Below are positions 1 to 53,952 of a stretch of 53,952 nt of DNA, one piece after another. Under the pieces are notes generated by a model that worked only from the letters and a program-made list of their open reading frames with translations, did not search any database and was not told the DNA's origin. Every line of letters starts with the position of its first letter. Position 1 is the first letter of the stretch. The position numbers and the translations under genes are program-made. Origin of the DNA: Clostridia bacterium (GTDB lineage: Bacteria > Bacillota > Clostridia > UBA1381); the NCBI GenBank assembly GCA_017415105.1, contig JAFQJD010000010.1, forward strand, positions 1 to 53,952, written 5' to 3'.

Positions 1-30
1 ATCGAGTTTCCCTTGCGGTTGCTTGCTTTC

Positions 31-82
31 TGCCAAATTGAACTCTACCGTACCCACGTACGCCGACGAATTCAATTTGGCA
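31..82 (-). repeat. Intergenic hairpin element, copy 1
   Basis: Perfect 12-base inverted arms (TGCCAAATTGAA at 31-42, TTCAATTTGGCA at 71-82) enclose an apical hairpin CGTAC-CCAC-GTACG at 49-62. Read on the minus strand the apical sequence is GGCGTACGTGGGTACG, the same 16-base word found at 16698-16713 and, with two changes, at 19007-19022. The arms differ completely between copies but remain self-complementary. This copy lacks the extra side hairpin seen in the other two. Function is unknown. Confidence 0.7.
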
Positions 83-111
83 AAATATAACTTCCTTTTT
101 CGAACTCTGCC

Positions 112-166
112 AGCGTGTCGACAGTTTGTCGACACGCTGAACGGAACTCCTTCGAGTTCCGTTTTT
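112..166 (+). terminator. Tandem hairpins, plus-strand terminator
   Basis: Two adjacent perfect hairpins. The first has 11-base arms (112-122 and 128-138) and an AGTTT loop. The second has 9-base arms (141-149 and 154-162), a CTTC loop, and runs into a T tract at 162-166. The T tract is on the plus strand, so the second hairpin best fits a terminator for a gene entering from the left of the window. The pair also lies just beyond the uxaC stop and could stop that operon. Confidence 0.55.
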
Positions 167-170
167 GCTA

Positions 171-1391
171 TCAGAATCCAAAATATTCTTTTGCGTTGTA
201 ATAGCTTATATCCGATGCGATTTTCTTTAGCATTTCCATATCTTTCGGATACTCGCCATCCTCAACCCATTTACCCAACAGGTTACACAGTATTCTTCTG
301 AAATACTCGTGACGTGTGTATGACACAAAGCTACGGCTGTCGGTTAACATTCCAACAAAACGTGAAATCATACCGAGATTTGCAAGTGCACGCATCTGGC
401 TTTCCATTCCGTCTCGCTGGTCGTTGAACCACCAGCCTGAACCGAACTGAATCTTGCCCGGCACTCCACCGCCCTGGAAGTTTCCGAGCATTGTACCGAG
501 AACGTAGTTGTCTTTCGGGTTGAGCGTGTAAAGAATTGTTTTGGGAAGCATATCCTTCTTGTCAAGGCTGTCAAGTATCTTTGAAAGACCTTCGGCAATC
601 TGAAAATCGTTTACTGAGTCAAAGCCTGTATCAGGGCCAAGCTTTTCAAACATTCTTGTATTATTGTTTCGTAATGCACCAATGTGCAACTGCCATACCC
701 AGCCACGCTTTGCGTATTCTTCGCCAAGATATACAAGCTTTTCGATTATCTCGTCGTTCATCTCGTCCACTGCGTGGTCTGAAAGACGGCATCCGTTCTC
801 GTGGAAATAGTCCATTCTCTCGGGAAAATCGTCATTTATTGCGTTAAGGTCGGGACGGAACGCCGGAACAACTTTTGTGCCGAAATCCTTTAATGCTTTG
901 TGATACTCAAGTGTATCATACGGAGCATCCGTTGTGCAGATAGTTTCTACATTTGACATCTTGATAAGTCCCTGAACACGGTATTCGTCTGTTGCAAGGA
1001 GTGCATTTACTCTGTCCCATACTTCCTTTGCGTTTTTCTCACTCAACGGCTCGTCAATTCCGAAATATCGCTTCAGCTCAAGATGCGTCCAGTGATAAAG
1101 CGGATTTCCTATAAGTAACGGCATTGTCTTTGCAAATGCAAGCCATTTATCATAATCATCAGCATTGCCTGTGATGTACTCCTCGTCAATACCGTTCGTA
1201 CGCAACTGACGCCATTTATAATGGTCACCGCCAAGGAAAAGCTCGTATGCGTTCTTGAACTGATAGTTCTCCGCAATCATTTTCGGGCTGATGTGACAGT
1301 GATAGTCAATAATCGGCAGGTCTTTCACTGCACTGTAAAGCTTTTTTGCAGTTTTATTTTTCAGCATAAAATCGTCTTTTATTATGCTCAT
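171..1391 (-). CDS. uxaC: Uronate isomerase (glucuronate/galacturonate isomerase)
   Basis: Converts D-glucuronate to D-fructuronate and D-galacturonate to D-tagaturonate in the cytoplasm, the first step of hexuronate breakdown. Family marks are plain: DYHCHIS near residue 29 (metal-binding histidines), SDH, WQLHIGALRNNNTRMF, FGSGWWFND and the late MLTDSRSF-SYTRHEYFRR block. At 406 residues it is about 60 shorter than the E. coli and Bacillus proteins. The missing length falls in two places, after FRPD and between SDH and RGWV, while both flanks stay in frame and the catalytic motifs are intact, so this looks like a compact variant and not a broken gene. The start overlaps the uxaA stop by 4 bases, and it is the last gene of uxaB-uxaA-uxaC. 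Confidence 0.95.
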   Translation of the reverse strand: MSIIKDDFMLKNKTAKKLYSAVKDLPIIDYHCHISPKMIAENYQFKNAYELFLGGDHYKWRQLRTNGIDEEYITGNADDYDKWLAFAKTMPLLIGNPLYHWTHLELKRYFGIDEPLSEKNAKEVWDRVNALLATDEYRVQGLIKMSNVETICTTDAPYDTLEYHKALKDFGTKVVPAFRPDLNAINDDFPERMDYFHENGCRLSDHAVDEMNDEIIEKLVYLGEEYAKRGWVWQLHIGALRNNNTRMFEKLGPDTGFDSVNDFQIAEGLSKILDSLDKKDMLPKTILYTLNPKDNYVLGTMLGNFQGGGVPGKIQFGSGWWFNDQRDGMESQMRALANLGMISRFVGMLTDSRSFVSYTRHEYFRRILCNLLGKWVEDGEYPKDMEMLKKIASDISYYNAKEYFGF

Positions 1392-2758
1392 AGTGTTACA
1401 CCGTCCTTGAATATTGAAATTTCTTCGTATTTATATTCTTCGTTCTTTGTTTTCTCGCCGTTTGCTACGCCTATAACGTACTCCAACAGCTCGTCTGTTA
1501 GCTCGTTTCCGTCAAGAGTCGGGCTTGCATCAAAGTCAATCCAGTTGGATTTACGACTTGCAAGGTCGCTGTTCGTTGAAATCTTAACCGTCGGGATTGC
1601 AGTACCTACGGGTGTGCCTCTGCCGGTTGTAAAAAGTATCACGTGTACGCCTGCCGCCATAAGATTTGTTATTGCAACAATATCGTTACCCGGTCCGTTA
1701 AGCAGAGAAAGTCCGCTCTTTGATACTCTGTCACCGTAGTCAAGCACATCAACTACGGGCGAAAGACCGCCTTTCTGAATACATCCGAGCGACTTTTCCT
1801 CAAGAGTTGTTATACCACCCTTTTTGTTACCCGGTGACGGGTTTTCATAAACCACCTGATTATGTGAAATATAGTAGTCCTTGAAATTATTTATGAGTGC
1901 TACTGTTTTATCAAACACTTCCTCATTCACGCAACGGTTCATAAGTAAATGCTCTGCACCGAACATTTCGGGGACTTCTGTCATAACACAGCTTCCCGAC
2001 ATTGATGCAAGTCTGTCGCAGAACCTGCCGACAAGCGGATTTGCCGTAATCCCAGAGAAACCGTCACTGCCACCGCATTTCAAGCCAACACGAAGCTTTG
2101 AAACGGGAACGGGCTTTCTTTTGAAGGTGTCAGCATACGCCTTAAGCTCGTTTATAAGCTTAACACCCTCGGATATTTCGTCCTCAACATCCTGAGTGTT
2201 CAAAAACCTCACACGGTTATCATCCCATGTGCCGAGTATCTTTTTAAACTCGTCAATATTGTTGTTCTCACATCCAAGACCAAGCACGAGCACTCCGCCG
2301 GCATTAGGATGGTTTACCATACCGCACAGAACCTTCTGTGTTACAAGCTGGTCATCACCAAGCTGTGAACAGCCAAAGGGATGCGGGAAATACTTTGCAC
2401 CCGTAAGTTCACCCAGACGCTGTGCAATTTTGTTCACACACCCTACAGTGTTTACAATCCATATATCGTTTCTTATACCAACCTCACCGTTGGGACGAAC
2501 ATAACCCATAAACGTAAGGTCTGTTTCGATTTTCTCATCATTGCACTTTACGGGCTCATATGTATATTCGAGCTTGCCCGAAAGATTTGTTTTTATATTA
2601 TGCGTATGAACGTGCTCGCCCTTTTTTATATCAGATATCGCGTGACCGATAGGCTGACCGTATTTTATAATGTTCTCACCCTTTAGAATATCACGCAATG
2701 CGTATTTATGTCCGTTGCCGATATTTACCTCGACATTATCAAGCTTATTTATTAACAT
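1388..2758 (-). CDS. uxaA: Altronate dehydratase
   Basis: Dehydrates D-altronate to 2-keto-3-deoxygluconate, the third step of the galacturonate branch. The 456-residue protein has an N-terminal SAF-like domain (about residues 10-75, with KYGQPIG and GEHVHTHN) followed by the catalytic UxaA/GarD-type domain (about 85-450, with GYVRPNGEVGIRN, CGGSDGFSGI and the C-terminal TTGRGTPVG). Both domains are fused in one chain as in other UxaA proteins. It sits between uxaB and uxaC with a 14-base overlap upstream and a 4-base overlap downstream, so translational coupling is likely. The start is the ATG at 2758 inside the uxaB 3' end. Confidence 0.95.
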   Translation of the reverse strand: MLINKLDNVEVNIGNGHKYALRDILKGENIIKYGQPIGHAISDIKKGEHVHTHNIKTNLSGKLEYTYEPVKCNDEKIETDLTFMGYVRPNGEVGIRNDIWIVNTVGCVNKIAQRLGELTGAKYFPHPFGCSQLGDDQLVTQKVLCGMVNHPNAGGVLVLGLGCENNNIDEFKKILGTWDDNRVRFLNTQDVEDEISEGVKLINELKAYADTFKRKPVPVSKLRVGLKCGGSDGFSGITANPLVGRFCDRLASMSGSCVMTEVPEMFGAEHLLMNRCVNEEVFDKTVALINNFKDYYISHNQVVYENPSPGNKKGGITTLEEKSLGCIQKGGLSPVVDVLDYGDRVSKSGLSLLNGPGNDIVAITNLMAAGVHVILFTTGRGTPVGTAIPTVKISTNSDLASRKSNWIDFDASPTLDGNELTDELLEYVIGVANGEKTKNEEYKYEEISIFKDGVTL

Positions 2759-4010
2759 ATTTTACTACCTCATTCTCCAAAAAGCTTAAATCCTCGCCCC
2801 AAAGTGATGTGTTCGCAAGGATTTCGCCTACTGTTGCTGTCTTCATAAATGCAGTAACGTCTGCATCATCGTTTGTCATATCCGTTCTGTAGAAGTCGAT
2901 AAGCTTCGCAAAAGAGAACAGAAGTGTTTCTGGCATCTTGTCAAATCTCTTTATGTATTCAAGGATTGACGGAAGAACACGCACTTTGAACTTACTAACC
3001 GAGTTCAGAGCAATTGACGATAAGTAATGCTTTATGTACGGGTTTGCAAAACGTGTCAGCACGTTATCTGCGTACTCTATAAGCTCATTCTCCGGCAAAT
3101 CAAGTGTCGGAATTATCTCTTCGTATACACACTTTCTGATGTGTGCGTTCATTCCCTCATCGTCAATACACGATTTAACCGTATCAAAGCCTGAAAGCAA
3201 CGCATACGGAACGAGTGATGTGTGTGCACCGTTTAAGATACGCACTTTTCTTGTGCGGTACATTTCAAGGTTGTCTGTAACTATTACGTTCAAGCCACAC
3301 TTATCAAACGGTATTTCATCGAAAAGCTTGCTGTAGCCTTCTATTACCCACAGGTGGAAATACTCTGATGTATTTACCATATTATCCTCAAAGTCAAGCT
3401 CTATCTTCTCATCCTTCGGATAACCTGTGTTTATACGGTCAACGAGTGTGTTACAGAATATGTTCTCGTTCTCTATCCACGCCACAAAATCATCGCCCAA
3501 GCCCCACAACTCAGCATACTTTAAGATGCAGGCTTTAAGGTTTTCGCCATTTTTGTCGATAAGCTCACACGGCAGGAATACAAATCCGCCAAGCCCAAGG
3601 TCAAATCTCTTTTTAAGAAGCTGTGTAAGCTTGCCGGGGAACGACTTTGCCGGGCGGTCGTCTGCCTTGTCACTGTCAATAAAAGTAATACCTGCCTCGG
3701 TTGTGTTTGAGATTACAAATCTGAAATCGGGATTTTCTGCAAGTGCCATATACGCATCAAAATCGTCATACGGCTTTACACAACGTGAAATAACGTCAAT
3801 TTTCTTTATATCAACACCCTCAACGCCACGGCAAAGGTGTGTGTATACGCAGTTTTGTGCTGTAAGCATATCGCACATTCCCTCTGCAATCGGCTGTACT
3901 ACAACGGCTTTTCCGTTAAAATCAGTTTTTTCGTTGGCTATCTGAAACATCCAGTCAGCAAAACCTCTTAAAAATCCGCCCTCACCAAACTGTATTATTC
4001 TTTCTTTCAT
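2745..4010 (-). CDS. uxaB: Tagaturonate reductase (altronate oxidoreductase)
   Basis: NADH-dependent reduction of D-tagaturonate to D-altronate; polyol (mannitol) dehydrogenase-like family. The protein begins with a nucleotide-binding strand and loop (IIQFGEGGFLRGFADWM), continues with SNTTEAGITF, and has the C-terminal helical domain containing TRKVRILNGAHTSLVPYA near residue 260. I chose the ATG at 4010 (421 residues) because AGGAGTTGATAGT lies just before it; an upstream in-frame start at 4043 adds eleven unrelated residues. It is the first gene of the uxaB-uxaA-uxaC operon, divergent from an AraC-type regulator. The related fructuronate reductase UxuB is an alternative, but the N-terminal sequence and the uxaA/uxaC partners favour UxaB. 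Confidence 0.92.
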   Translation of the reverse strand: MKERIIQFGEGGFLRGFADWMFQIANEKTDFNGKAVVVQPIAEGMCDMLTAQNCVYTHLCRGVEGVDIKKIDVISRCVKPYDDFDAYMALAENPDFRFVISNTTEAGITFIDSDKADDRPAKSFPGKLTQLLKKRFDLGLGGFVFLPCELIDKNGENLKACILKYAELWGLGDDFVAWIENENIFCNTLVDRINTGYPKDEKIELDFEDNMVNTSEYFHLWVIEGYSKLFDEIPFDKCGLNVIVTDNLEMYRTRKVRILNGAHTSLVPYALLSGFDTVKSCIDDEGMNAHIRKCVYEEIIPTLDLPENELIEYADNVLTRFANPYIKHYLSSIALNSVSKFKVRVLPSILEYIKRFDKMPETLLFSFAKLIDFYRTDMTNDDADVTAFMKTATVGEILANTSLWGEDLSFLENEVVKYVNK

Positions 4011-4031
4011 ACTATCAACTCCTTTTACTAA

Positions 4032-4060
4032 ATTATATATCAAAATAATTTAGATTTCCT
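4032..4060 (-). promoter_or_regulatory. Probable uxaB promoter
   Basis: On the minus strand a perfect TATAAT occupies 4032-4037. The -35 position 17 bases away (4055-4060) reads AGGAAA, a poor match. A weak -35 with a good -10 is what an activator-dependent promoter often shows, and the divergent AraC-type gene is the obvious candidate activator (inference). Confidence 0.45.
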
Positions 4061-4081
4061 TAAATATTTTGACGTATGACC

Positions 4082-4109
4082 TTGATTTTCTTGATTTTTT
4101 TGATATAAT
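4082..4109 (+). promoter_or_regulatory. Promoter of the AraC-type regulator
   Basis: TTGATT at 4082-4087, a 16-base spacer, then TATAAT at 4104-4109 with the extended -10 TG at 4101-4102. The ribosome binding site GAGGTGATTTA follows directly before the ATG at 4129, giving a leader of only about 13 bases. Confidence 0.7.
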
Positions 4110-4128
4110 ATTATTATGAGGTGATTTA

Positions 4129-4953
4129 ATGAACGAGGCAACGAAACAATTTTACGATAAAATAGAAAACGAGCACAAATTTCTGTTTCACCACGACAAT
4201 GTAACAGAGGGCAGCGGAAAGTATACACGAAAAAAGCATTATCATAACCTGTTTGAGGTTTATTATTTTACAGGCGGTGAGTGCCGTTATTTTATAGATA
4301 ACAAATCATATCAGCTCTCACCCGGTGATATTGTGCTTATCCCCGAGGGCGTTATTCACAACTCCGAATACGGCAACACTGTACATTCACGAATGCTTAT
4401 AAACTGCTCGCATAAGTTTATCCCCTCATCGGTAAGACCGATGCTGCCACAGATGCTCCACATTTACAGAAATCCTGAGATAACTGATGAGATAAACCGC
4501 ATTTTCAGCCTGATTGAGGAGGAATACACCAAACCTGACGGGTTCAGCGAGGATGTTCTCTCCTGCTACACGCATATGCTCTTTATCCTGCTTGCACGCA
4601 ATATGGATAACCGTTCAAGCACAAGCACAGGCAATGCGTGCATAGAACAGGCGATAGATTATATAAAAGAAAACTTTACTTCAAATATCACCCTGCCCGA
4701 TATGGCAACAATGTTCTATGTAAGCCCCGAGCATTTTTCAAGGCTTTTCAAAAAGGAAACAGGCTTCAACTTTTCAGAGTATATAAATATGCTGCGACTC
4801 CAAAAAGCGGAAGCTATGCTCAAAAAAACCTCTGCATCCGTTGCCGAAATTGCATCGGAGTGCGGATTTAACGACAGTAACTATTTCTCGATAAGGTTCA
4901 AGAATATGTACGGAATATCACCGAAAAAATTACAGATTACAAGCAAAAAATGA
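4129..4953 (+). CDS. AraC-family transcriptional regulator (cupin sensor)
   Basis: A 274-residue regulator with an N-terminal cupin-like sensor domain (about residues 20-110; KKHYHNLFEVYYFTGG and SPGDIVLIPEGVIH are typical) and a C-terminal pair of AraC helix-turn-helix motifs (about 170-270; FSRLFKKETGFNFSEYIN, then VAEIASECGFNDSNYFSIRFK). It is divergent from uxaB across 118 bases that hold promoters in both directions, so it most likely controls the uronate operon and perhaps the convergent beta-glucuronidase gene. The ligand cannot be read from sequence; a uronate or uronate metabolite is the natural guess from context. Confidence 0.9.
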   Translation: MNEATKQFYDKIENEHKFLFHHDNVTEGSGKYTRKKHYHNLFEVYYFTGGECRYFIDNKSYQLSPGDIVLIPEGVIHNSEYGNTVHSRMLINCSHKFIPSSVRPMLPQMLHIYRNPEITDEINRIFSLIEEEYTKPDGFSEDVLSCYTHMLFILLARNMDNRSSTSTGNACIEQAIDYIKENFTSNITLPDMATMFYVSPEHFSRLFKKETGFNFSEYINMLRLQKAEAMLKKTSASVAEIASECGFNDSNYFSIRFKNMYGISPKKLQITSKK

Positions 4954-4983
4954 GAGAGGTGTTGCATTAGCAACACCTCTCTC
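4952..4983 (-). terminator. Terminator of the beta-glucuronidase gene
   Basis: Perfect 14-base arms (4952-4965 and 4970-4983) with an ATTA loop. The A-run on its left becomes a T-run on the minus strand, so it ends transcripts from uidA. It overlaps the stop codon of the convergent regulator gene. Confidence 0.75.
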
Positions 4984-4991
4984 AGACCATA

Positions 4992-5030
4992 GACAGATTA
5001 TAGGTAATCTGTCGGTTTTAGTTTATTTTT
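4992..5030 (+). terminator. Terminator of the AraC-type regulator gene
   Basis: Hairpin GACAGATTA-TAGG-TAATCTGTC (4992-5013) followed by a T-rich stretch up to 5030 on the plus strand. With the previous hairpin it forms a face-to-face terminator pair between convergent genes. Confidence 0.6.
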
Positions 5031-6684
5031 TAAAATGCCTCTTAACCACTTCTGCCGCCAGTTTGGGGCGTCTGTATTCATCATATATACCCTTGTTATT
5101 GTGACATCTTGCACGGCTGGTAAACCACCAGCCCTCATCCGTTACACGGCAATCGGCAAAGTGCCATATGAATACGCCTGCTGTTTCGGGCGATGACATA
5201 TACAGCTCAAGACAACTGTCAATAATATCTGCCTGTCGTTCCTCACTCCACTTACTGTGTGCAGGGTCACGGTGGCCGTAAAGTGCCGCACCTCCGAACT
5301 CGCTCATTATAATCGGCTTGTTCTCGGCACCGGATTTTCGCATCCAGGAAATTGTGTCATTGAAATCACCGTCTACGGTTTTGTCCTCGTAATACCATTC
5401 AGAGTAAATATTAACTGATGCAATATCGGGCAGGTCAAGGCATATATCCTCAAAATATCTGCAGGTTGCAGATGTTGTCGGACGGCTCTTGTCAAGAGAT
5501 TTTATCTGTTCGTACTGTTTTTTGTACATCTCTCTGCCCTCAGGCGTTTCGCTCGCACACTCGTTAAGTATACCCCAGATTATAATTGACGGATGATTAT
5601 AATGCTCCTCAATCATTTCGTTTATGCAGTCCTCGCACTGCTTTTCAAAGTTGGGGTTCTGCATATCGGGCAAGTATAATCCTCTTGCGTGGTTCTCCTC
5701 CCATACAAGGAGTCCGTGCTCATCACACATATCAATAAACAGCTCATCGTTCGGGTAGTGGCTGAACCGCACTGCGTTACAGCCCAGATCGAGCATTATT
5801 TCAATGTCCTTCATCATCATATTAACCGGCAGTGAGCATCCGACTGACCCGTGCTGTTCATGGCGGTTAAAGCCCTTTAAAAACACACTTTCACCGTTAA
5901 CGAGTATATTTTTACCACTAACCTCCGATGTTCTGAAGCCTGTGCGGTCAATTAAATCATCCACTGCCTCGCCGTTTTCATATAGCGTAGATGTAATATA
6001 GTAGAGATTTGGCGTTTTGTGTGACCAGACCTTTACATCATTATAGTCCTGTGTTGCTTCAAGGTTAACCGTTTCATTTGCCTTTAAGCTGATATCTTTA
6101 AACTCCGTTGTTCTGTCGCACAGATTTACCGATAAATCAACCGTCCTGTCACTGTCTGACAGATTTACAACCGTTGCAACAATCTTTCCCGACCATTTAC
6201 CGTTATCATATACCGGTGTGAACTTTACATTTTTGATATAACAGTCGCCAAGCATCTCAAATGCACACGAACGGATAATTCCGCCGTATGTAAAGTAGTC
6301 GTTGGGGATATGCAGTGCCGATGCCTCGCTAAAGCTGTTATCAACCTCGACACGGACAGTATGCGTGCCTTTTTTAACATTCTTCACTATTCCGTCAAAC
6401 GGTGTATATGCATTATAGTGATGCACCACAAACTCATCATCAAAATACACGTCTGCTGTATGGCTCACTCCTTTGAACACAAGGCGGAGATTACCATCCT
6501 CCTTTACGTCTATTTCTTTTGTATATGTAGCCGTACCTCTGTATGTTGCAAATTCCGGTGTAAGCTCCCAGCAACCGGGAACAGGCATTTTATGTCTTTC
6601 TTCCTTATCGGGGACGGAAAAATCCCATAACCCCTCAAGCAGATGATAGTCACGTATGTAATGAGTTTCAAACAATCTCATCAT
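5023..6684 (-). CDS. uidA: Beta-glucuronidase, glycoside hydrolase family 2
   Basis: Hydrolyses beta-glucuronides to free glucuronate. The 553-residue protein has the GH2 order: sugar-binding jelly roll (about 1-165), immunoglobulin-like domain (about 165-265) and a TIM barrel. The acid/base glutamate is in WGILNECA and the nucleophile in IIMSEFGG. Near the C-terminus, HNNKGIY preserves the N-x-K pair that contacts the glucuronate carboxylate in known beta-glucuronidases, which favours glucuronidase over galactosidase. No signal peptide is seen, so it should be cytoplasmic. There are two adjacent start codons (6684, 6681). It has its own promoter but neighbours the uronate operon, which would use its product. 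The long extra loops of some gut bacterial enzymes are not obvious here. Confidence 0.9.
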   Translation of the reverse strand: MMRLFETHYIRDYHLLEGLWDFSVPDKEERHKMPVPGCWELTPEFATYRGTATYTKEIDVKEDGNLRLVFKGVSHTADVYFDDEFVVHHYNAYTPFDGIVKNVKKGTHTVRVEVDNSFSEASALHIPNDYFTYGGIIRSCAFEMLGDCYIKNVKFTPVYDNGKWSGKIVATVVNLSDSDRTVDLSVNLCDRTTEFKDISLKANETVNLEATQDYNDVKVWSHKTPNLYYITSTLYENGEAVDDLIDRTGFRTSEVSGKNILVNGESVFLKGFNRHEQHGSVGCSLPVNMMMKDIEIMLDLGCNAVRFSHYPNDELFIDMCDEHGLLVWEENHARGLYLPDMQNPNFEKQCEDCINEMIEEHYNHPSIIIWGILNECASETPEGREMYKKQYEQIKSLDKSRPTTSATCRYFEDICLDLPDIASVNIYSEWYYEDKTVDGDFNDTISWMRKSGAENKPIIMSEFGGAALYGHRDPAHSKWSEERQADIIDSCLELYMSSPETAGVFIWHFADCRVTDEGWWFTSRARCHNNKGIYDEYRRPKLAAEVVKRHFKK

Positions 6685-6711
6685 ACTTCTTCTCTCCCTT
6701 CATTTTTCTGC

Positions 6712-6740
6712 ATTATATCACTAAATTTTTTCTTTGTCAA
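6712..6740 (-). promoter_or_regulatory. Promoter of the beta-glucuronidase gene
   Basis: Consensus TTGACA (6735-6740), 17-base spacer, consensus TATAAT (6712-6717) on the minus strand. GGGAGAGAAGAAG precedes the start codon. Such a perfect promoter suggests control by repression, if any (inference). Confidence 0.8.
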
Positions 6741-6775
6741 CCTACACAATAATTCATTTTACGACACAAAAACCA

Positions 6776-6804
6776 TTGACAAAAAACATATTTTAAGTTA
6801 TATT
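6776..6804 (+). promoter_or_regulatory. Promoter of uraA-upp
   Basis: TTGACA (6776-6781), 17-base spacer, TATATT (6799-6804). A small hairpin GATAAAAA / TTTTTATC (6813-6834) lies at the predicted transcript start. The leader is only about 60 bases, too short for a full PyrR attenuator. Confidence 0.75.
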
Positions 6805-6872
6805 TATATATAGATAAAAATGTCGTTTTTTATCATATATTATTTTAAACCCACAAAGGAGGATTTTTTTAA

Positions 6873-8204
6873 ATGAAATTGGTTTATGGTGTTAAGGACA
6901 AGCCCAAGTTCGGTCAGATGATTGTTTTTGCGCTTCAGCAGCTTCTGGCAATTCTTGCGGCAACAATTGCGGTTCCTGCAATTGTAGGTAACGGTATGTC
7001 ACATTCAGCAGCTCTGTTTGGTGCAGGTATCGGTACAATTATCTATTTGTTATTTACAAAGTTCCGCAGCCCTGCATTCCTTGGCTCATCTTTTGCATTT
7101 ATCGGTTCAATGGTTGCAGCTTTCGCATCAGCAGTTTCAATCGCTGCAGGCTATGCAGGTCTTATCATCGGTGCAATATTTGCCGGATTGGTTTATGTTA
7201 TTATCGCAGTCGTTGTTAAGTTCGCAGGTGTTAAATGGATAAACAAGCTTATGCCACCGGTCGTAATCGGACCTACAGTTGCACTTATCGGACTTTCTCT
7301 TGCAGGTGCTGCAATAAGCGACCTTCAGAAGGGCAAGGTGCTTGTTGACGGTGTTGCAACAGCTTCTCCGTATGCTTGTATCATCTGCGGTCTTGTTACA
7401 CTCGCAGTTGTTATTATCTGCTCAGTTTACGGCAAAAGAATGGCAAAGCTAATTCCGTTCATTATCGGTATCGTTGCAGGATATGTCCTTGCTGCAATTC
7501 TTACATTGATCGGTAATGCAACAGCTAACCCTGCACTTATGATCATTGACTTCTCTGCTTTCTCTGATATGCAGTGGTATCCTGATTTCACTTTCATTAC
7601 AGCACTTAAGGGTGTAAAGGAAATTGACGCAAGCTACATCGCAACAATCGCAGTTGCATATATCCCGGTTGCATTCGTTGTTTTTGCTGAGCATATTGCA
7701 GACCACAAGAACCTCAGCTCAATCATCGATTCAGAGCTTCTTGAGGATCCCGGTCTTCACAGAACACTTCTCGGTGATGGTGTTGGTTCAGTCGCCGGTG
7801 CATTTTTCGGCGGATGCCCGAACACAACATACGGCGAGGCAGTTGGCTGTGTTGCAATCACAGGAAATGCATCAGTTGTAACAATACTTACTACAGCAAT
7901 CATTGCAATTTTAGCATCGTTTGTTGCTCCGTTTGTAACATTCCTTGCTACAATTCCTAACTGCGTAATGGGTGGCGTATGTATTTCACTTTACGGCTTC
8001 ATTGCAGTTTCAGGTCTGAAAATGATTCAGAATGTTAATCTTGGTCTTAACAAGAACCTGTTCGTTGTAGCAGTTATCCTTATCACAGGTATAGGCGGTC
8101 TTACACTTACATTCGGAAAGGTTACAATAACATCAATCGCTTGTGCACTTATCCTTGGAATACTTACAAATATTTTGGTTTCAAAGGCTAAAGACGAAGA
8201 ATAA
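6873..8204 (+). CDS. uraA: Uracil permease (NCS2 family)
   Basis: A 443-residue inner-membrane protein with about 14 hydrophobic segments that imports uracil by proton symport. It shows the NCS2 features: the N-terminal QQLLAILAATIAVP segment, FAEHIADHKNLS (first conserved glutamate, near residue 270) and GGCPNTTYGEAVG (second conserved glutamate, near 320), the two residues that hold the pyrimidine in UraA. The ribosome binding site AAAGGAGG sits just before the ATG. upp starts 12 bases after its stop, so import and salvage are co-transcribed. Xanthine and uric-acid NCS2 proteins are related, but the upp partner and N-terminus favour uracil. Confidence 0.94.
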   Translation: MKLVYGVKDKPKFGQMIVFALQQLLAILAATIAVPAIVGNGMSHSAALFGAGIGTIIYLLFTKFRSPAFLGSSFAFIGSMVAAFASAVSIAAGYAGLIIGAIFAGLVYVIIAVVVKFAGVKWINKLMPPVVIGPTVALIGLSLAGAAISDLQKGKVLVDGVATASPYACIICGLVTLAVVIICSVYGKRMAKLIPFIIGIVAGYVLAAILTLIGNATANPALMIIDFSAFSDMQWYPDFTFITALKGVKEIDASYIATIAVAYIPVAFVVFAEHIADHKNLSSIIDSELLEDPGLHRTLLGDGVGSVAGAFFGGCPNTTYGEAVGCVAITGNASVVTILTTAIIAILASFVAPFVTFLATIPNCVMGGVCISLYGFIAVSGLKMIQNVNLGLNKNLFVVAVILITGIGGLTLTFGKVTITSIACALILGILTNILVSKAKDEE

Positions 8205-8216
8205 AGGAGAGTTATC

Positions 8217-8846
8217 ATGGATAATGTTACGGTTTTTGAACATCCTCTGATTCAGCATAAAACTACTGTGCTTCGCAGTAAAGATACACCGAACAAGGAG
8301 TTCCGTGAGCTGGTAGAGGAAATTACAATGCTTATGTGTTATGAAGCATTGCGTGACCTTCCGCTTGAGGAGGTTGAAATTGAAACACCGCTTAAGGTGT
8401 CAAAGCAGAAAATGCTCAAGGGTAAAAAGCTTGCTGTTGTGCCCATCTTGCGTGCAGGACTTGGAATGGTTAACGGCATGCTTAACCTTATCCCGTCAGC
8501 AAAGGTTGGACATATCGGTATGTACCGTGACGAGGAAACAATGCAGCCGCAAGAATATTACTGCAAACTGCCGGCTGATATTGATAAGCGTCTTATCGTT
8601 GTTGTTGACCCGATGCTTGCAACAGGTGGTTCAGCAATTGATGCTATCGGTCAGATTAAGTCATATGGCGGTACACAGATTAAGTTCCTTTGCCTTATCG
8701 CAGCTCCGGAGGGTATCAAGGCACTTTCAGAGGCACATCCGGATGTACAGATTTACTGTGCAAATGTTGATGAAGGTCTTAACGAGAAATGCTATATCGT
8801 TCCCGGCCTGGGCGATGCCGGAGACAGAATATTCGGTACAAAATAA
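8217..8846 (+). CDS. upp: Uracil phosphoribosyltransferase
   Basis: Makes UMP from uracil and PRPP in the cytoplasm. The 209 residues match the family's usual length. Visible motifs are [20 protein letters not shown] (the PRPP-binding loop, near residue 130) and the C-terminal [18 protein letters not shown] uracil-binding stretch. It follows uraA by 12 bases with its own AAAGGAG site, and ends at a strong terminator 7 bases downstream. Confidence 0.97.
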
Positions 8847-8853
8847 ACTTAAA

Positions 8854-8880
8854 GGACTGTTCCCGGAACAGTCCTTTTTT
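8854..8880 (+). terminator. Terminator of uraA-upp
   Basis: GGACTGTTCC (8854-8863) and GGAACAGTCC (8865-8874) form a 10-base hairpin with a minimal loop, followed by six T (8875-8880). Confidence 0.92.
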
Positions 8881-8954
8881 GATACAAAAAGCGGAAATAA
8901 AGGGATATTTTATAATGATTTGACAACTCTGTTGTCATTAATTGGTTCCACCAT

Positions 8955-9071
8955 GAATTGTTGCTTTGCAACATGAATTGAATTGCCTTTAATGCACTGC
9001 AAGGTGCAATTCATGAGCCGTAGGCTCAATTTATGAAATTATAAATTTCAATTTACGCCGTCAGGCAATTC
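8955..9071. repeat. Mini-hairpin array with CAATTYATGA spacers
   Basis: A run of five short hairpins with different stems: TTGC-TTT-GCAA (8961-8971), TGCAC/GTGCA (8993-9008), GAGCC-GTA-GGCTC (9015-9027), GAAATT-ATA-AATTTC (9035-9049) and GCC-GTCA-GGC (9057-9066). They are separated by variants of CAATTCATGA/CAATTTATGA. Stems vary, spacers are nearly constant, and most loops are three or four bases. No ORF is credible across the stretch. A terminator-like hairpin with an A-run and T-run (9075-9106) separates it from the next array. Function unknown. Confidence 0.7.
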
Positions 9072-9074
9072 ATT

Positions 9075-9106
9075 GAAAAAAGCACCGACGAAGTCGATGC
9101 TTTTTT
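9075..9106. terminator. Terminator-like bidirectional hairpin
   Basis: AAAAAAGCA and TGCTTTTTT arms surround a CGAC-GAA-GTCG inner stem. The A and T runs would let it act on either strand. No gene ends next to it, so it may be part of the surrounding hairpin arrays and not a gene terminator. Confidence 0.45.
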
Positions 9107-9130
9107 CTGGCAAGGCAGAACAATATAGAT

Positions 9131-9315
9131 GCAAAGTGATTTAGCTAAATTTTGCACATTCGTGCAAAGCGAAATTATTGCTCCGCAATAGCTAAATTGT
9201 TTCTGCCGAAACAGCTAAATTAAATTCGCTTTTTAGCTGACCGAAGGTCAATTTAGCTACGAAGTAATTTAGCGTGCATTAGCACATTTAGCTCGCGGAA
9301 CGCGAATTTAGCTGA
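9131..9315. repeat. Mini-hairpin array with AATTTAGCT spacers
   Basis: A second array built on AATTTAGCT (or its complement AGCTAAATT), which occurs about nine times. Short stems lie between: TTGCAC/GTGCAA (9152-9167), GTTTC/GAAAC (9198-9212), GACC-GAAG-GTC, GTGC-ATTA-GCAC and CGCG-GAAC-GCG (9238-9304), with a period near 20 bases at the right end. It reaches the terminator of the tRNA-Lys gene. The unit resembles the first array in design but uses a different constant spacer. Confidence 0.7.
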
Positions 9316-9352
9316 AAAAAAGACAGATTTCGACAAGAAATCTGTCTTTTTT
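9315..9352 (-). terminator. Terminator of tRNA-Lys(CTT)
   Basis: GACAGATTTC (9322-9331) and GAAATCTGTC (9337-9346) with flanking A and T runs. On the minus strand it begins a few bases after the CCA end of the tRNA. Confidence 0.85.
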
Positions 9353-9354
9353 TC

Positions 9355-9430
9355 TGGTACGCGATCAGGGGTTCGAACCCTGGACACCCTGATTAAGAGT
9401 CAGGTGCTCTACCAACTGAGCTAATCACGC
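9355..9430 (-). tRNA. tRNA-Lys (anticodon CTT)
   Basis: Folds on the minus strand into a complete 76-base cloverleaf. The acceptor pairs GCGTGAT with ATCGCGT, the anticodon stem-loop is CTGA-CTCTTAA-TCAG, the T arm is CAGGG-TTCGAAC-CCCTG, and CCA is encoded. It is a single-gene unit with its own promoter and terminator. Confidence 0.95.
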
Positions 9431-9444
9431 ATATCTTAAGTTCC

Positions 9445-9494
9445 TGTGTTCTCAACACAAGCTATATAATACCACAAACATTTGCATTTGTCAA
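9445..9494 (-). promoter_or_regulatory. Promoter and leader hairpin of tRNA-Lys(CTT)
   Basis: On the minus strand TTGACA (9489-9494), 17-base spacer, TATTAT (9466-9471). Between the promoter and the tRNA a small hairpin TGTGTT-GAG-AACACA (9445-9459) lies in the 5' leader; the other tRNA operon in the window also has a leader hairpin. Confidence 0.8.
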
Positions 9495-9561
9495 CACTTT
9501 TTTCAAAATTTTTTTCTTTTGTCGGTTTTATACAATTTCACCTTTTTATGTGCTCGTTTCC

Positions 9562-9590
9562 TTGACAAATGCATAAATATATTGTATTAT
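9562..9590 (+). promoter_or_regulatory. Promoter of the C69 dipeptidase gene
   Basis: TTGACA (9562-9567), 17-base spacer, TATTAT (9585-9590). GAAAGG precedes the ATG at 9623. Confidence 0.8.
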
Positions 9591-9622
9591 TTTAGTATAT
9601 CCCGACGAAAGGTTTTACTTAT

Positions 9623-11164
9623 ATGAAGTTTAAGATATTAACAAGAATAGCATCTGCTGTTTCTGCAATAATTATTCTGGCAACATCTTCCGCATCGGCG
9701 TGCACGGGTGTATATGTGGGAAAGGATGTATCAGCCGACGGCTCGGTTATGATTGCCAGAACCGAGGATATTGCAAGTGCCAACAGCAAACGGTTCATTG
9801 TTCATCCCGCAGCTGACCACGCAGAGGGCGAATGCTACACTGATGTGTTCCATATGAGCGTTCCCTATCCTGCTCACACCTATCGCTATACGGCAACACC
9901 TGCATCTGCGTTCCGTGGCATTGGCAGTACACCGTACGGTGCGGCAGGCTTTAACGAACTTGGTGTTGCGGCAACCTCAACAATTACTGCTTATCCGAAC
10001 GAAAAGGCGATTGAGGCGGACCCGTTTGTAACGACAGGTCTGCACGAGCTTTCAGCAAACGACATAATCCTCTCACGTGCAACCTCTGCACGCCACGGTA
10101 TAGAAATTGTAGCGGAAATTGTCGATACATACGGCTCTGGCGAGGGCAACATCATAATGACCGCCGACGAAAATGAGGCTTGGTATATGGAAATATACAC
10201 AGGTCATCAGTATGCGGCAATCAAGCTTCCTGATGATATGGCGGCAGTTATCCCTAACGCCTATATGCTTGGCGAAATTGATGTCGATTCACCTGATGTT
10301 ATTGTTTCGGAAAATCTCGTAAATCTTGCAAAATCGCACAGATTTCTTGTAGAAACAAATGGAAAAATAAATCTTCGTAAAACATATGCAGAAAAGGAAA
10401 AGGACTCAAACTCCATTCGTATATGGGGCGGAAAAAGACTTCTGCACGGTACATTAAGCACGGACCCGTACAAGACAGAATACACCCTGCTTTTTAAACC
10501 GACAGAAAAAATAACCGTGAAGGATGTTATGGACGTTTCACGGACAAGATACGAAAATTCAAAATACTGCCTTGACATACCCGGCAACAAATACATCCGT
10601 GCAATCTCAACGGCACGTCAGGAGGAATGTCATATACTGCAGCTACGCCCAGACTTACCGCAGGAGACTGCGTGCGTTATGTGGCTGTGTTTAGGTAACG
10701 CAGAGTTTGCACCGTATCTGCCGTATTATGCTTCGGCAATAACCCAGACTCCTGCTATCTGTACACTTGATACTCCCGGTTACAGCGAACATTCAATGTA
10801 TTGGGCAAACCGTTCACTATCGACAATAAGTGCTACAAACCGTACACTTTACGGAAATAAAATCAAGGAATTCTACAACGAATATGAGAAAAAGCTTATA
10901 GCTAATCTGCCCGAAATGGATGCTGAAATGGAAAAATCCGTTACAAAGTCGCATACAGCAAATGTTCTGTGCAAAAATGTGGCTCACGATGCGTTCAATA
11001 AGTCAAAGGCACTTTATGCGGAACTTATAGAGTTTATTGCACTGTATGAGGGCGAGGACGAAACAAAGGGCAACAAGCTGAAGTTTGAGATTGAGCTGAA
11101 GCCGGAGCCGGAAAAAATTCCGTCCTACACAACTTCAGAGCCTACAACAGTAACAGAGGAATAA
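9623..11164 (+). CDS. Secreted dipeptidase, peptidase family C69
   Basis: A 513-residue Ntn-hydrolase-type dipeptidase related to lactobacillal PepD. A signal peptide of about 26 residues ends in SSASA, and cleavage there would expose Cys27 (CTGVYVG), which in this family is the N-terminal nucleophile. Signal peptidase may therefore also be the maturation step (inference). GSVMIARTEDI and the later NIIMTADENEAWYMEI block are typical of the family. It probably acts outside the membrane on short peptides. It has its own promoter and terminator. The Pro/Thr/Glu-rich tail (about 490-513) is low complexity and no sorting signal is visible. Confidence 0.88.
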   Translation: MKFKILTRIASAVSAIIILATSSASACTGVYVGKDVSADGSVMIARTEDIASANSKRFIVHPAADHAEGECYTDVFHMSVPYPAHTYRYTATPASAFRGIGSTPYGAAGFNELGVAATSTITAYPNEKAIEADPFVTTGLHELSANDIILSRATSARHGIEIVAEIVDTYGSGEGNIIMTADENEAWYMEIYTGHQYAAIKLPDDMAAVIPNAYMLGEIDVDSPDVIVSENLVNLAKSHRFLVETNGKINLRKTYAEKEKDSNSIRIWGGKRLLHGTLSTDPYKTEYTLLFKPTEKITVKDVMDVSRTRYENSKYCLDIPGNKYIRAISTARQEECHILQLRPDLPQETACVMWLCLGNAEFAPYLPYYASAITQTPAICTLDTPGYSEHSMYWANRSLSTISATNRTLYGNKIKEFYNEYEKKLIANLPEMDAEMEKSVTKSHTANVLCKNVAHDAFNKSKALYAELIEFIALYEGEDETKGNKLKFEIELKPEPEKIPSYTTSEPTTVTEE

Positions 11165-11171
11165 AATTTTA

Positions 11172-11202
11172 TGGGGATATCTATATGATATTCCCATTTT
11201 TT
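11172..11202 (+). terminator. Terminator after the C69 dipeptidase
   Basis: GGGGATATC (11173-11181) pairs with GATATTCCC (11187-11195), one G-T pair, followed by A and six T. Confidence 0.75.
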
Positions 11203-11230
11203 CATATACTAACAAAAAGGAGTTGATAAT

Positions 11231-12265
11231 ATGAAATATGCACTTGCACTCGGCGGAGGCGGAACACGCGGTGCGTTTGAGGTAGGAGTGTGGCAGGCAT
11301 TAGGGGAGCTTGGAATAGAAATTGAGGCAATAACAGGTACATCAATCGGAGCTGTAAACGGTGCCGTTTTTGCATCGGGACTTGATGCACAGGAGCTCTG
11401 GCAAAACATAAAAGCAACCGATATTGCAGATATTAAAGACGATAATCTTTTTTCTCCGGCATCGCTTCTGTCTTTCATAAAAAATGCAAATGACGGTGGA
11501 ATTGATGCCTCGGCATTCGGCGAATTACTGAAAAAGCACATAAATGAAGATGCTGTACGCAAAAGCGGAATAGACTACGGGCTTTGCACCTACAGAACTG
11601 ATACGAAAAAGAGTGAGGAGCTGTTTTTAGACCACATCCCTCCGGGAGAGCTTATTGACTATATCCTCGCAAGTGCGTGTTTTCCGATGTTTAAGCCGGT
11701 TACGATAAACGGAGTTCTATACACAGACGGTGCAATACGCAACAATCTGCCCGTTAATATGCTGATTGAACGCGGTTACGATACCATTATTTCTGTTTCC
11801 GTAAAGGGTGTGGGAATGATAAAAAGCATAGACCACTGCGGTGTCAATATCATAAATGTTGACTGCCGCACCCCCGAGGTCGGGATTATGGAGTTTGATT
11901 CCGAGGCTATTTCAAAAAGCATAAAAAGCGGATATTTTGAGTGTATGCGTGTATTTGGGAGGTATGCCGGAGACCGTTTTTCAATATGTCGTGACTCATA
12001 TTACGATGCACTGTTTCTGTACGGAAAAGACATAATAGGAGGCATTGAAGCGGCAGCCTTAATGTGCGGAATTGACCCCTACAGAGTATATACATTCCCC
12101 GAGCTTTGCGATGAGGTTTTAAAATCGTATAAGTCTTGCCGTAAGCTGAGATTTTTAGTCTACGCAATGCGTCGTGACTACCGCGGACGCGGGGTTTTAG
12201 ATTCTTTAGGCAGGTATTTTAGTGCCGCAAATGCCATCATCTACCTCTCAGACCGCAGAATATGA
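11231..12265 (+). CDS. Patatin-like phospholipase
   Basis: A 344-residue serine lipid acyl hydrolase of the bacterial patatin type. It has the oxyanion-hole glycine run GGGGTRGAFEVG at residues 8-19, the nucleophile elbow GTSIG (serine near 39) and the DGA of the catalytic dyad (TDGAIRNNLPV, near 173). No signal peptide is visible, so it should be cytoplasmic or membrane associated. The C-terminal 130 residues have no motif I recognise. AAGGAGTTGATA precedes the ATG. No dedicated promoter was seen between it and the upstream terminator. Substrate unknown. Confidence 0.9.
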   Translation: MKYALALGGGGTRGAFEVGVWQALGELGIEIEAITGTSIGAVNGAVFASGLDAQELWQNIKATDIADIKDDNLFSPASLLSFIKNANDGGIDASAFGELLKKHINEDAVRKSGIDYGLCTYRTDTKKSEELFLDHIPPGELIDYILASACFPMFKPVTINGVLYTDGAIRNNLPVNMLIERGYDTIISVSVKGVGMIKSIDHCGVNIINVDCRTPEVGIMEFDSEAISKSIKSGYFECMRVFGRYAGDRFSICRDSYYDALFLYGKDIIGGIEAAALMCGIDPYRVYTFPELCDEVLKSYKSCRKLRFLVYAMRRDYRGRGVLDSLGRYFSAANAIIYLSDRRI

Positions 12266-12294
12266 AATTTTCCAATAAAAAACGACAAAAAGAC

Positions 12295-12323
12295 TTGTTT
12301 TTTAACTGAAAATATTTTATAAT
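12295..12323 (+). promoter_or_regulatory. Promoter of the hlyD-like/yggS/sepF/ylmH/divIVA group
   Basis: TTGTTT (12295-12300), 17-base spacer, TATAAT (12318-12323). No clear terminator is seen before divIVA, so one transcript may cover 12368-16072. Confidence 0.65.
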
Positions 12324-12367
12324 ATAATTATATAGGTATACACAGAAGAAACATTGAAAGGTCTAAA

Positions 12368-13561
12368 ATGAAAAAATTCTTTATAGCAGTCATTTCACTT
12401 GTTATATTTACAATGGTTGCATACGGAGTTGCTTATGTTGTTATGCCGGTTAACTCTATAGAGCTTACCCGTTACACACACAGCGTCAGCTTTGTTTGTG
12501 AGAATGCTTATATTGTGCGTGATGAAACTGTTTATTACTCGCCTTCAGACGGTATCGTCTATAACATATCCGAGGACGGAGACAGAGTTGCACAGGATGC
12601 GTCAGTGAGCACCGTTTATAACGGTGATGTGGATCAGACCACGCTCAAGATGCTTCATACCATTGACGCAAAAATAAGCCGTCTTGAAGCAAACGGACAC
12701 AACAGTGATCTGTACAAAACAGATTCCGACTCAACCGAAAACCGTGTTGCAGATAAAATGAGTGAGATTTTTGAATATGCACAACAGAACAACGTCGCGG
12801 AAATTCACGACATCAGGGATGACATCAATAATATCCGTAAAGGTGCCGGGGTTTCTGAAAACACACGTATAGATGTTCTGCGTGCAGAACGTGAAAAAAC
12901 AGAAGGCTCAATCTCTGCAGGAAAAAGGGATATAATTTCTGACAGGTCGGGTATTTTCTCGTCGTATGTCGACGGACTTGAAACAGTGCTTTCCCCTGAC
13001 AAGGCAGAGGAATTTACCCCTGCTTATCTTAATTCACTGCAGCCCGATACAAGCGAATATATAAACGGAAAACAGATTGTTTCAGGCACGCCTGTATGCA
13101 AGGTTATGAATAACCATATCTGGTATATTGCCGGAATTACAGGCAGTGAACGTGCTGAAAAGCTTAAGGAAAACCCGAATGTTACGGTAAGATTTACAAA
13201 CCTTACCGAAAACGATGTGAACGCAGAGATTTCTTATATAAGCGAGCCTGACAGCAAAGGCAATTGCGTATTTTTAGTGAAAGTCGGAACGTATCTTGAG
13301 AGTGCGTTCTCTTACAGAACCGTGGATGCACAGATAATTTTTGAGGAACATTCAGGTTATAAAGTGCCAACCGATGCAATCCGTACCGGTGAGGGCATAA
13401 GCGATTATTTCGTGTATGCAAGACAGGGCTCTGAATCATACAAATGCGATGTGGATGTTCTGTATTCTGACACGGAGGAAGGATATTCAATAATCGCATC
13501 CAAAGAAAAAGCCGATAATAATCTTGGTTCTATGGACAGACTCATTGTCGGTGAACGCTGA
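12368..13561 (+). CDS. HlyD-like membrane-fusion/adaptor protein
   Basis: A 397-residue protein with one N-terminal membrane segment (about residues 5-27) and an external part that resembles HlyD/efflux adaptor proteins: a lipoyl-like half motif (ENAYIVRDETVYYSPSDGIV, 45-65), a charged helical region (about 95-195) and beta-barrel segments (GTPVCKVMNNHIWYIAG near 240, then KVPTDAIRTG near 335). No transporter partner is encoded nearby. In Clostridia this family commonly sits just upstream of yggS-sepF, as here, so a cell-envelope or division-linked role is possible, but that is inference. Confidence 0.75.
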   Translation: MKKFFIAVISLVIFTMVAYGVAYVVMPVNSIELTRYTHSVSFVCENAYIVRDETVYYSPSDGIVYNISEDGDRVAQDASVSTVYNGDVDQTTLKMLHTIDAKISRLEANGHNSDLYKTDSDSTENRVADKMSEIFEYAQQNNVAEIHDIRDDINNIRKGAGVSENTRIDVLRAEREKTEGSISAGKRDIISDRSGIFSSYVDGLETVLSPDKAEEFTPAYLNSLQPDTSEYINGKQIVSGTPVCKVMNNHIWYIAGITGSERAEKLKENPNVTVRFTNLTENDVNAEISYISEPDSKGNCVFLVKVGTYLESAFSYRTVDAQIIFEEHSGYKVPTDAIRTGEGISDYFVYARQGSESYKCDVDVLYSDTEEGYSIIASKEKADNNLGSMDRLIVGER

Positions 13562-13588
13562 TAAATAAAGAAAGGGTGTGGGTTATAA

Positions 13589-14275
13589 GTGAGCCTTGAG
13601 CAAAGACTTAACGATGTAAAACAACGCATCGCAAACGCCGCAGCAGAATGTGGCAGAGTGCCTGAGGAAATAAAGCTTATTGCCGTTACCAAAACCTATC
13701 CCACAGACGCAATGAATGAAGCAATCCGGCTCGGTGTTACCGATGTCGGAGAAAACAAACCGCAGGAGGTCAGGGATAAATTCGGTGACGTTCTACCGAC
13801 GAGATGGCATCTTATAGGACATCTGCAGTCAAATAAAGTTAAATATGTTATTGACCGCTGCTGTATGATACACAGCGTTGATTCAATAAAGCTGATGCAG
13901 GAAATTGACCGTCAGGCATCGGCACACGGTTGTCATATCGACATACTTATCCAGGTTAATATTTCCGGTGAGGAATCAAAGTCAGGCATTACTCCGGAGG
14001 AGTTACCGGAGCTTCTTATGTATGCCCGAAATCTTACCAATACCCACGTTAAAGGGCTTATGACAATCGCTCCCAAATCCGAATACGGTGATGTTTCGGT
14101 GCATTTTGGGAATATGAAAAAGCTGTTTGACAAAACAGCAAAAGAAACATATACGAATGTCAGTATGGATGAACTGTCGATGGGAATGAGCGGTGATTTT
14201 GAAACCGCTATAAAATACGGAGCAACTATGGTCCGTATAGGCAGTCTGATATTCGGGCCAAGAAACTACAATTAA
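13589..14275 (+). CDS. yggS: PLP homeostasis protein, YggS/YlmE family
   Basis: A 228-residue PLP-binding protein with an alanine-racemase-like TIM barrel and no known enzymatic reaction; the family balances pyridoxal phosphate and amino acid pools. The PLP lysine is in LIAVTKTYP (near residue 34). GENKPQE, WHLIGHLQSNK, HSVDS and the phosphate-binding MGMSGDFETAIKYGATMVRIGS end are all present. The start is GTG at 13589 with AAAGGGTGTGGG upstream. It lies directly before sepF, the usual ylmE-sepF order of Gram-positive division clusters. Confidence 0.95.
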   Translation: MSLEQRLNDVKQRIANAAAECGRVPEEIKLIAVTKTYPTDAMNEAIRLGVTDVGENKPQEVRDKFGDVLPTRWHLIGHLQSNKVKYVIDRCCMIHSVDSIKLMQEIDRQASAHGCHIDILIQVNISGEESKSGITPEELPELLMYARNLTNTHVKGLMTIAPKSEYGDVSVHFGNMKKLFDKTAKETYTNVSMDELSMGMSGDFETAIKYGATMVRIGSLIFGPRNYN

Positions 14276-14293
14276 CAGAAGGGAAGTGTATGT

Positions 14294-14860
14294 ATGTCAT
14301 TTTTAGACAATGCAAGACGTGCATTCGGAGCAAAGCCGGATGATTATTACGAGGACGACCGCTACGAGGATGAGGATTACGAGGACTACGAGGAGGAAGA
14401 ACCAAAAAAGTCTTTGTTCTCGTTCCTTTCAAAGCGTACAGATGAGGAGGACTACGAGGAGGAAGAAGAGAGCTACGAAAAAGAGCCTGTCCGTGCACGT
14501 AGATATTCTTCATATTCAAGCTCAAGAACAGCAGAGCCGAGAGAGCGTTACAGTAGTAGCTTTAATCAGAAGCCCGCAACTCCTGCACCTGCAAGAACAA
14601 ATATGTCAGGTGTTGAGGTAACTGTTCATTATCCCGCATCTCTTGATGATGCTACAAGAATAATCCGTGAGGTAAAAAGCAATAAGATAACTATATTTGA
14701 TATCTCGGCTATCACCTCTGATGATGAAGCACGCCGTGTTGTAGACTACATAGGCGGAGCTGCTTTCGGTATGGAATGTCCGTTTGAAAGGCTCTGCCCG
14801 AGCATATTCTGCATAGCACCCGTCGGTGTTAAAATAGACGCAAAGAAGAACAGATATTGA
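14294..14860 (+). CDS. sepF: Cell division protein SepF
   Basis: FtsZ-binding division protein that anchors and aligns FtsZ at the membrane. The short N-terminal helix (MSFLDNARRAFG) fits the membrane-binding amphipathic helix. A long, very acidic Tyr/Glu/Asp-rich linker follows (about 17-100), then the conserved SepF core (about 108-188; VTVHYPASLDDATRII, FDISAI, RVVDYIGGAAFGM). The 188-residue length is somewhat above the Bacillus protein because of the linker. Its TGA stop overlaps the ylmH ATG by one base. Confidence 0.95.
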   Translation: MSFLDNARRAFGAKPDDYYEDDRYEDEDYEDYEEEEPKKSLFSFLSKRTDEEDYEEEEESYEKEPVRARRYSSYSSSRTAEPRERYSSSFNQKPATPAPARTNMSGVEVTVHYPASLDDATRIIREVKSNKITIFDISAITSDDEARRVVDYIGGAAFGMECPFERLCPSIFCIAPVGVKIDAKKNRY

Positions 14861-15612
14861 TGGATTCAGACGAAAAGCTTCTCATTTCAAAAACAGAGGA
14901 TTTGTTCAGGCTATGCGATAAGTACGCATCAGCACGTTTTTCCGATTTCCTTGACGGCAGTGAGTTGCGGACTATCCGTGACAATGTCGTTATACCGTTT
15001 GATTATAATGTTATGTTTTTCGGCGGGTTTGGCGATGCAGAAAAGAAAATCATGGGTGTGTTCCCGCAATGGTCAGAACCGGATACAGGAGAGTTTCCGA
15101 TTATTTGCCTTAAGGTAATAGGTGGCTATACACGAAAACTTACGCACCGTGATTATCTGGGCACCGTAATGTCGCTCGGGATAGCACCGCAGAAGCTTGG
15201 CGATATTGTAGTATACGACGATTTTGCATATGTGCTTCTTCACAGTGACGTTGCCGAATACGTTTCCGATAACCTGCATAAAATAGGTAATCAGGGCGTA
15301 AAAGTGGAACTGATTGATAATCCTGACGTCATAAAGATAGAGCGTAGGTATAAGACCATCGGTGCAGTATGTGCCGCACCGAGGCTTGACGCAGTTGTAG
15401 GTGCCGCCGCAAATATATCACGGGCACAGTCTGCCGCACTGATAAACGCAGGCAAGGTAAAGCTCAACCACCGAGAAACTCAAAAGGTGGCAGAAACCGT
15501 CAGGGAGGGGGATTTACTCTCCATTCGCGGTTACGGCAGATTTTTAGTCCACAGCTTCGACGGCGAAACACGGAAAATGCGTCTGCATATAACGCTCAAA
15601 CAATATATATAA
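14860..15612 (+). CDS. ylmH: YlmH family RNA-binding protein (S4 domain)
   Basis: A 250-residue protein with an N-terminal RNA-recognition-like region (about 30-165) and a C-terminal S4 RNA-binding domain (about 178-245; LDAVVGAAANISRAQSAALINAGKV region). YlmH of Bacillus works in rescue of stalled ribosomal complexes and is encoded in the division cluster, as here. I chose the ATG at 14860, which overlaps the sepF stop; a TTG one codon upstream is less likely. It is followed closely by divIVA. Confidence 0.9.
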   Translation: MDSDEKLLISKTEDLFRLCDKYASARFSDFLDGSELRTIRDNVVIPFDYNVMFFGGFGDAEKKIMGVFPQWSEPDTGEFPIICLKVIGGYTRKLTHRDYLGTVMSLGIAPQKLGDIVVYDDFAYVLLHSDVAEYVSDNLHKIGNQGVKVELIDNPDVIKIERRYKTIGAVCAAPRLDAVVGAAANISRAQSAALINAGKVKLNHRETQKVAETVREGDLLSIRGYGRFLVHSFDGETRKMRLHITLKQYI

Positions 15613-15634
15613 GCATAGAAAGGAATGATTGTAT

Positions 15635-16072
15635 ATGTTAAAACCCGTTGATATTCAGAATCAGGAATTTGAGAAAAAGCTCAAAGGCTATGACTGCGAT
15701 GCAGTTGACGATTTTCTTGATATCGTTATTCAGGATTACGATACACTTTGCAAGGAGAATATGGCACTGCGTGAAAAAATCGACCTTCTCACCGAAACCG
15801 TTGACCGTTACAAGGATATTGAAGAAACCATTCAGCGTTCACTTGAGGTTGCACAACAGTCTGCACAGGATATCAAAAACAATGCCAATATGGAAGCTGA
15901 AGCTATCATAAACCGTGCAAAGCTTGATGCAACACGCCTTGCACGTCAGATTGATGAGGAGCATATCAAAAAGCATCAGGAAATGCTCAAGGTCAAGCAG
16001 GAGGTTGAAACTTACCGTGCACGTATAAAGACCGTATGCGAAAATCTGATAAAAGCAATAGATGAAGTATAA
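15635..16072 (+). CDS. divIVA: DivIVA domain protein
   Basis: A 145-residue coiled-coil protein that marks poles and septa through curved membranes. The N-terminal membrane-binding DivIVA motif is clear (MLKPVDIQNQEFEKKLKGYD, then VDDFLD), followed by heptad-rich segments (about 45-75 and 80-140). The ATG at 15635 with AAAGGAATG upstream is preferred to a TTG two codons earlier. It closes the yggS-sepF-ylmH-divIVA set. It is shorter than many DivIVA proteins and could be a GpsB-like paralogue, but the order argues for DivIVA. Confidence 0.9.
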   Translation: MLKPVDIQNQEFEKKLKGYDCDAVDDFLDIVIQDYDTLCKENMALREKIDLLTETVDRYKDIEETIQRSLEVAQQSAQDIKNNANMEAEAIINRAKLDATRLARQIDEEHIKKHQEMLKVKQEVETYRARIKTVCENLIKAIDEV

Positions 16073-16168
16073 TAGTTAATTATATTATTTTTGTCTGTTA
16101 GGAAATGTTTAGAGCATATGAAAATGTGTTTTGGGCAGACAAGATATAAAATTCAAAGGAGAAAAATT

Positions 16169-16582
16169 ATGTTTAAGGAATTTAAGGAATTTGCATTCAA
16201 AGGAAATGTAGTAGACATGGCTGTCGGTGTTATAATCGGCGGTGCTTTCGGAACAATCGTAAACTCACTTGTAAACGACCTCATTATGCCGATATTCGGT
16301 CACCTCACTGCAGGTATGGATTTCAAGAGTCTTAAGTTCGTACTTTCAGAGGCAGTAATGGACGGCACAACAGTAGTTAAGCCGGAAGCGGCTATCTGCT
16401 ACGGAAACTTCATTCAGAATGTTATAAACTTTCTGATTATCGCCATATCAATGTTCTGTGCAATCAAAGTTGTTACAAAAGCATTCAAGAAAAAAGAGGT
16501 CGAGGAGGAGATTGCAGAGCCTGCAGCTCCCACAACTGATGAGCTTCTTACAGAAATTCGTGACATATTAAAGGATAAATAA
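16169..16582 (+). CDS. mscL: Large-conductance mechanosensitive channel
   Basis: A 137-residue homopentameric membrane channel that releases solutes on hypo-osmotic shock. The N-terminal helix (MFKEFKEFAFKGNVVDMAVG) leads into TM1 (VIIGGAFGTIVNSLVNDLIMP) and TM2 (about 80-105), and the C-terminal helix carries the charged KKKEVEEE stretch. I chose the ATG at 16169 because AAAGGAGAAAAATT precedes it and the family begins here; the ORF extends 26 codons upstream without homology. A terminator follows directly. Confidence 0.97.
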   Translation: MFKEFKEFAFKGNVVDMAVGVIIGGAFGTIVNSLVNDLIMPIFGHLTAGMDFKSLKFVLSEAVMDGTTVVKPEAAICYGNFIQNVINFLIIAISMFCAIKVVTKAFKKKEVEEEIAEPAAPTTDELLTEIRDILKDK

Positions 16583-16590
16583 TTACATAA

Positions 16591-16626
16591 AAGGGGTGTA
16601 AAAATTAGTTTTTTTACACCCCTTAT
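16591..16626 (+). terminator. Terminator of mscL
   Basis: AAGGGGTGTAAAAA (16591-16604) pairs with TTTTTACACCCCTT (ending 16624), with a TTAG loop and T-rich tail. Confidence 0.85.
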
Positions 16627-16656
16627 TTATGGGAGATAGGAAAAAATGTTTCAGAA

Positions 16657-16734
16657 CGGACAAACTGAGCCAAAGCGTAAGCTTTGGGTTACCCGAAGGC
16701 GTACGTGGGTACGTCGAGAGGCGAAGTTTGTTCG
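16657..16734 (+). repeat. Intergenic three-way-junction-like element, copy 2
   Basis: Outer arms CGGACAAACT (16657-16666) and AGTTTGTTCG (16725-16734) pair with one wobble. Inside are a side hairpin CCAAAGC-GTAA-GCTTTGG (16670-16687) and the conserved apical hairpin CGTAC-GTGG-GTACG (16700-16713) within GGCGTACGTGGGTACG. It fills much of the 292-base gap between mscL and the PepSY gene, where no ORF is convincing. Confidence 0.75.
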
Positions 16735-16874
16735 TAGCAAAAAGGCTTAAAATATGAAAAATCGAGTAAATGAGATTTTTCAACCAAATTACATCTTTTG
16801 TCGGATTACAAACAATCTGAATTCAGTATTATTATCGCCTTTTTGCGGTCTGGACTTTTTTAACATCCCCCTTT

Positions 16875-17216
16875 TCATTCTATATCTGTTTCATATGATA
16901 TTATTGTTCCGTCATCGGCTTTTACTTCAACGTCATATTCCGTGTTCTCCTTGCGGAACTCAATCTCATATTTCCATACACCGTCATCACGTTCAAGCTC
17001 GATACGGTTAAATATAACATCATCCGTTGTTATACCGGCTCTCTCAAGAGCTATATCCCATGCCTTTTCCTCACCGATAAAATTTGCGTTTTCGGTTGCA
17101 TTATGCTCTGTAGTCTGCTGATTTGCCGGCTGTGCCGGTGGCTGTACGTTCTTTTCACCGCATCCTGCCAAAACCGACGCAGACAATATTGCAATTACTA
17201 ATAATAGCTTTTTCAT
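16875..17216 (-). CDS. PepSY-domain lipoprotein
   Basis: A 113-residue predicted lipoprotein. The signal sequence ends in a lipobox (LAGC, Cys19), a short Pro/Gln/Asn-rich linker follows, and one PepSY domain covers about residues 48-113 (EEKAWDIALERAG, then WKYEIEFRKENTEYDVEVKADDGTI). PepSY domains are often inhibitors or modulators of external enzymes; the target here is not known. It is the last gene on the minus strand of the ferritin/rubrerythrin/PerR group, separated from ferritin by a hairpin, so it may be transcribed separately. AGGAGTGATTTT precedes the ATG. Confidence 0.88.
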   Translation of the reverse strand: MKKLLLVIAILSASVLAGCGEKNVQPPAQPANQQTTEHNATENANFIGEEKAWDIALERAGITTDDVIFNRIELERDDGVWKYEIEFRKENTEYDVEVKADDGTIISYETDIE

Positions 17217-17273
17217 AAAATCACTCCTATCCTTTTTACAGTATGTGCAAAAATCACTTTTTTATTTACAAAC

Positions 17274-17301
17274 AAGACCTGCACAGTTTTCGGCAGGTCT
17301 T
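17274..17301 (-). terminator. Terminator after ferritin
   Basis: AAGACCTGC (17274-17282) pairs with GCAGGTCTT (17293-17301). The T tract on the minus strand is weak (GTTTGTAAAT), so read-through into the PepSY gene is possible. Confidence 0.6.
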
Positions 17302-17308
17302 TTAGGTT

Positions 17309-17818
17309 TTAGAGTACCAATGATGGTGCTGTGTACACTCTTGCCGCATATTCTGCATCAAGTGAATACAAGCCTTTTGAATCATTGCCGAAAAGCTCCA
17401 TTTTCTTTATCATATCGTCGGCATTCTTCTCTTCCTCAAGCTGTTCTTTCACGAACCAGTCCAGAAACTGCATTGTTCTGAAGTCCTTGACATCGTATGC
17501 CGCAGCATAAATGTCGTTTATAAGGCTTGTTACGTACTGCTCATGCTCAAAGCCGAACTTCAACGGGTCCATAAGTACGTTAAGCTCCTTATCCGGCTTT
17601 GCCACGGCATCAAGAGTTACCTTTTCACCGTTGTTCTGCAGATACTTTAAGAAAAGCATTGCGTGGTCACGTTCCTCCTGTGCCTGAATCATATACCAGT
17701 TTGCAAATCCGTCAAGTCCCTGTGCCTCGTAAAACACCGAAAAATCAAGATATAAGTACGCTGAATACAGCTCTTTATTTATTTGTTCATTAAGTAGTTT
17801 TGAAACTCTTTTATCCAT
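17309..17818 (-). CDS. ftnA: Ferritin (FtnA-type)
   Basis: A 169-residue non-haem ferritin forming the 24-subunit iron-storage shell. Ferroxidase ligands are seen in EQINKELYSAY (first helix Glu), QEERDHAMLF (Glu and His, near residue 50) and VKEQLEEEKNADDM (near 128). FtsZ- or DNA-binding extensions are absent. It follows the rubrerythrin gene in the same direction with a hairpin between them, fitting an iron and peroxide defence operon under the upstream PerR-type regulator. Confidence 0.95.
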   Translation of the reverse strand: MDKRVSKLLNEQINKELYSAYLYLDFSVFYEAQGLDGFANWYMIQAQEERDHAMLFLKYLQNNGEKVTLDAVAKPDKELNVLMDPLKFGFEHEQYVTSLINDIYAAAYDVKDFRTMQFLDWFVKEQLEEEKNADDMIKKMELFGNDSKGLYSLDAEYAARVYTAPSLVL

Positions 17819-17840
17819 TGTGCTTCCTCCTTTTAAAAGT

Positions 17841-17864
17841 GGGCTACCCCTTTAAGGGTAGCCC
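17841..17864 (-). terminator. Hairpin between rubrerythrin and ferritin genes
   Basis: GGGCTACCC (17841-17849) and GGGTAGCCC (17856-17864) pair perfectly. Only a short T run (ACTTTT) follows on the minus strand, so this may be a partial terminator or an mRNA-processing hairpin that adjusts ferritin expression. Confidence 0.5.
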
Positions 17865-17874
17865 GCATCAGTTA

Positions 17875-18429
17875 TTAACCAAAGTATCTCTTAAGCATAC
17901 CCTCAAAGCCCTTACCGTGGCGAGCTTCATCCTTTGCCATCTCATGAACAGTATCATGGATTGCATCGTAGCCAAGCTCTTTTGCACGCTTTGCAAGCTC
18001 AAACTTACCTGCTGTTGCACCGCACTCTGCCTCTGATCTCATTTCGAGGTTCTTCTTTGTGCTTGTTGATACAACCTCACCGAGAAGCTCTGCAAACTTT
18101 GCTGCGTGCTCTGCTTCCTCAAGTGCCGCTCTCATATAGAACTCACCGATTTCCGGATAACCTTCTCTTATTGCCTGTCTTGACATTGCAATATACATAC
18201 CCACTTCTGTGCACTCGCCCTCGAAGTTAGCCTTGAGACCCTCATATACATCAGCCTCTATCTGATCCTTTGCTCCTACACCTATTACGTGCTCACATAC
18301 GAAATCAAGACCTGCTCCCTCTTCCATTTTTGTGAACTTCGCACCCGGAACTCCGCACTGCGGGCACTTCTCCGGTGCACTGTCTCCCTCGTGAACGTAT
18401 CCGCATACCGGACATACATACTTTGCCAT
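17875..18429 (-). CDS. Reverse rubrerythrin
   Basis: A 184-residue peroxide-reducing di-iron protein. The rubredoxin-like Fe(Cys)4 site is at the N-terminus ([10 protein letters not shown] at 6-15 and CPQCG at 23-27) and the ferritin-like di-iron domain follows (about 45-182; [37 protein letters not shown]). This is the reverse of classical rubrerythrin, where the rubredoxin site is C-terminal, and matches the reverse rubrerythrins of Clostridia that scavenge peroxide and oxygen. AAGGAGG precedes the ATG. It lies 27 bases after the PerR-type regulator gene, most likely in one operon. Confidence 0.94.
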
Positions 18430-18456
18430 AATTTTTTCCTCCTTGAAAATTATAAA

Positions 18457-18825
18457 TTATTTACATTTTTTGCACTTGCCGTAAAATACAAGTGTGTGAC
18501 CGGCAACACTTCCGCCGGTTTCTTTTTCAACCTCGGCTTCTATGCCGATCGGGTTGATTGACAAATCCGAAACCTCTCCGCATCCATTACATACGAAATG
18601 ATAGTGCGGATGTGTGAATCCGTCATAATGCACACTGTCGTGCTCGGTATCAATACGAAGAATGATTCCGCTTTCCGTTAAAAGTGCAAGGTTACGGTAA
18701 ACCGTACCAAGACTCACCTTCGGGTCCCGCTTACGCATTTCTTCATATATTGCGTTTGCGGTTGGATGGGATTTTGTATCTTTAAGCACTGACAGAAGCA
18801 TTTCTCTTTGTCTTGAATATCCCAT
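18457..18825 (-). CDS. perR: PerR-type Fur-family peroxide regulator
   Basis: A 122-residue Fur-family repressor. The winged helix occupies about 5-75 (HPTANAIYEEMRKRD, VSLGTVYRNLALL). The regulatory metal site has the PerR pattern of histidines and aspartate in DSVHYDGFTHPHYHFVC. The structural zinc cysteines are CNGC and CKKC at the very C-terminus. The start is the ATG at 18825 with AAAAGGGGTGATT; a GTG three codons upstream overlaps that site. As first gene of perR-rbr-ftn it probably represses its own operon in metal-bound form and releases it on peroxide oxidation (inference from PerR). A Fur assignment cannot be excluded by sequence alone. Confidence 0.85.
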   Translation of the reverse strand: MGYSRQREMLLSVLKDTKSHPTANAIYEEMRKRDPKVSLGTVYRNLALLTESGIILRIDTEHDSVHYDGFTHPHYHFVCNGCGEVSDLSINPIGIEAEVEKETGGSVAGHTLVFYGKCKKCK

Positions 18826-18850
18826 AGTAATCACCCCTTTTGAGATAATC

Positions 18851-18897
18851 AGTAACGATTACTAAATTTATTATAACACATTTTTCTCGTTTGTCAA
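18851..18897 (-). promoter_or_regulatory. perR promoter with palindromic operator
   Basis: Minus-strand TTGACA (18892-18897), 16-base spacer, TATAAT (18870-18875). The palindrome AGTAA-CGA-TTACT (18851-18863) lies at the expected transcript start. TTATAATAAATTTAG across the -10 resembles the first half of the Bacillus PerR box (TTATAATNATTATAA). Both are candidate autoregulation sites. Confidence 0.65.
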
Positions 18898-18957
18898 TAC
18901 TTTTTTTGAAAATTTTTAAAAAAAATTTTGGGGCTGAATGAATTTAGATGCAGAATT

Positions 18958-19040
18958 CACGAAACGAAGTAAAATGTGGATTTATGCACATTTTACCAAG
19001 CCCGACGGCGTACACGGGTACGTCTAGGGTGAGTTTCGTG
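18958..19040 (+). repeat. Intergenic three-way-junction-like element, copy 3
   Basis: Outer arms CACGAAAC (18958-18965) and GTTTCGTG (19033-19040) are perfect. Inside are a 10-base side hairpin GTAAAATGTG/CACATTTTAC (18969-18996) and the conserved apical hairpin CGTAC-ACGG-GTACG (19009-19022). The layout matches copy 2 although arm and side-hairpin sequences are different. It occupies the 358-base gap between the perR and mgsA genes. Confidence 0.75.
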
Positions 19041-19065
19041 GATAGTTCAAAGGCATAGATAAAAA

Positions 19066-19092
19066 GAAATCTGCAATTTTTTTGCAGATTTC
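19066..19092 (-). terminator. Terminator of the mre/min/mgsA operon
   Basis: GAAATCTGCA (19066-19075) pairs with TGCAGATTTC (19083-19092). On the minus strand it is followed by TTTTTATC, and it lies about 90 bases after the mgsA stop. Confidence 0.75.
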
Positions 19093-19183
19093 AACAATAT
19101 CATATCATTATGAATTTTTAAATTTCTTATGTGCTTTTTCGCCTTTGAACGGTCTGCGCTAAAGGCAACAGCCCCTTGCCGTA

Positions 19184-19588
19184 TCAATCTTTCGGGTTTA
19201 CTATATCACGCCAGTCAAGGTCTCCTCTTTCAAGACCGTGTATAAGCACCTCTGCAGTTGCGGCATTTGTCGCAATCGGGATATTATGCATATCGCAGAG
19301 TCTTAAAAGTGAGAATACATCAGGCTCGTAGTTCTCCGGATTTAGCGGGTCACGGAAGAACAATACGAGGTCAATCTCATTATATGCTATTCTCGCACCT
19401 ATCTGCTGGTCACCGCCCTGCGGTCCGGACAGAAATCTGTAAACGTTAAGCCCTGTATTTTCTGCTACCACTTTTCCGGTTGTGCCTGTAGCATACAGAG
19501 TATGCTTTTCAAGTATTCCCTTGTATGCGATACAAAACTGTATCATTAATTCCTTCTTTTTGTCGTGTGCTATCATTGCAATGTTCAC
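19184..19588 (-). CDS. mgsA: Methylglyoxal synthase
   Basis: Converts dihydroxyacetone phosphate to methylglyoxal and phosphate, an overflow route when phosphate is scarce. The 134 residues match the family: [10 protein letters not shown] (residues 6-15), LYATGTTG phosphate loop, [12 protein letters not shown] (with the catalytic aspartate), [11 protein letters not shown] and the [11 protein letters not shown] end. The start is GTG with AAGGGGAGAG just upstream. The gene is 17 bases after minD and is the last of the shape/division operon; minD-mgsA adjacency is familiar in Clostridia. Confidence 0.97.
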
Positions 19589-19605
19589 AAATCTCTCCCC
19601 TTTCT

Positions 19606-20403
19606 TTACTGTGACTTTTTAAAAGTCTTTCGCACTCGCGACCAAATTGACTTTTTTGACGTATCAAAATCCATCATAGGTACATTCTCGCCCGCCATTC
19701 GTTGGGCTATATTGAAAAATGCTCTTGCCGCACCGGTCTCTGACGGTGAAATTGCACAGCCTGCAGCAGCACATTCTGCTACCGCCGAATCATCCGGGAC
19801 TATGCCAAGAATCGGTATCGACAATACATCTATACAATCGTCTATATTCATAAGTACTTTTTTGCCGATAAGTTCAGGACGGATGCGGTTTAAAACAAGC
19901 CGTATATCCTCTATACCGTTATCCTCAAATGCTTCTATCACACGGTCTGCATCACGCAATGAAGTGCTTTCCGCAAGTGATACTATAACCGCCTCATCTG
20001 CATAGTCTGCGGCAAAACGGAAACCATCACCCATTCCTGCAGGTGCATCAGCAATTACATATTCAAATCTTGATTTTAACGTGTTCCAGAACTGTTCTGT
20101 CCTCCCGGGATCAAAATCGGTTGTCGCTGCTGACTGCGGAGCGGCAACGAAGTACAAATTTTCATAGCCTGGGCTTTTTATAAGAACTTCATCAATATCG
20201 GCATTCTTTGTGATATAGTCAGAATAATCGTAAACAACATTGCTTTCAAGTCCCAATGCGATATCGAGATTCCGAAAGCCTGCATCTGCATCAACTAAAA
20301 CAGTCATATGCCCCATCGTTGAGAGGATAGTTCCTACCTGTGATGAGAACGTAGTTTTGCCCGTTCCGCCCTTTCCTGATGCAACAATTACCAACTTACC
20401 CAT
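19606..20403 (-). CDS. minD: Septum site-determining ATPase MinD
   Basis: A 265-residue deviant-Walker ATPase that places MinC away from the division site. KGGTGKTT forms the P-loop (residues 11-18), [10 protein letters not shown] lies near 42 and the IADAPAG Walker B-like segment near 120. The C-terminal residues (about 248-265) contain a basic amphipathic stretch ([17 protein letters not shown]) fitting the membrane-targeting sequence. I chose the ATG at 20403, preceded by GGAGGC; the open frame extends to 20550 but that part crosses a hairpin array and has no homology. MinE is not visible here. Confidence 0.95.
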
Positions 20404-20445
20404 AGTATGCCTCCAACAAGCCCCTGTTATTATTATACCATAAGT

Positions 20446-20547
20446 AAAAATGCTTGCTTGCAAGGGCATTTTTACGCAGCCGTCAATATTACAGGATGTA
20501 CGCAGTACATCTTGCGACGAAGTCGCAAAGCCTTGCTCTGCAAGGCT
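20446..20547. repeat. Hairpin array between minC and minD
   Basis: Four perfect hairpins in about 100 bases: AAAAATGC/GCATTTTT (20446-20473), GATGTAC-GCA-GTACATC (20495-20511), TTGCGAC-GAA-GTCGCAA (20512-20528) and AGCCTTGC-TCT-GCAAGGCT (20529-20547). The last three abut with no spacer, and each has a three-base loop. They lie in the 155-base gap between the minC stop and minD start. None ends in a good T run, so they are not ordinary terminators; mRNA processing or stability control is possible. Confidence 0.8.
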
Positions 20548-20558
20548 CACTGTATATA

Positions 20559-21389
20559 TTATACCATATTTTTCAAATTTGTAAAGTCTTGAATTGTAAA
20601 ATTATCAAGCTGAATTTTGTTATTTTTCAACAAAGCAACCGCGGAAACGGCTTCACTGCCGGCTTTTTCCGACACTGTTTCGTCATTGTCAGATTTTTTT
20701 CTTAATTTATCAAAAAGTGATTTTTTGTCCGGCTCAGTTGCTGTTTCTTCAGCTTTCGTGTCAGAATATGTATACTCCTCTGCGGTCTGGGCTATTGCAA
20801 GCCCTTCCGGACGCATATCCATTGCAATGATATACGAGCCGTTATGACCGTTACAGCCTGCGTGAGCTGTGCCGTAAAGACCGCCGATTACGATGATGTT
20901 GCCTGTAGCTGTGAGGTCGGCACCCTTTTGCACACTGCCAAGAAGCACAAGATGCCCGTCAGAGTGCAGTGCCATCCCCTCTTTAACCGTACCCTCATAA
21001 AACCTTGCACGGTTTGAACGGAATACGGATATAAATTCTTCAGGCTCGGGTTTTTCCGTATTCTCCTCCGCTTCAGGCTCTTTGCCTTTTTCCTTATATG
21101 CACTTATCCAATCTGTCTGTGCTACGGATTTTGATGGTTCAGCATCGAAGCTGACACGGCAAAGAGGCAGTATTTTCTGCATAAGCTCTTCAAGTCTTTG
21201 CTTGTCGCTTACAGACAGCAATCGTCCGCCGAAGCTTATTTTGCAGTCACCGTCGCCAAAAAACGTCTTACTTTCTGCAATACGCTCTTTAAGTGCATCG
21301 AGCAGCTCAAATATTCCGGCTTCTTCATCAAGATTTATACGGACACCGTCTACCATACCCTTGAAGGTTACAAGCTCCTTACTCTCCAT
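20559..21389 (-). CDS. minC: Septum site-determining protein MinC, with C-terminal extension
   Basis: FtsZ assembly inhibitor that works with MinD. An N-terminal domain (about 1-95) is followed by a linker and the right-handed beta-helix MinC_C domain (about 118-208; GTVKEGMALHSDGHLVLLGS, then VQKGADLTATGNIIVIGGLYGTAHAG). About 70 further residues form a charged, low-complexity extension (KKSLFDKLRKK and a final LKNNKIQLDNFTIQDF) not usual in MinC. The ATG at 21389 has GGTGGTGCGG upstream; the open frame continues 45 codons into mrdA without homology. The gene follows mrdA by 19 bases. Confidence 0.9.
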   Translation of the reverse strand: MESKELVTFKGMVDGVRINLDEEAGIFELLDALKERIAESKTFFGDGDCKISFGGRLLSVSDKQRLEELMQKILPLCRVSFDAEPSKSVAQTDWISAYKEKGKEPEAEENTEKPEPEEFISVFRSNRARFYEGTVKEGMALHSDGHLVLLGSVQKGADLTATGNIIVIGGLYGTAHAGCNGHNGSYIIAMDMRPEGLAIAQTAEEYTYSDTKAEETATEPDKKSLFDKLRKKSDNDETVSEKAGSEAVSAVALLKNNKIQLDNFTIQDFTNLKNMV

Positions 21390-21408
21390 TTCCGCACCAC
21401 CTTTTTTC

Positions 21409-23475
21409 TTATTGTATAATACCCGAAGGTTTCGGGGTTGCCTGTGTTTCCCCTGTAGTTTTTCCAAAGAAATATCTGTCAAAAACATCTCTCGCGACAC
21501 GTCCGGCATTAGTACCACGCACACCGTGCTCCAGAACTACTGCAATCGCTATCTGCGGTTTATCAAACGGTGCAAATGCGATAAATATAGCATTGTTCTC
21601 GCCCTTGCCAAGCTGTGCCGTTCCTGTTTTTCCGCCTACCTTTATAGGGTAGCCCTCAAATATCGAGCTCGCACTACCCTCGTCCACAACCTTTTTCATA
21701 CCGTCGTGGATTCTTGCAATCATCTGCGGTGACATTTCTATTTTTTCCACTACCTCCGGCTCAAAGCTCTCCACAACCGAGCCGTCAACAGATGAGCGGA
21801 TGCTGTCAATAAGGTTAACCTTATACCGTGTACCGCCATTGGCAACTGTTGCACAGTAGTTTGCAAGCTGAACGGGGGTAAAGAGGCTGTAGGACTGACC
21901 TATTGCCGCCTGAAGTGTATCACCGCCGAACCAGTCGCTGTCGGTTATATTTGCTACAACCTGCTCCTTATATTCAGGACTTGCCATATGCCCCGAGGTT
22001 TCTTCTGTAAGCTGAATTCCGGTATATTCGCCAAGCCCGAATTTTTTTGCATATTCGTCAAGCTTGTCTATACCGAGCCGCCTGCCAAGCTCATAGAAAT
22101 ATACGTTACATGAGTTCTCTATCGCCTGCGTCACATTCTGATGACCGTGTGTTGCATCATACTCAGACCATATCCAACAGCTTGGCTGATAGTCCTTGTA
22201 GTATTTATAAACACCGGTGCAGGTTACCTGCTCATTCATTGATATTACGCCCGACTGTATGCCTGCAATCGCAGTAAGCGGTTTAAACGTCGAACCCGGG
22301 CTGTAAAGACCTGAAACTGCACGGTTAAGCATCGGATTTGCAGTATTTTCGATGAGCTTGCCGTAGTCCTCGGCAAAGGTTGTCATATCATAAGTGGGAT
22401 ATGATGCAATAGCAAGTGTGTCGCCTGTGTTTACATCAAGTACCACCGCACCGCCGCTATCACAGTCCTTGCCTATTCCCCTGATAGTGTTTTCAAGCGA
22501 TGCTTCAAGTGTCTCCTGCAGGTCTGAATCTATTGTAAGCATCACATAATTTCCCGGGACAGGGTCCTTTGTAGGTGAAAGCTCAACTTCCTTTCCGTCA
22601 ATTTCAGCAAATGTTCCCATAACACCGTCAACGCCACGCAGATACTGCTCTGCCCAACGCTCAATGCCCTGTTTGCCTATGATGTCGTTTATGCCGTAGC
22701 CCTTGCTCTTGTTTTTTTCATATTCATCACCGGAAATCTGTCCGCATCTTCCGAGAATGTGTGTAGCAAAACCGGGCTTTGTATAAGTACGGACATAGTC
22801 CTCTGCAATTGTTATGCCCTCTATTGGCTCACGTCGGCTCCTTATAGCTGTTACCGCCTCTGCCGTTATGTCCTCGGCAATTGTAACCGGAGTTACTGCC
22901 GAAAACTGCTTTATATCAGCCTCGTAACGTATTCCGGCAATTGTGCGGACACGTTCGCTTTCCCGGTCGCCCTGTATTTCATATAAATCGCAGTACGCAT
23001 ACAACACTTCCTTTGCACTCATTGATGAATCTATATATTCGCCCGTATGCTTGTTGTTTTTAAACCAGTTCTTTTTTTCATCCGAGGTCTTGCCGTTATC
23101 GTTTTTGTCCTCAAACTCGAACTTATACGGAGTATCCATCGTAATGGGGAGTGTGTTTACAGCAGTACTGTCTGTATCATCAAGAATATCGAGAACCTCG
23201 TCGATTGCTGTATTTATGACAGCATTGTCACTGCTCATTTTCTGCAATCGCAGTGAATATCCGCTTTTGTTTGATACGAGTACATTACCGTACTTGTCAA
23301 GTATATCGCCTCTTGGTGCTTTTGTGGTGATGCTTGTTGAAACTCGTGATGTTGCAGTTTCTACATATACCTCGCCCTCGATTATCTGCATCGAAAAAAG
23401 CCGTACCGTAATCATCACAAGCATCACGAACGCAATTATTTTAAGTAATAAAAAGCGGTATTTGCTGTTATGCAT
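21409..23475 (-). CDS. mrdA: Penicillin-binding protein 2 (elongation transpeptidase)
   Basis: A 688-residue class B PBP that crosslinks peptidoglycan during side-wall growth with the Mre proteins. It has one N-terminal membrane helix (about 9-27), a dimerisation/pedestal domain, and a transpeptidase domain with the SxxK serine in GSTFKPLTA, SCN in ENSCNVYFYELG, and KTG in GGKTGTAQLG. A Ser/Thr/Pro tail ends the protein. The gene starts 6 bases after mreD. The usual partner rodA is not in this window. Confidence 0.95.
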   Translation of the reverse strand: MHNSKYRFLLLKIIAFVMLVMITVRLFSMQIIEGEVYVETATSRVSTSITTKAPRGDILDKYGNVLVSNKSGYSLRLQKMSSDNAVINTAIDEVLDILDDTDSTAVNTLPITMDTPYKFEFEDKNDNGKTSDEKKNWFKNNKHTGEYIDSSMSAKEVLYAYCDLYEIQGDRESERVRTIAGIRYEADIKQFSAVTPVTIAEDITAEAVTAIRSRREPIEGITIAEDYVRTYTKPGFATHILGRCGQISGDEYEKNKSKGYGINDIIGKQGIERWAEQYLRGVDGVMGTFAEIDGKEVELSPTKDPVPGNYVMLTIDSDLQETLEASLENTIRGIGKDCDSGGAVVLDVNTGDTLAIASYPTYDMTTFAEDYGKLIENTANPMLNRAVSGLYSPGSTFKPLTAIAGIQSGVISMNEQVTCTGVYKYYKDYQPSCWIWSEYDATHGHQNVTQAIENSCNVYFYELGRRLGIDKLDEYAKKFGLGEYTGIQLTEETSGHMASPEYKEQVVANITDSDWFGGDTLQAAIGQSYSLFTPVQLANYCATVANGGTRYKVNLIDSIRSSVDGSVVESFEPEVVEKIEMSPQMIARIHDGMKKVVDEGSASSIFEGYPIKVGGKTGTAQLGKGENNAIFIAFAPFDKPQIAIAVVLEHGVRGTNAGRVARDVFDRYFFGKTTGETQATPKPSGIIQ

Positions 23476-23481
23476 ATCACT

Positions 23482-23991
23482 TTAGTTCCTTTCCTGTGCT
23501 ACTAAAAGCTTCTTCTGGGTATCTTTGAACATTACTCTTTTAAGTATGAGATATATTACGCACGACACAGCTGTTGTACAGATTATGTGCCACAAGGCAG
23601 TGTTTGCAAGAAATGCGTATGTCACGGTTTTTTCTGAAACGAAAAATTCCGCAACGCACATTAAAAATGCAAAAAACAGTGTTACTGACTGTGTGCGTAT
23701 TATCTGCGGTATAAATTTCATATATCCGCAGGCTATATACGATGCCACACCGGCAAAGCCGGTGAGTGCCACCGTAATCGGGAAAACTCTGCCTGTGCCT
23801 GTACCTGCAAGCATAGCACAAATTATTATAACCGGCGAAAGTTTATTAAACCTGTGCTCGAGTGCAGAATATGAAACAACGAACCCAAGCAATAAATCGG
23901 GGATTATTCCGGTTACAGATATGATGGGATAGAAAATGTTCTGTATTATATAAAGAACAAAAATCCATAAAACAAGTTTTAATTTCTTCAT
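23482..23991 (-). CDS. mreD: Rod shape-determining protein MreD
   Basis: A 169-residue membrane protein of the elongation complex with about five hydrophobic segments (for example LVLWIFVLYIIQNIF at the start, then PDLLLGFVVSY). Sequence conservation in MreD is low; the call rests on size, topology and position between mreC and mrdA. Its ribosome binding site GGAGG lies inside the last codons of mreC, and its ATG follows the mreC stop by two bases, so the two are translationally coupled. Confidence 0.92.
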   Translation of the reverse strand: MKKLKLVLWIFVLYIIQNIFYPIISVTGIIPDLLLGFVVSYSALEHRFNKLSPVIIICAMLAGTGTGRVFPITVALTGFAGVASYIACGYMKFIPQIIRTQSVTLFFAFLMCVAEFFVSEKTVTYAFLANTALWHIICTTAVSCVIYLILKRVMFKDTQKKLLVAQERN

Positions 23992-23993
23992 TC

Positions 23994-24815
23994 TTATCCT
24001 CCGACAATAACAAGCACACTCCGCAGTGCTCCGAAATCTACCGCCGGATCAACCTCTGCAAAGTTCAGTGAGCCTGCACTGTTGGCAGATACCTTCACCA
24101 CAGTACCAATCACAAATCCTGCAGGATAAAGACCACCGCTTCCGGAGGTTTCTATTACATCACCGACTATAACAGGCGTGTTGCGGTCAAGGAATGACAG
24201 CTTGCATTTTAAATCCTTTGCAAGCTCGTCGTCACCCTCGACAAGTCCCGTACCCTCGGTTCTTGAAACCTTTATACCTGTTACTGACGATTTGTCAAGA
24301 ATTGTGGTTACAATTGAATATGCAGGGCCTGCCTCGGTTACTGTGCCCACTACACCGTCAGGCGTGATAACTGCATTGCCTTTCTGTATTCCGTGGATAG
24401 TTCCCTTATTAAGCTCTATTGAACGGTACCAACCGCTTTGCGAATATGAGATTACATCCGCTGCCACAGACTCATAATCTTCTGACGTTGATTCGCTAAG
24501 CTCAAGCAACGCCTTAAGCCGTTCGTTTTCGTCCTTATATGCACTTATATCACGTGCATCCTGCTTGAGCTTTATTATTTCAGACTCAAGCCGTTCGTTG
24601 TCCTCTCTGTATGCACGCATATCCCATACGAAATCACGTAAGTTTCCAAGCGAGTGTGCTATATACGAAAATCCGCTTTTAACCGGCGATGCTACAGTGT
24701 TGACCACAGTCGTTACAGGGTTAAAGCCTGCAAAATGCTCAAACACGAAACAGCCTGCCGAGATTGCGGCGATTACTATTACTGTTGTTTTCCAGTTTCG
24801 AGAAAAGAAGTTCAT
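23994..24815 (-). CDS. mreC: Rod shape-determining protein MreC
   Basis: A 273-residue protein with one N-terminal membrane helix (about 10-28), a coiled coil (about 65-110; YREDNERLESEIIKLKQDA, then DENERLKALLEL) and the external double beta-barrel domain (about 120-270; INKGT-like LNKGTIHGIQKGNAV, VVKVSANSAGSL). It scaffolds MreB, MreD and PBP2. A 135-base gap separates it from mreB, longer than other gaps in this operon, with an imperfect hairpin inside. Confidence 0.95.
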   Translation of the reverse strand: MNFFSRNWKTTVIVIAAISAGCFVFEHFAGFNPVTTVVNTVASPVKSGFSYIAHSLGNLRDFVWDMRAYREDNERLESEIIKLKQDARDISAYKDENERLKALLELSESTSEDYESVAADVISYSQSGWYRSIELNKGTIHGIQKGNAVITPDGVVGTVTEAGPAYSIVTTILDKSSVTGIKVSRTEGTGLVEGDDELAKDLKCKLSFLDRNTPVIVGDVIETSGSGGLYPAGFVIGTVVKVSANSAGSLNFAEVDPAVDFGALRSVLVIVGG

Positions 24816-24860
24816 TTATGTTATCCTTTCACTTATTCAACCTACACCCAAGGCGTAGAG

Positions 24861-24935
24861 AAATTTTAGCGATTTGTGCAGGAAGTCGAACGCTGCGTAC
24901 TTTTGTACTCAAGTGAGGCTTCCTGTGCAAGGTGC
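24861..24935. repeat. Degenerate intergenic hairpin between mreB and mreC
   Basis: Imperfect outer arms (AAATTTT at 24861-24867 with AAAATTT near 24935; CAGGAAG at 24879-24885 with CTTCCTG at 24919-24925) surround GTAC-TTTT-GTAC (24897-24908). The layout recalls the elements at 31-82, 16657-16734 and 18958-19040, but the apical word is not conserved, so membership is doubtful. Confidence 0.35.
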
Positions 24936-24950
24936 AAAATTTAACAAGCC

Positions 24951-25952
24951 TTACTTTCTTCTTGCAAGAAGCTCCTTTATATTATCAAGTGCTTTTCCTG
25001 TTCCGACTGCAACACAGTCAAGCGGATATTCTGCAACATATGCAGGGATTTTTGTCACACTTGTAAGCAGACGGTCAAGTCCCTTTATAAGTGCACCACC
25101 ACCTGTAAGCATTATTCCGCGTTCCATAACATCAGCGGCAAGCTCCGGCGGTGTGTGCTCAAGTGTAAGCTTCACTGCCTCAAGCATCTCCCCGATGTTC
25201 TCACGCATCGCTTCACGTATCTGGCTTTCCTTTATCTGTACAGTTTTGGGCAAGCCCGTCTGTACATCACGGCCACGCACATCAAAAAGTGCCTCGTCGT
25301 CATCCTCATATGCCGAGCCGATTTCAAACTTTATCTCCTCTGCCATCTTGTCGCCGACATTTATCCCCGCATTCTTTTTGAGGTAGTTTATTATCGCATT
25401 GTCAAGTGCATCTCCGGCTACACGTATTGAACGTGACGACACAATACCACCCATTGAAATAACAGCGACCTCGGTTGTTCCGCCACCTATATCCATAATC
25501 ATACTTCCGGTTGCCCGGTTTACAGGAAGTCCTGCACCGATTGCAGCCGCCATCGGTTCTTCAATCAGTGCAACCTCCTTTGCACCTGCCTGTATTACTG
25601 CCTCTTCAACCGCACGGCGTTCCACCTCTGTGATTCCTGACGGAATACATACAACAACCCTCGGCTTCATAATTCCTACAACATCCGCCTTGCGTATAAA
25701 ATGCTTTATCATAGCCTGAGTTATATCAAAATCAGCAATAACTCCGTCCTTCATCGGGCGGACGGCAATGATGTTATCAGGCGTTCTGCCTATCATATGG
25801 TTTGCCTCACTGCCTACAGCAACTATTTTGCCTGTGTAACGGTCAACCGCCACCACTGACGGCTCACGTATTACAACACCTTTTCCTTTCACGTATATAA
25901 GAGTGTTTGCTGTGCCAAGGTCGATTGCCACATCTTTTGTTAAAATTCCCAT
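24951..25952 (-). CDS. mreB: Rod shape-determining protein MreB (bacterial actin)
   Basis: A 333-residue actin homologue that guides side-wall synthesis. Nucleotide-binding motifs are clear: DLGTANTLIYVKGKGVV at residues 9-26, DIGGGTTEVAVIS near 160 and LTGGGALIKGLDRLL near 285. Length is typical. GGAGGAAACAACAA precedes the ATG. It starts 22 bases after maf and leads mreC, mreD, mrdA, minC, minD and mgsA. Confidence 0.97.
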   Translation of the reverse strand: MGILTKDVAIDLGTANTLIYVKGKGVVIREPSVVAVDRYTGKIVAVGSEANHMIGRTPDNIIAVRPMKDGVIADFDITQAMIKHFIRKADVVGIMKPRVVVCIPSGITEVERRAVEEAVIQAGAKEVALIEEPMAAAIGAGLPVNRATGSMIMDIGGGTTEVAVISMGGIVSSRSIRVAGDALDNAIINYLKKNAGINVGDKMAEEIKFEIGSAYEDDDEALFDVRGRDVQTGLPKTVQIKESQIREAMRENIGEMLEAVKLTLEHTPPELAADVMERGIMLTGGGALIKGLDRLLTSVTKIPAYVAEYPLDCVAVGTGKALDNIKELLARRK

Positions 25953-25974
25953 TTGTTGTTTCCTCCAAGATTTA

Positions 25975-26565
25975 TTACATCAGCTTAAAGCCGAATTCAG
26001 TTTCAAGTACATCCGAAAGCTCACTTACCGGCAAGCCCACAACATTAAAGTAGTCACCGTTTATGCGGTCTACAAGCATCGCACCAAGCCCCTGTATTCC
26101 ATAAGCGCCTGCTTTATCTATGGGCTCGGACGTTTTTACATACCTTTCTATTTTTTCCTGTGTAAGGCTTTTAAATACCACTTCTGTGCATACATTTTTA
26201 CAGACCGTAAGTGCATCTGAGATACGCATAACGCAAAATCCGGTATATACCTTGTGTGCTTTTCCCGATAATGCAGTGAGCATCCGTATAGCATCCGCTT
26301 CATCCTCGGGTTTACCGAGAATAACACCGTCATCTACTACTATAGTATCAGCGGATATAACGAGTGCATTTTTGTTTTTGATTACGGTTTTTGCCACAGC
26401 TGCGGCTTTTAGGAGTGCAAGCTCCTGAACATAGATTTCGGGCGGTACGGTCGCTTCAACTGCCGATTCATCAGCATCTGATACCGTTACTGTAAAACTA
26501 AGCCCCATATTCGCCAACAGCTCACGCCGTCTTGGCGATGCCGAGGCAAGAATTATTTCTGACAT
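25975..26565 (-). CDS. maf: Maf-family nucleotide pyrophosphatase
   Basis: A 196-residue house-cleaning enzyme hydrolysing non-canonical or excess nucleoside triphosphates (dTTP/UTP for the YhdE/Maf type). The start ILASASPRRRELL is the signature phosphate-binding loop; ISADTIVVDDGVILGKP carries the catalytic aspartate region; KAGAYGIQGLGAMLVDRINGDYFNVVGLP closes the protein. Its ribosome binding site is formed by the last codons of the upstream U32 gene, two bases before its start. Adjacent to mreB as in many Firmicutes. Confidence 0.96.
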   Translation of the reverse strand: MSEIILASASPRRRELLANMGLSFTVTVSDADESAVEATVPPEIYVQELALLKAAAVAKTVIKNKNALVISADTIVVDDGVILGKPEDEADAIRMLTALSGKAHKVYTGFCVMRISDALTVCKNVCTEVVFKSLTQEKIERYVKTSEPIDKAGAYGIQGLGAMLVDRINGDYFNVVGLPVSELSDVLETEFGFKLM

Positions 26566-26567
26566 TT

Positions 26568-28637
26568 TTATACTCCTCTTTTAAAATGACCTCTCGTAAA
26601 AGTGTTTTCAGCTAAAGCAGGTTGCTTAATGCCGTCAAGTGCTTTTTTGTAAGTCTGTATAATTTTACTACACTCCTCCGGAGCTTCAATTGTAAAATTA
26701 AGCCTTATACAATCTACATTTGTACTTTTGACTTCGTCTATTATATCTGCGGTATAAACCGGCTTTGAATTAAGCAGAACAGATTTACACCCTTTTGTAC
26801 ACATTATGGGGAACTCTATCCCTTTTCTGTCCCTTAATTTATAAGTGCATTTTCCATTCTGACATCTGCCCATTGCCTTTACAGGACAGTTTTTCATAAC
26901 CATCAGCGGTATGTGTCCATAGCCAATAAGTTCGGTTTGGACCTCTGTTATATGTCGCACTGCATCCTTAATATCATAGAGATTAAGTTCAGGTGACAGT
27001 GTTACACACTCAAGTGATGAAAACTCATCAGCAGTAAGTGAATTATATATGTTAAGCCGCCACTCACCGTATTTTGCTTTTTCCTTATACCTGTGCATTG
27101 CTCCGGCAGATGTAACAGACACATAGTTTGTTACAATCTCCTCATCAGAAAGAATATCTGATGTCTTTGTTACAATTTCGGTATCGCCGCATATCTTTAA
27201 AAGTGTTTCCGCAACATCAGGGGACGCATATATTCGTTTTGCGATGCCTGTTATAAGAACTGCTTTGCCCTGCTCTGTTGTTCTTACCTCTGCGGTGATG
27301 TACTGCTTTTTATCGGCCTTGTTCTCTTTAAATTCAAGTGGTATGTTATTTACTCTTTTACTATCCCTTTTTGAAAGCTCTTTCCACAACATATCACAAA
27401 GCTCACGGCGAACTGCATTTATCTCTTTTATGGGGACAGTAATTCCGTCTTCCGTATCTGTTGTAACTGTGTTTATTTCAAACGGTGTTTCACCAAGCTT
27501 TATGAGCTGTTCCTTTATACGGTCTTCATCAAGCGGACGGTTCACTGCCTTCTCTGCAATCTGTGTTCCTTCCGATGATACACATATTCCGTTATCCATA
27601 CAAGCGGTAGCACGGAATACATCGCCCTCTGCAAGGGACGCATATATATCTATCGGGAATTTCTTTATAAATCTGCCCTCTGCACGCTTTTTTGCATCAG
27701 GCGTATATGTGCTTCCCGAATTATTTGCAGGATTTGTGTGTGACATCATTTCCTTGCCAAGCTTACCTGTGAGATACCCGTCAGTAAAGCCCGAACGCGA
27801 AAATGCGTTTTTAAGCTCTGCCATATCAGCTTGTGTAACCGTCTTTGGGTTATCAAGATACTTTCTGTAAACCCCCGTAACTGCACTAACATATTCTGCA
27901 CTTTTGAGTCTGCCCTCGATTTTAAGTGATGCAACTCCTGCTTTTTTGAGCTCGTCAAGATGCTTGATAAGTGCCATATCCTTCGGGCTTAAAATGTATC
28001 CGCTATCACATACCCTGCCGTTTTCTATAAGCTCATACGGCAGACGGCACGGTTGTGCACAACGGCCGCGGTTTCCGCTTCTGCCGCCGAGGACACTTGA
28101 CATCAGACACTGTCCGGAATAACTCATACAGATTGCACCGTGCACAAAAACCTCAATTTCAGCTTTTGTGCTCCTTGTAATCTCTCTTATTTCGTCAAGC
28201 GACAGCTCACGTGCCAAAACAACACGTGAAAAGCCTTGCTCCTCAAGATAACGTACACCGTCAACCGACGTTACCGTCATCTGTGTGCTTGCGTGAAGCT
28301 CCATATCCGGCAACAGCTTCCTTAAATGCTGTGCCAGACCCAAATCCTGTATTATTATTGCGTCACAACCGCAGTTATTTGCACAGACGGCAGTTGCGAC
28401 AGCTTCCTCAAGCTCACTTTCTTTTATGAGCGTGTTGATTGCACAGTGCACCTTTACGCCGTAGGCATGGGCATATTCTACCGCCTCACGCATCTCATCC
28501 TCTGTGAAATTGTCCGCTCCGGCACGTGCGGAAAATGCCGCCGCACCCATATAAACAGCATCAGCACCCGACTGTACTGCGGCTCTTAACTCTTTTATAC
28601 CGCCTGCGGGTGCAAGAAGCTCCATCTTGTTTTCCAT
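26568..28637 (-). CDS. U32 family protein, RlhA-like
   Basis: A 689-residue protein with the U32 domain (about 5-290; LLAPAGG, GADAVYMG, ELHASTQMTV, FVHGAICMSYSGQC-like region and the iron-sulfur-type cysteines in RGRCAQPCR) followed by a DUF3656-like middle and a second C-terminal U32-like segment with CTKGCKSVLLNSKPVY. The architecture and length match E. coli RlhA (YdcP), which hydroxylates C2501 of 23S rRNA, better than a true peptidase. The start could be ATG 28637 or the ATG four codons later. It lies 5 bases after zapA. Confidence 0.85.
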   Translation of the reverse strand: MENKMELLAPAGGIKELRAAVQSGADAVYMGAAAFSARAGADNFTEDEMREAVEYAHAYGVKVHCAINTLIKESELEEAVATAVCANNCGCDAIIIQDLGLAQHLRKLLPDMELHASTQMTVTSVDGVRYLEEQGFSRVVLARELSLDEIREITRSTKAEIEVFVHGAICMSYSGQCLMSSVLGGRSGNRGRCAQPCRLPYELIENGRVCDSGYILSPKDMALIKHLDELKKAGVASLKIEGRLKSAEYVSAVTGVYRKYLDNPKTVTQADMAELKNAFSRSGFTDGYLTGKLGKEMMSHTNPANNSGSTYTPDAKKRAEGRFIKKFPIDIYASLAEGDVFRATACMDNGICVSSEGTQIAEKAVNRPLDEDRIKEQLIKLGETPFEINTVTTDTEDGITVPIKEINAVRRELCDMLWKELSKRDSKRVNNIPLEFKENKADKKQYITAEVRTTEQGKAVLITGIAKRIYASPDVAETLLKICGDTEIVTKTSDILSDEEIVTNYVSVTSAGAMHRYKEKAKYGEWRLNIYNSLTADEFSSLECVTLSPELNLYDIKDAVRHITEVQTELIGYGHIPLMVMKNCPVKAMGRCQNGKCTYKLRDRKGIEFPIMCTKGCKSVLLNSKPVYTADIIDEVKSTNVDCIRLNFTIEAPEECSKIIQTYKKALDGIKQPALAENTFTRGHFKRGV

Positions 28638-28642
28638 ATATT

Positions 28643-29122
28643 TTACTTGCTCTCCAGCATATCAAGAAGTTCTTTTTCTCTTATTGCAAACTCGCCTCTC
28701 TGCTGTTTCAAGCGTGTTTCCATAAGCCTTATCTGTCCCTCAAGGAATTTTACCTTTTCTTCTGTTTCGTCGAACATTTTTTCAGCAAGTGCGGCTTCTG
28801 ATTTAAGCTCCTCTATCTTTTCAGCGGCAGTTCCGCCGTCCTTGCGAAGCTCACGAAGCTCTGCCTCAAGCTGTTTGTTTCTTGCGATTATTGCCGTTAT
28901 GTTCTCACTTGGTGCAGTACTGTCAAGAAGTTTAAAATACTCGTCACAGATATTAAGTGCCGCAAGCACAAGCGGTTTTTCGCCCATAACGTGCGTACCC
29001 TCACGGATAACAAGCTTTACCTTTTCATTAACATAGTCGCACAGACGCTTGAGATATGCTTCCTCCTCATCTGCAACAACCGTATACACTCTTGAATTGA
29101 TAGTGATATTTATTCTGTTCAT
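28643..29122 (-). CDS. zapA: Cell division protein ZapA
   Basis: A 159-residue FtsZ-bundling protein. The N-terminal ZapA head (about 1-65; INITINSRVYTVVADEEEAYLKRL, VNEKVKL, LAALNICDEYFKL) is followed by a longer than usual coiled coil (about 80-155), since most ZapA proteins are about 85-110 residues. It lies between the GerMN gene and the U32 gene, all close-spaced on the minus strand. GGGAGGG at the end of the GerMN gene serves as its ribosome binding site. Confidence 0.9.
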   Translation of the reverse strand: MNRINITINSRVYTVVADEEEAYLKRLCDYVNEKVKLVIREGTHVMGEKPLVLAALNICDEYFKLLDSTAPSENITAIIARNKQLEAELRELRKDGGTAAEKIEELKSEAALAEKMFDETEEKVKFLEGQIRLMETRLKQQRGEFAIREKELLDMLESK

Positions 29123-29130
29123 AGCTGTAT

Positions 29131-30078
29131 TTATCCCTCCCTGTTTATTATTCCTGTATTTCTCTCTATGTAGTCTTTAATTCCGACACTTCCGAAGTTC
29201 TCGACACGTTTTCCGTCCATATAGAACTGAACTCTTGCAATCGTCTGAAGCTCTGTGAGTGAGTTTACAATAGAGTATATCACAAGCTTCTCGTGCTTCT
29301 CGCTGCCCTTATTGTCTGAAAGGAAGTTTGATTTGAAGTTGAGATAGCAGATATTCTCCTCAACATCAACTGATACAAGAACTGTCTTTTTTGATAAAAG
29401 CGATTTCATATTCTTGTTTTTTGTGCCTTTTATAAGCTCGTTTATAAGATACTGCTCTATCGGCTGCTGGTCGGTGATTTTTATTGTACGTGTTTCCGGA
29501 ACAAGTGCCTCTGCCTCACTGTCTGCAAAGTACAGCTTTACTTTTCTTAATTCGCTCCGGTATTCCTCTGTTTCAAGGTTTATATCAGATGCCGATATAT
29601 ACTCAAGTGCCTTTTTATCACGGTCTTTTATGGTTTCGCCGTTAACGAGTACCCTTACACTTGAAACGTGTGCCGTTGAACAGAGTGTCTTTACAACAGC
29701 ATATACATCAAGCACGTCCCTTGACGCATCACCTGACAAAAACTCGTCAGAGAAATGAACTGTCAGAAATCCGCCGCCAAGAAATTCAATTCCGGTTATC
29801 TGCGTGTCATTTGGCATAACTCTGCCAAGCTTTGCGGATTTCGGGCCTTGTCTTAGCTTCTCAAGTGTATTCATTATGAGATCGTCATCCGTTTTATATC
29901 GGATTTTTTCCGGGCTTGAAACGATGCCTGTTCCGTCCTCGTTCAAAAAATACAAATCGACACTTATTTTCTCGGTTGTTCTGTCATAGCTTATAAAAAC
30001 AGCACATATAATCGCGGTTATAAGACCCAATACCGCAACAGCTACGGCGATTATTCTGTTTCGGGTCATAGCTTTCAT
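29131..30078 (-). CDS. GerMN-domain membrane-anchored protein
   Basis: A 315-residue protein with one N-terminal membrane helix (about 8-28) and two external GerMN domains (about 37-170 and 185-305; DLYFLNEDGTGIV, then KLYFADSEAEAL, each followed by a strand with FLGGGFLTVHFS or NICYLNFKSNF). GerMN domains occur in GerM of spore formers and in LpqB of Actinobacteria. Its start overlaps the histidine kinase stop by 4 bases, so it is coupled to a two-component system. That recalls MtrA-MtrB-LpqB, where LpqB tunes the sensor; the parallel is inference. Confidence 0.88.
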   Translation of the reverse strand: MKAMTRNRIIAVAVAVLGLITAIICAVFISYDRTTEKISVDLYFLNEDGTGIVSSPEKIRYKTDDDLIMNTLEKLRQGPKSAKLGRVMPNDTQITGIEFLGGGFLTVHFSDEFLSGDASRDVLDVYAVVKTLCSTAHVSSVRVLVNGETIKDRDKKALEYISASDINLETEEYRSELRKVKLYFADSEAEALVPETRTIKITDQQPIEQYLINELIKGTKNKNMKSLLSKKTVLVSVDVEENICYLNFKSNFLSDNKGSEKHEKLVIYSIVNSLTELQTIARVQFYMDGKRVENFGSVGIKDYIERNTGIINREG

Positions 30079-31586
30079 TCCTTTCCGGACTCTGTTATCG
30101 GAAGTGTTATAGTGAATATACTTCCGCCTGATGGGGAATCTGTTACCTCAATTGTTCCCTGATGCAAAAGAACGGCTTCTTTTGTTATTGCAAGACCGAG
30201 TCCTGTTCCACCCGTATCACGTGCACGTGAATCGTCAAGACGGTAGAAACGGTCAAATACCTTAAGCTTTTCTGCATCCGGTATTCCCGGTCCGTTATCC
30301 TCTACCTCTATTACACACAAACTGTCACTGCACTTAACACGTGTATTTACGTTTCCCCCGTCAGGTGTATAGTTTATTGCATTTACCACAATGTTGTACA
30401 CACATTCATAAATCTTGTCATAGTCTGCGTTTATATAATTGTCTGCAGTTTCGGGGATTTCATAAGTAAGCTCAATATCCTTTTCCTTTGCAAGCTTTGA
30501 AAGACTTTCAACAACACCAGCACAAAGTGCCGATATGTCAACACGGCTCATATTCATATCTGCACCCGAATCAAGACGGCTAAGCGTAAGCAAACGGTTT
30601 ATTATACGTGTAAGCCGGTCGATTTCCTCGGACATATCGCCTAAAAACTCACGGATGGTTTCCATATCCGGATTTTCTGCCTGAACAAGACTGTCACAGA
30701 GCAGTTTTATTCCCGCCATCGGCGTTTTAAGTTCGTGCGATACGTCTGAGACGAAATTCTTTCGTTTCTCGTCAAGTGCGTTAAGCTCGTCACACATAAA
30801 GTTCAGAGCCTGTCCCATCTGTGCCATCTCACGCGTACCCTTGACATTTGCACGACGGCTGAAATCACCACGTGAAATCGCCCTTGCAACCTCTGTAAAT
30901 TCTGCAATCGGACGTGTTATGATATAACTTGTACCGATGCTTATAAGTATAATTATAAAAAGCAACAGTGCACTGAACACGATAAGGCTCGCTCTGATTG
31001 TGCTAACAGTGTCTGCTATCGCACTCATATTTTCTGCAAGATATACTCCGCCGATAATCTCACCGTCAACCTCGACCGGAACTGCAACAGTGAGTGTGCT
31101 GCCGTTATCAGTTTCAAATTTAGAATCCGACTGCTCACCGTCAAGGGCACGTTTTAATACATCACGCATAAAAACCTTGCCCGTCATACCCGCCTCGCTG
31201 TTATTGTCAAACAGCACCGAGTATGAGTTATCGGTTACAACACCACGGATATTCGTACCTGCCAGAAGTCTGTCGGTCACATCCTCAAGCCTGAGATACA
31301 TAACCTTTTCATCGTTTGAGTCCCATGCTCCCGATATTGACTGCGAAATGATATTCGCCTTTGCGTAAAGCTTCGTGGTCTGCTCTGAATACAGATTTTC
31401 CGATAGTATGCCTATGTTATACACGCACATCAGAAACAGTGTTATAAGTGTAACTGCAACGTATGTTGTAAGCATCGCAAATCTGATTGAATGGGCACGG
31501 GTATATGCCCGGCTTCTGAGTATAAATGAGCGAAGCTTCTTAAAAACGGCTTCAGCTTTGTTCCACCTTGTAGTAATAGCCAACAC
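30075..31586 (-). CDS. Sensor histidine kinase
   Basis: A 503-residue membrane kinase. Two membrane helices (about 36-58 and 200-222) bracket an extracellular sensor domain; HAMP (about 222-275), HisKA with the phosphorylated histidine in SHELKTPMAG (near 288), and an ATPase domain with NAINYTPDGG, DNGPGIP and GGTGLGL follow. The layout is like the WalK/PhoR group. The 5' end overlaps the response regulator gene by 35 bases using a GTG start with no clear ribosome binding site, so the true start may be further in, up to the ATG of residue 38. The gene overlaps the GerMN gene by 4 bases at its 3' end. Confidence 0.92.
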   Translation of the reverse strand: MLAITTRWNKAEAVFKKLRSFILRSRAYTRAHSIRFAMLTTYVAVTLITLFLMCVYNIGILSENLYSEQTTKLYAKANIISQSISGAWDSNDEKVMYLRLEDVTDRLLAGTNIRGVVTDNSYSVLFDNNSEAGMTGKVFMRDVLKRALDGEQSDSKFETDNGSTLTVAVPVEVDGEIIGGVYLAENMSAIADTVSTIRASLIVFSALLLFIIILISIGTSYIITRPIAEFTEVARAISRGDFSRRANVKGTREMAQMGQALNFMCDELNALDEKRKNFVSDVSHELKTPMAGIKLLCDSLVQAENPDMETIREFLGDMSEEIDRLTRIINRLLTLSRLDSGADMNMSRVDISALCAGVVESLSKLAKEKDIELTYEIPETADNYINADYDKIYECVYNIVVNAINYTPDGGNVNTRVKCSDSLCVIEVEDNGPGIPDAEKLKVFDRFYRLDDSRARDTGGTGLGLAITKEAVLLHQGTIEVTDSPSGGSIFTITLPITESGKE

Positions 31587-32241
31587 CCCATTTAGTCTTT
31601 AAATATTTCGGCTCTGCCGGATTATCCTCTATCTTTTCTCTGAGACGCCGCATATGCACGTCAATAGTACGCTCCTCACTCGGATAGCCTATGCCCCAGA
31701 GGATGTCAAGCAGGTTTTCACGTGTATATACCTTGTCAGGGTTCTTTAAAAACAGCTCGAGCAGGTCAAATTCCTTGCCGGTAAGCTCAACTATACGGTC
31801 AAGCACCATCGCACGGCGGAAGTTATAGTCAAGTGTTATATCTCCTGATACCATTGTCTTACTGCTGTCGCCTTTCGGCTCGCGTGTTATACGTCTTAAT
31901 ATTGCCTTGATGCGTGCCTCTACCTCACGGACATTGAACGGCTTTGTTATATAATCGTCCGCACCGTATTCAAGACCGAGAATTTTATCTACATCCTCAC
32001 TCTTTGCCGTAAGCATAATTATCGGCACGTTCGAAAAATTCCGTATTGTACGGCAGACGGTAAATCCGTCCACCTTCGGGAGCATAAGGTCAAGCAGGAT
32101 TATATCAATACTCTCATCGTGAGCAAGGCGTATTGCCTCCTCACCGTCAAAGGCGGTAATGACCTGATACCCCTCCTGTTCAAGATTGAATTTAAGTCCT
32201 TTTACGAGCAGTTTTTCGTCGTCTACAACAAGTATTTTCAA
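31552..32241 (-). CDS. OmpR/PhoB-family response regulator
   Basis: A 229-residue transcription regulator. The receiver domain (about 1-115) has the phosphorylated aspartate in IILLDLMLPKVDGF, the MLTAKSED switch threonine and the ITKPF lysine. The C-terminal winged helix (about 130-227) ends with IDVHMRRLREKI and LKTKWGVGYYY. The start is a TTG with AGAGGTGTC upstream. It is the first gene of the operon RR-HK-GerMN-zapA-U32-maf-mre. The divergent dacA gene is a plausible target (inference). Confidence 0.95.
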   Translation of the reverse strand: MKILVVDDEKLLVKGLKFNLEQEGYQVITAFDGEEAIRLAHDESIDIILLDLMLPKVDGFTVCRTIRNFSNVPIIMLTAKSEDVDKILGLEYGADDYITKPFNVREVEARIKAILRRITREPKGDSSKTMVSGDITLDYNFRRAMVLDRIVELTGKEFDLLELFLKNPDKVYTRENLLDILWGIGYPSEERTIDVHMRRLREKIEDNPAEPKYLKTKWGVGYYYKVEQS

Positions 32242-32273
32242 AATTCAGACACCTCTCTCAAGTTTATAATATC

Positions 32274-32302
32274 ATTATACCAATAATACGCAGAAATTTC
32301 CA
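32274..32302 (-). promoter_or_regulatory. Promoter of the two-component operon
   Basis: Minus-strand TATAAT at 32274-32279 with TGGAAA at 32297-32302, 17-base spacer. The -35 is a weak match. No strong promoter was noticed between this point and mgsA, so a very long transcript is possible. Confidence 0.5.
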
Positions 32303-32352
32303 TAGTTTTTTGAAAAAAATATCATAAAAAATTCAAAATATTTACATTTCTA

Positions 32353-32381
32353 TTGAAATTTGCTGTCATTTTTTGTATAAT
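32353..32381 (+). promoter_or_regulatory. Promoter of dacA
   Basis: TTGAAA (32353-32358), 17-base spacer, TATAAT (32376-32381). GGAGG lies before the ATG at 32438. Confidence 0.75.
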
Positions 32382-32437
32382 GGTGGTAAGAATAGTTAAT
32401 AACGAATTGTATAAGACTATAAACGGAGGAAAAATAT

Positions 32438-33931
32438 ATGAATACTTTTAAAAGACTGGCGGCTGCCATTGTGTCTGTTATGATGCTTGCACTCACGGCA
32501 GCACCTGTATTTGCAGAGCCGGAGGCTACACCAAAGCCGGAGAAAAAGAAGTCGGCTGAGGTTTATATGGAAAACTCAAAGCTCGATGAGCCTGATACCG
32601 ACCATGCCGAAGCAGCACTCCTTATGGATATGAAAACAGGACGTGTTATCTACAGCAAAAACAGTTCAGATAAGATGTATCCGGCAAGTACCACAAAGAT
32701 GATGACGGCTATCCTCGCACTTGAGAGCGATAAAATGGGTGATACGGTAACAGCAACTTATGATGCGTTAAAGTCCATAACTCTTGAGGATTCGCATATG
32801 GGCATCCTTGTAGGTGAGGAGCTTACAATGACAGACCTCTTAAACGGTATGCTTGTTTATTCAGCAAACGATGCCGCAAACGTAATCGCAATCCACATAG
32901 GCGGTTCAATGGAGGCTTTCGTTGACCTTATGAACGCAAAGGCAACAGAGCTTGGAATGAAAGGTACACACTTTGTAAATGCCTGCGGCGTTCATGCAAA
33001 GGACCACTACACCACAGCCGATGACCTCGCAATCCTCGCACGTTACTGTATGGAAAATGAGACATTCCGCGAGATTGTAAAGAAATCAACATACCACATT
33101 GACCCGACAAACAAGTATAAGCAGAACCGTGACCTGCCTGCAACAAATCTGTTTTTGAGCACTGCACGTTCTGCAAGCCATCTCTATAAGCCGTGTACCG
33201 GTATAAAAACAGGTACAACTGAGGCTGCAGGTCACTGTCTTGTATCATCTGCAACGTATAACGATATGGAGCTTCTGTCGGTTGTTTTAAAATGTGACGA
33301 CGTGGATGTCAAGGAAAAGGCGTATTCCTATACAGTTTCAAGAACACTCTTCGACTTCGGTTTCAATAACTATGAATCAGGCGTGCTTGCAGCACCCGGA
33401 ACAATAGTTGCTGATTCAAAGGTGTATGAGGCGAAAAAGGATAAACGTGTTTCACTCACCGTTGGTGAGGAGATAAGGGCACTTATCCCGATAGGCGATG
33501 ATATTTCAAAGGACGTAAAGCCGTCGGTAAAGCTTAACAGCGAACAGATACAGGCACCTGTAACAAAGGGCGATGTGCTCGGTACTGTTACCTACACATA
33601 CCACGACAAGGAAATCGCAAGTGCTCCGCTTGTTGCGGCAAACGATGTAGAGCTTAACCTTGTTCTGCATATATTCCACAGTATAATTAAGTTTATAACC
33701 AATCCGCTTGTGTTTATCCCGGCGATACTGATTATAATAGCAATCCTTATTGCACGGTCAAAGAAACGCAAGGCTGAAAGACGCAGAAAACTGCATCAGA
33801 TACGCCAACGCAGAGCACAGGAGGACGGCAATCCAAATATGTATGCACAGAAACGTGCAATGCGTGAAGCGGAGCTGAACCGGTCACGGTCAAAGGGCTC
33901 AAATTCACGATATAGCGGCGATACGAAATAA
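32438..33931 (+). CDS. dacA: D-alanyl-D-alanine carboxypeptidase (PBP5-like)
   Basis: A 497-residue low-molecular-weight PBP that trims the terminal D-Ala of peptidoglycan. It has a signal peptide (about 1-26), SxxK in ASTTKMM (near residue 86), SxN in YSANDAAN (near 147) and KTG in IKTGTTEA (near 257). After the transpeptidase-like and PBP5_C-like parts, a membrane helix (about 415-437) and a long Arg/Lys-rich cytoplasmic tail (438-497) take the place of the usual amphipathic anchor. The gene is divergent from the response regulator and ends at a terminator shared with argG. Confidence 0.94.
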   Translation: MNTFKRLAAAIVSVMMLALTAAPVFAEPEATPKPEKKKSAEVYMENSKLDEPDTDHAEAALLMDMKTGRVIYSKNSSDKMYPASTTKMMTAILALESDKMGDTVTATYDALKSITLEDSHMGILVGEELTMTDLLNGMLVYSANDAANVIAIHIGGSMEAFVDLMNAKATELGMKGTHFVNACGVHAKDHYTTADDLAILARYCMENETFREIVKKSTYHIDPTNKYKQNRDLPATNLFLSTARSASHLYKPCTGIKTGTTEAAGHCLVSSATYNDMELLSVVLKCDDVDVKEKAYSYTVSRTLFDFGFNNYESGVLAAPGTIVADSKVYEAKKDKRVSLTVGEEIRALIPIGDDISKDVKPSVKLNSEQIQAPVTKGDVLGTVTYTYHDKEIASAPLVAANDVELNLVLHIFHSIIKFITNPLVFIPAILIIIAILIARSKKRKAERRRKLHQIRQRRAQEDGNPNMYAQKRAMREAELNRSRSKGSNSRYSGDTK

Positions 33932-33936
33932 ACACC

Positions 33937-33965
33937 AAAAAAAGTCGGGCAATGCCCGACTTTTT
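33937..33965. terminator. Bidirectional terminator, dacA/argG
   Basis: GTCGGGC-AAT-GCCCGAC (33944-33960) flanked by seven A and five T, placed 6 bases from each of two convergent stop codons. Confidence 0.9.
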
Positions 33966-33971
33966 CAGTTA

Positions 33972-35192
33972 TCAATCTTCGATGCCGTTCCTCTTCCTCA
34001 TCATTGAACGAACCTTGAGCGGTAAGCCGAAGAGGTTTATAAAGCCCTCTGAATCCTTGTGGCTGTATAGCTCCTTACTGTCGCCAAATGATGCGATTTC
34101 CTCGCTGTAGAGTGAGTACGGTGACTTTGCACCTGCAGGTGTGCATGAGCCCTTGTATAGCTTCACACGAACCTCACCTGTAACTGTCTTTTCCATTTCG
34201 TCATACATAGCTGACATAGCCTCACGAAGCGGTGTGAACCACTTTCCGTCATATACAAGCTCTGAGAAACGGATTGCACTCTGACGCTTGAACGCCTGTG
34301 TGTCACGGTCAAGACAGAGATACTCAAGCTCTGTTATAGCTGTGTAAAGGATTGTACCGCCCGGTGTTTCATAAACACCACGTGATTTCATACCAACAAG
34401 TCTGTCCTCTACTATATCTGCGATACCCACACCGTGCTTGCCGCCAAGCTCGTTAAGCTTTTCAACCAATGCACGCGGCTGCATCTTTTCACCGTCAATT
34501 GATACAGGAATACCTGCTTCAAAACCGATTGTTACATACTCTGCCTCATCGGGTGCCTGCTCGGGTGATACACCAAGCTTTAACAGACTGTCAAGCTGTG
34601 GCTCGTTCCACGGATCCTCAAGGTCAACGCCCTCGTGGCTGATGTGCCAAATGTTTCTGTCACGTGAATACAAATCCTTCTTTGTAACCGGACATTCGAT
34701 GCCGTGCTTTTCTGCATAGTCAACTGCATCCTCACGTGATTTGATATCCCATACACGCCATGGAGCTATAATCTTAAGTGACGGATCAAGTGCCTTTATT
34801 GAAAGCTCGAAACGTACCTGGTCGTTACCCTTACCTGTAGCACCGTGACAGATTGCAACAGCACCTTCCTTATGTGCAACGTCAACCAATGCCTTTGCGA
34901 TTATGGGACGTGCGTGTGATGTGCCCAAAAGGTACTTGCCCTCATATACCGCTCCTGACTTTAATGTCGGGAATATGTAATCCTCAACGTATTCATCACG
35001 CAAATCTGCAATGTAGCACTTTATAGCACCTGTTCTTAATGCACGCTCTTCAAGTCCGTCTGTTTCCTTACCCTGACCAACGTCACCGCAAACACATACT
35101 ACATCGTAGTCGTAATTTTCCTTTAACCAGTGAATGATAATCGAAGTATCAAGTCCACCTGAATATGCTAATACAACCTTGTCTTTAGCCAT
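33972..35192 (-). CDS. argG: Argininosuccinate synthase
   Basis: Joins citrulline and aspartate with ATP to argininosuccinate in arginine synthesis. The 406-residue protein has the N-type ATP pyrophosphatase loop [12 protein letters not shown] (residues 8-19), GVARPIIAK-like [24 protein letters not shown] near 117 and the RGVYETPGG segment. I chose the ATG at 35192 with GAAAGGAATG upstream; the frame continues 32 codons further without homology, across the promoter. argH is not adjacent, so the gene is monocistronic here. Confidence 0.96.
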
Positions 35193-35259
35193 TATAAATT
35201 CATTCCTTTCGATTGCCGAATTTTGCCTTGCAAATCGGCTTGGTTTATAGTATAATGGT

Positions 35260-35288
35260 ATTATACTACATTTTTTCATAATATTCAA
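35260..35288 (-). promoter_or_regulatory. Promoter of argG
   Basis: Minus-strand TTGAAT (35283-35288), 17-base spacer, TATAAT (35260-35265). An ARG-box operator was looked for by eye and is not obvious. Confidence 0.65.
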
Positions 35289-35369
35289 TAGTTAAAATAC
35301 AATAAATAAAAATGAATATTTATGAATTTATATGCAAGTTTTATGAATTTTTATACAGGGGTGTGTATA

Positions 35370-35873
35370 GTGATAATAATCGGAATAGACCCCGGCTATG
35401 CAATAGTCGGTATCGGAGTAATAGAATATGTGGGGAACAAGTTCAGAACACTTGAATACGGTGCAATAACCACTCCGGCAGGAATGCCGACAGTAGACAG
35501 ACTCAAAAAGATATATGACGAGATGACAGTGTATCTTGAAAAGTACAAGCCTGATGCCGTTGCAATAGAGGAGCTGTTTTTTAACTCAAACCAGAAAACA
35601 GCTATTCACGTTGCACAGGCAAGAGGTGTTATTCTTGTTTCGGTACGCAATAAAAACATACCGATTTGCGAATATACACCGCTCCAGGTCAAGCAGAGCG
35701 TAACAGGCTACGGCAGAGCCGATAAGAAACAGATACAGCAGATGGTTAAAATGCTTCTGGGACTTAACGTAATCCCAAAGCCTGACGATGCCGCCGATGC
35801 ATTGGCACTTGCAATCTGCCACGCACACTCAAACAAGATGAATTCGATGCTGAATCTAAATACAGTGCGTTAA
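35370..35873 (+). CDS. ruvC: Holliday junction endonuclease RuvC
   Basis: A 167-residue resolvase that cuts Holliday junctions with RuvAB. Catalytic acidic residues are in [10 protein letters not shown] (near residue 7), AIEELFF (near 66) and [15 protein letters not shown] (near 140). I chose the GTG at 35370 because AGGGGTGTGTATA precedes it and the protein starts IIIGIDPG as usual; an ATG at 35322 would add 16 residues. ruvAB are not in this window. A terminator overlaps its stop. Confidence 0.94.
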
Positions 35874-35901
35874 AGCCCTACTCACGGGGCTTTATTTTTT
35901 T
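35872..35901 (+). terminator. Terminator of ruvC
   Basis: AAAGCCC (35872-35878) and GGGCTTT (35887-35893) with a T-rich tail to 35901. Confidence 0.8.
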
Positions 35902-35945
35902 GCATAGTATAATGTAGAGAAAAACAAAGAAAAGAGGTGAAAAAC

Positions 35946-36191
35946 ATGCTTGTAACAATTGGTTCGGTAACAACTGCATCACGTGCGGCAAAGGTGATAC
36001 GCAGGGAGCTTGGCATAAATGTACAGGTTATCCATACACCCACACAACTTAACCGTGGCGGATGCTCGTATTCGATCAGATTCAGCGATAACTATCATAT
36101 GTCGGTAAAACGTGTAATTTCAGACTATAGAATCCCTGTGAAACGATGGTACAGCGAAGAGGGTGCAGGTGTGTACAATGATTTATCTTGA
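35946..36191 (+). CDS. DUF3343 protein (putative Se/S carrier-like)
   Basis: An 81-residue protein of the DUF3343 type: VTIGSVTTASRAAKVI at the start, then VQVIHTPTQLNRGGCSYSIRF with a single conserved-looking cysteine in the GGCSYS loop. Such small proteins are proposed to carry sulfur or selenium received from a cysteine desulfurase, which is the next gene and overlaps this one by 14 bases. The ATG at 35946 has AAAGAGGTGAAAA upstream. A TATAAT at about 35908 could be its promoter. Confidence 0.8.
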   Translation: MLVTIGSVTTASRAAKVIRRELGINVQVIHTPTQLNRGGCSYSIRFSDNYHMSVKRVISDYRIPVKRWYSEEGAGVYNDLS

Positions 36192-37293
36192 CAACGCCGC
36201 CACCACACGTAAAAAACCGTATTCAGTGTATGCGGCAATGCTCCGCTATTCGCTCTTTATGGGCGGCAACGCCGGCAGAGGCGGAAACGGGCTGTCGCTC
36301 GGCGGTATAAATACCATTCTTTCAGCACAGGAATCGGCGGCAAAGCTTTTCGGAGTGGCGGATGAGAGTAATGTAATATTTACGCTCAATGCAACCTATG
36401 CACTCAATATGGCGATTTTAGGTACACTTGCACCTGATGACCATATAGTAGTAACCGCAATGGACCACAACAGTGTCCTTCGTCCGGCAGCATTGCACGG
36501 TAATTATTCGGTTGCAAAAGCCGATAAATCGGGATTCGTTTCGCCGGGCTCTGTCAGAAAATGTATAAAGCCCAATACGAAGCTTGTGGTTTGCACGCAC
36601 GTATCAAATGTCTGCGGAACACGCCAAAATGTTGCAGAAATAGCACGCACAGCACACAAAAACGGTGCGTTATTTTTACTTGATGCGTCGCAGAGTGCCG
36701 GAAGCATGGAAGTTGATATGACAAAAACAGGTGCGGATATGATTGCCTGCCCCGGACACAAGGGGCTTATGGGCCCGATGGGCACGGGAATTCTATGTAT
36801 AAAAGAACCGGAGCGTGTCAGGGCAATAATTGTCGGCGGTACAGGAAGCGAGTCAGAATCAGTCGCACAGCCCGACTCAATGCCCGAAAAATTCCACAGC
36901 GGAACAGTAAATACCCCTGCACTTGCAGGACTTAAAAAGGGTATTGATTTTGTGCTTGATACGGGAGTTGACGCTATCGGCAGACACGAACACCGGCTAA
37001 ATACCATTTTCCGTGATAATCTGCGTGAAATGGACGGCATTAAAATCTACGGCAGAAATGATACCGGAATAACTGCGTTTAATATCGGTAATATCCCAAG
37101 TGAGGATGTCGCCGCAATGCTTGGCGATAACTTTATTATCCGTGCCGGATACCACTGTGCACCGCTTGCTCATAAGGCACTCGGCACAGACAACGGCGGT
37201 GCTGTACGCGTATCACCCGGTTACTACAACACGGTAAAAGATATAGAGAAAATAACCGATGCGGTATATAAAATTGTAAAACGGGAAATATAG
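36178..37293 (+). CDS. Cysteine desulfurase family protein (class V aminotransferase fold)
   Basis: A 371-residue PLP enzyme that should release sulfur or selenium from cysteine or selenocysteine. YLDNAATTRKK opens the protein, the PLP lysine is in CPGHKGLMGPMGTG (near residue 200) and the catalytic cysteine is in AGYHCAPLAH (near 325). It resembles the EF2568-type subfamily more than IscS or SufS (judged from motif style, not from a search). The start ATG lies inside the DUF3343 gene, so the two are translationally coupled and probably a donor-carrier pair. A weak hairpin (37300-37327) follows the stop. Confidence 0.88.
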   Translation: MIYLDNAATTRKKPYSVYAAMLRYSLFMGGNAGRGGNGLSLGGINTILSAQESAAKLFGVADESNVIFTLNATYALNMAILGTLAPDDHIVVTAMDHNSVLRPAALHGNYSVAKADKSGFVSPGSVRKCIKPNTKLVVCTHVSNVCGTRQNVAEIARTAHKNGALFLLDASQSAGSMEVDMTKTGADMIACPGHKGLMGPMGTGILCIKEPERVRAIIVGGTGSESESVAQPDSMPEKFHSGTVNTPALAGLKKGIDFVLDTGVDAIGRHEHRLNTIFRDNLREMDGIKIYGRNDTGITAFNIGNIPSEDVAAMLGDNFIIRAGYHCAPLAHKALGTDNGGAVRVSPGYYNTVKDIEKITDAVYKIVKREI

Positions 37294-37385
37294 CTTTATC
37301 GGATAGAACCCGGCTGTGTTCTGTCCGTATACATATAAAATGGGCTGAAAAAGGGGAAAATACTTGAAAAATTTGAAAAAAAGTA

Positions 37386-37436
37386 TTGACAAACACAAAA
37401 ACTTATGCTAAAATAATCAAGGTCAAGCAGTTGACC
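37386..37436 (+). promoter_or_regulatory. Promoter and leader hairpin of the tRNA operon
   Basis: TTGACA (37386-37391), 17-base spacer, TAAAAT (37409-37414) with the extended -10 TG. A hairpin GGTCAA-GCAG-TTGACC (37421-37436) sits at the expected transcript start, 20 bases before the first tRNA. Confidence 0.85.
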
Positions 37437-37455
37437 TGATAAAAAACTTGAATAT

Positions 37456-37529
37456 GCGGGTGTAGTTCAATGGTAGAATCCCAGCCTTCCAAGCTGGTCG
37501 TGTGGGTTCGATTCCCATCACCCGCTCCA
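37456..37529 (+). tRNA. tRNA-Gly (anticodon TCC)
   Basis: Complete 74-base cloverleaf. The acceptor pairs GCGGGTG with CACCCGC, the anticodon loop is CTTCCAA, and CCA is encoded. First gene of a five-tRNA operon. Confidence 0.96.
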
Positions 37530-37539
37530 TTATTTTTAT

Positions 37540-37616
37540 GCGACTGTAGCTCAGTTGGATAGAGCAATTGCCTTCTAAGCAATGGGCCAGGGGTTCGAAT
37601 CCCTTCAGTCGCGCCA
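37540..37616 (+). tRNA. tRNA-Arg (anticodon TCT)
   Basis: Complete cloverleaf. The acceptor pairs GCGACTG with CAGTCGC, the anticodon loop is CTTCTAA, and CCA is encoded. It lies 10 bases after tRNA-Gly. Confidence 0.96.
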
Positions 37617-37636
37617 GCCCTATGGGCTAAAAATAT

Positions 37637-37714
37637 GGTGGGTATAGTTCAGTTGGTTAGAGCGTCAGTTTGTGGCACTGAATGTCGTGGGTTCGAGTCC
37701 CACTATCCACCCCA
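37637..37714 (+). tRNA. tRNA-His (anticodon GTG)
   Basis: Complete cloverleaf with anticodon loop TTGTGGC. An extra 5' G at 37637 pairs with the C at 37711, the encoded G-1 identity element of histidine tRNAs. CCA is encoded. Confidence 0.96.
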
Positions 37715-37754
37715 TTTTATTTTTAGCAGGTAAGGACACGCCTGAATTATATCC

Positions 37755-37830
37755 GGGGATATCGCCAAGTCGGTAAGGCAACGGATTTTGATTCCGTCAT
37801 GCGTAGGTTCGAGTCCTGCTATCCCTGCCA
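37755..37830 (+). tRNA. tRNA-Gln (anticodon TTG)
   Basis: Complete cloverleaf. The acceptor pairs GGGGATA with TATCCCT (one G-T pair), the anticodon loop is TTTTGAT, and CCA is encoded. Its last base abuts the first base of tRNA-Lys. Confidence 0.95.
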
Positions 37831-37906
37831 GGGCCATTAGCTCAGTTGGCAGAGCACTTGACTTTTAATCAAGTTGTCCGGAGTTCGAATCTCCGATGGC
37901 TCACCA
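37831..37906 (+). tRNA. tRNA-Lys (anticodon TTT)
   Basis: Complete cloverleaf. The acceptor pairs GGGCCAT with ATGGCTC, the anticodon loop is CTTTTAA, the T arm is CGGAG-TTCGAAT-CTCCG, and CCA is encoded. Last tRNA of the operon and the last clearly chromosomal gene before the phage-like region, so its 3' end is a candidate attachment site. Confidence 0.96.
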
Positions 37907-37946
37907 TAAGCGTATTATCCGAACTGTTTATGTTTGCGATAATAGT

Positions 37947-37989
37947 AAAACTCCGTAGCAGATAAACCTGCTGCGGAGTTTTATTTTTG
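37947..37989 (+). terminator. Terminator of the tRNA operon
   Basis: AAAACTCCGTAGCAG (37947-37961) pairs with CTGCTGCGGAGTTTT (37968-37982), one G-T pair, followed by ATTTTTG. Confidence 0.88.
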
Positions 37990-37996
37990 TACTTAT

Positions 37997-38263
37997 GTTA
38001 CGGAGTTACAAACAAATTCCTATATACACACATATACATAGGCGTAAAGAATATTTTTTCTCTATAAACTCTTTATTTAATACTTAATAGGAAATAAATG
38101 TTACATTGTTTACAAATAAGGGAAAACCCTTTTATACTGCAAATTATGAGTGTAACAATTAAAGTTACAAATGGTGTTACACTTGTTTTTATGTAACAAG
38201 CAATTTCGTTACATATTTACACGCTTTTCAGCCTGTAACACCATTTGTTGCACTTTTAGTAAC
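37997..38263. repeat. Cluster of GTTAC/GTAAC words at the prophage edge
   Basis: Ten GTTAC or GTAAC pentamers occur in 267 bases, eight of them from 38100 to 38263, and most are the hexamer GTTACA/TGTAAC. They form nested inverted pairs: TGTAAC/GTTACA (38151-38169), ATGTAAC/GTTACAT (38191-38214), and a perfect 15-base pair ACAAATGGTGTTACA (38167-38181) with TGTAACACCATTTGT (38234-38248). The stretch between tRNA-Lys and the giant gene otherwise holds only the tRNA terminator and AT-rich sequence. Confidence 0.75.
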
Positions 38264-38266
38264 ACA

Positions 38267-41200
38267 TTAGTCCTTGACAGATTTTTGAGCTTTGCCGTAG
38301 TATTTCTGTTGATACTTTTTATTCAGTACCTTTTTAACCTCTGTGCTTGTTTCCTCTAAAGCTGCTGTGTAATCTGCGGTATTGGAAATGTTGTTGCCCT
38401 GCCAAGTACGATATTTTTCAACCAAGTTTAGATAGTCTTTGATGTAGGCATCGTACTCTTGTGGTGTCATTTGATATTCGCACTTGGTTCTGAGATAGCT
38501 TCCGTCTGAACGCTTTATCCTCTTACCGTTTGAGTTTGTTTCATAGACAGTCCATTCCATTGTGGATTCAGGTAAACTTGTGATAATAACATCATCAGAA
38601 ACCTTTTCACCGTCAAGACGGCTAAGCATATTTGTCTGCGATGCCGTATTGTCATAATCCCAACGATTAAGAGCTTTAAGCAGATAGGCTCTGCCGTTTC
38701 TCTGTTCACTCTCAGGCAGTGCCTTTACAGCTTTATTCATACCTGAAATATAGCTTGTGATTATAGCGTTCTGCTCATACTCTACGGCCGTGTCGATAGT
38801 TCCGGCATACTGAAATGCTTTCTCAGCCTTTTCCTCGTTCTCATACATTCTGTTAAGAACATCAGTAGAATAGTTGCTGTCTGATACAAATTTGTTTCTC
38901 AGACCGATGCTTGTGTCTTTGCGTTCAGGGTTCATCGGGAACAGTGCTTTGTTTACCTGACCGAGAATACCTGTATAAGAGGAAATCAGGTGGTCTATCT
39001 TTTTAGGTGACATATCAATATCCCTTGCAAGCTTTGTCTGACCTAATGCGTAAGCAATCTTTGTAGTGCTGTCTGTGTACCTCTCATTGCTCGGAGTGTA
39101 TTTGTCATACATACCCTCGATAGGTGTTCCCTTGAAGTCCTGATTGAAACCTACATCTACTATACCGCCCAAGATAGTGCTACCCAATACTGAGTGAGCT
39201 GCATTAACAGGGTCGAGTGTGTCCGGGAGCATCGGCGGTAATAACTGCTGTCCTAAATATGTGCCAAAATCATAGAACGCTTCTTCGTTTTCGCTGAGCA
39301 GGTATTCAAGGGTTCTTTCCGTTATTGTATCAAGTAAAGCATTTTCTCTCGGTTTCGGAAGCGATATAAACTTACCATCGCCAAGAGCGTAATTATAAAA
39401 GTTGTTTTTCTTATACGCTGATAGGTTTTTATATCCTTCCTCGTCAACCTCTCTATTGTAGAGATAGCCGAGAATACCCATAATCAAAGCATTAAGCAAC
39501 CACTTTAACAATGTTTTATAACGCTTCTTAATATCTTTGTTTGTGATTGTGCGGAAAGTCTTGTCAAGACCTTGTATTGCAGCATTGTTGAACATTATAA
39601 CCTTGTTGACTGTTTTTGCAGTATCACCGCTACCACTACGCTTAAAGTTTGTGGTAAGGTCACTTGCGTTGAATATAGCTTCCTGCAGGTCACCACCGTT
39701 TGCAAGTGTTCTTTGGAATTCTGCAAATCTCGGTACACTTTCGATTAAGTCATTGAACGATGCAACTGTTTCAACCGGGTGTCTGAATATCGAATATGCC
39801 AACCGTCTTGCTTTTCCCATATCCTTTTGAGATACTTTACGCAAAGTCGATTTAATATTTTCAATATTTGCACTAAGCTCTGAGGAATGACCGCCACCCA
39901 TTGCCTTATACTGTTTATAGCTTTCACCGTTTGCAATAATGGTAGCAAGAGCTTTGACATACTGAGCAGCAAAGGTTACAGGGTTGTTGACCTCTGACAG
40001 CTTATATGCCGTGCCATAATCTCGGATAGCGTTTGTAACAGCAAATATCGGGTTGTTTTGAGTAATCAACAATTTCATAGGTTGCATTACAGAATTCATT
40101 ACTTTTAACAGTCCCGATGTCTGTTGCGGTGACAACTCTGCAACAGATGTGTAAAAAGCGTTGTCGTGTATCTGATAGTATGAGGGAGTACCGCCCTGCA
40201 GAACGGTCACAATCTTTTTGTTTGCATTTGCAATAGGTGTAGAGTCTGTAACCGCATCGCCGAATATTTCATCGAACATATCACTAACAGCGAAATAGTC
40301 CTCTGCATTAAGTTGGTGTTGGAGTGCTTCTGTGAAGCTCTCTTTTTGCTTCGATATATCTGTGAAATGAGGTATCATATCGGGTGATACTTTTTCCATA
40401 AACTGACCGAAGCCGTCCACATTATCAGCGTAGTTCGCCCAAATACGCATAACCTGATTTCTAAGAGCAAACTTAACCATTTTTTCTGTATTTCTGATAA
40501 TACTTTCAGTAGGACTGATTATCATAGCACCGCTGCCCTTAGCTCTCATAATCGGTGAGCGTTGGTTTGCAAAAGTGCCTTTTGCCATTCCTGACCTCTT
40601 GTTTCCGACTGCTCTGTAAAACGGTACATAGGACGGATATTTACGGTTAAGTGTTTCTAATGTTTCTCTTGTCATACCGCCTGCCGGGATAACAAAGTGC
40701 TTTAATACATTGTTCTGATATTCGTATAAATTCTCGGCAGCAGTTTTGATTTCAGGGTGTGTATCCTCAATCTCTGCTATCTGCTTTTTGATTTCATCGA
40801 CATTTTCCAATGTATCATCGGCGAAAACCCTCTTAGCTGTTACATCGTCCTGCTCCGGGGCAATCCATTCTAACGAGTGACGGAGTACAAGGTATCTATC
40901 AAGCAACTTAACATCTTTTGAATCAACCATACCGATACAATCTATAAAGGATTTAGCATCAATCAAGTCACCGCTTAAATTACGGAAACCCTCACAGACT
41001 AAGTAATTTGCAACGGCGTGTGCGTTCAGGGAGTTTGTCGCAAGCACATAGGCGTTACCTTTTCCTGATAATGTTCTGCCGGTTGCATCTTGCACATAGT
41101 CAACAGCTTCTTTCTGTGGGTGGAAACTATCAACCCAATTTGTATAGAATTTTTCCCACTTTTCTCTAAAGGGTACTTTTTCCTTTTTCTGTGAGCTTGT

Positions 41201-44200
41201 TATAGCTGCATCGTATCTCTCAGATATGTTATATGATAAGTATTCATTTACCGCAGAAGCTATTTCATTAACAGCCTTTAAGTCCTCTTTGGAAAGAGCC
41301 TGTATAAACTCTGCATAAAATTCCGGGCAAAGTCTGACTGCTTCATTGGTGTTTTTGAGATAGCTCCTGATAAATTCTGCAACTGATTCTTTATTCTTTG
41401 TGACATCATCATCGTACATATCTAAGTATTCCTGAGATACGGAGTTGCGGAGTATAGCAACGCTTTCCAAACCGTCTAATCCATACTTTTTGCAGAGGTG
41501 GTGTCCTAATTCGTGAGAGATTGTCGGCAGGTTGTTTGCTATTCTCGTCCTGATTGTTTCAGGTTTTGCCTTGTAAATGCCCGAAGCTTCTCGGTCTGTT
41601 ACTTTACCTGTCGCAATAGGAATACCGAATTTTTCACTAATACTGCGTACAATGTCCGCAATATTAACACCTTTGACCTTGTTATCCTCAACACGCTCGG
41701 TCGCCCACCTGTTTTCAAGGACAGTATCTTCAGACAGGTTCAAATCTCTGCTGCTTAATACCTCATCATCAGATGCCGTGTCTGTTTCAGTCGGTTCAGA
41801 CTGTTTCTGTTCGCTATAATGTTCATAACGATAGGTAATATCCTTTTGCTTTTCAAGTGCTGCTGAGAGTTCAGCTTCTTTTTCAAAAGGTTTATTAACC
41901 TCGGTCTTAGCAAACTCTAAGTCCTTTTGGAGCTGTTCAAGGCGTGCCTGCTGTTTGGTCTGCTCAGCAGTCAAGCGATTCAGAACACCTGCAATTCTTG
42001 CTATGTTATTACCGCTTCCGCCTGCATACTCAACATTGTATTCGTTTGCACCCTTTAATACTAAGGTGTAACCGATACCGCCTGTATCACCTTTGAACAT
42101 AATATCAAAGCCGTTGTATTCGCCAAGCTTTGTAAAGTTACCGTTCTTTGGTGCTGATTTCACAGCTTCGCCAAGAGCCTTGTTAGCTTCACCCTGTTTG
42201 TCGAATTTCTTACCCTTGATTATCATTTCAGCTTTTTCGCCGTATTTATCCCTAAGGGCAATATCCTGAGCCAATCTATCAAGGTATGTTGTAAGTCTGC
42301 TTATGATACCGGGGTTTTTAGCGATTGCATCTTGATAGCGATACATTTCGCTTTTATAGTTGCGTTCAAGGGTTTTAAGTCTGATAACCTCTTTGTCAAT
42401 GTCAATCTTCTCTTTTACAAGAGGATTGCCTGAGGTAATCGCCATAGCAGTTGCAGCATCAACACCTGCACCGCTATCCTCGTCTGCTCCTATATCTTCC
42501 ATTTCTGCAACCTGTTCACCTCTTAAAGCACGGCGTATCATTTCGCCTTTACGGTCAACAGCCTGCCATTTATGGCTATCAAAGGTATTTTCCTGTAAGA
42601 ATCTGTATATACGGACCTCAGGATTGATGTTTCCTGCACGAATACCACGAGCGTTGCCCTGTTCCCAATCGGACGGCTTGTATGTAACAGTAGGGTGGTA
42701 TATAGCCACTACACGCTTCTGAACATTCAGACCCTCAGCCATTTTCTGTGATGTGCCGATTAGAACACGAACCTCACCGCTATTTACTTTTTCATAGAGA
42801 GCTTCAAGCTGTGCATCGCTTTGGTCTTTAACTATAACAATCTCGTCTTTCGGTATGCCCTTTTCAATGAGCTTTTTCATTATATCCTTATGCAGATTGA
42901 AAGAATATACCGTACCTGAGCCTGAACCTTTGTCGCAGAATATAATCTGAGTACCCTTGATGTCCTTAGATGCTTTGTATTCATCGAACACAAGACCGCA
43001 CATTGTATTGATTTTACTGTCTGCATAATCAAGCTCGTCTAAGGAGTAGTCCTTAAAAATGTTATGCTCTGATTCTGCACCGCTTAACATTCGCAGGTCA
43101 ACGGCAGCGGCATCAGCCATAGCCATAACCTGACCGTATGTTCTCAGCAATTCTGCTTTCGGTGTCTTAGCAATAATGCTTGAAATTTCTTCCTCGATTT
43201 GTCTGTGTTCTGCAGTGCCGTCAAGCTTAACATCTTTATATACGGCTTTCGGTAGGTTCTTAACAACATCATCAGTAAAGACAATATCAGCGAATTGTCT
43301 GAACATACCAATCATTTCAGATACATTGATAAAGCTACGGATAATCTGTGTTGATTTCGTCTTTATCTTATTGTCTATGCCGATTTCGGTATTTGTTTCA
43401 ATCTTGGCAAAGGTATTTACCCATTCATCAAGAGAGTGTATTCCGGCATCTTCCAAAATGTCAGGACGAACCATACGCATCATATTGTAAATTTCAGAAA
43501 CAGTATTCGTAATAGGTGTACCTGTACCGAATATAATCTTGCCGTCTATGGAACGCATATAGTCTAATTTCATTAGCATATCGTTAGCCATTTGTGCATT
43601 GTTTCTGTTTACAAGACCTTTTATATCGAGCTTTGTCGGTGTCAAAATGCTCTTGTAGTTGTGAGCTTCATCAACACAAATACAGTCGATACCGAGCTTT
43701 TCAAATTCAACACTGTTTTCATCACGAACAGTATCAGAGTTTAAGTCCTTTAGTTTCTGTTCAAGATTATCTCTCTGAGTAATTAAACCCTTTAGCTGTC
43801 GTCTTGATACATCACGGTCATTCTGAGCAAGCGAGATTTGATATTCCAAATCTTCTAACTGCTGATTTGCATAGTTAGCTTGCAGCTCATTACTTACAGG
43901 AATTTTTGTAAATGTGGTTCTTGCGATAAGAACAATATCCCAATCGTTGGAATTTACAAGACCGAGCATAGTCTGTCTTTTCTTATTTGCTGTGTCTATT
44001 ACAAGCACCTTAGCGTTTGGATACGCCTGAGCAATATCACGCTTAAAGTCAACGACCTTATTGTTAGGTACGACCATAGCTGCCTTGTTGATAAGACCCA
44101 TACGCTTTGCTTCCATAACAGAAGCAATCATTTCAAAGGTTTTACCTGTACCAACACCGTGAGCAAATAGAATATTCCCACCGAACAAGAAGCGTGCTAT

Positions 44201-47200
44201 ACCTTTTTTCTGATGCGGATATAACTTTGCTTTCAGAGTGCTGTCCATTGAATCAAAGGAAAGTTTCTCAGCGATATGCTCATAGTCGAGAGGTCTGTAA
44301 TTATTATAGGTTCTATTGTACCTATCAACAATGTCAGCTCGTCTGTCGCTGTCGCTGAATATCCACGATTCAAACTCAGCTTTGATGTCCTCTGCTTTTT
44401 GTCTTGCTATATCGGTCTGCTCAGGGTCAGCAACCGTTATTTGTTTTGTACCGTCAGATATTCTTTTAGTAGCTGTAATCTCGCTATCGTTAAGTATTTT
44501 TTCAAGAAGCTGAATAGCATTAAATGCCTTACAGCCATACTTAACATTGAGTATATCGCCGTATCTTGTTTGTCTTACGCCCTCGATTGACCATCGTCCT
44601 GAGTTATCCTTAGACACCTCAATTCGTGTCTTAAATATATCAGCAACAAAGTCCTGAATATAGGACGGTTCAATGTAGTTTGCACCAAGTTTTACGGTGA
44701 TAGAGGAAGCATCTTTCGGAGTAGGCAATACGGCTTCAAGCATCGCCTGTTGTTCCTTAAATTCAGGTTTACCCTTTACGGCTTCTAATTTCTCATAGAT
44801 ATTACCTGACAGATATATGTCGGTCAAGACATATTCACCCTCAGGAGTGAGTACGATTTCGCCCTTTAATTCCTCTGCAAGCTGTGTTTCGGTTTTTCCG
44901 GTCAGCTCTTTCATTCTCTCAAAATCAATATGTCCGCTTTCGTTAAGAGATACCGCCAACGCATCAGATGCAGCATCAACACTTGTAACTCTCTTTTTCC
45001 TGAGAGTATCTTTTTCAAACAGTGCTGATTTTTCAAATTTGCCGTCTTTTGCATTGTAGTATTCAAGACCACTAACCAAATAATAATCGGCATCAGCTTC
45101 AAGGAAAGTGTTGTTTTTACACTTAGTATTTCCGATTTTCTTTTTGCCGTCACCTGTAATAGCGGTGTGTGCCTTGTAGAATTTGTCGTATGCTTTGGAA
45201 AGAGCATCACGCAGAGGTTTTATATCTTCCTCAGACTTGTCAAGCTCATAAGCATTTAACAGCTCTTTGTACGCATCACGCACGGCCATATAGTCACGGA
45301 CTGTCTGTTCACGGTTTGTTACCTGTGTTGCCGTGCCTGCACCATCATCGGAATATATCTTACCATTCTTTTCAAAGAACCTTGGCTTATCGCTTACCGA
45401 TACAATAGTTTCGATAGGCTTTAATTCCGTTTTGCCGGAGATTAAATCTTTCGGGAGCTTCTTCATAGCGGTTTCAAGTTTGTCATAAAAACTGCCATCA
45501 TCAAGAACGGTTGTAATTTCGCCCCAAGCATTAGTGCCTTTTGAAAGAACGCCCAAAACATTTTCCGGGTGCTTTTCAAAATATTCATTTACACGCAGTC
45601 CGTCTTTGGTTGTAACGACATTTAATATGCTATCGCCACTCGGCTTTTCACCGTTTGCACGCTTGCGGAGTATAAGCAAGTCGGTCTGAACATCTGTGTC
45701 AGCGTTTCGTGAGAACACACCTGCAGGGAGTTTATAACAGCCGATTACATCTGCTTTATCCATTATTGCCTTTCGTGCATCAAGGGTGTAGCTATCAAGC
45801 GTTCCGGCACTTGTTATAACAGCCACCACGCCACCGTCACGGACCTTATCAATAGAGGAAAGTATAAAGTAGTTATGAAGATTGTATTTCTTCTTGTTAT
45901 AGGTCAGTTTGTTTGTGCCAAAGGGAACATTACCAATAACCAAATCATACGAGCCGTTTTTGATTGCAACATCTTGGAACGGTTTGTTGATAACTGTTGC
46001 ACCGGGATATAGGTATTGTGCTATTCTTGCGGTGTACGATTCAAGCTCGACACCTGTCAGAGCTGATTTACTACTTAATGCCTGAGGCATACGACCGAAG
46101 AAATTACCAACACCCATTGAGGTTTCAAGGACATTACCGCCCCTAAATCCCATACGCTTCAATCCGTTATACATTGCATCAATAACCTTTGTCGGAGTAA
46201 AAAAGGCGTTATTCATTGAGCTTTGCATAGCTTTTCTCTGTTCCCAATCAAACAGTCTGCCAAATCTACTGCTAAGCTCATAAGGAATACGGCGTGGGTC
46301 GATACCACCCCAACCCTTATATTTAGCAAGTGTTTTCTTTTCTTCTGCTGTTGCAGGTCTGCCCTCGTCCTCGATTTTCAAAAGAAGCTCAATCGCTTCA
46401 ATGTTATCCTTTGCACTTGGGGCAGTAGTATCAATTTCTGCTGCGACATCATCAGTGATAACGAAATTGCCCTTGTTAGACGGTCTTGGTTTTTCGACTG
46501 TCTTAGCTTCCGTATCAATGATTTCAGATGTGCTGTCTGTTATTTCTGTTTCAGATTTTCCGCTTTCTGCATCAGAGCTTTCTGCATCATTTCTTCCGTG
46601 AATTCTCTCGCTGTCATTTCCGACATCGGGTCGGATTGGTTCTGTTCCATTACCGTCCTGTAATAGCTCTCTGCCATTGTCCCGATACTGTCCGCTATCT
46701 GTTTCTGCTGTTCTTTCGGTAGAGCTTTGAGCTGTGGGGTGTAGTCCGCTATCATCAGTAGTGCTTTTTCCTGCCAATACTTCTGATTTCTGTTCAACAT
46801 CATTTACACCGTCCTTTACCTCTTTTTCTTTTATTATATCACTATCGTCCGATTTTTTCAACATATCTGTATCGGGTGCGGTGCTTTCCTCAGCTACACC
46901 AAAGAAATCGTTGAAAGTTTTAATTACATCTGAATCGGGTTCAGTCTTGAAAATAAAACCGGGGATTGCTTTTCCGTCAGGAGTTTTAGCAAACCTTGAG
47001 TAGTACCCACCAGCTTTTTTAACGATACCGCTTAATGCCTTGTATTCGTCTGATGTGATTTTATCTTTCAAGGAGATTACCCATAATTTTTCACCTGTTT
47101 TGGTGTGGGTGGTTTCGTGCAACTCACATTTATCTGTAAGAGCAGGAGTGCTTTCTGCAGGCTGTTCAACATTTTCAGCCTGAGATGTATTGACAATTTC

Positions 47201-50200
47201 CTTTTCTTGTGGTATATTATTAGTGGGTGATGTTTCCCCAAGCGAGCTGTTATCATTATCAGCTTCAGACTTGGACTTGAAAGAAACATCATCTTTTTTT
47301 ATTATAATGATATTTCCCTCGTTGTCTGATACCTCATGTAGATAGTATCTGTTGTCTGTATCACTCTTTGTTACCACAACGCCAACATAGGCTTTTTGTG
47401 TGCCTATGCGGATTGGAGCTGCAAAAACATAGCTGTCATAATTTCGACCTTTCCAATTTTCTACAAAGTCAATTTGTCGTCCTTTTTCTATTACCGCCGG
47501 AACACTCGCAAATGCAATCGCTTTTGCTCTACCCATTCCGTGAGCAATACTACTGTCAACACCCTTATCGTTTATAGCCACATCGCCGAAATTATCTCTG
47601 TGAACCACACCGCCTAAGCTTTCAAAATATTCATACACCTGTTGCGATAGTTTCTTTTCGCCTACCTCAAATTCATTTCCTGTGGCTTCATACACAACAG
47701 CATCATTCTCTAATAGAGGTATGCTGTCTGTTAGCTTTTTGAACAGGTCATTTTTCTTGGATTTCGATGTTTCCTCTGATACGCTATCAGGGGTATTTTT
47801 TTCGTTTTCGGGTGTTTCTGTTACACTTTCGGGCATTTTTGTTACGCTTTCAGGTGATTCTGTTACACTTTCAGGTGATTCTGTTACGCTTGCAGGTGAT
47901 TCTGTTACGCTTGCAGGCGTTTCAGTAACATTTACAAAATCGTAATCGACTGTATTTCCATTTCCGAAATCCGCAAAGAAACCTGTATCCTTAAAGCTTA
48001 GTCCCTTTAAGTCTAAGGTACTGATACTGCCGTCAGGCTTTTTGGTTTTAAGGCTCTTTGTGCTGACTGATTCAACAGTCCTTTCCTCAGACATACCATT
48101 ACCGAAAGTAACCTTGACCGCTTTTCCGATATGTGACTTTAAGTAATCAATACAGTCAGCCTTATTTGTAAACGGTACTTTGCCGTCTGTGATTTCTGCA
48201 GGGACAATCTCTTTTACATATTCTTTGCTGTTATGAATACGCTTCAAATCGTCAGTGTATGCCTTAAATTCATCAGTTGTATTCATATAGTAACTGCCGT
48301 TTACTGTTTTATACTTAACATCGTTAAAAGGAATGTTCTCATTTACATACACGGCAAATTGTTCTGCTTCCTGCTTATCATCAAAAGAGAAAGTAGTCAT
48401 ACCTGACGAAAGTAAAACAACACTATATTTACCGTCTTTATTCTTATTCACGCCGTATTTACCAACGATACGACCTGTTTTTGTTTCGTTCTTGTTAAAC
48501 TTTGCACCGATAATTACCTTAAAGCTACCGTTACGCAGACTATTATTTGTGTAATCAATCTCTTTTTGGTTAAATCGAATTACGCCGTTTTCATCAACAC
48601 GAAGCGTACCGTTTGTATCGCTCAACACCTTGTCAGCATCTATCTGAGGTGTGGCAATATCCTTAGATGCCAAAACCTCACTATCTGCGGACAGCTTTTC
48701 CATTTTATCATCGGTCAACATTCTCTTGAAGAAAGCAACATCAGGGTTTACGATTGTCTTTTCCCCATTAGTAAAGGTCATTTCCACCTTATAATCAGAG
48801 CCGTTTTTCTCTATGACCTTATATACTGTTTTTGTGATAGGGTCAATATACGCATCGCCCACAGCAACAGCATCAGGTGTGTTATCTTCGACAATATCAG
48901 AAGAAGAAACAGGAGCTTTTTCAATCTGTTCAAACTGAGCATTGGTAAGCAATGTGTCAGCCTGAGCATTTGTGTATGTTCTCTGTTCTTGCTTTTTACC
49001 TGTATCTATCTGCACAACAGGATTATTTTCATCACGGCTCAGAATGGTGAGAACATTACCATTTGATTTCGCTTTGAATTTATCGCCCACAACAACCTCA
49101 GATGCAGGTACATCATTTGTTGCGACTGTTTCTGTATTGGTTGGTGTTTCAATAGGTGCAGGAGCTTCATTTTTGACCTGCTGAGCCACTTCATCAACTA
49201 CCTTAGCAACATCTGCAGTAGAGGGTGTTTCGTTGTTTTCAAGGGCGGTTTCAACCCTCTCAGCAGCTTTCACAACATCGGGGGACTTGCTTTCCTTTGC
49301 AGTTTCAACAACCTCGTCAAGATTATTCGTTGTCAAAGGTTGAGTTTCCTGAGGTTTACCCTGTGTGGTCTGTCCTGTTTTTGGTGTGTTTTCCTGTGTA
49401 CTGCTTTCAGCTACAATTTTTGCTTTACGCTTTGCTGCGGTTTCGACTGCTGTATCTAACATACGATTTACGCCTGTTTTTACAACATCGCCACCCGTAC
49501 CTAACAAACCGAAAGAAAGAGCAGAGGAAGCAGCCGTTTCACCAAGTCGTCTTGCTACCTCGCTTGCATCGTAAGCGAATTTGCCTTTTTCGATTTTGTT
49601 TGCAGCCTGAACACCGATAATTGTTGATGCTTCCTGACCAACTTCTTGTGCAGTTTCAGTCGCAATGTTGATACCTCTGTCTTTCATATAAGACAGTATT
49701 TTTTTAGCGACAGGTTTAGTCGCATTGGTTTTATTCAAAATCTTAAACGATTTTATTAAATCGTCAGCCTGTACCATTTCAAGAGCTGCATTTGCACCGC
49801 CGACACCCAATGCGATTTTTGATGCAAGGCTTGGCGAAATGCCGTTCTCAATCATTTCTTCATAGGCATTACCTGCTTCTATTTCAAAGTTAGCGGTTGC
49901 ACTACCTGCTGCCATACCTGTAAGAAAAGCACCGGGGACTGTAACTATTTCTTCGGGAGCTGCTATCTGCGGACCTGCTTGACCTGCAATAGCAACTGTA
50001 CCTGCTGCTGCTGTACCTGCTGCAATAGAACGAGGGTCAGTCCATTGTTTAACCTGCTGACCTAACAGCTCTGATGCACCTGATATAGCTTTCTCAAACC
50101 AATTATCAGGAACGAAACTGTAATCTTCGCTATCAAGCATTTGCTTGTAATAGTCTTTATTATTTTTCTGCCCGGTCATAGCTTTGTATGCTTCCTGACC

Positions 50201-50563
50201 GTATAAACTCTGTATCCAACCTTTCTTAAAGCTGTTTACAGTATTATCCCAAAAGCTTGCACTTCTCGGTGTGTTTTCCTCAATATCTTTTTTGAGTTGC
50301 TCAAAAGAGGAAGAAAGTCCCTGATATTCCACATACTTATCTAAAACTTTTCTTTCTTCATCGTCTGCAGGTGTATAGCTATCGAGGGCGTTCCCCTCGA
50401 TAGCTCTTTTTGCACCATAGCTTATGTTTCCAATAAGCGTGTCATTATCCGTTTTGAGTTCAAATTTTTGGTCACGCAGACTTTGCACATTAAAACCGCT
50501 TGATTTTGGGGTTGTGCTGCTCTCGTTATTTTCCTTGTATAAACTTTTAACATTGAAACCCAT
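38267..50563 (-). CDS. Giant polyvalent phage protein: methyltransferase-helicase with peptidase and LPD38-like domains
   Basis: One 4098-residue frame. In order: a twice-repeated GFNV(K/Q)SL near the start; Gly/Ala-rich hydrophobic segments (about 175-360); Pro/Glu-rich linkers; a seven-residue repeat (878-917); a region like BECR-type nuclease domains of phage proteins (951-1094; VVYEATGNEF, SSIAHGMGRAKA); a small domain common in methylase-helicases (1145-1221); an N6-adenine methyltransferase (about 1380-1660, motif I LETSMGVGNFFG, motif IV NVPFG at 1545); an SF2 helicase (GVGTGKT at 2136, DEAH at 2298, GTSQKMAEGLNV near 2610); HELGHH at 3017, a zinc-peptidase motif; and a C-terminal LPD38-like region (about 3480-3700; NPIFAVTNAIRD) with a membrane-like helix near 3690. 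It follows the 544-residue gene by 14 bases. By analogy with DarB and other polyvalent proteins it is probably packaged in the virion and injected to protect phage DNA from restriction. Confidence 0.88.
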   Translation of the reverse strand: MGFNVKSLYKENNESSTTPKSSGFNVQSLRDQKFELKTDNDTLIGNISYGAKRAIEGNALDSYTPADDEERKVLDKYVEYQGLSSSFEQLKKDIEENTPRSASFWDNTVNSFKKGWIQSLYGQEAYKAMTGQKNNKDYYKQMLDSEDYSFVPDNWFEKAISGASELLGQQVKQWTDPRSIAAGTAAAGTVAIAGQAGPQIAAPEEIVTVPGAFLTGMAAGSATANFEIEAGNAYEEMIENGISPSLASKIALGVGGANAALEMVQADDLIKSFKILNKTNATKPVAKKILSYMKDRGINIATETAQEVGQEASTIIGVQAANKIEKGKFAYDASEVARRLGETAASSALSFGLLGTGGDVVKTGVNRMLDTAVETAAKRKAKIVAESSTQENTPKTGQTTQGKPQETQPLTTNNLDEVVETAKESKSPDVVKAAERVETALENNETPSTADVAKVVDEVAQQVKNEAPAPIETPTNTETVATNDVPASEVVVGDKFKAKSNGNVLTILSRDENNPVVQIDTGKKQEQRTYTNAQADTLLTNAQFEQIEKAPVSSSDIVEDNTPDAVAVGDAYIDPITKTVYKVIEKNGSDYKVEMTFTNGEKTIVNPDVAFFKRMLTDDKMEKLSADSEVLASKDIATPQIDADKVLSDTNGTLRVDENGVIRFNQKEIDYTNNSLRNGSFKVIIGAKFNKNETKTGRIVGKYGVNKNKDGKYSVVLLSSGMTTFSFDDKQEAEQFAVYVNENIPFNDVKYKTVNGSYYMNTTDEFKAYTDDLKRIHNSKEYVKEIVPAEITDGKVPFTNKADCIDYLKSHIGKAVKVTFGNGMSEERTVESVSTKSLKTKKPDGSISTLDLKGLSFKDTGFFADFGNGNTVDYDFVNVTETPASVTESPASVTESPESVTESPESVTKMPESVTETPENEKNTPDSVSEETSKSKKNDLFKKLTDSIPLLENDAVVYEATGNEFEVGEKKLSQQVYEYFESLGGVVHRDNFGDVAINDKGVDSSIAHGMGRAKAIAFASVPAVIEKGRQIDFVENWKGRNYDSYVFAAPIRIGTQKAYVGVVVTKSDTDNRYYLHEVSDNEGNIIIIKKDDVSFKSKSEADNDNSSLGETSPTNNIPQEKEIVNTSQAENVEQPAESTPALTDKCELHETTHTKTGEKLWVISLKDKITSDEYKALSGIVKKAGGYYSRFAKTPDGKAIPGFIFKTEPDSDVIKTFNDFFGVAEESTAPDTDMLKKSDDSDIIKEKEVKDGVNDVEQKSEVLAGKSTTDDSGLHPTAQSSTERTAETDSGQYRDNGRELLQDGNGTEPIRPDVGNDSERIHGRNDAESSDAESGKSETEITDSTSEIIDTEAKTVEKPRPSNKGNFVITDDVAAEIDTTAPSAKDNIEAIELLLKIEDEGRPATAEEKKTLAKYKGWGGIDPRRIPYELSSRFGRLFDWEQRKAMQSSMNNAFFTPTKVIDAMYNGLKRMGFRGGNVLETSMGVGNFFGRMPQALSSKSALTGVELESYTARIAQYLYPGATVINKPFQDVAIKNGSYDLVIGNVPFGTNKLTYNKKKYNLHNYFILSSIDKVRDGGVVAVITSAGTLDSYTLDARKAIMDKADVIGCYKLPAGVFSRNADTDVQTDLLILRKRANGEKPSGDSILNVVTTKDGLRVNEYFEKHPENVLGVLSKGTNAWGEITTVLDDGSFYDKLETAMKKLPKDLISGKTELKPIETIVSVSDKPRFFEKNGKIYSDDGAGTATQVTNREQTVRDYMAVRDAYKELLNAYELDKSEEDIKPLRDALSKAYDKFYKAHTAITGDGKKKIGNTKCKNNTFLEADADYYLVSGLEYYNAKDGKFEKSALFEKDTLRKKRVTSVDAASDALAVSLNESGHIDFERMKELTGKTETQLAEELKGEIVLTPEGEYVLTDIYLSGNIYEKLEAVKGKPEFKEQQAMLEAVLPTPKDASSITVKLGANYIEPSYIQDFVADIFKTRIEVSKDNSGRWSIEGVRQTRYGDILNVKYGCKAFNAIQLLEKILNDSEITATKRISDGTKQITVADPEQTDIARQKAEDIKAEFESWIFSDSDRRADIVDRYNRTYNNYRPLDYEHIAEKLSFDSMDSTLKAKLYPHQKKGIARFLFGGNILFAHGVGTGKTFEMIASVMEAKRMGLINKAAMVVPNNKVVDFKRDIAQAYPNAKVLVIDTANKKRQTMLGLVNSNDWDIVLIARTTFTKIPVSNELQANYANQQLEDLEYQISLAQNDRDVSRRQLKGLITQRDNLEQKLKDLNSDTVRDENSVEFEKLGIDCICVDEAHNYKSILTPTKLDIKGLVNRNNAQMANDMLMKLDYMRSIDGKIIFGTGTPITNTVSEIYNMMRMVRPDILEDAGIHSLDEWVNTFAKIETNTEIGIDNKIKTKSTQIIRSFINVSEMIGMFRQFADIVFTDDVVKNLPKAVYKDVKLDGTAEHRQIEEEISSIIAKTPKAELLRTYGQVMAMADAAAVDLRMLSGAESEHNIFKDYSLDELDYADSKINTMCGLVFDEYKASKDIKGTQIIFCDKGSGSGTVYSFNLHKDIMKKLIEKGIPKDEIVIVKDQSDAQLEALYEKVNSGEVRVLIGTSQKMAEGLNVQKRVVAIYHPTVTYKPSDWEQGNARGIRAGNINPEVRIYRFLQENTFDSHKWQAVDRKGEMIRRALRGEQVAEMEDIGADEDSGAGVDAATAMAITSGNPLVKEKIDIDKEVIRLKTLERNYKSEMYRYQDAIAKNPGIISRLTTYLDRLAQDIALRDKYGEKAEMIIKGKKFDKQGEANKALGEAVKSAPKNGNFTKLGEYNGFDIMFKGDTGGIGYTLVLKGANEYNVEYAGGSGNNIARIAGVLNRLTAEQTKQQARLEQLQKDLEFAKTEVNKPFEKEAELSAALEKQKDITYRYEHYSEQKQSEPTETDTASDDEVLSSRDLNLSEDTVLENRWATERVEDNKVKGVNIADIVRSISEKFGIPIATGKVTDREASGIYKAKPETIRTRIANNLPTISHELGHHLCKKYGLDGLESVAILRNSVSQEYLDMYDDDVTKNKESVAEFIRSYLKNTNEAVRLCPEFYAEFIQALSKEDLKAVNEIASAVNEYLSYNISERYDAAITSSQKKEKVPFREKWEKFYTNWVDSFHPQKEAVDYVQDATGRTLSGKGNAYVLATNSLNAHAVANYLVCEGFRNLSGDLIDAKSFIDCIGMVDSKDVKLLDRYLVLRHSLEWIAPEQDDVTAKRVFADDTLENVDEIKKQIAEIEDTHPEIKTAAENLYEYQNNVLKHFVIPAGGMTRETLETLNRKYPSYVPFYRAVGNKRSGMAKGTFANQRSPIMRAKGSGAMIISPTESIIRNTEKMVKFALRNQVMRIWANYADNVDGFGQFMEKVSPDMIPHFTDISKQKESFTEALQHQLNAEDYFAVSDMFDEIFGDAVTDSTPIANANKKIVTVLQGGTPSYYQIHDNAFYTSVAELSPQQTSGLLKVMNSVMQPMKLLITQNNPIFAVTNAIRDYGTAYKLSEVNNPVTFAAQYVKALATIIANGESYKQYKAMGGGHSSELSANIENIKSTLRKVSQKDMGKARRLAYSIFRHPVETVASFNDLIESVPRFAEFQRTLANGGDLQEAIFNASDLTTNFKRSGSGDTAKTVNKVIMFNNAAIQGLDKTFRTITNKDIKKRYKTLLKWLLNALIMGILGYLYNREVDEEGYKNLSAYKKNNFYNYALGDGKFISLPKPRENALLDTITERTLEYLLSENEEAFYDFGTYLGQQLLPPMLPDTLDPVNAAHSVLGSTILGGIVDVGFNQDFKGTPIEGMYDKYTPSNERYTDSTTKIAYALGQTKLARDIDMSPKKIDHLISSYTGILGQVNKALFPMNPERKDTSIGLRNKFVSDSNYSTDVLNRMYENEEKAEKAFQYAGTIDTAVEYEQNAIITSYISGMNKAVKALPESEQRNGRAYLLKALNRWDYDNTASQTNMLSRLDGEKVSDDVIITSLPESTMEWTVYETNSNGKRIKRSDGSYLRTKCEYQMTPQEYDAYIKDYLNLVEKYRTWQGNNISNTADYTAALEETSTEVKKVLNKKYQQKYYGKAQKSVKD
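46540..46803 (-). CDS. Possible overlapping small gene inside the giant gene
   Basis: An 87-codon frame, shifted by one from the giant gene, with AAAGGACGG placed 5 bases before tandem ATGs. The product reads like a normal helical protein (RNQKYWQEKALLMIADYTPQL, continuing into LKALPKEQQKQIADSIG, then AESYYRTVMEQNQSDPMSEM), with few odd residues. The giant protein's own reading here (about residues 1254-1341) is a Ser/Asp/Glu/Thr-rich linker of low complexity. So the alternative frame may be the older or functional coding sequence, either expressed separately or left from an inserted gene whose frame was overprinted. I do not recognise the family. Confidence 0.4.
   Translation of the reverse strand: MMLNRNQKYWQEKALLMIADYTPQLKALPKEQQKQIADSIGTMAESYYRTVMEQNQSDPMSEMTAREFTEEMMQKALMQKAENLKQK
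47813..47930 (-). repeat. 21-base tandem repeat in the giant gene
   Basis: About five to six copies of a 21-base unit (GATTCTGTTACGCTTGCAGG-like on the plus strand) encode repeats of the seven residues SVTESPE/SVTESPA in a flexible linker of the giant protein. Copy number is likely to vary between related phages. Confidence 0.8.
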
Positions 50564-50577
50564 ATCGGTTCACGCTC

Positions 50578-52212
50578 CTATTCTGAATTCTTCATACCTT
50601 TACCTTTGTTAAACCAAGTACGATTGGTGTATTTATCTACCCAAGACGAATCAAGACCGAGTTTATTACAGATGTCTTTTGCTTCTTCAACATCTATATC
50701 GTACTTAGTGCTGTTGGAATTTGTAACATCACTACCGCAAATCAACTGTTCAAGCACTTCCTCGTTGATTTCTCGTCCTTGGTCATAGTACGGTTTTAAC
50801 TGCTCATTCAGGAATTTTACGACTTTTTCATCAGGGAAATATCCGATAAAGTTCGTCCATTCCTGAGAAGCACCGCTGTCTGTTGTACCGCCATCTGCCC
50901 AAGACGGCGTATCAGATGTCGTGTCTTTGGGTTTAACACCGTTTTCAACTTGGTGGGTTATAATATCCTTTTCACCCTGTGTCTGTGCCTGAATCTGTGC
51001 AATCTTATTCGCATTGTTTGCACTATTCATAGATACATCAGCGTTAAGCTGTCTATCGGCAGCGGCAATCTGTTCATCAAACTGTCTTGCATCTTCGGTT
51101 TTCTGTGGCTGAATATAAGCAACATCGCCACTATTGAGGTACTTACCATATTCAGCAAAGTTACCAAAGATTTTAAGACCTCTCAGAATTGCATATTTAT
51201 TTGCAAGCTCAGTATTACCGCTTGCCTTTGCATTATTGATAAGCTCTTGGAAATCGGTATCGTAGTATTCAGCCTTTAACTTGCCGTCTGAATCAACAAA
51301 GTTTTTGAGGAAAGCATCATTCTGAATACTCCACTGAGTAGGCGTGATACCTGAAACGGAAGCCTGCTCACTAAGACGAGCTGTTTCGTTATTCTTTGCA
51401 GTTTCGTCCTCGTTGAATACTCTGTCAATATTAACTCCCATGTCAGAGAGTAAACCCCTTGCGTGGTCTAATTTCTGCTGATGTGCATCAAGCACTACCT
51501 GCTGTCCTTTATTAACAAGTGCCGATTGCTGTCTTAAAGCGTTTGCAGCAGCAAAACTGTCTATGTTACCGCCGTTGCTACCGCCAACCTTTGCGACCTC
51601 ATTATCTCTGCCCTGCAGACCTGCAAGGTCATACTTAGCAAGGATAGCCTTTGCCGTTTCCGTTTCAAAAGGATTTGTATTTTTTAAGTCCTCATATTCC
51701 TGATTGTATTTTGCAAACAGGCTTTCGTTCTCTTGGTCAACGGCCGTACTTTTAGAACGGACTGTACCGCTTCTGCCTATGTAATCATTAAAGGCGTTAT
51801 CGAGTACCGATGTGTCAGACCAATAGGAAACACCGTCCACAATAGTATCGGGTGTGCCGATTTTCTTACCACCAAAGGAAACCTCGCCTGTTTGACCGTC
51901 CCAACCTATCAATTTATCAACATCACTCTGCGACATCCCTTTTGATTGTCCCAAAGAGTACAGATAATCTCGTGTTGAGGTTTTACCCATTTTCGCCCAT
52001 TTATCACGAATTGCTTTCGCCTGCGTGTAGTTTGAAGCGTTGAGTTCATCGGCTATATTGCCGTAGCCATTTCGTCTAAGCTGATTGTAAAAAGCCTGAG
52101 CTTTCTTTGCAGCTTCATTCTTTTTTGTTTCATCGCCTGCGTTATTTGCACTATCCCATTGTCCTTTGAGATTGTATATCGCATTTACCGCATCGTATGG
52201 ACTGTACGCCAT
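50578..52212 (-). CDS. Helical phage protein of unknown function (likely virion-associated)
   Basis: A 544-residue protein I cannot assign. It is rich in Ala, Asn, Gln, Asp and charged residues and looks mostly helical, with heptad-like stretches (about 185-285 and 375-425). No signal peptide, membrane segment, enzymatic motif or cysteine cluster is evident. The N-terminal 90 residues (YDAVNAIYNLKGQWDSANNAG and on) look like tape-measure or internal virion sequence in composition. It lies 20 bases after the NlpC/P60 gene and 14 bases before the giant gene, so a role in the same virion or ejection complex is a reasonable inference. Confidence 0.7.
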   Translation of the reverse strand: MAYSPYDAVNAIYNLKGQWDSANNAGDETKKNEAAKKAQAFYNQLRRNGYGNIADELNASNYTQAKAIRDKWAKMGKTSTRDYLYSLGQSKGMSQSDVDKLIGWDGQTGEVSFGGKKIGTPDTIVDGVSYWSDTSVLDNAFNDYIGRSGTVRSKSTAVDQENESLFAKYNQEYEDLKNTNPFETETAKAILAKYDLAGLQGRDNEVAKVGGSNGGNIDSFAAANALRQQSALVNKGQQVVLDAHQQKLDHARGLLSDMGVNIDRVFNEDETAKNNETARLSEQASVSGITPTQWSIQNDAFLKNFVDSDGKLKAEYYDTDFQELINNAKASGNTELANKYAILRGLKIFGNFAEYGKYLNSGDVAYIQPQKTEDARQFDEQIAAADRQLNADVSMNSANNANKIAQIQAQTQGEKDIITHQVENGVKPKDTTSDTPSWADGGTTDSGASQEWTNFIGYFPDEKVVKFLNEQLKPYYDQGREINEEVLEQLICGSDVTNSNSTKYDIDVEEAKDICNKLGLDSSWVDKYTNRTWFNKGKGMKNSE

Positions 52213-52232
52213 ATCGTTTTCACTCCTTTATT

Positions 52233-52952
52233 TTAATATCGTCTTGCTTCAAGGAAATCGCTCCTGTAATCAACATTGGTAATAGAAACACCCTTGCCGG
52301 GATTGGACTTAGTATTCTTACTGCCCCCGGAAGAATGTATCATTTGACCGTTGCCGATATAAATTCCGATATGACTTGCATTTCCATTTTTGCCGAAGAA
52401 TACCAAATCACCCGGTTGCATTTCGGACTTGCTTACTGAATTTCCGTAGCTTCGGTATCCTTGTGCAGTGGTTCTGCCTACATCATACCCGGCATCTTTC
52501 AGAGCGTTATATACGAAACCGCTACAATCCATACCGCCCACAGCCATACTTTCACCGCCCCATACATAGGGAGTGCCTAAGTAATTCTGAGCTGCATTTA
52601 CTATACTGCTATCAGAAGCCTTAATTTTGCCGTTAGAACCCACAGAAGCAGGTGAGAGTATATTTTCACCACCTGCCATTGAAACACCGCTTATGGGGTT
52701 AATTACCTGTGTAGGCGTTAGTCCTGTGGCGTTAGCTATAAAGGTCTTAGCCTTTGATGTAACATTCGGATTGTCTAAAACCTGCTGATAATTCAAATAT
52801 GGATTGACTAAATTTCCGTTCCTATCAAGAAAAGGGTTAAGTATATCAGATGAACGGTTTTCCTCGGAGCTGCTAAGCATCTTAGCTACCTTGCTACGAA
52901 ATTTAGGAACGCCATTGTCCCACATTTCTTTAATTTTTAATATACCACCCAT
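52233..52952 (-). CDS. Phage NlpC/P60 peptidoglycan peptidase
   Basis: A 239-residue protein with an N-terminal region of unknown role (about 1-110) and a C-terminal NlpC/P60 domain (about 115-239). The catalytic cysteine is in GGMDCSGFVYNAL and the histidine in ASHIGIYIGNG; QPGDLVFFG is also typical. It should cut gamma-D-glutamyl-diamino acid bonds in peptidoglycan. The neighbours suggest a virion-borne enzyme that opens the wall during DNA entry, distinct from the endolysin further upstream. I chose the ATG at 52952, 6 bases after the holin stop; a GTG three codons upstream overlaps the ribosome binding site. Confidence 0.88.
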   Translation of the reverse strand: MGGILKIKEMWDNGVPKFRSKVAKMLSSSEENRSSDILNPFLDRNGNLVNPYLNYQQVLDNPNVTSKAKTFIANATGLTPTQVINPISGVSMAGGENILSPASVGSNGKIKASDSSIVNAAQNYLGTPYVWGGESMAVGGMDCSGFVYNALKDAGYDVGRTTAQGYRSYGNSVSKSEMQPGDLVFFGKNGNASHIGIYIGNGQMIHSSGGSKNTKSNPGKGVSITNVDYRSDFLEARRY

Positions 52953-52957
52953 TTGTA

Positions 52958-53254
52958 TCACTCTTTCTTTTCAATTTCTAAGTAAGGTTTGTTTAGTTCA
53001 TATACAGCACTTTCAATTATGTTTTTAAGGTCTGCTTCCGAAATCTTAAATTTCTCTGAAATCCATTTGCTTACATATTCAAATTTTTCTTTGCCTTGCC
53101 CGGAAGCACTGTAAATCTGCTCAGCAGCTTTTACAGCAATACCAACCCACTTAATAACTTCGTTATTGCGGAAAGTTTTAATTAAGTAGCCGGCTACAAT
53201 GAGTAAAATAAGAGGTACGACAGCACCTAAAATAATATCAACAATCATATTCAT
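52958..53254 (-). CDS. Phage holin, LLH family-like
   Basis: A 98-residue protein with one strong N-terminal membrane helix (about 4-25) and a long charged C-terminal part (NNEVIKWVGIAVKAAEQIY, then KFEYVSKWISEKFKISEADL), the pattern of LLH-type holins. It would form the membrane lesions that release the endolysin. It overlaps the upstream 77-residue gene by 17 bases and lies two genes after the endolysin, forming the lysis cassette. Confidence 0.85.
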   Translation of the reverse strand: MNMIVDIILGAVVPLILLIVAGYLIKTFRNNEVIKWVGIAVKAAEQIYSASGQGKEKFEYVSKWISEKFKISEADLKNIIESAVYELNKPYLEIEKKE

Positions 53255-53471
53255 TCTGCTCCTTTTTCTCTTTGGTTTTCTTTATCCCTGCCAAGCTCCA
53301 CAGTTCAACAGTAGTAAAGGAAAACCAAGCAATTATTAAGCCTGACGGCTCACACGATGTTTTAGCAAAGATTATAAGAATTGCTGTTGTAAAAGCTACA
53401 TTTAAGCCAATTACAACAGAAACGATAATCTTACTGAAAAGACCTTTTCGCTTTTTCTTATCCATTGCCAT
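53238..53471 (-). CDS. Small phage membrane protein of the lysis cassette
   Basis: A 77-residue protein with two hydrophobic segments (about 14-36 and 43-60; IIVSVVIGLNVAFTTAILIIFA, truncated here to its core, and LIIAWFSFTTVELWSL) and basic ends. It lies between endolysin and holin genes, overlapping both (14 and 17 bases). It could be a second holin, an antiholin or an accessory lysis protein; sequence alone does not decide. The start may be the first ATG or the one two codons later. Confidence 0.7.
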   Translation of the reverse strand: MAMDKKKRKGLFSKIIVSVVIGLNVAFTTAILIIFAKTSCEPSGLIIAWFSFTTVELWSLAGIKKTKEKKEQNEYDC

Positions 53472-53952
53472 TCACCAACTTATACAGAATCCAATAGAGC
53501 GACATAAACTCAGGATTGTTTTTTGCTTTATCTAAAGCTTTGACAGCTCTCTGAACCTCGGTAATTTCAATTTTATGTTTGCCGTTCATAAGCTCCCATA
53601 TAATGTCATTACCTGATTCAAGCTTCTTTGCTGCTGCCTTTTCATAAGTGATGTAAGGAAGTTTGCCGTGTTTCTTCCAAACGGCAGTTCCTACACCGTT
53701 TTTCGTGCGTTTACCACTTGTGCTGATGTCCGATACCTGAACACCGCCCGACCAAGCAGGTGTCGCTTCAACAACTTTACCGCCACCGATATAAATACCG
53801 ATGTGTCCGGGAAGCCAAACAACCTCACCTGTTTCAATATTTTTGAAGTCTGTGGAAACGCCTTTACAAATGTTAATCATTTGGTCTGCTGATATATCGT
53901 TTACCCCGTTTGATGCGTATTTACCACCGCCGTATGTAGCGTTTTTATTTCC
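53458..53952 (-). CDS. Phage endolysin, NlpC/P60-like (5' end beyond the window)
   Basis: The frame is open to the right edge, so the true start and the catalytic cysteine lie outside the window. At least 164 residues are visible. YGGGKYASNGVNDISADQM at the edge, then GEVVWLPGHIGIYIGGGKVVEATP and WKKHGKLPYITY, match phage cell-wall amidase/endopeptidase domains of the NlpC/P60-like endolysins; the histidine in PGHIGIYIG is the catalytic one. About 55 C-terminal residues (after residue 85 of the internal ATG at 53880) form a short helical tail that may bind the wall. The internal ATG at 53880 is not the start. Confidence 0.85.
   Translation of the reverse strand, partial: GNKNATYGGGKYASNGVNDISADQMINICKGVSTDFKNIETGEVVWLPGHIGIYIGGGKVVEATPAWSGGVQVSDISTSGKRTKNGVGTAVWKKHGKLPYITYEKAAAKKLESGNDIIWELMNGKHKIEITEVQRAVKALDKAKNNPEFMSLYWILYKLVNGNG

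Follow-up and report, generated by a model that had tools for sequence, protein, structure and literature searches.

The last gene of a prophage in a Clostridia bacterium encodes a single chain of 4,098 residues, which raises the question of what such a giant does for the phage and whether it still does it. The window analysed here (the whole stretch of 53,952 nucleotides) is one whole contig that ends inside this prophage, from a genome of 1.8 Mb in 40 contigs. As judged from its domains, the giant is a DarB-like polyvalent protein, a class already described: polyvalent proteins, their processing by zincins and the LPD38 domain were reported in 2017 by Iyer et al. (PMC5512222). By analogy with characterised members of the class, it probably travels inside the virus particle and enters the cell with the DNA, which it would protect from restriction enzymes.

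Domain architecture and catalytic motifs

The gene (38267..50563, P0001) is read on the minus strand, as are all prophage features given below. Its 4,098 codons run from an ATG at 50563 to a stop at 38267, which is the only stop in the translated frame, while the plus strand of the same interval is full of stops. A GGAG motif precedes the ATG and shares bases with the stop codon of the upstream gene. An earlier, sequence-only reading had proposed one frame joining a methyltransferase, a helicase, an HELGHH motif and an LPD38-like C-terminus, and both the frame and Pfam bear this out. The giant combines several biochemically unrelated domains (LPD3, methylase, SNF2, LPD38 and a HEXXH domain), of which Pfam separately matches LPD3 (residues 969-1074, E 2.6e-10), an Eco57I methylase (residues 1527-1607, E 2.9e-6), SNF2 (residues 2130-2456, E 9.2e-11) and LPD38 (residues 3709-3875, E 1.4e-30); the LPD3 and LPD38 matches exceed the curated cut-offs. 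The best profile is PHROG 10089, "DarB-like antirestriction", with 1,129.5 bits. The proposed assignment to the DarB type is thereby upheld, with its catalytic motifs intact.

The N-terminal part (residues 1-784, 48212..50563) is the proposed injection part. The Gly/Ala-rich stretch that had been pointed out there is real: glycine and alanine make up 35% of residues 170-270, compared with 14% over the whole giant. This stretch (residues 178-270, 49754..50032) is moderately hydrophobic, with a best 21-residue mean of 1.14. The N-terminal parts of all five giants compared contain stretches of moderate hydrophobicity (best 21-residue means 1.14-1.56) that fit a membrane-active part; a strong transmembrane segment was not found in the N-terminal part of the window giant. 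Further on, a tandem 21-bp repeat (47775..47917) encodes a linker of the ESVTE(T/S)P type, and similar linkers are present in the closest phage, G001, and in the related locus L002. The LPD3 domain (47342..47659) is a probable BECR-fold nuclease. The 'BECR-like' region of the earlier reading can thus be equated with Pfam LPD3, its fold being probable, and at the equivalent place the giant of L002 has a PBECR3 nuclease. Pfam finds no LPD3 in G001.

The predicted N6-adenine methyltransferase (approximately residues 1340-1700, 45464..46546) contains FTPT at residue 1455 and, as stated earlier, the motif IV NVPFG at residues 1545-1549. Decay of the enzyme, considered because motif IV reads NVPFG instead of NPPY, was rejected, NVPFG being typical of the family. 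LPD36, expected before the methyltransferase in DarB-like proteins, is absent from the Pfam matches of the giant. The methyltransferase is fused to an SNF2-type SF2 helicase, as in DarB-like antirestriction proteins. The helicase (approximately residues 2100-2930, 41774..44266) has motifs I, II, III, V and VI, with GTGKT starting at residue 2138, DEAH at 2298 and GTGTPI at 2346. It is followed by a zincin-like domain (approximately residues 2960-3140, 41144..41686) with HELGHH at residues 3017-3022 and the glutamate of VAEF at 3063. The four positions of this HEXXH motif and downstream glutamate (H93, E94, H97 and E139 in the profile A4) are invariant across its 20 rows. Together with the mostly helical C-terminal part (residues 3140-4098, 38270..41146), which includes LPD38 (38939..39439), the zincin forms the constant module of these proteins.

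Prophage setting and selection

The giant is the last gene of the prophage, and the other prophage genes visible in the window precede it in leftward order. From the contig end inwards come an endolysin-like fragment, a holin (52958..53254, P0004), a virion-type NlpC/P60 peptidoglycan hydrolase (52233..52961, P0003), a 544-aa protein (50578..52212, P0002) directly upstream of the giant, and the giant itself. The NlpC/P60 peptidase had been described as the giant's neighbour; it is indeed nearby and of the virion type, but the 544-aa gene lies between the two. Past the stop of the giant lie five tRNA genes (Gly, Arg, His, Gln and Lys; 37456-37906) and chromosomal genes, among them those for an aminotransferase, ruvC and argininosuccinate synthase. 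The tRNA cluster adjoins the prophage end and is a possible integration site. An attachment site common to the window, L002 and L034 beside the giant was rejected, as the window has no 12-mer in common with the ends in either L002 or L034.

The context is that of late genes, with the NlpC/P60 hydrolase and holin in the window and a large terminase (TerL), portal, major head protein and tail protein in G001. The late cassette of an NlpC/P60 gene, a protein of ~550-740 aa and a giant recurs in G001 and L034. Given this recurrence, the proposal of a 'one-protein' entry and counter-defence system is not supported, and for P1 DarB other Dar proteins are reported to help its entry into the head (PMC9024508). 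The phage is temperate and probably short-tailed, a tail type that we infer. The portal and TerL proteins of G001 found no match in the window's own genome, in a search that had no positive control. G001 also carries what looks like a diversity-generating retroelement (L021:12573-14132), comprising a variable repeat that ends a 404-aa tail gene, a template repeat and an ORF judged by eye to be similar to reverse transcriptases; of the 23 differences between the repeats, 21 fall at a template A.

Comparison of the window with G001 over 2,898 codons gives a dS of 0.303 and a dN of 0.0197. The resulting dN/dS of about 0.065 reveals purifying selection and indicates a gene that has functioned at least into the recent past and has not decayed.

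Exchange of modules

From residue ~1128 to its end at 4098, the giant is 95% identical to that of G001. Upstream of a sharp edge at 47137, where identity to G001 in 50-base steps jumps from 32% to 90%, lies an exchanged block (47138..51106) that spans the giant's N-terminal ~1,142 aa and the C-terminal ~176 aa encoded by the preceding gene. The sole blastn match to G001 within this block is ~80 bases long and falls in the repeat linker, whereas the flanking DNA is 93% and 78% identical. At the protein level, the exchanged part of the window giant matches G001 only at residues 33-97 (38%) and in the linker. For the 544-aa protein, identity to the G001 counterpart is 72-94% over the first 350 residues and 24-52% thereafter (50-residue steps; window:51107-52638).

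Two further comparisons place exchanges elsewhere in the chain. The giant of L046 matches that of the window at residues 31-97 (43%), 100-784 (40%) and 2917-4095 (48%), with the middle unmatched, while those of L002 and L034 are 71% identical in the nuclease stretch and 39.6% identical in their C-terminal modules. Swaps are thus seen at three levels, which suggests a giant composed of three parts that can be exchanged independently. From this pattern the C-terminal part becomes the candidate for packaging, the middle for cargo, and the N-terminal part together with the preceding gene for membrane passage. Since the window has its 21-bp repeat linker inside the exchanged block and similar linkers occur in G001 and L002, exchange may plausibly take place at such flexible, repetitive linkers.

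A single block that holds both the end of the preceding gene and the N-terminus of the giant is as expected if the two proteins interact, and adjacent gene ends would also be co-exchanged without interacting. Co-variation of the two regions finds no support in L046, where the N-terminal part of the giant is shared at 40% and the final ~145 residues of the upstream protein reach only 20-34%; a single pair of loci displays the block exchange.

Distribution and domain content of relatives

With residues 1340-2960 as query, 112 phage records are matched, all below 60% identity, together with a Ruminococcus MAG locus (71%) and a distant locus (29%); a scan of IMG/VR, of a type that detects close relatives only, adds one phage at 97%. 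Within the genus, 8 of 16 genomes have a match, the window's own included. Residues 2960-4098 are unmatched in all 15 other genus members, and as a query they match 10 of 70 family genomes (own included) and 44 phage records; a profile query yields 19 IMG/VR loci. For L085 and L086, two loci of the same genus, the stretches fetched are similar to the whole giant only between its residues 1364 and 2905. The DarB-like genes of these loci (L085:6459-9139; L086, revcomp about 5447-7957) are interrupted near helicase motif VI by insertions with an ORF of ~600 aa that looks like a reverse transcriptase by eye, and Rfam detects group II intron parts in both.

Across a set of 32 loci, the C-terminal module (the last ~1,150 residues) is matched at least partly in every one, and the methyltransferase-helicase in six (L002, L004, L033, L044, L048 and L053). 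Sampling accounts for part of this constancy, because most of the loci were fetched with the C-terminal query. The set excludes L022, a repeat of L004, and several of its members are contig fragments; its HExxH column was not used for counts, and spurious weak domains misplace the module start in some rows. Short forms, of 1,332-1,413 aa, are present in phage contigs.

Scanned singly, 20 proteins (the window giant and L002 included) contain LPD38 in 19 cases, ResIII in five, Eco57I and SNF2 in four each, and PBECR3 and Helicase_C in two each. A ddrB-ParB domain, a phage lysozyme, a Strawberry notch helicase (two models), MutS_I, LPD3 and ADH_zinc_N occur once each. The giant of L034 combines PBECR3, MutS_I and the Strawberry notch helicase; L036 has an ART domain, L035 PBECR3 and L037 MuF_C. 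Two loci deviate from the single-chain arrangement. In L033 (revcomp 5183-14472) a related giant is split into two frames of 583 aa (with an ART domain) and 2,507 aa (with an SNF2 helicase and LPD38), by a sequencing error or by decay. In L041 (7341-10151) a 936-aa protein follows one of 304 aa that contains MTGNSNA repeats, and it fuses a region resembling residues 972-1140 of the giant with a short portion of the C-terminal module.

The C-terminal module and the N4 virion RNA polymerase

The virion RNA polymerase (vRNAP, gp50) of phage N4 consists of an N-terminal membrane part, the RNA polymerase and a C-terminal domain with a HExxH subdomain and a large helical subdomain, the latter reported without structural relatives (PMC12633501). 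Its N-terminal part is reported to serve injection, and its C-terminal part to be required for encapsidation (PMC9569702). Residues 3596-3694 of the giant (39482..39778), just before LPD38, align with the end of this C-terminal domain (about residues 3359-3460). Thirteen schitovirus C-terminal domains (one of N4 and 12 of the 30 listed matches) were compared by hhalign with the 20-row profile A4, giving Prob 21.6%, E 0.001 and a score of 45.2 over 91 columns. With majority columns the values are Prob 53.6%, E 1.3e-4 and score 51.5, and with JC1, BA3 and Palmer added Prob 55.5%, E 1.2e-4 and score 52.2. Controls score lower: 60 and 150 column shuffles reach at most 26.8 and 28.4, 100 block-reversed profiles at most 33.3, one reversal 22.2 and six comparisons with unrelated profiles at most 34.6. 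A weak rank-3 match (E 0.047) is collinear and pairs HELGHH with HELVH and AEF with NEF, and a weak rank-2 match (E 0.031) is non-collinear.

Other tests are less clear. In half-against-half profile comparisons one of four failed and the other three were weak (E 0.085, 0.018 and 0.0022), and the single N4 sequence against the module gives E 0.25. A single-sequence hmmsearch puts gp50 at the same place, not above reversed decoys. A fold search with a middling predicted model, in which chains of more than 3,000 residues were left unaligned, did not list N4 vRNAP, and a sequence search for solved relatives of the module found none that is significant (best E 0.37). On the profile evidence, homology between the giant's C-terminal module and the C-terminal domain of N4 vRNAP is likely but unproved, and the N4 match itself is short. 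A search of the literature, covering few subscription journals and text without figures, found no earlier statement of a link between N4 and LPD38.

The N4 authors propose an interaction between the C-terminus of gp51 and the N-terminus of gp50 (PMC12633501, figure legend). Compared with the single sequences of N4 gp51 and JC1 gp64, gp67 and gp68, the 544-aa protein of the window has no detectable homology; its profile does find the gene in L036 (Prob 97.6%). The giant's N-terminus and the N-terminal domain of N4 gp50 showed a resemblance (Prob 9.8%, E 0.0032, 75 columns) that was uncontrolled and was not used.

Proposed function and alternative readings

The best explanation, and one that we hold with fair confidence, is that the giant is a late-expressed DarB-like polyvalent protein that is packed in the capsid, injected and shields the entering DNA. 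At the end of the lytic cycle, it would be made with the NlpC/P60 hydrolase and the 544-aa protein and be packed in the capsid, most likely via its C-terminal zincin, helical and LPD38 module. At infection it would exit through the tail, with or before the DNA. The NlpC/P60 hydrolase would open the wall, and the Gly/Ala-rich N-terminal part and the 544-aa protein may help the giant across the membrane. The SNF2 motor could then travel along the entering DNA while the adenine methyltransferase would label it or protect it from type I-like restriction. Nuclease action is possible for the LPD3 part, and the zincin may cut the giant's own chain or a host protein. The roles in packaging, membrane passage and protection are suggested by analogy, because gene order and sizes resemble the N4 and JC1 sets. 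P1 DarB, which gave no match to the module and has an N-terminal capsid signal (PMC9024508), implies that the packaging signal of the giant could also be N-terminal.

It is less likely than not that the giant is chiefly an ejection (pilot) protein, whose C-terminal module and N-terminal part form a DNA entry channel and for which antirestriction is optional cargo. The module's presence in every locus of the set, against the rarity of the methyltransferase-helicase, favours this idea, as do the short forms and the tentative N4 link, and in Pagevirus Palmer, a Bacillus phage that is presumably short-tailed, the counterpart follows an NlpC/P60-SLT gene. However, the constancy of the module is partly a matter of sampling, the methyltransferase-helicase is also under strong selection, and P1 DarB, without a match to the module, is still believed to be injected (PMC9024508).

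It is rather unlikely that the giant works as a set of warheads, with its own zincin cutting the linkers after entry so that the methyltransferase-helicase, the LPD3 nuclease and the N-terminal part act apart. Such release has been proposed for the polyvalent class by Iyer et al. (PMC5512222), and the invariant zincin motif, a supportive match of its predicted fold and the repeat linker between parts are consistent with it. Yet N4 vRNAP also has a HExxH motif and is reported with 'no evidence of degradation' in a cryo-EM sample (PMC12633501), and gp20 of Palmer matches most of the C-terminal module without HExxH. A decaying prophage relic is highly improbable, for although the contig is truncated and the G001 portal and terminase found no match in the genome (again, no positive control), the frame is open over 12.3 kb, the catalytic motifs are kept and dN/dS is low.

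Comparison with known systems

As a proposed injected shield for entering DNA, the giant adds a well-conserved virion-type anti-restriction protein with a close relative for comparison. Its host is probably Ruminococcus-like, as far as the one named relative, L002, indicates. P1 DarB, of 2,255 aa, shares the NVPFG methyltransferase and the helicase with it (22-32% in three pieces) and protects DNA in cis against type I restriction (PMC5512222); unlike the giant, it has no HExxH. Closer in size is the DarB-like gp69 of the Burkholderia podophage JC1, one of the Bcep22-like phages, with 4,515 aa, an SLT domain, methylase, helicase, LPD3 and LPD38. The two proteins are 29% identical in the methyltransferase-helicase, and gp69 has been detected in virions by mass spectrometry (PMC9144972). 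They differ in host and in arrangement: LPD3 follows the helicase in gp69 and precedes the methylase in the giant, and the lytic transglycosylase lies within the gp69 chain, whereas the window has a separate NlpC/P60 hydrolase gene.

Among Firmicutes, two likenesses rest on published descriptions. The prophage protein WP_004096050.1 of Acetonema longum combines an SNF2 ATPase, an adenine methyltransferase and a zincin (PMC5512222), with GGDEF and ART in addition. Phages phi1 and phi4 of Clostridium clostridioforme LM41, predicted podovirus prophages, have ORFs of 8 kb with LPD3 similarity at their 3' end, shorter than the giant (PMC11318856).

N4 gp50 is a giant ejected protein, with RNA polymerase as cargo, and its succession of N-terminal membrane part, enzyme cargo, HExxH subdomain and large helical C-terminus (PMC12633501) resembles the plan proposed for the window giant. 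It is preceded by ejection proteins of 150 and 644 aa, which makes an N4 set of 150, 644 and 3,500 aa (PMC12633501), and JC1 gp69 by virion proteins of 196 and 510 aa; the 544-aa gene is the positional counterpart of N4 gp51 and JC1 gp68. It is conceivable, with the chances slightly against it, that the DarB-like giants of short-tailed phages and the N4-type vRNAPs represent one family of ejected proteins, with an N-terminal injection part that is exchangeable and fits the C-terminal end of the ejection protein encoded before it, an enzyme cargo that is also exchangeable, and a conserved encapsidation module (a zincin and ~950 helical residues with LPD38). Should the N4 link hold, N4 vRNAP's large C-terminal subdomain would gain both a family and a testable role.
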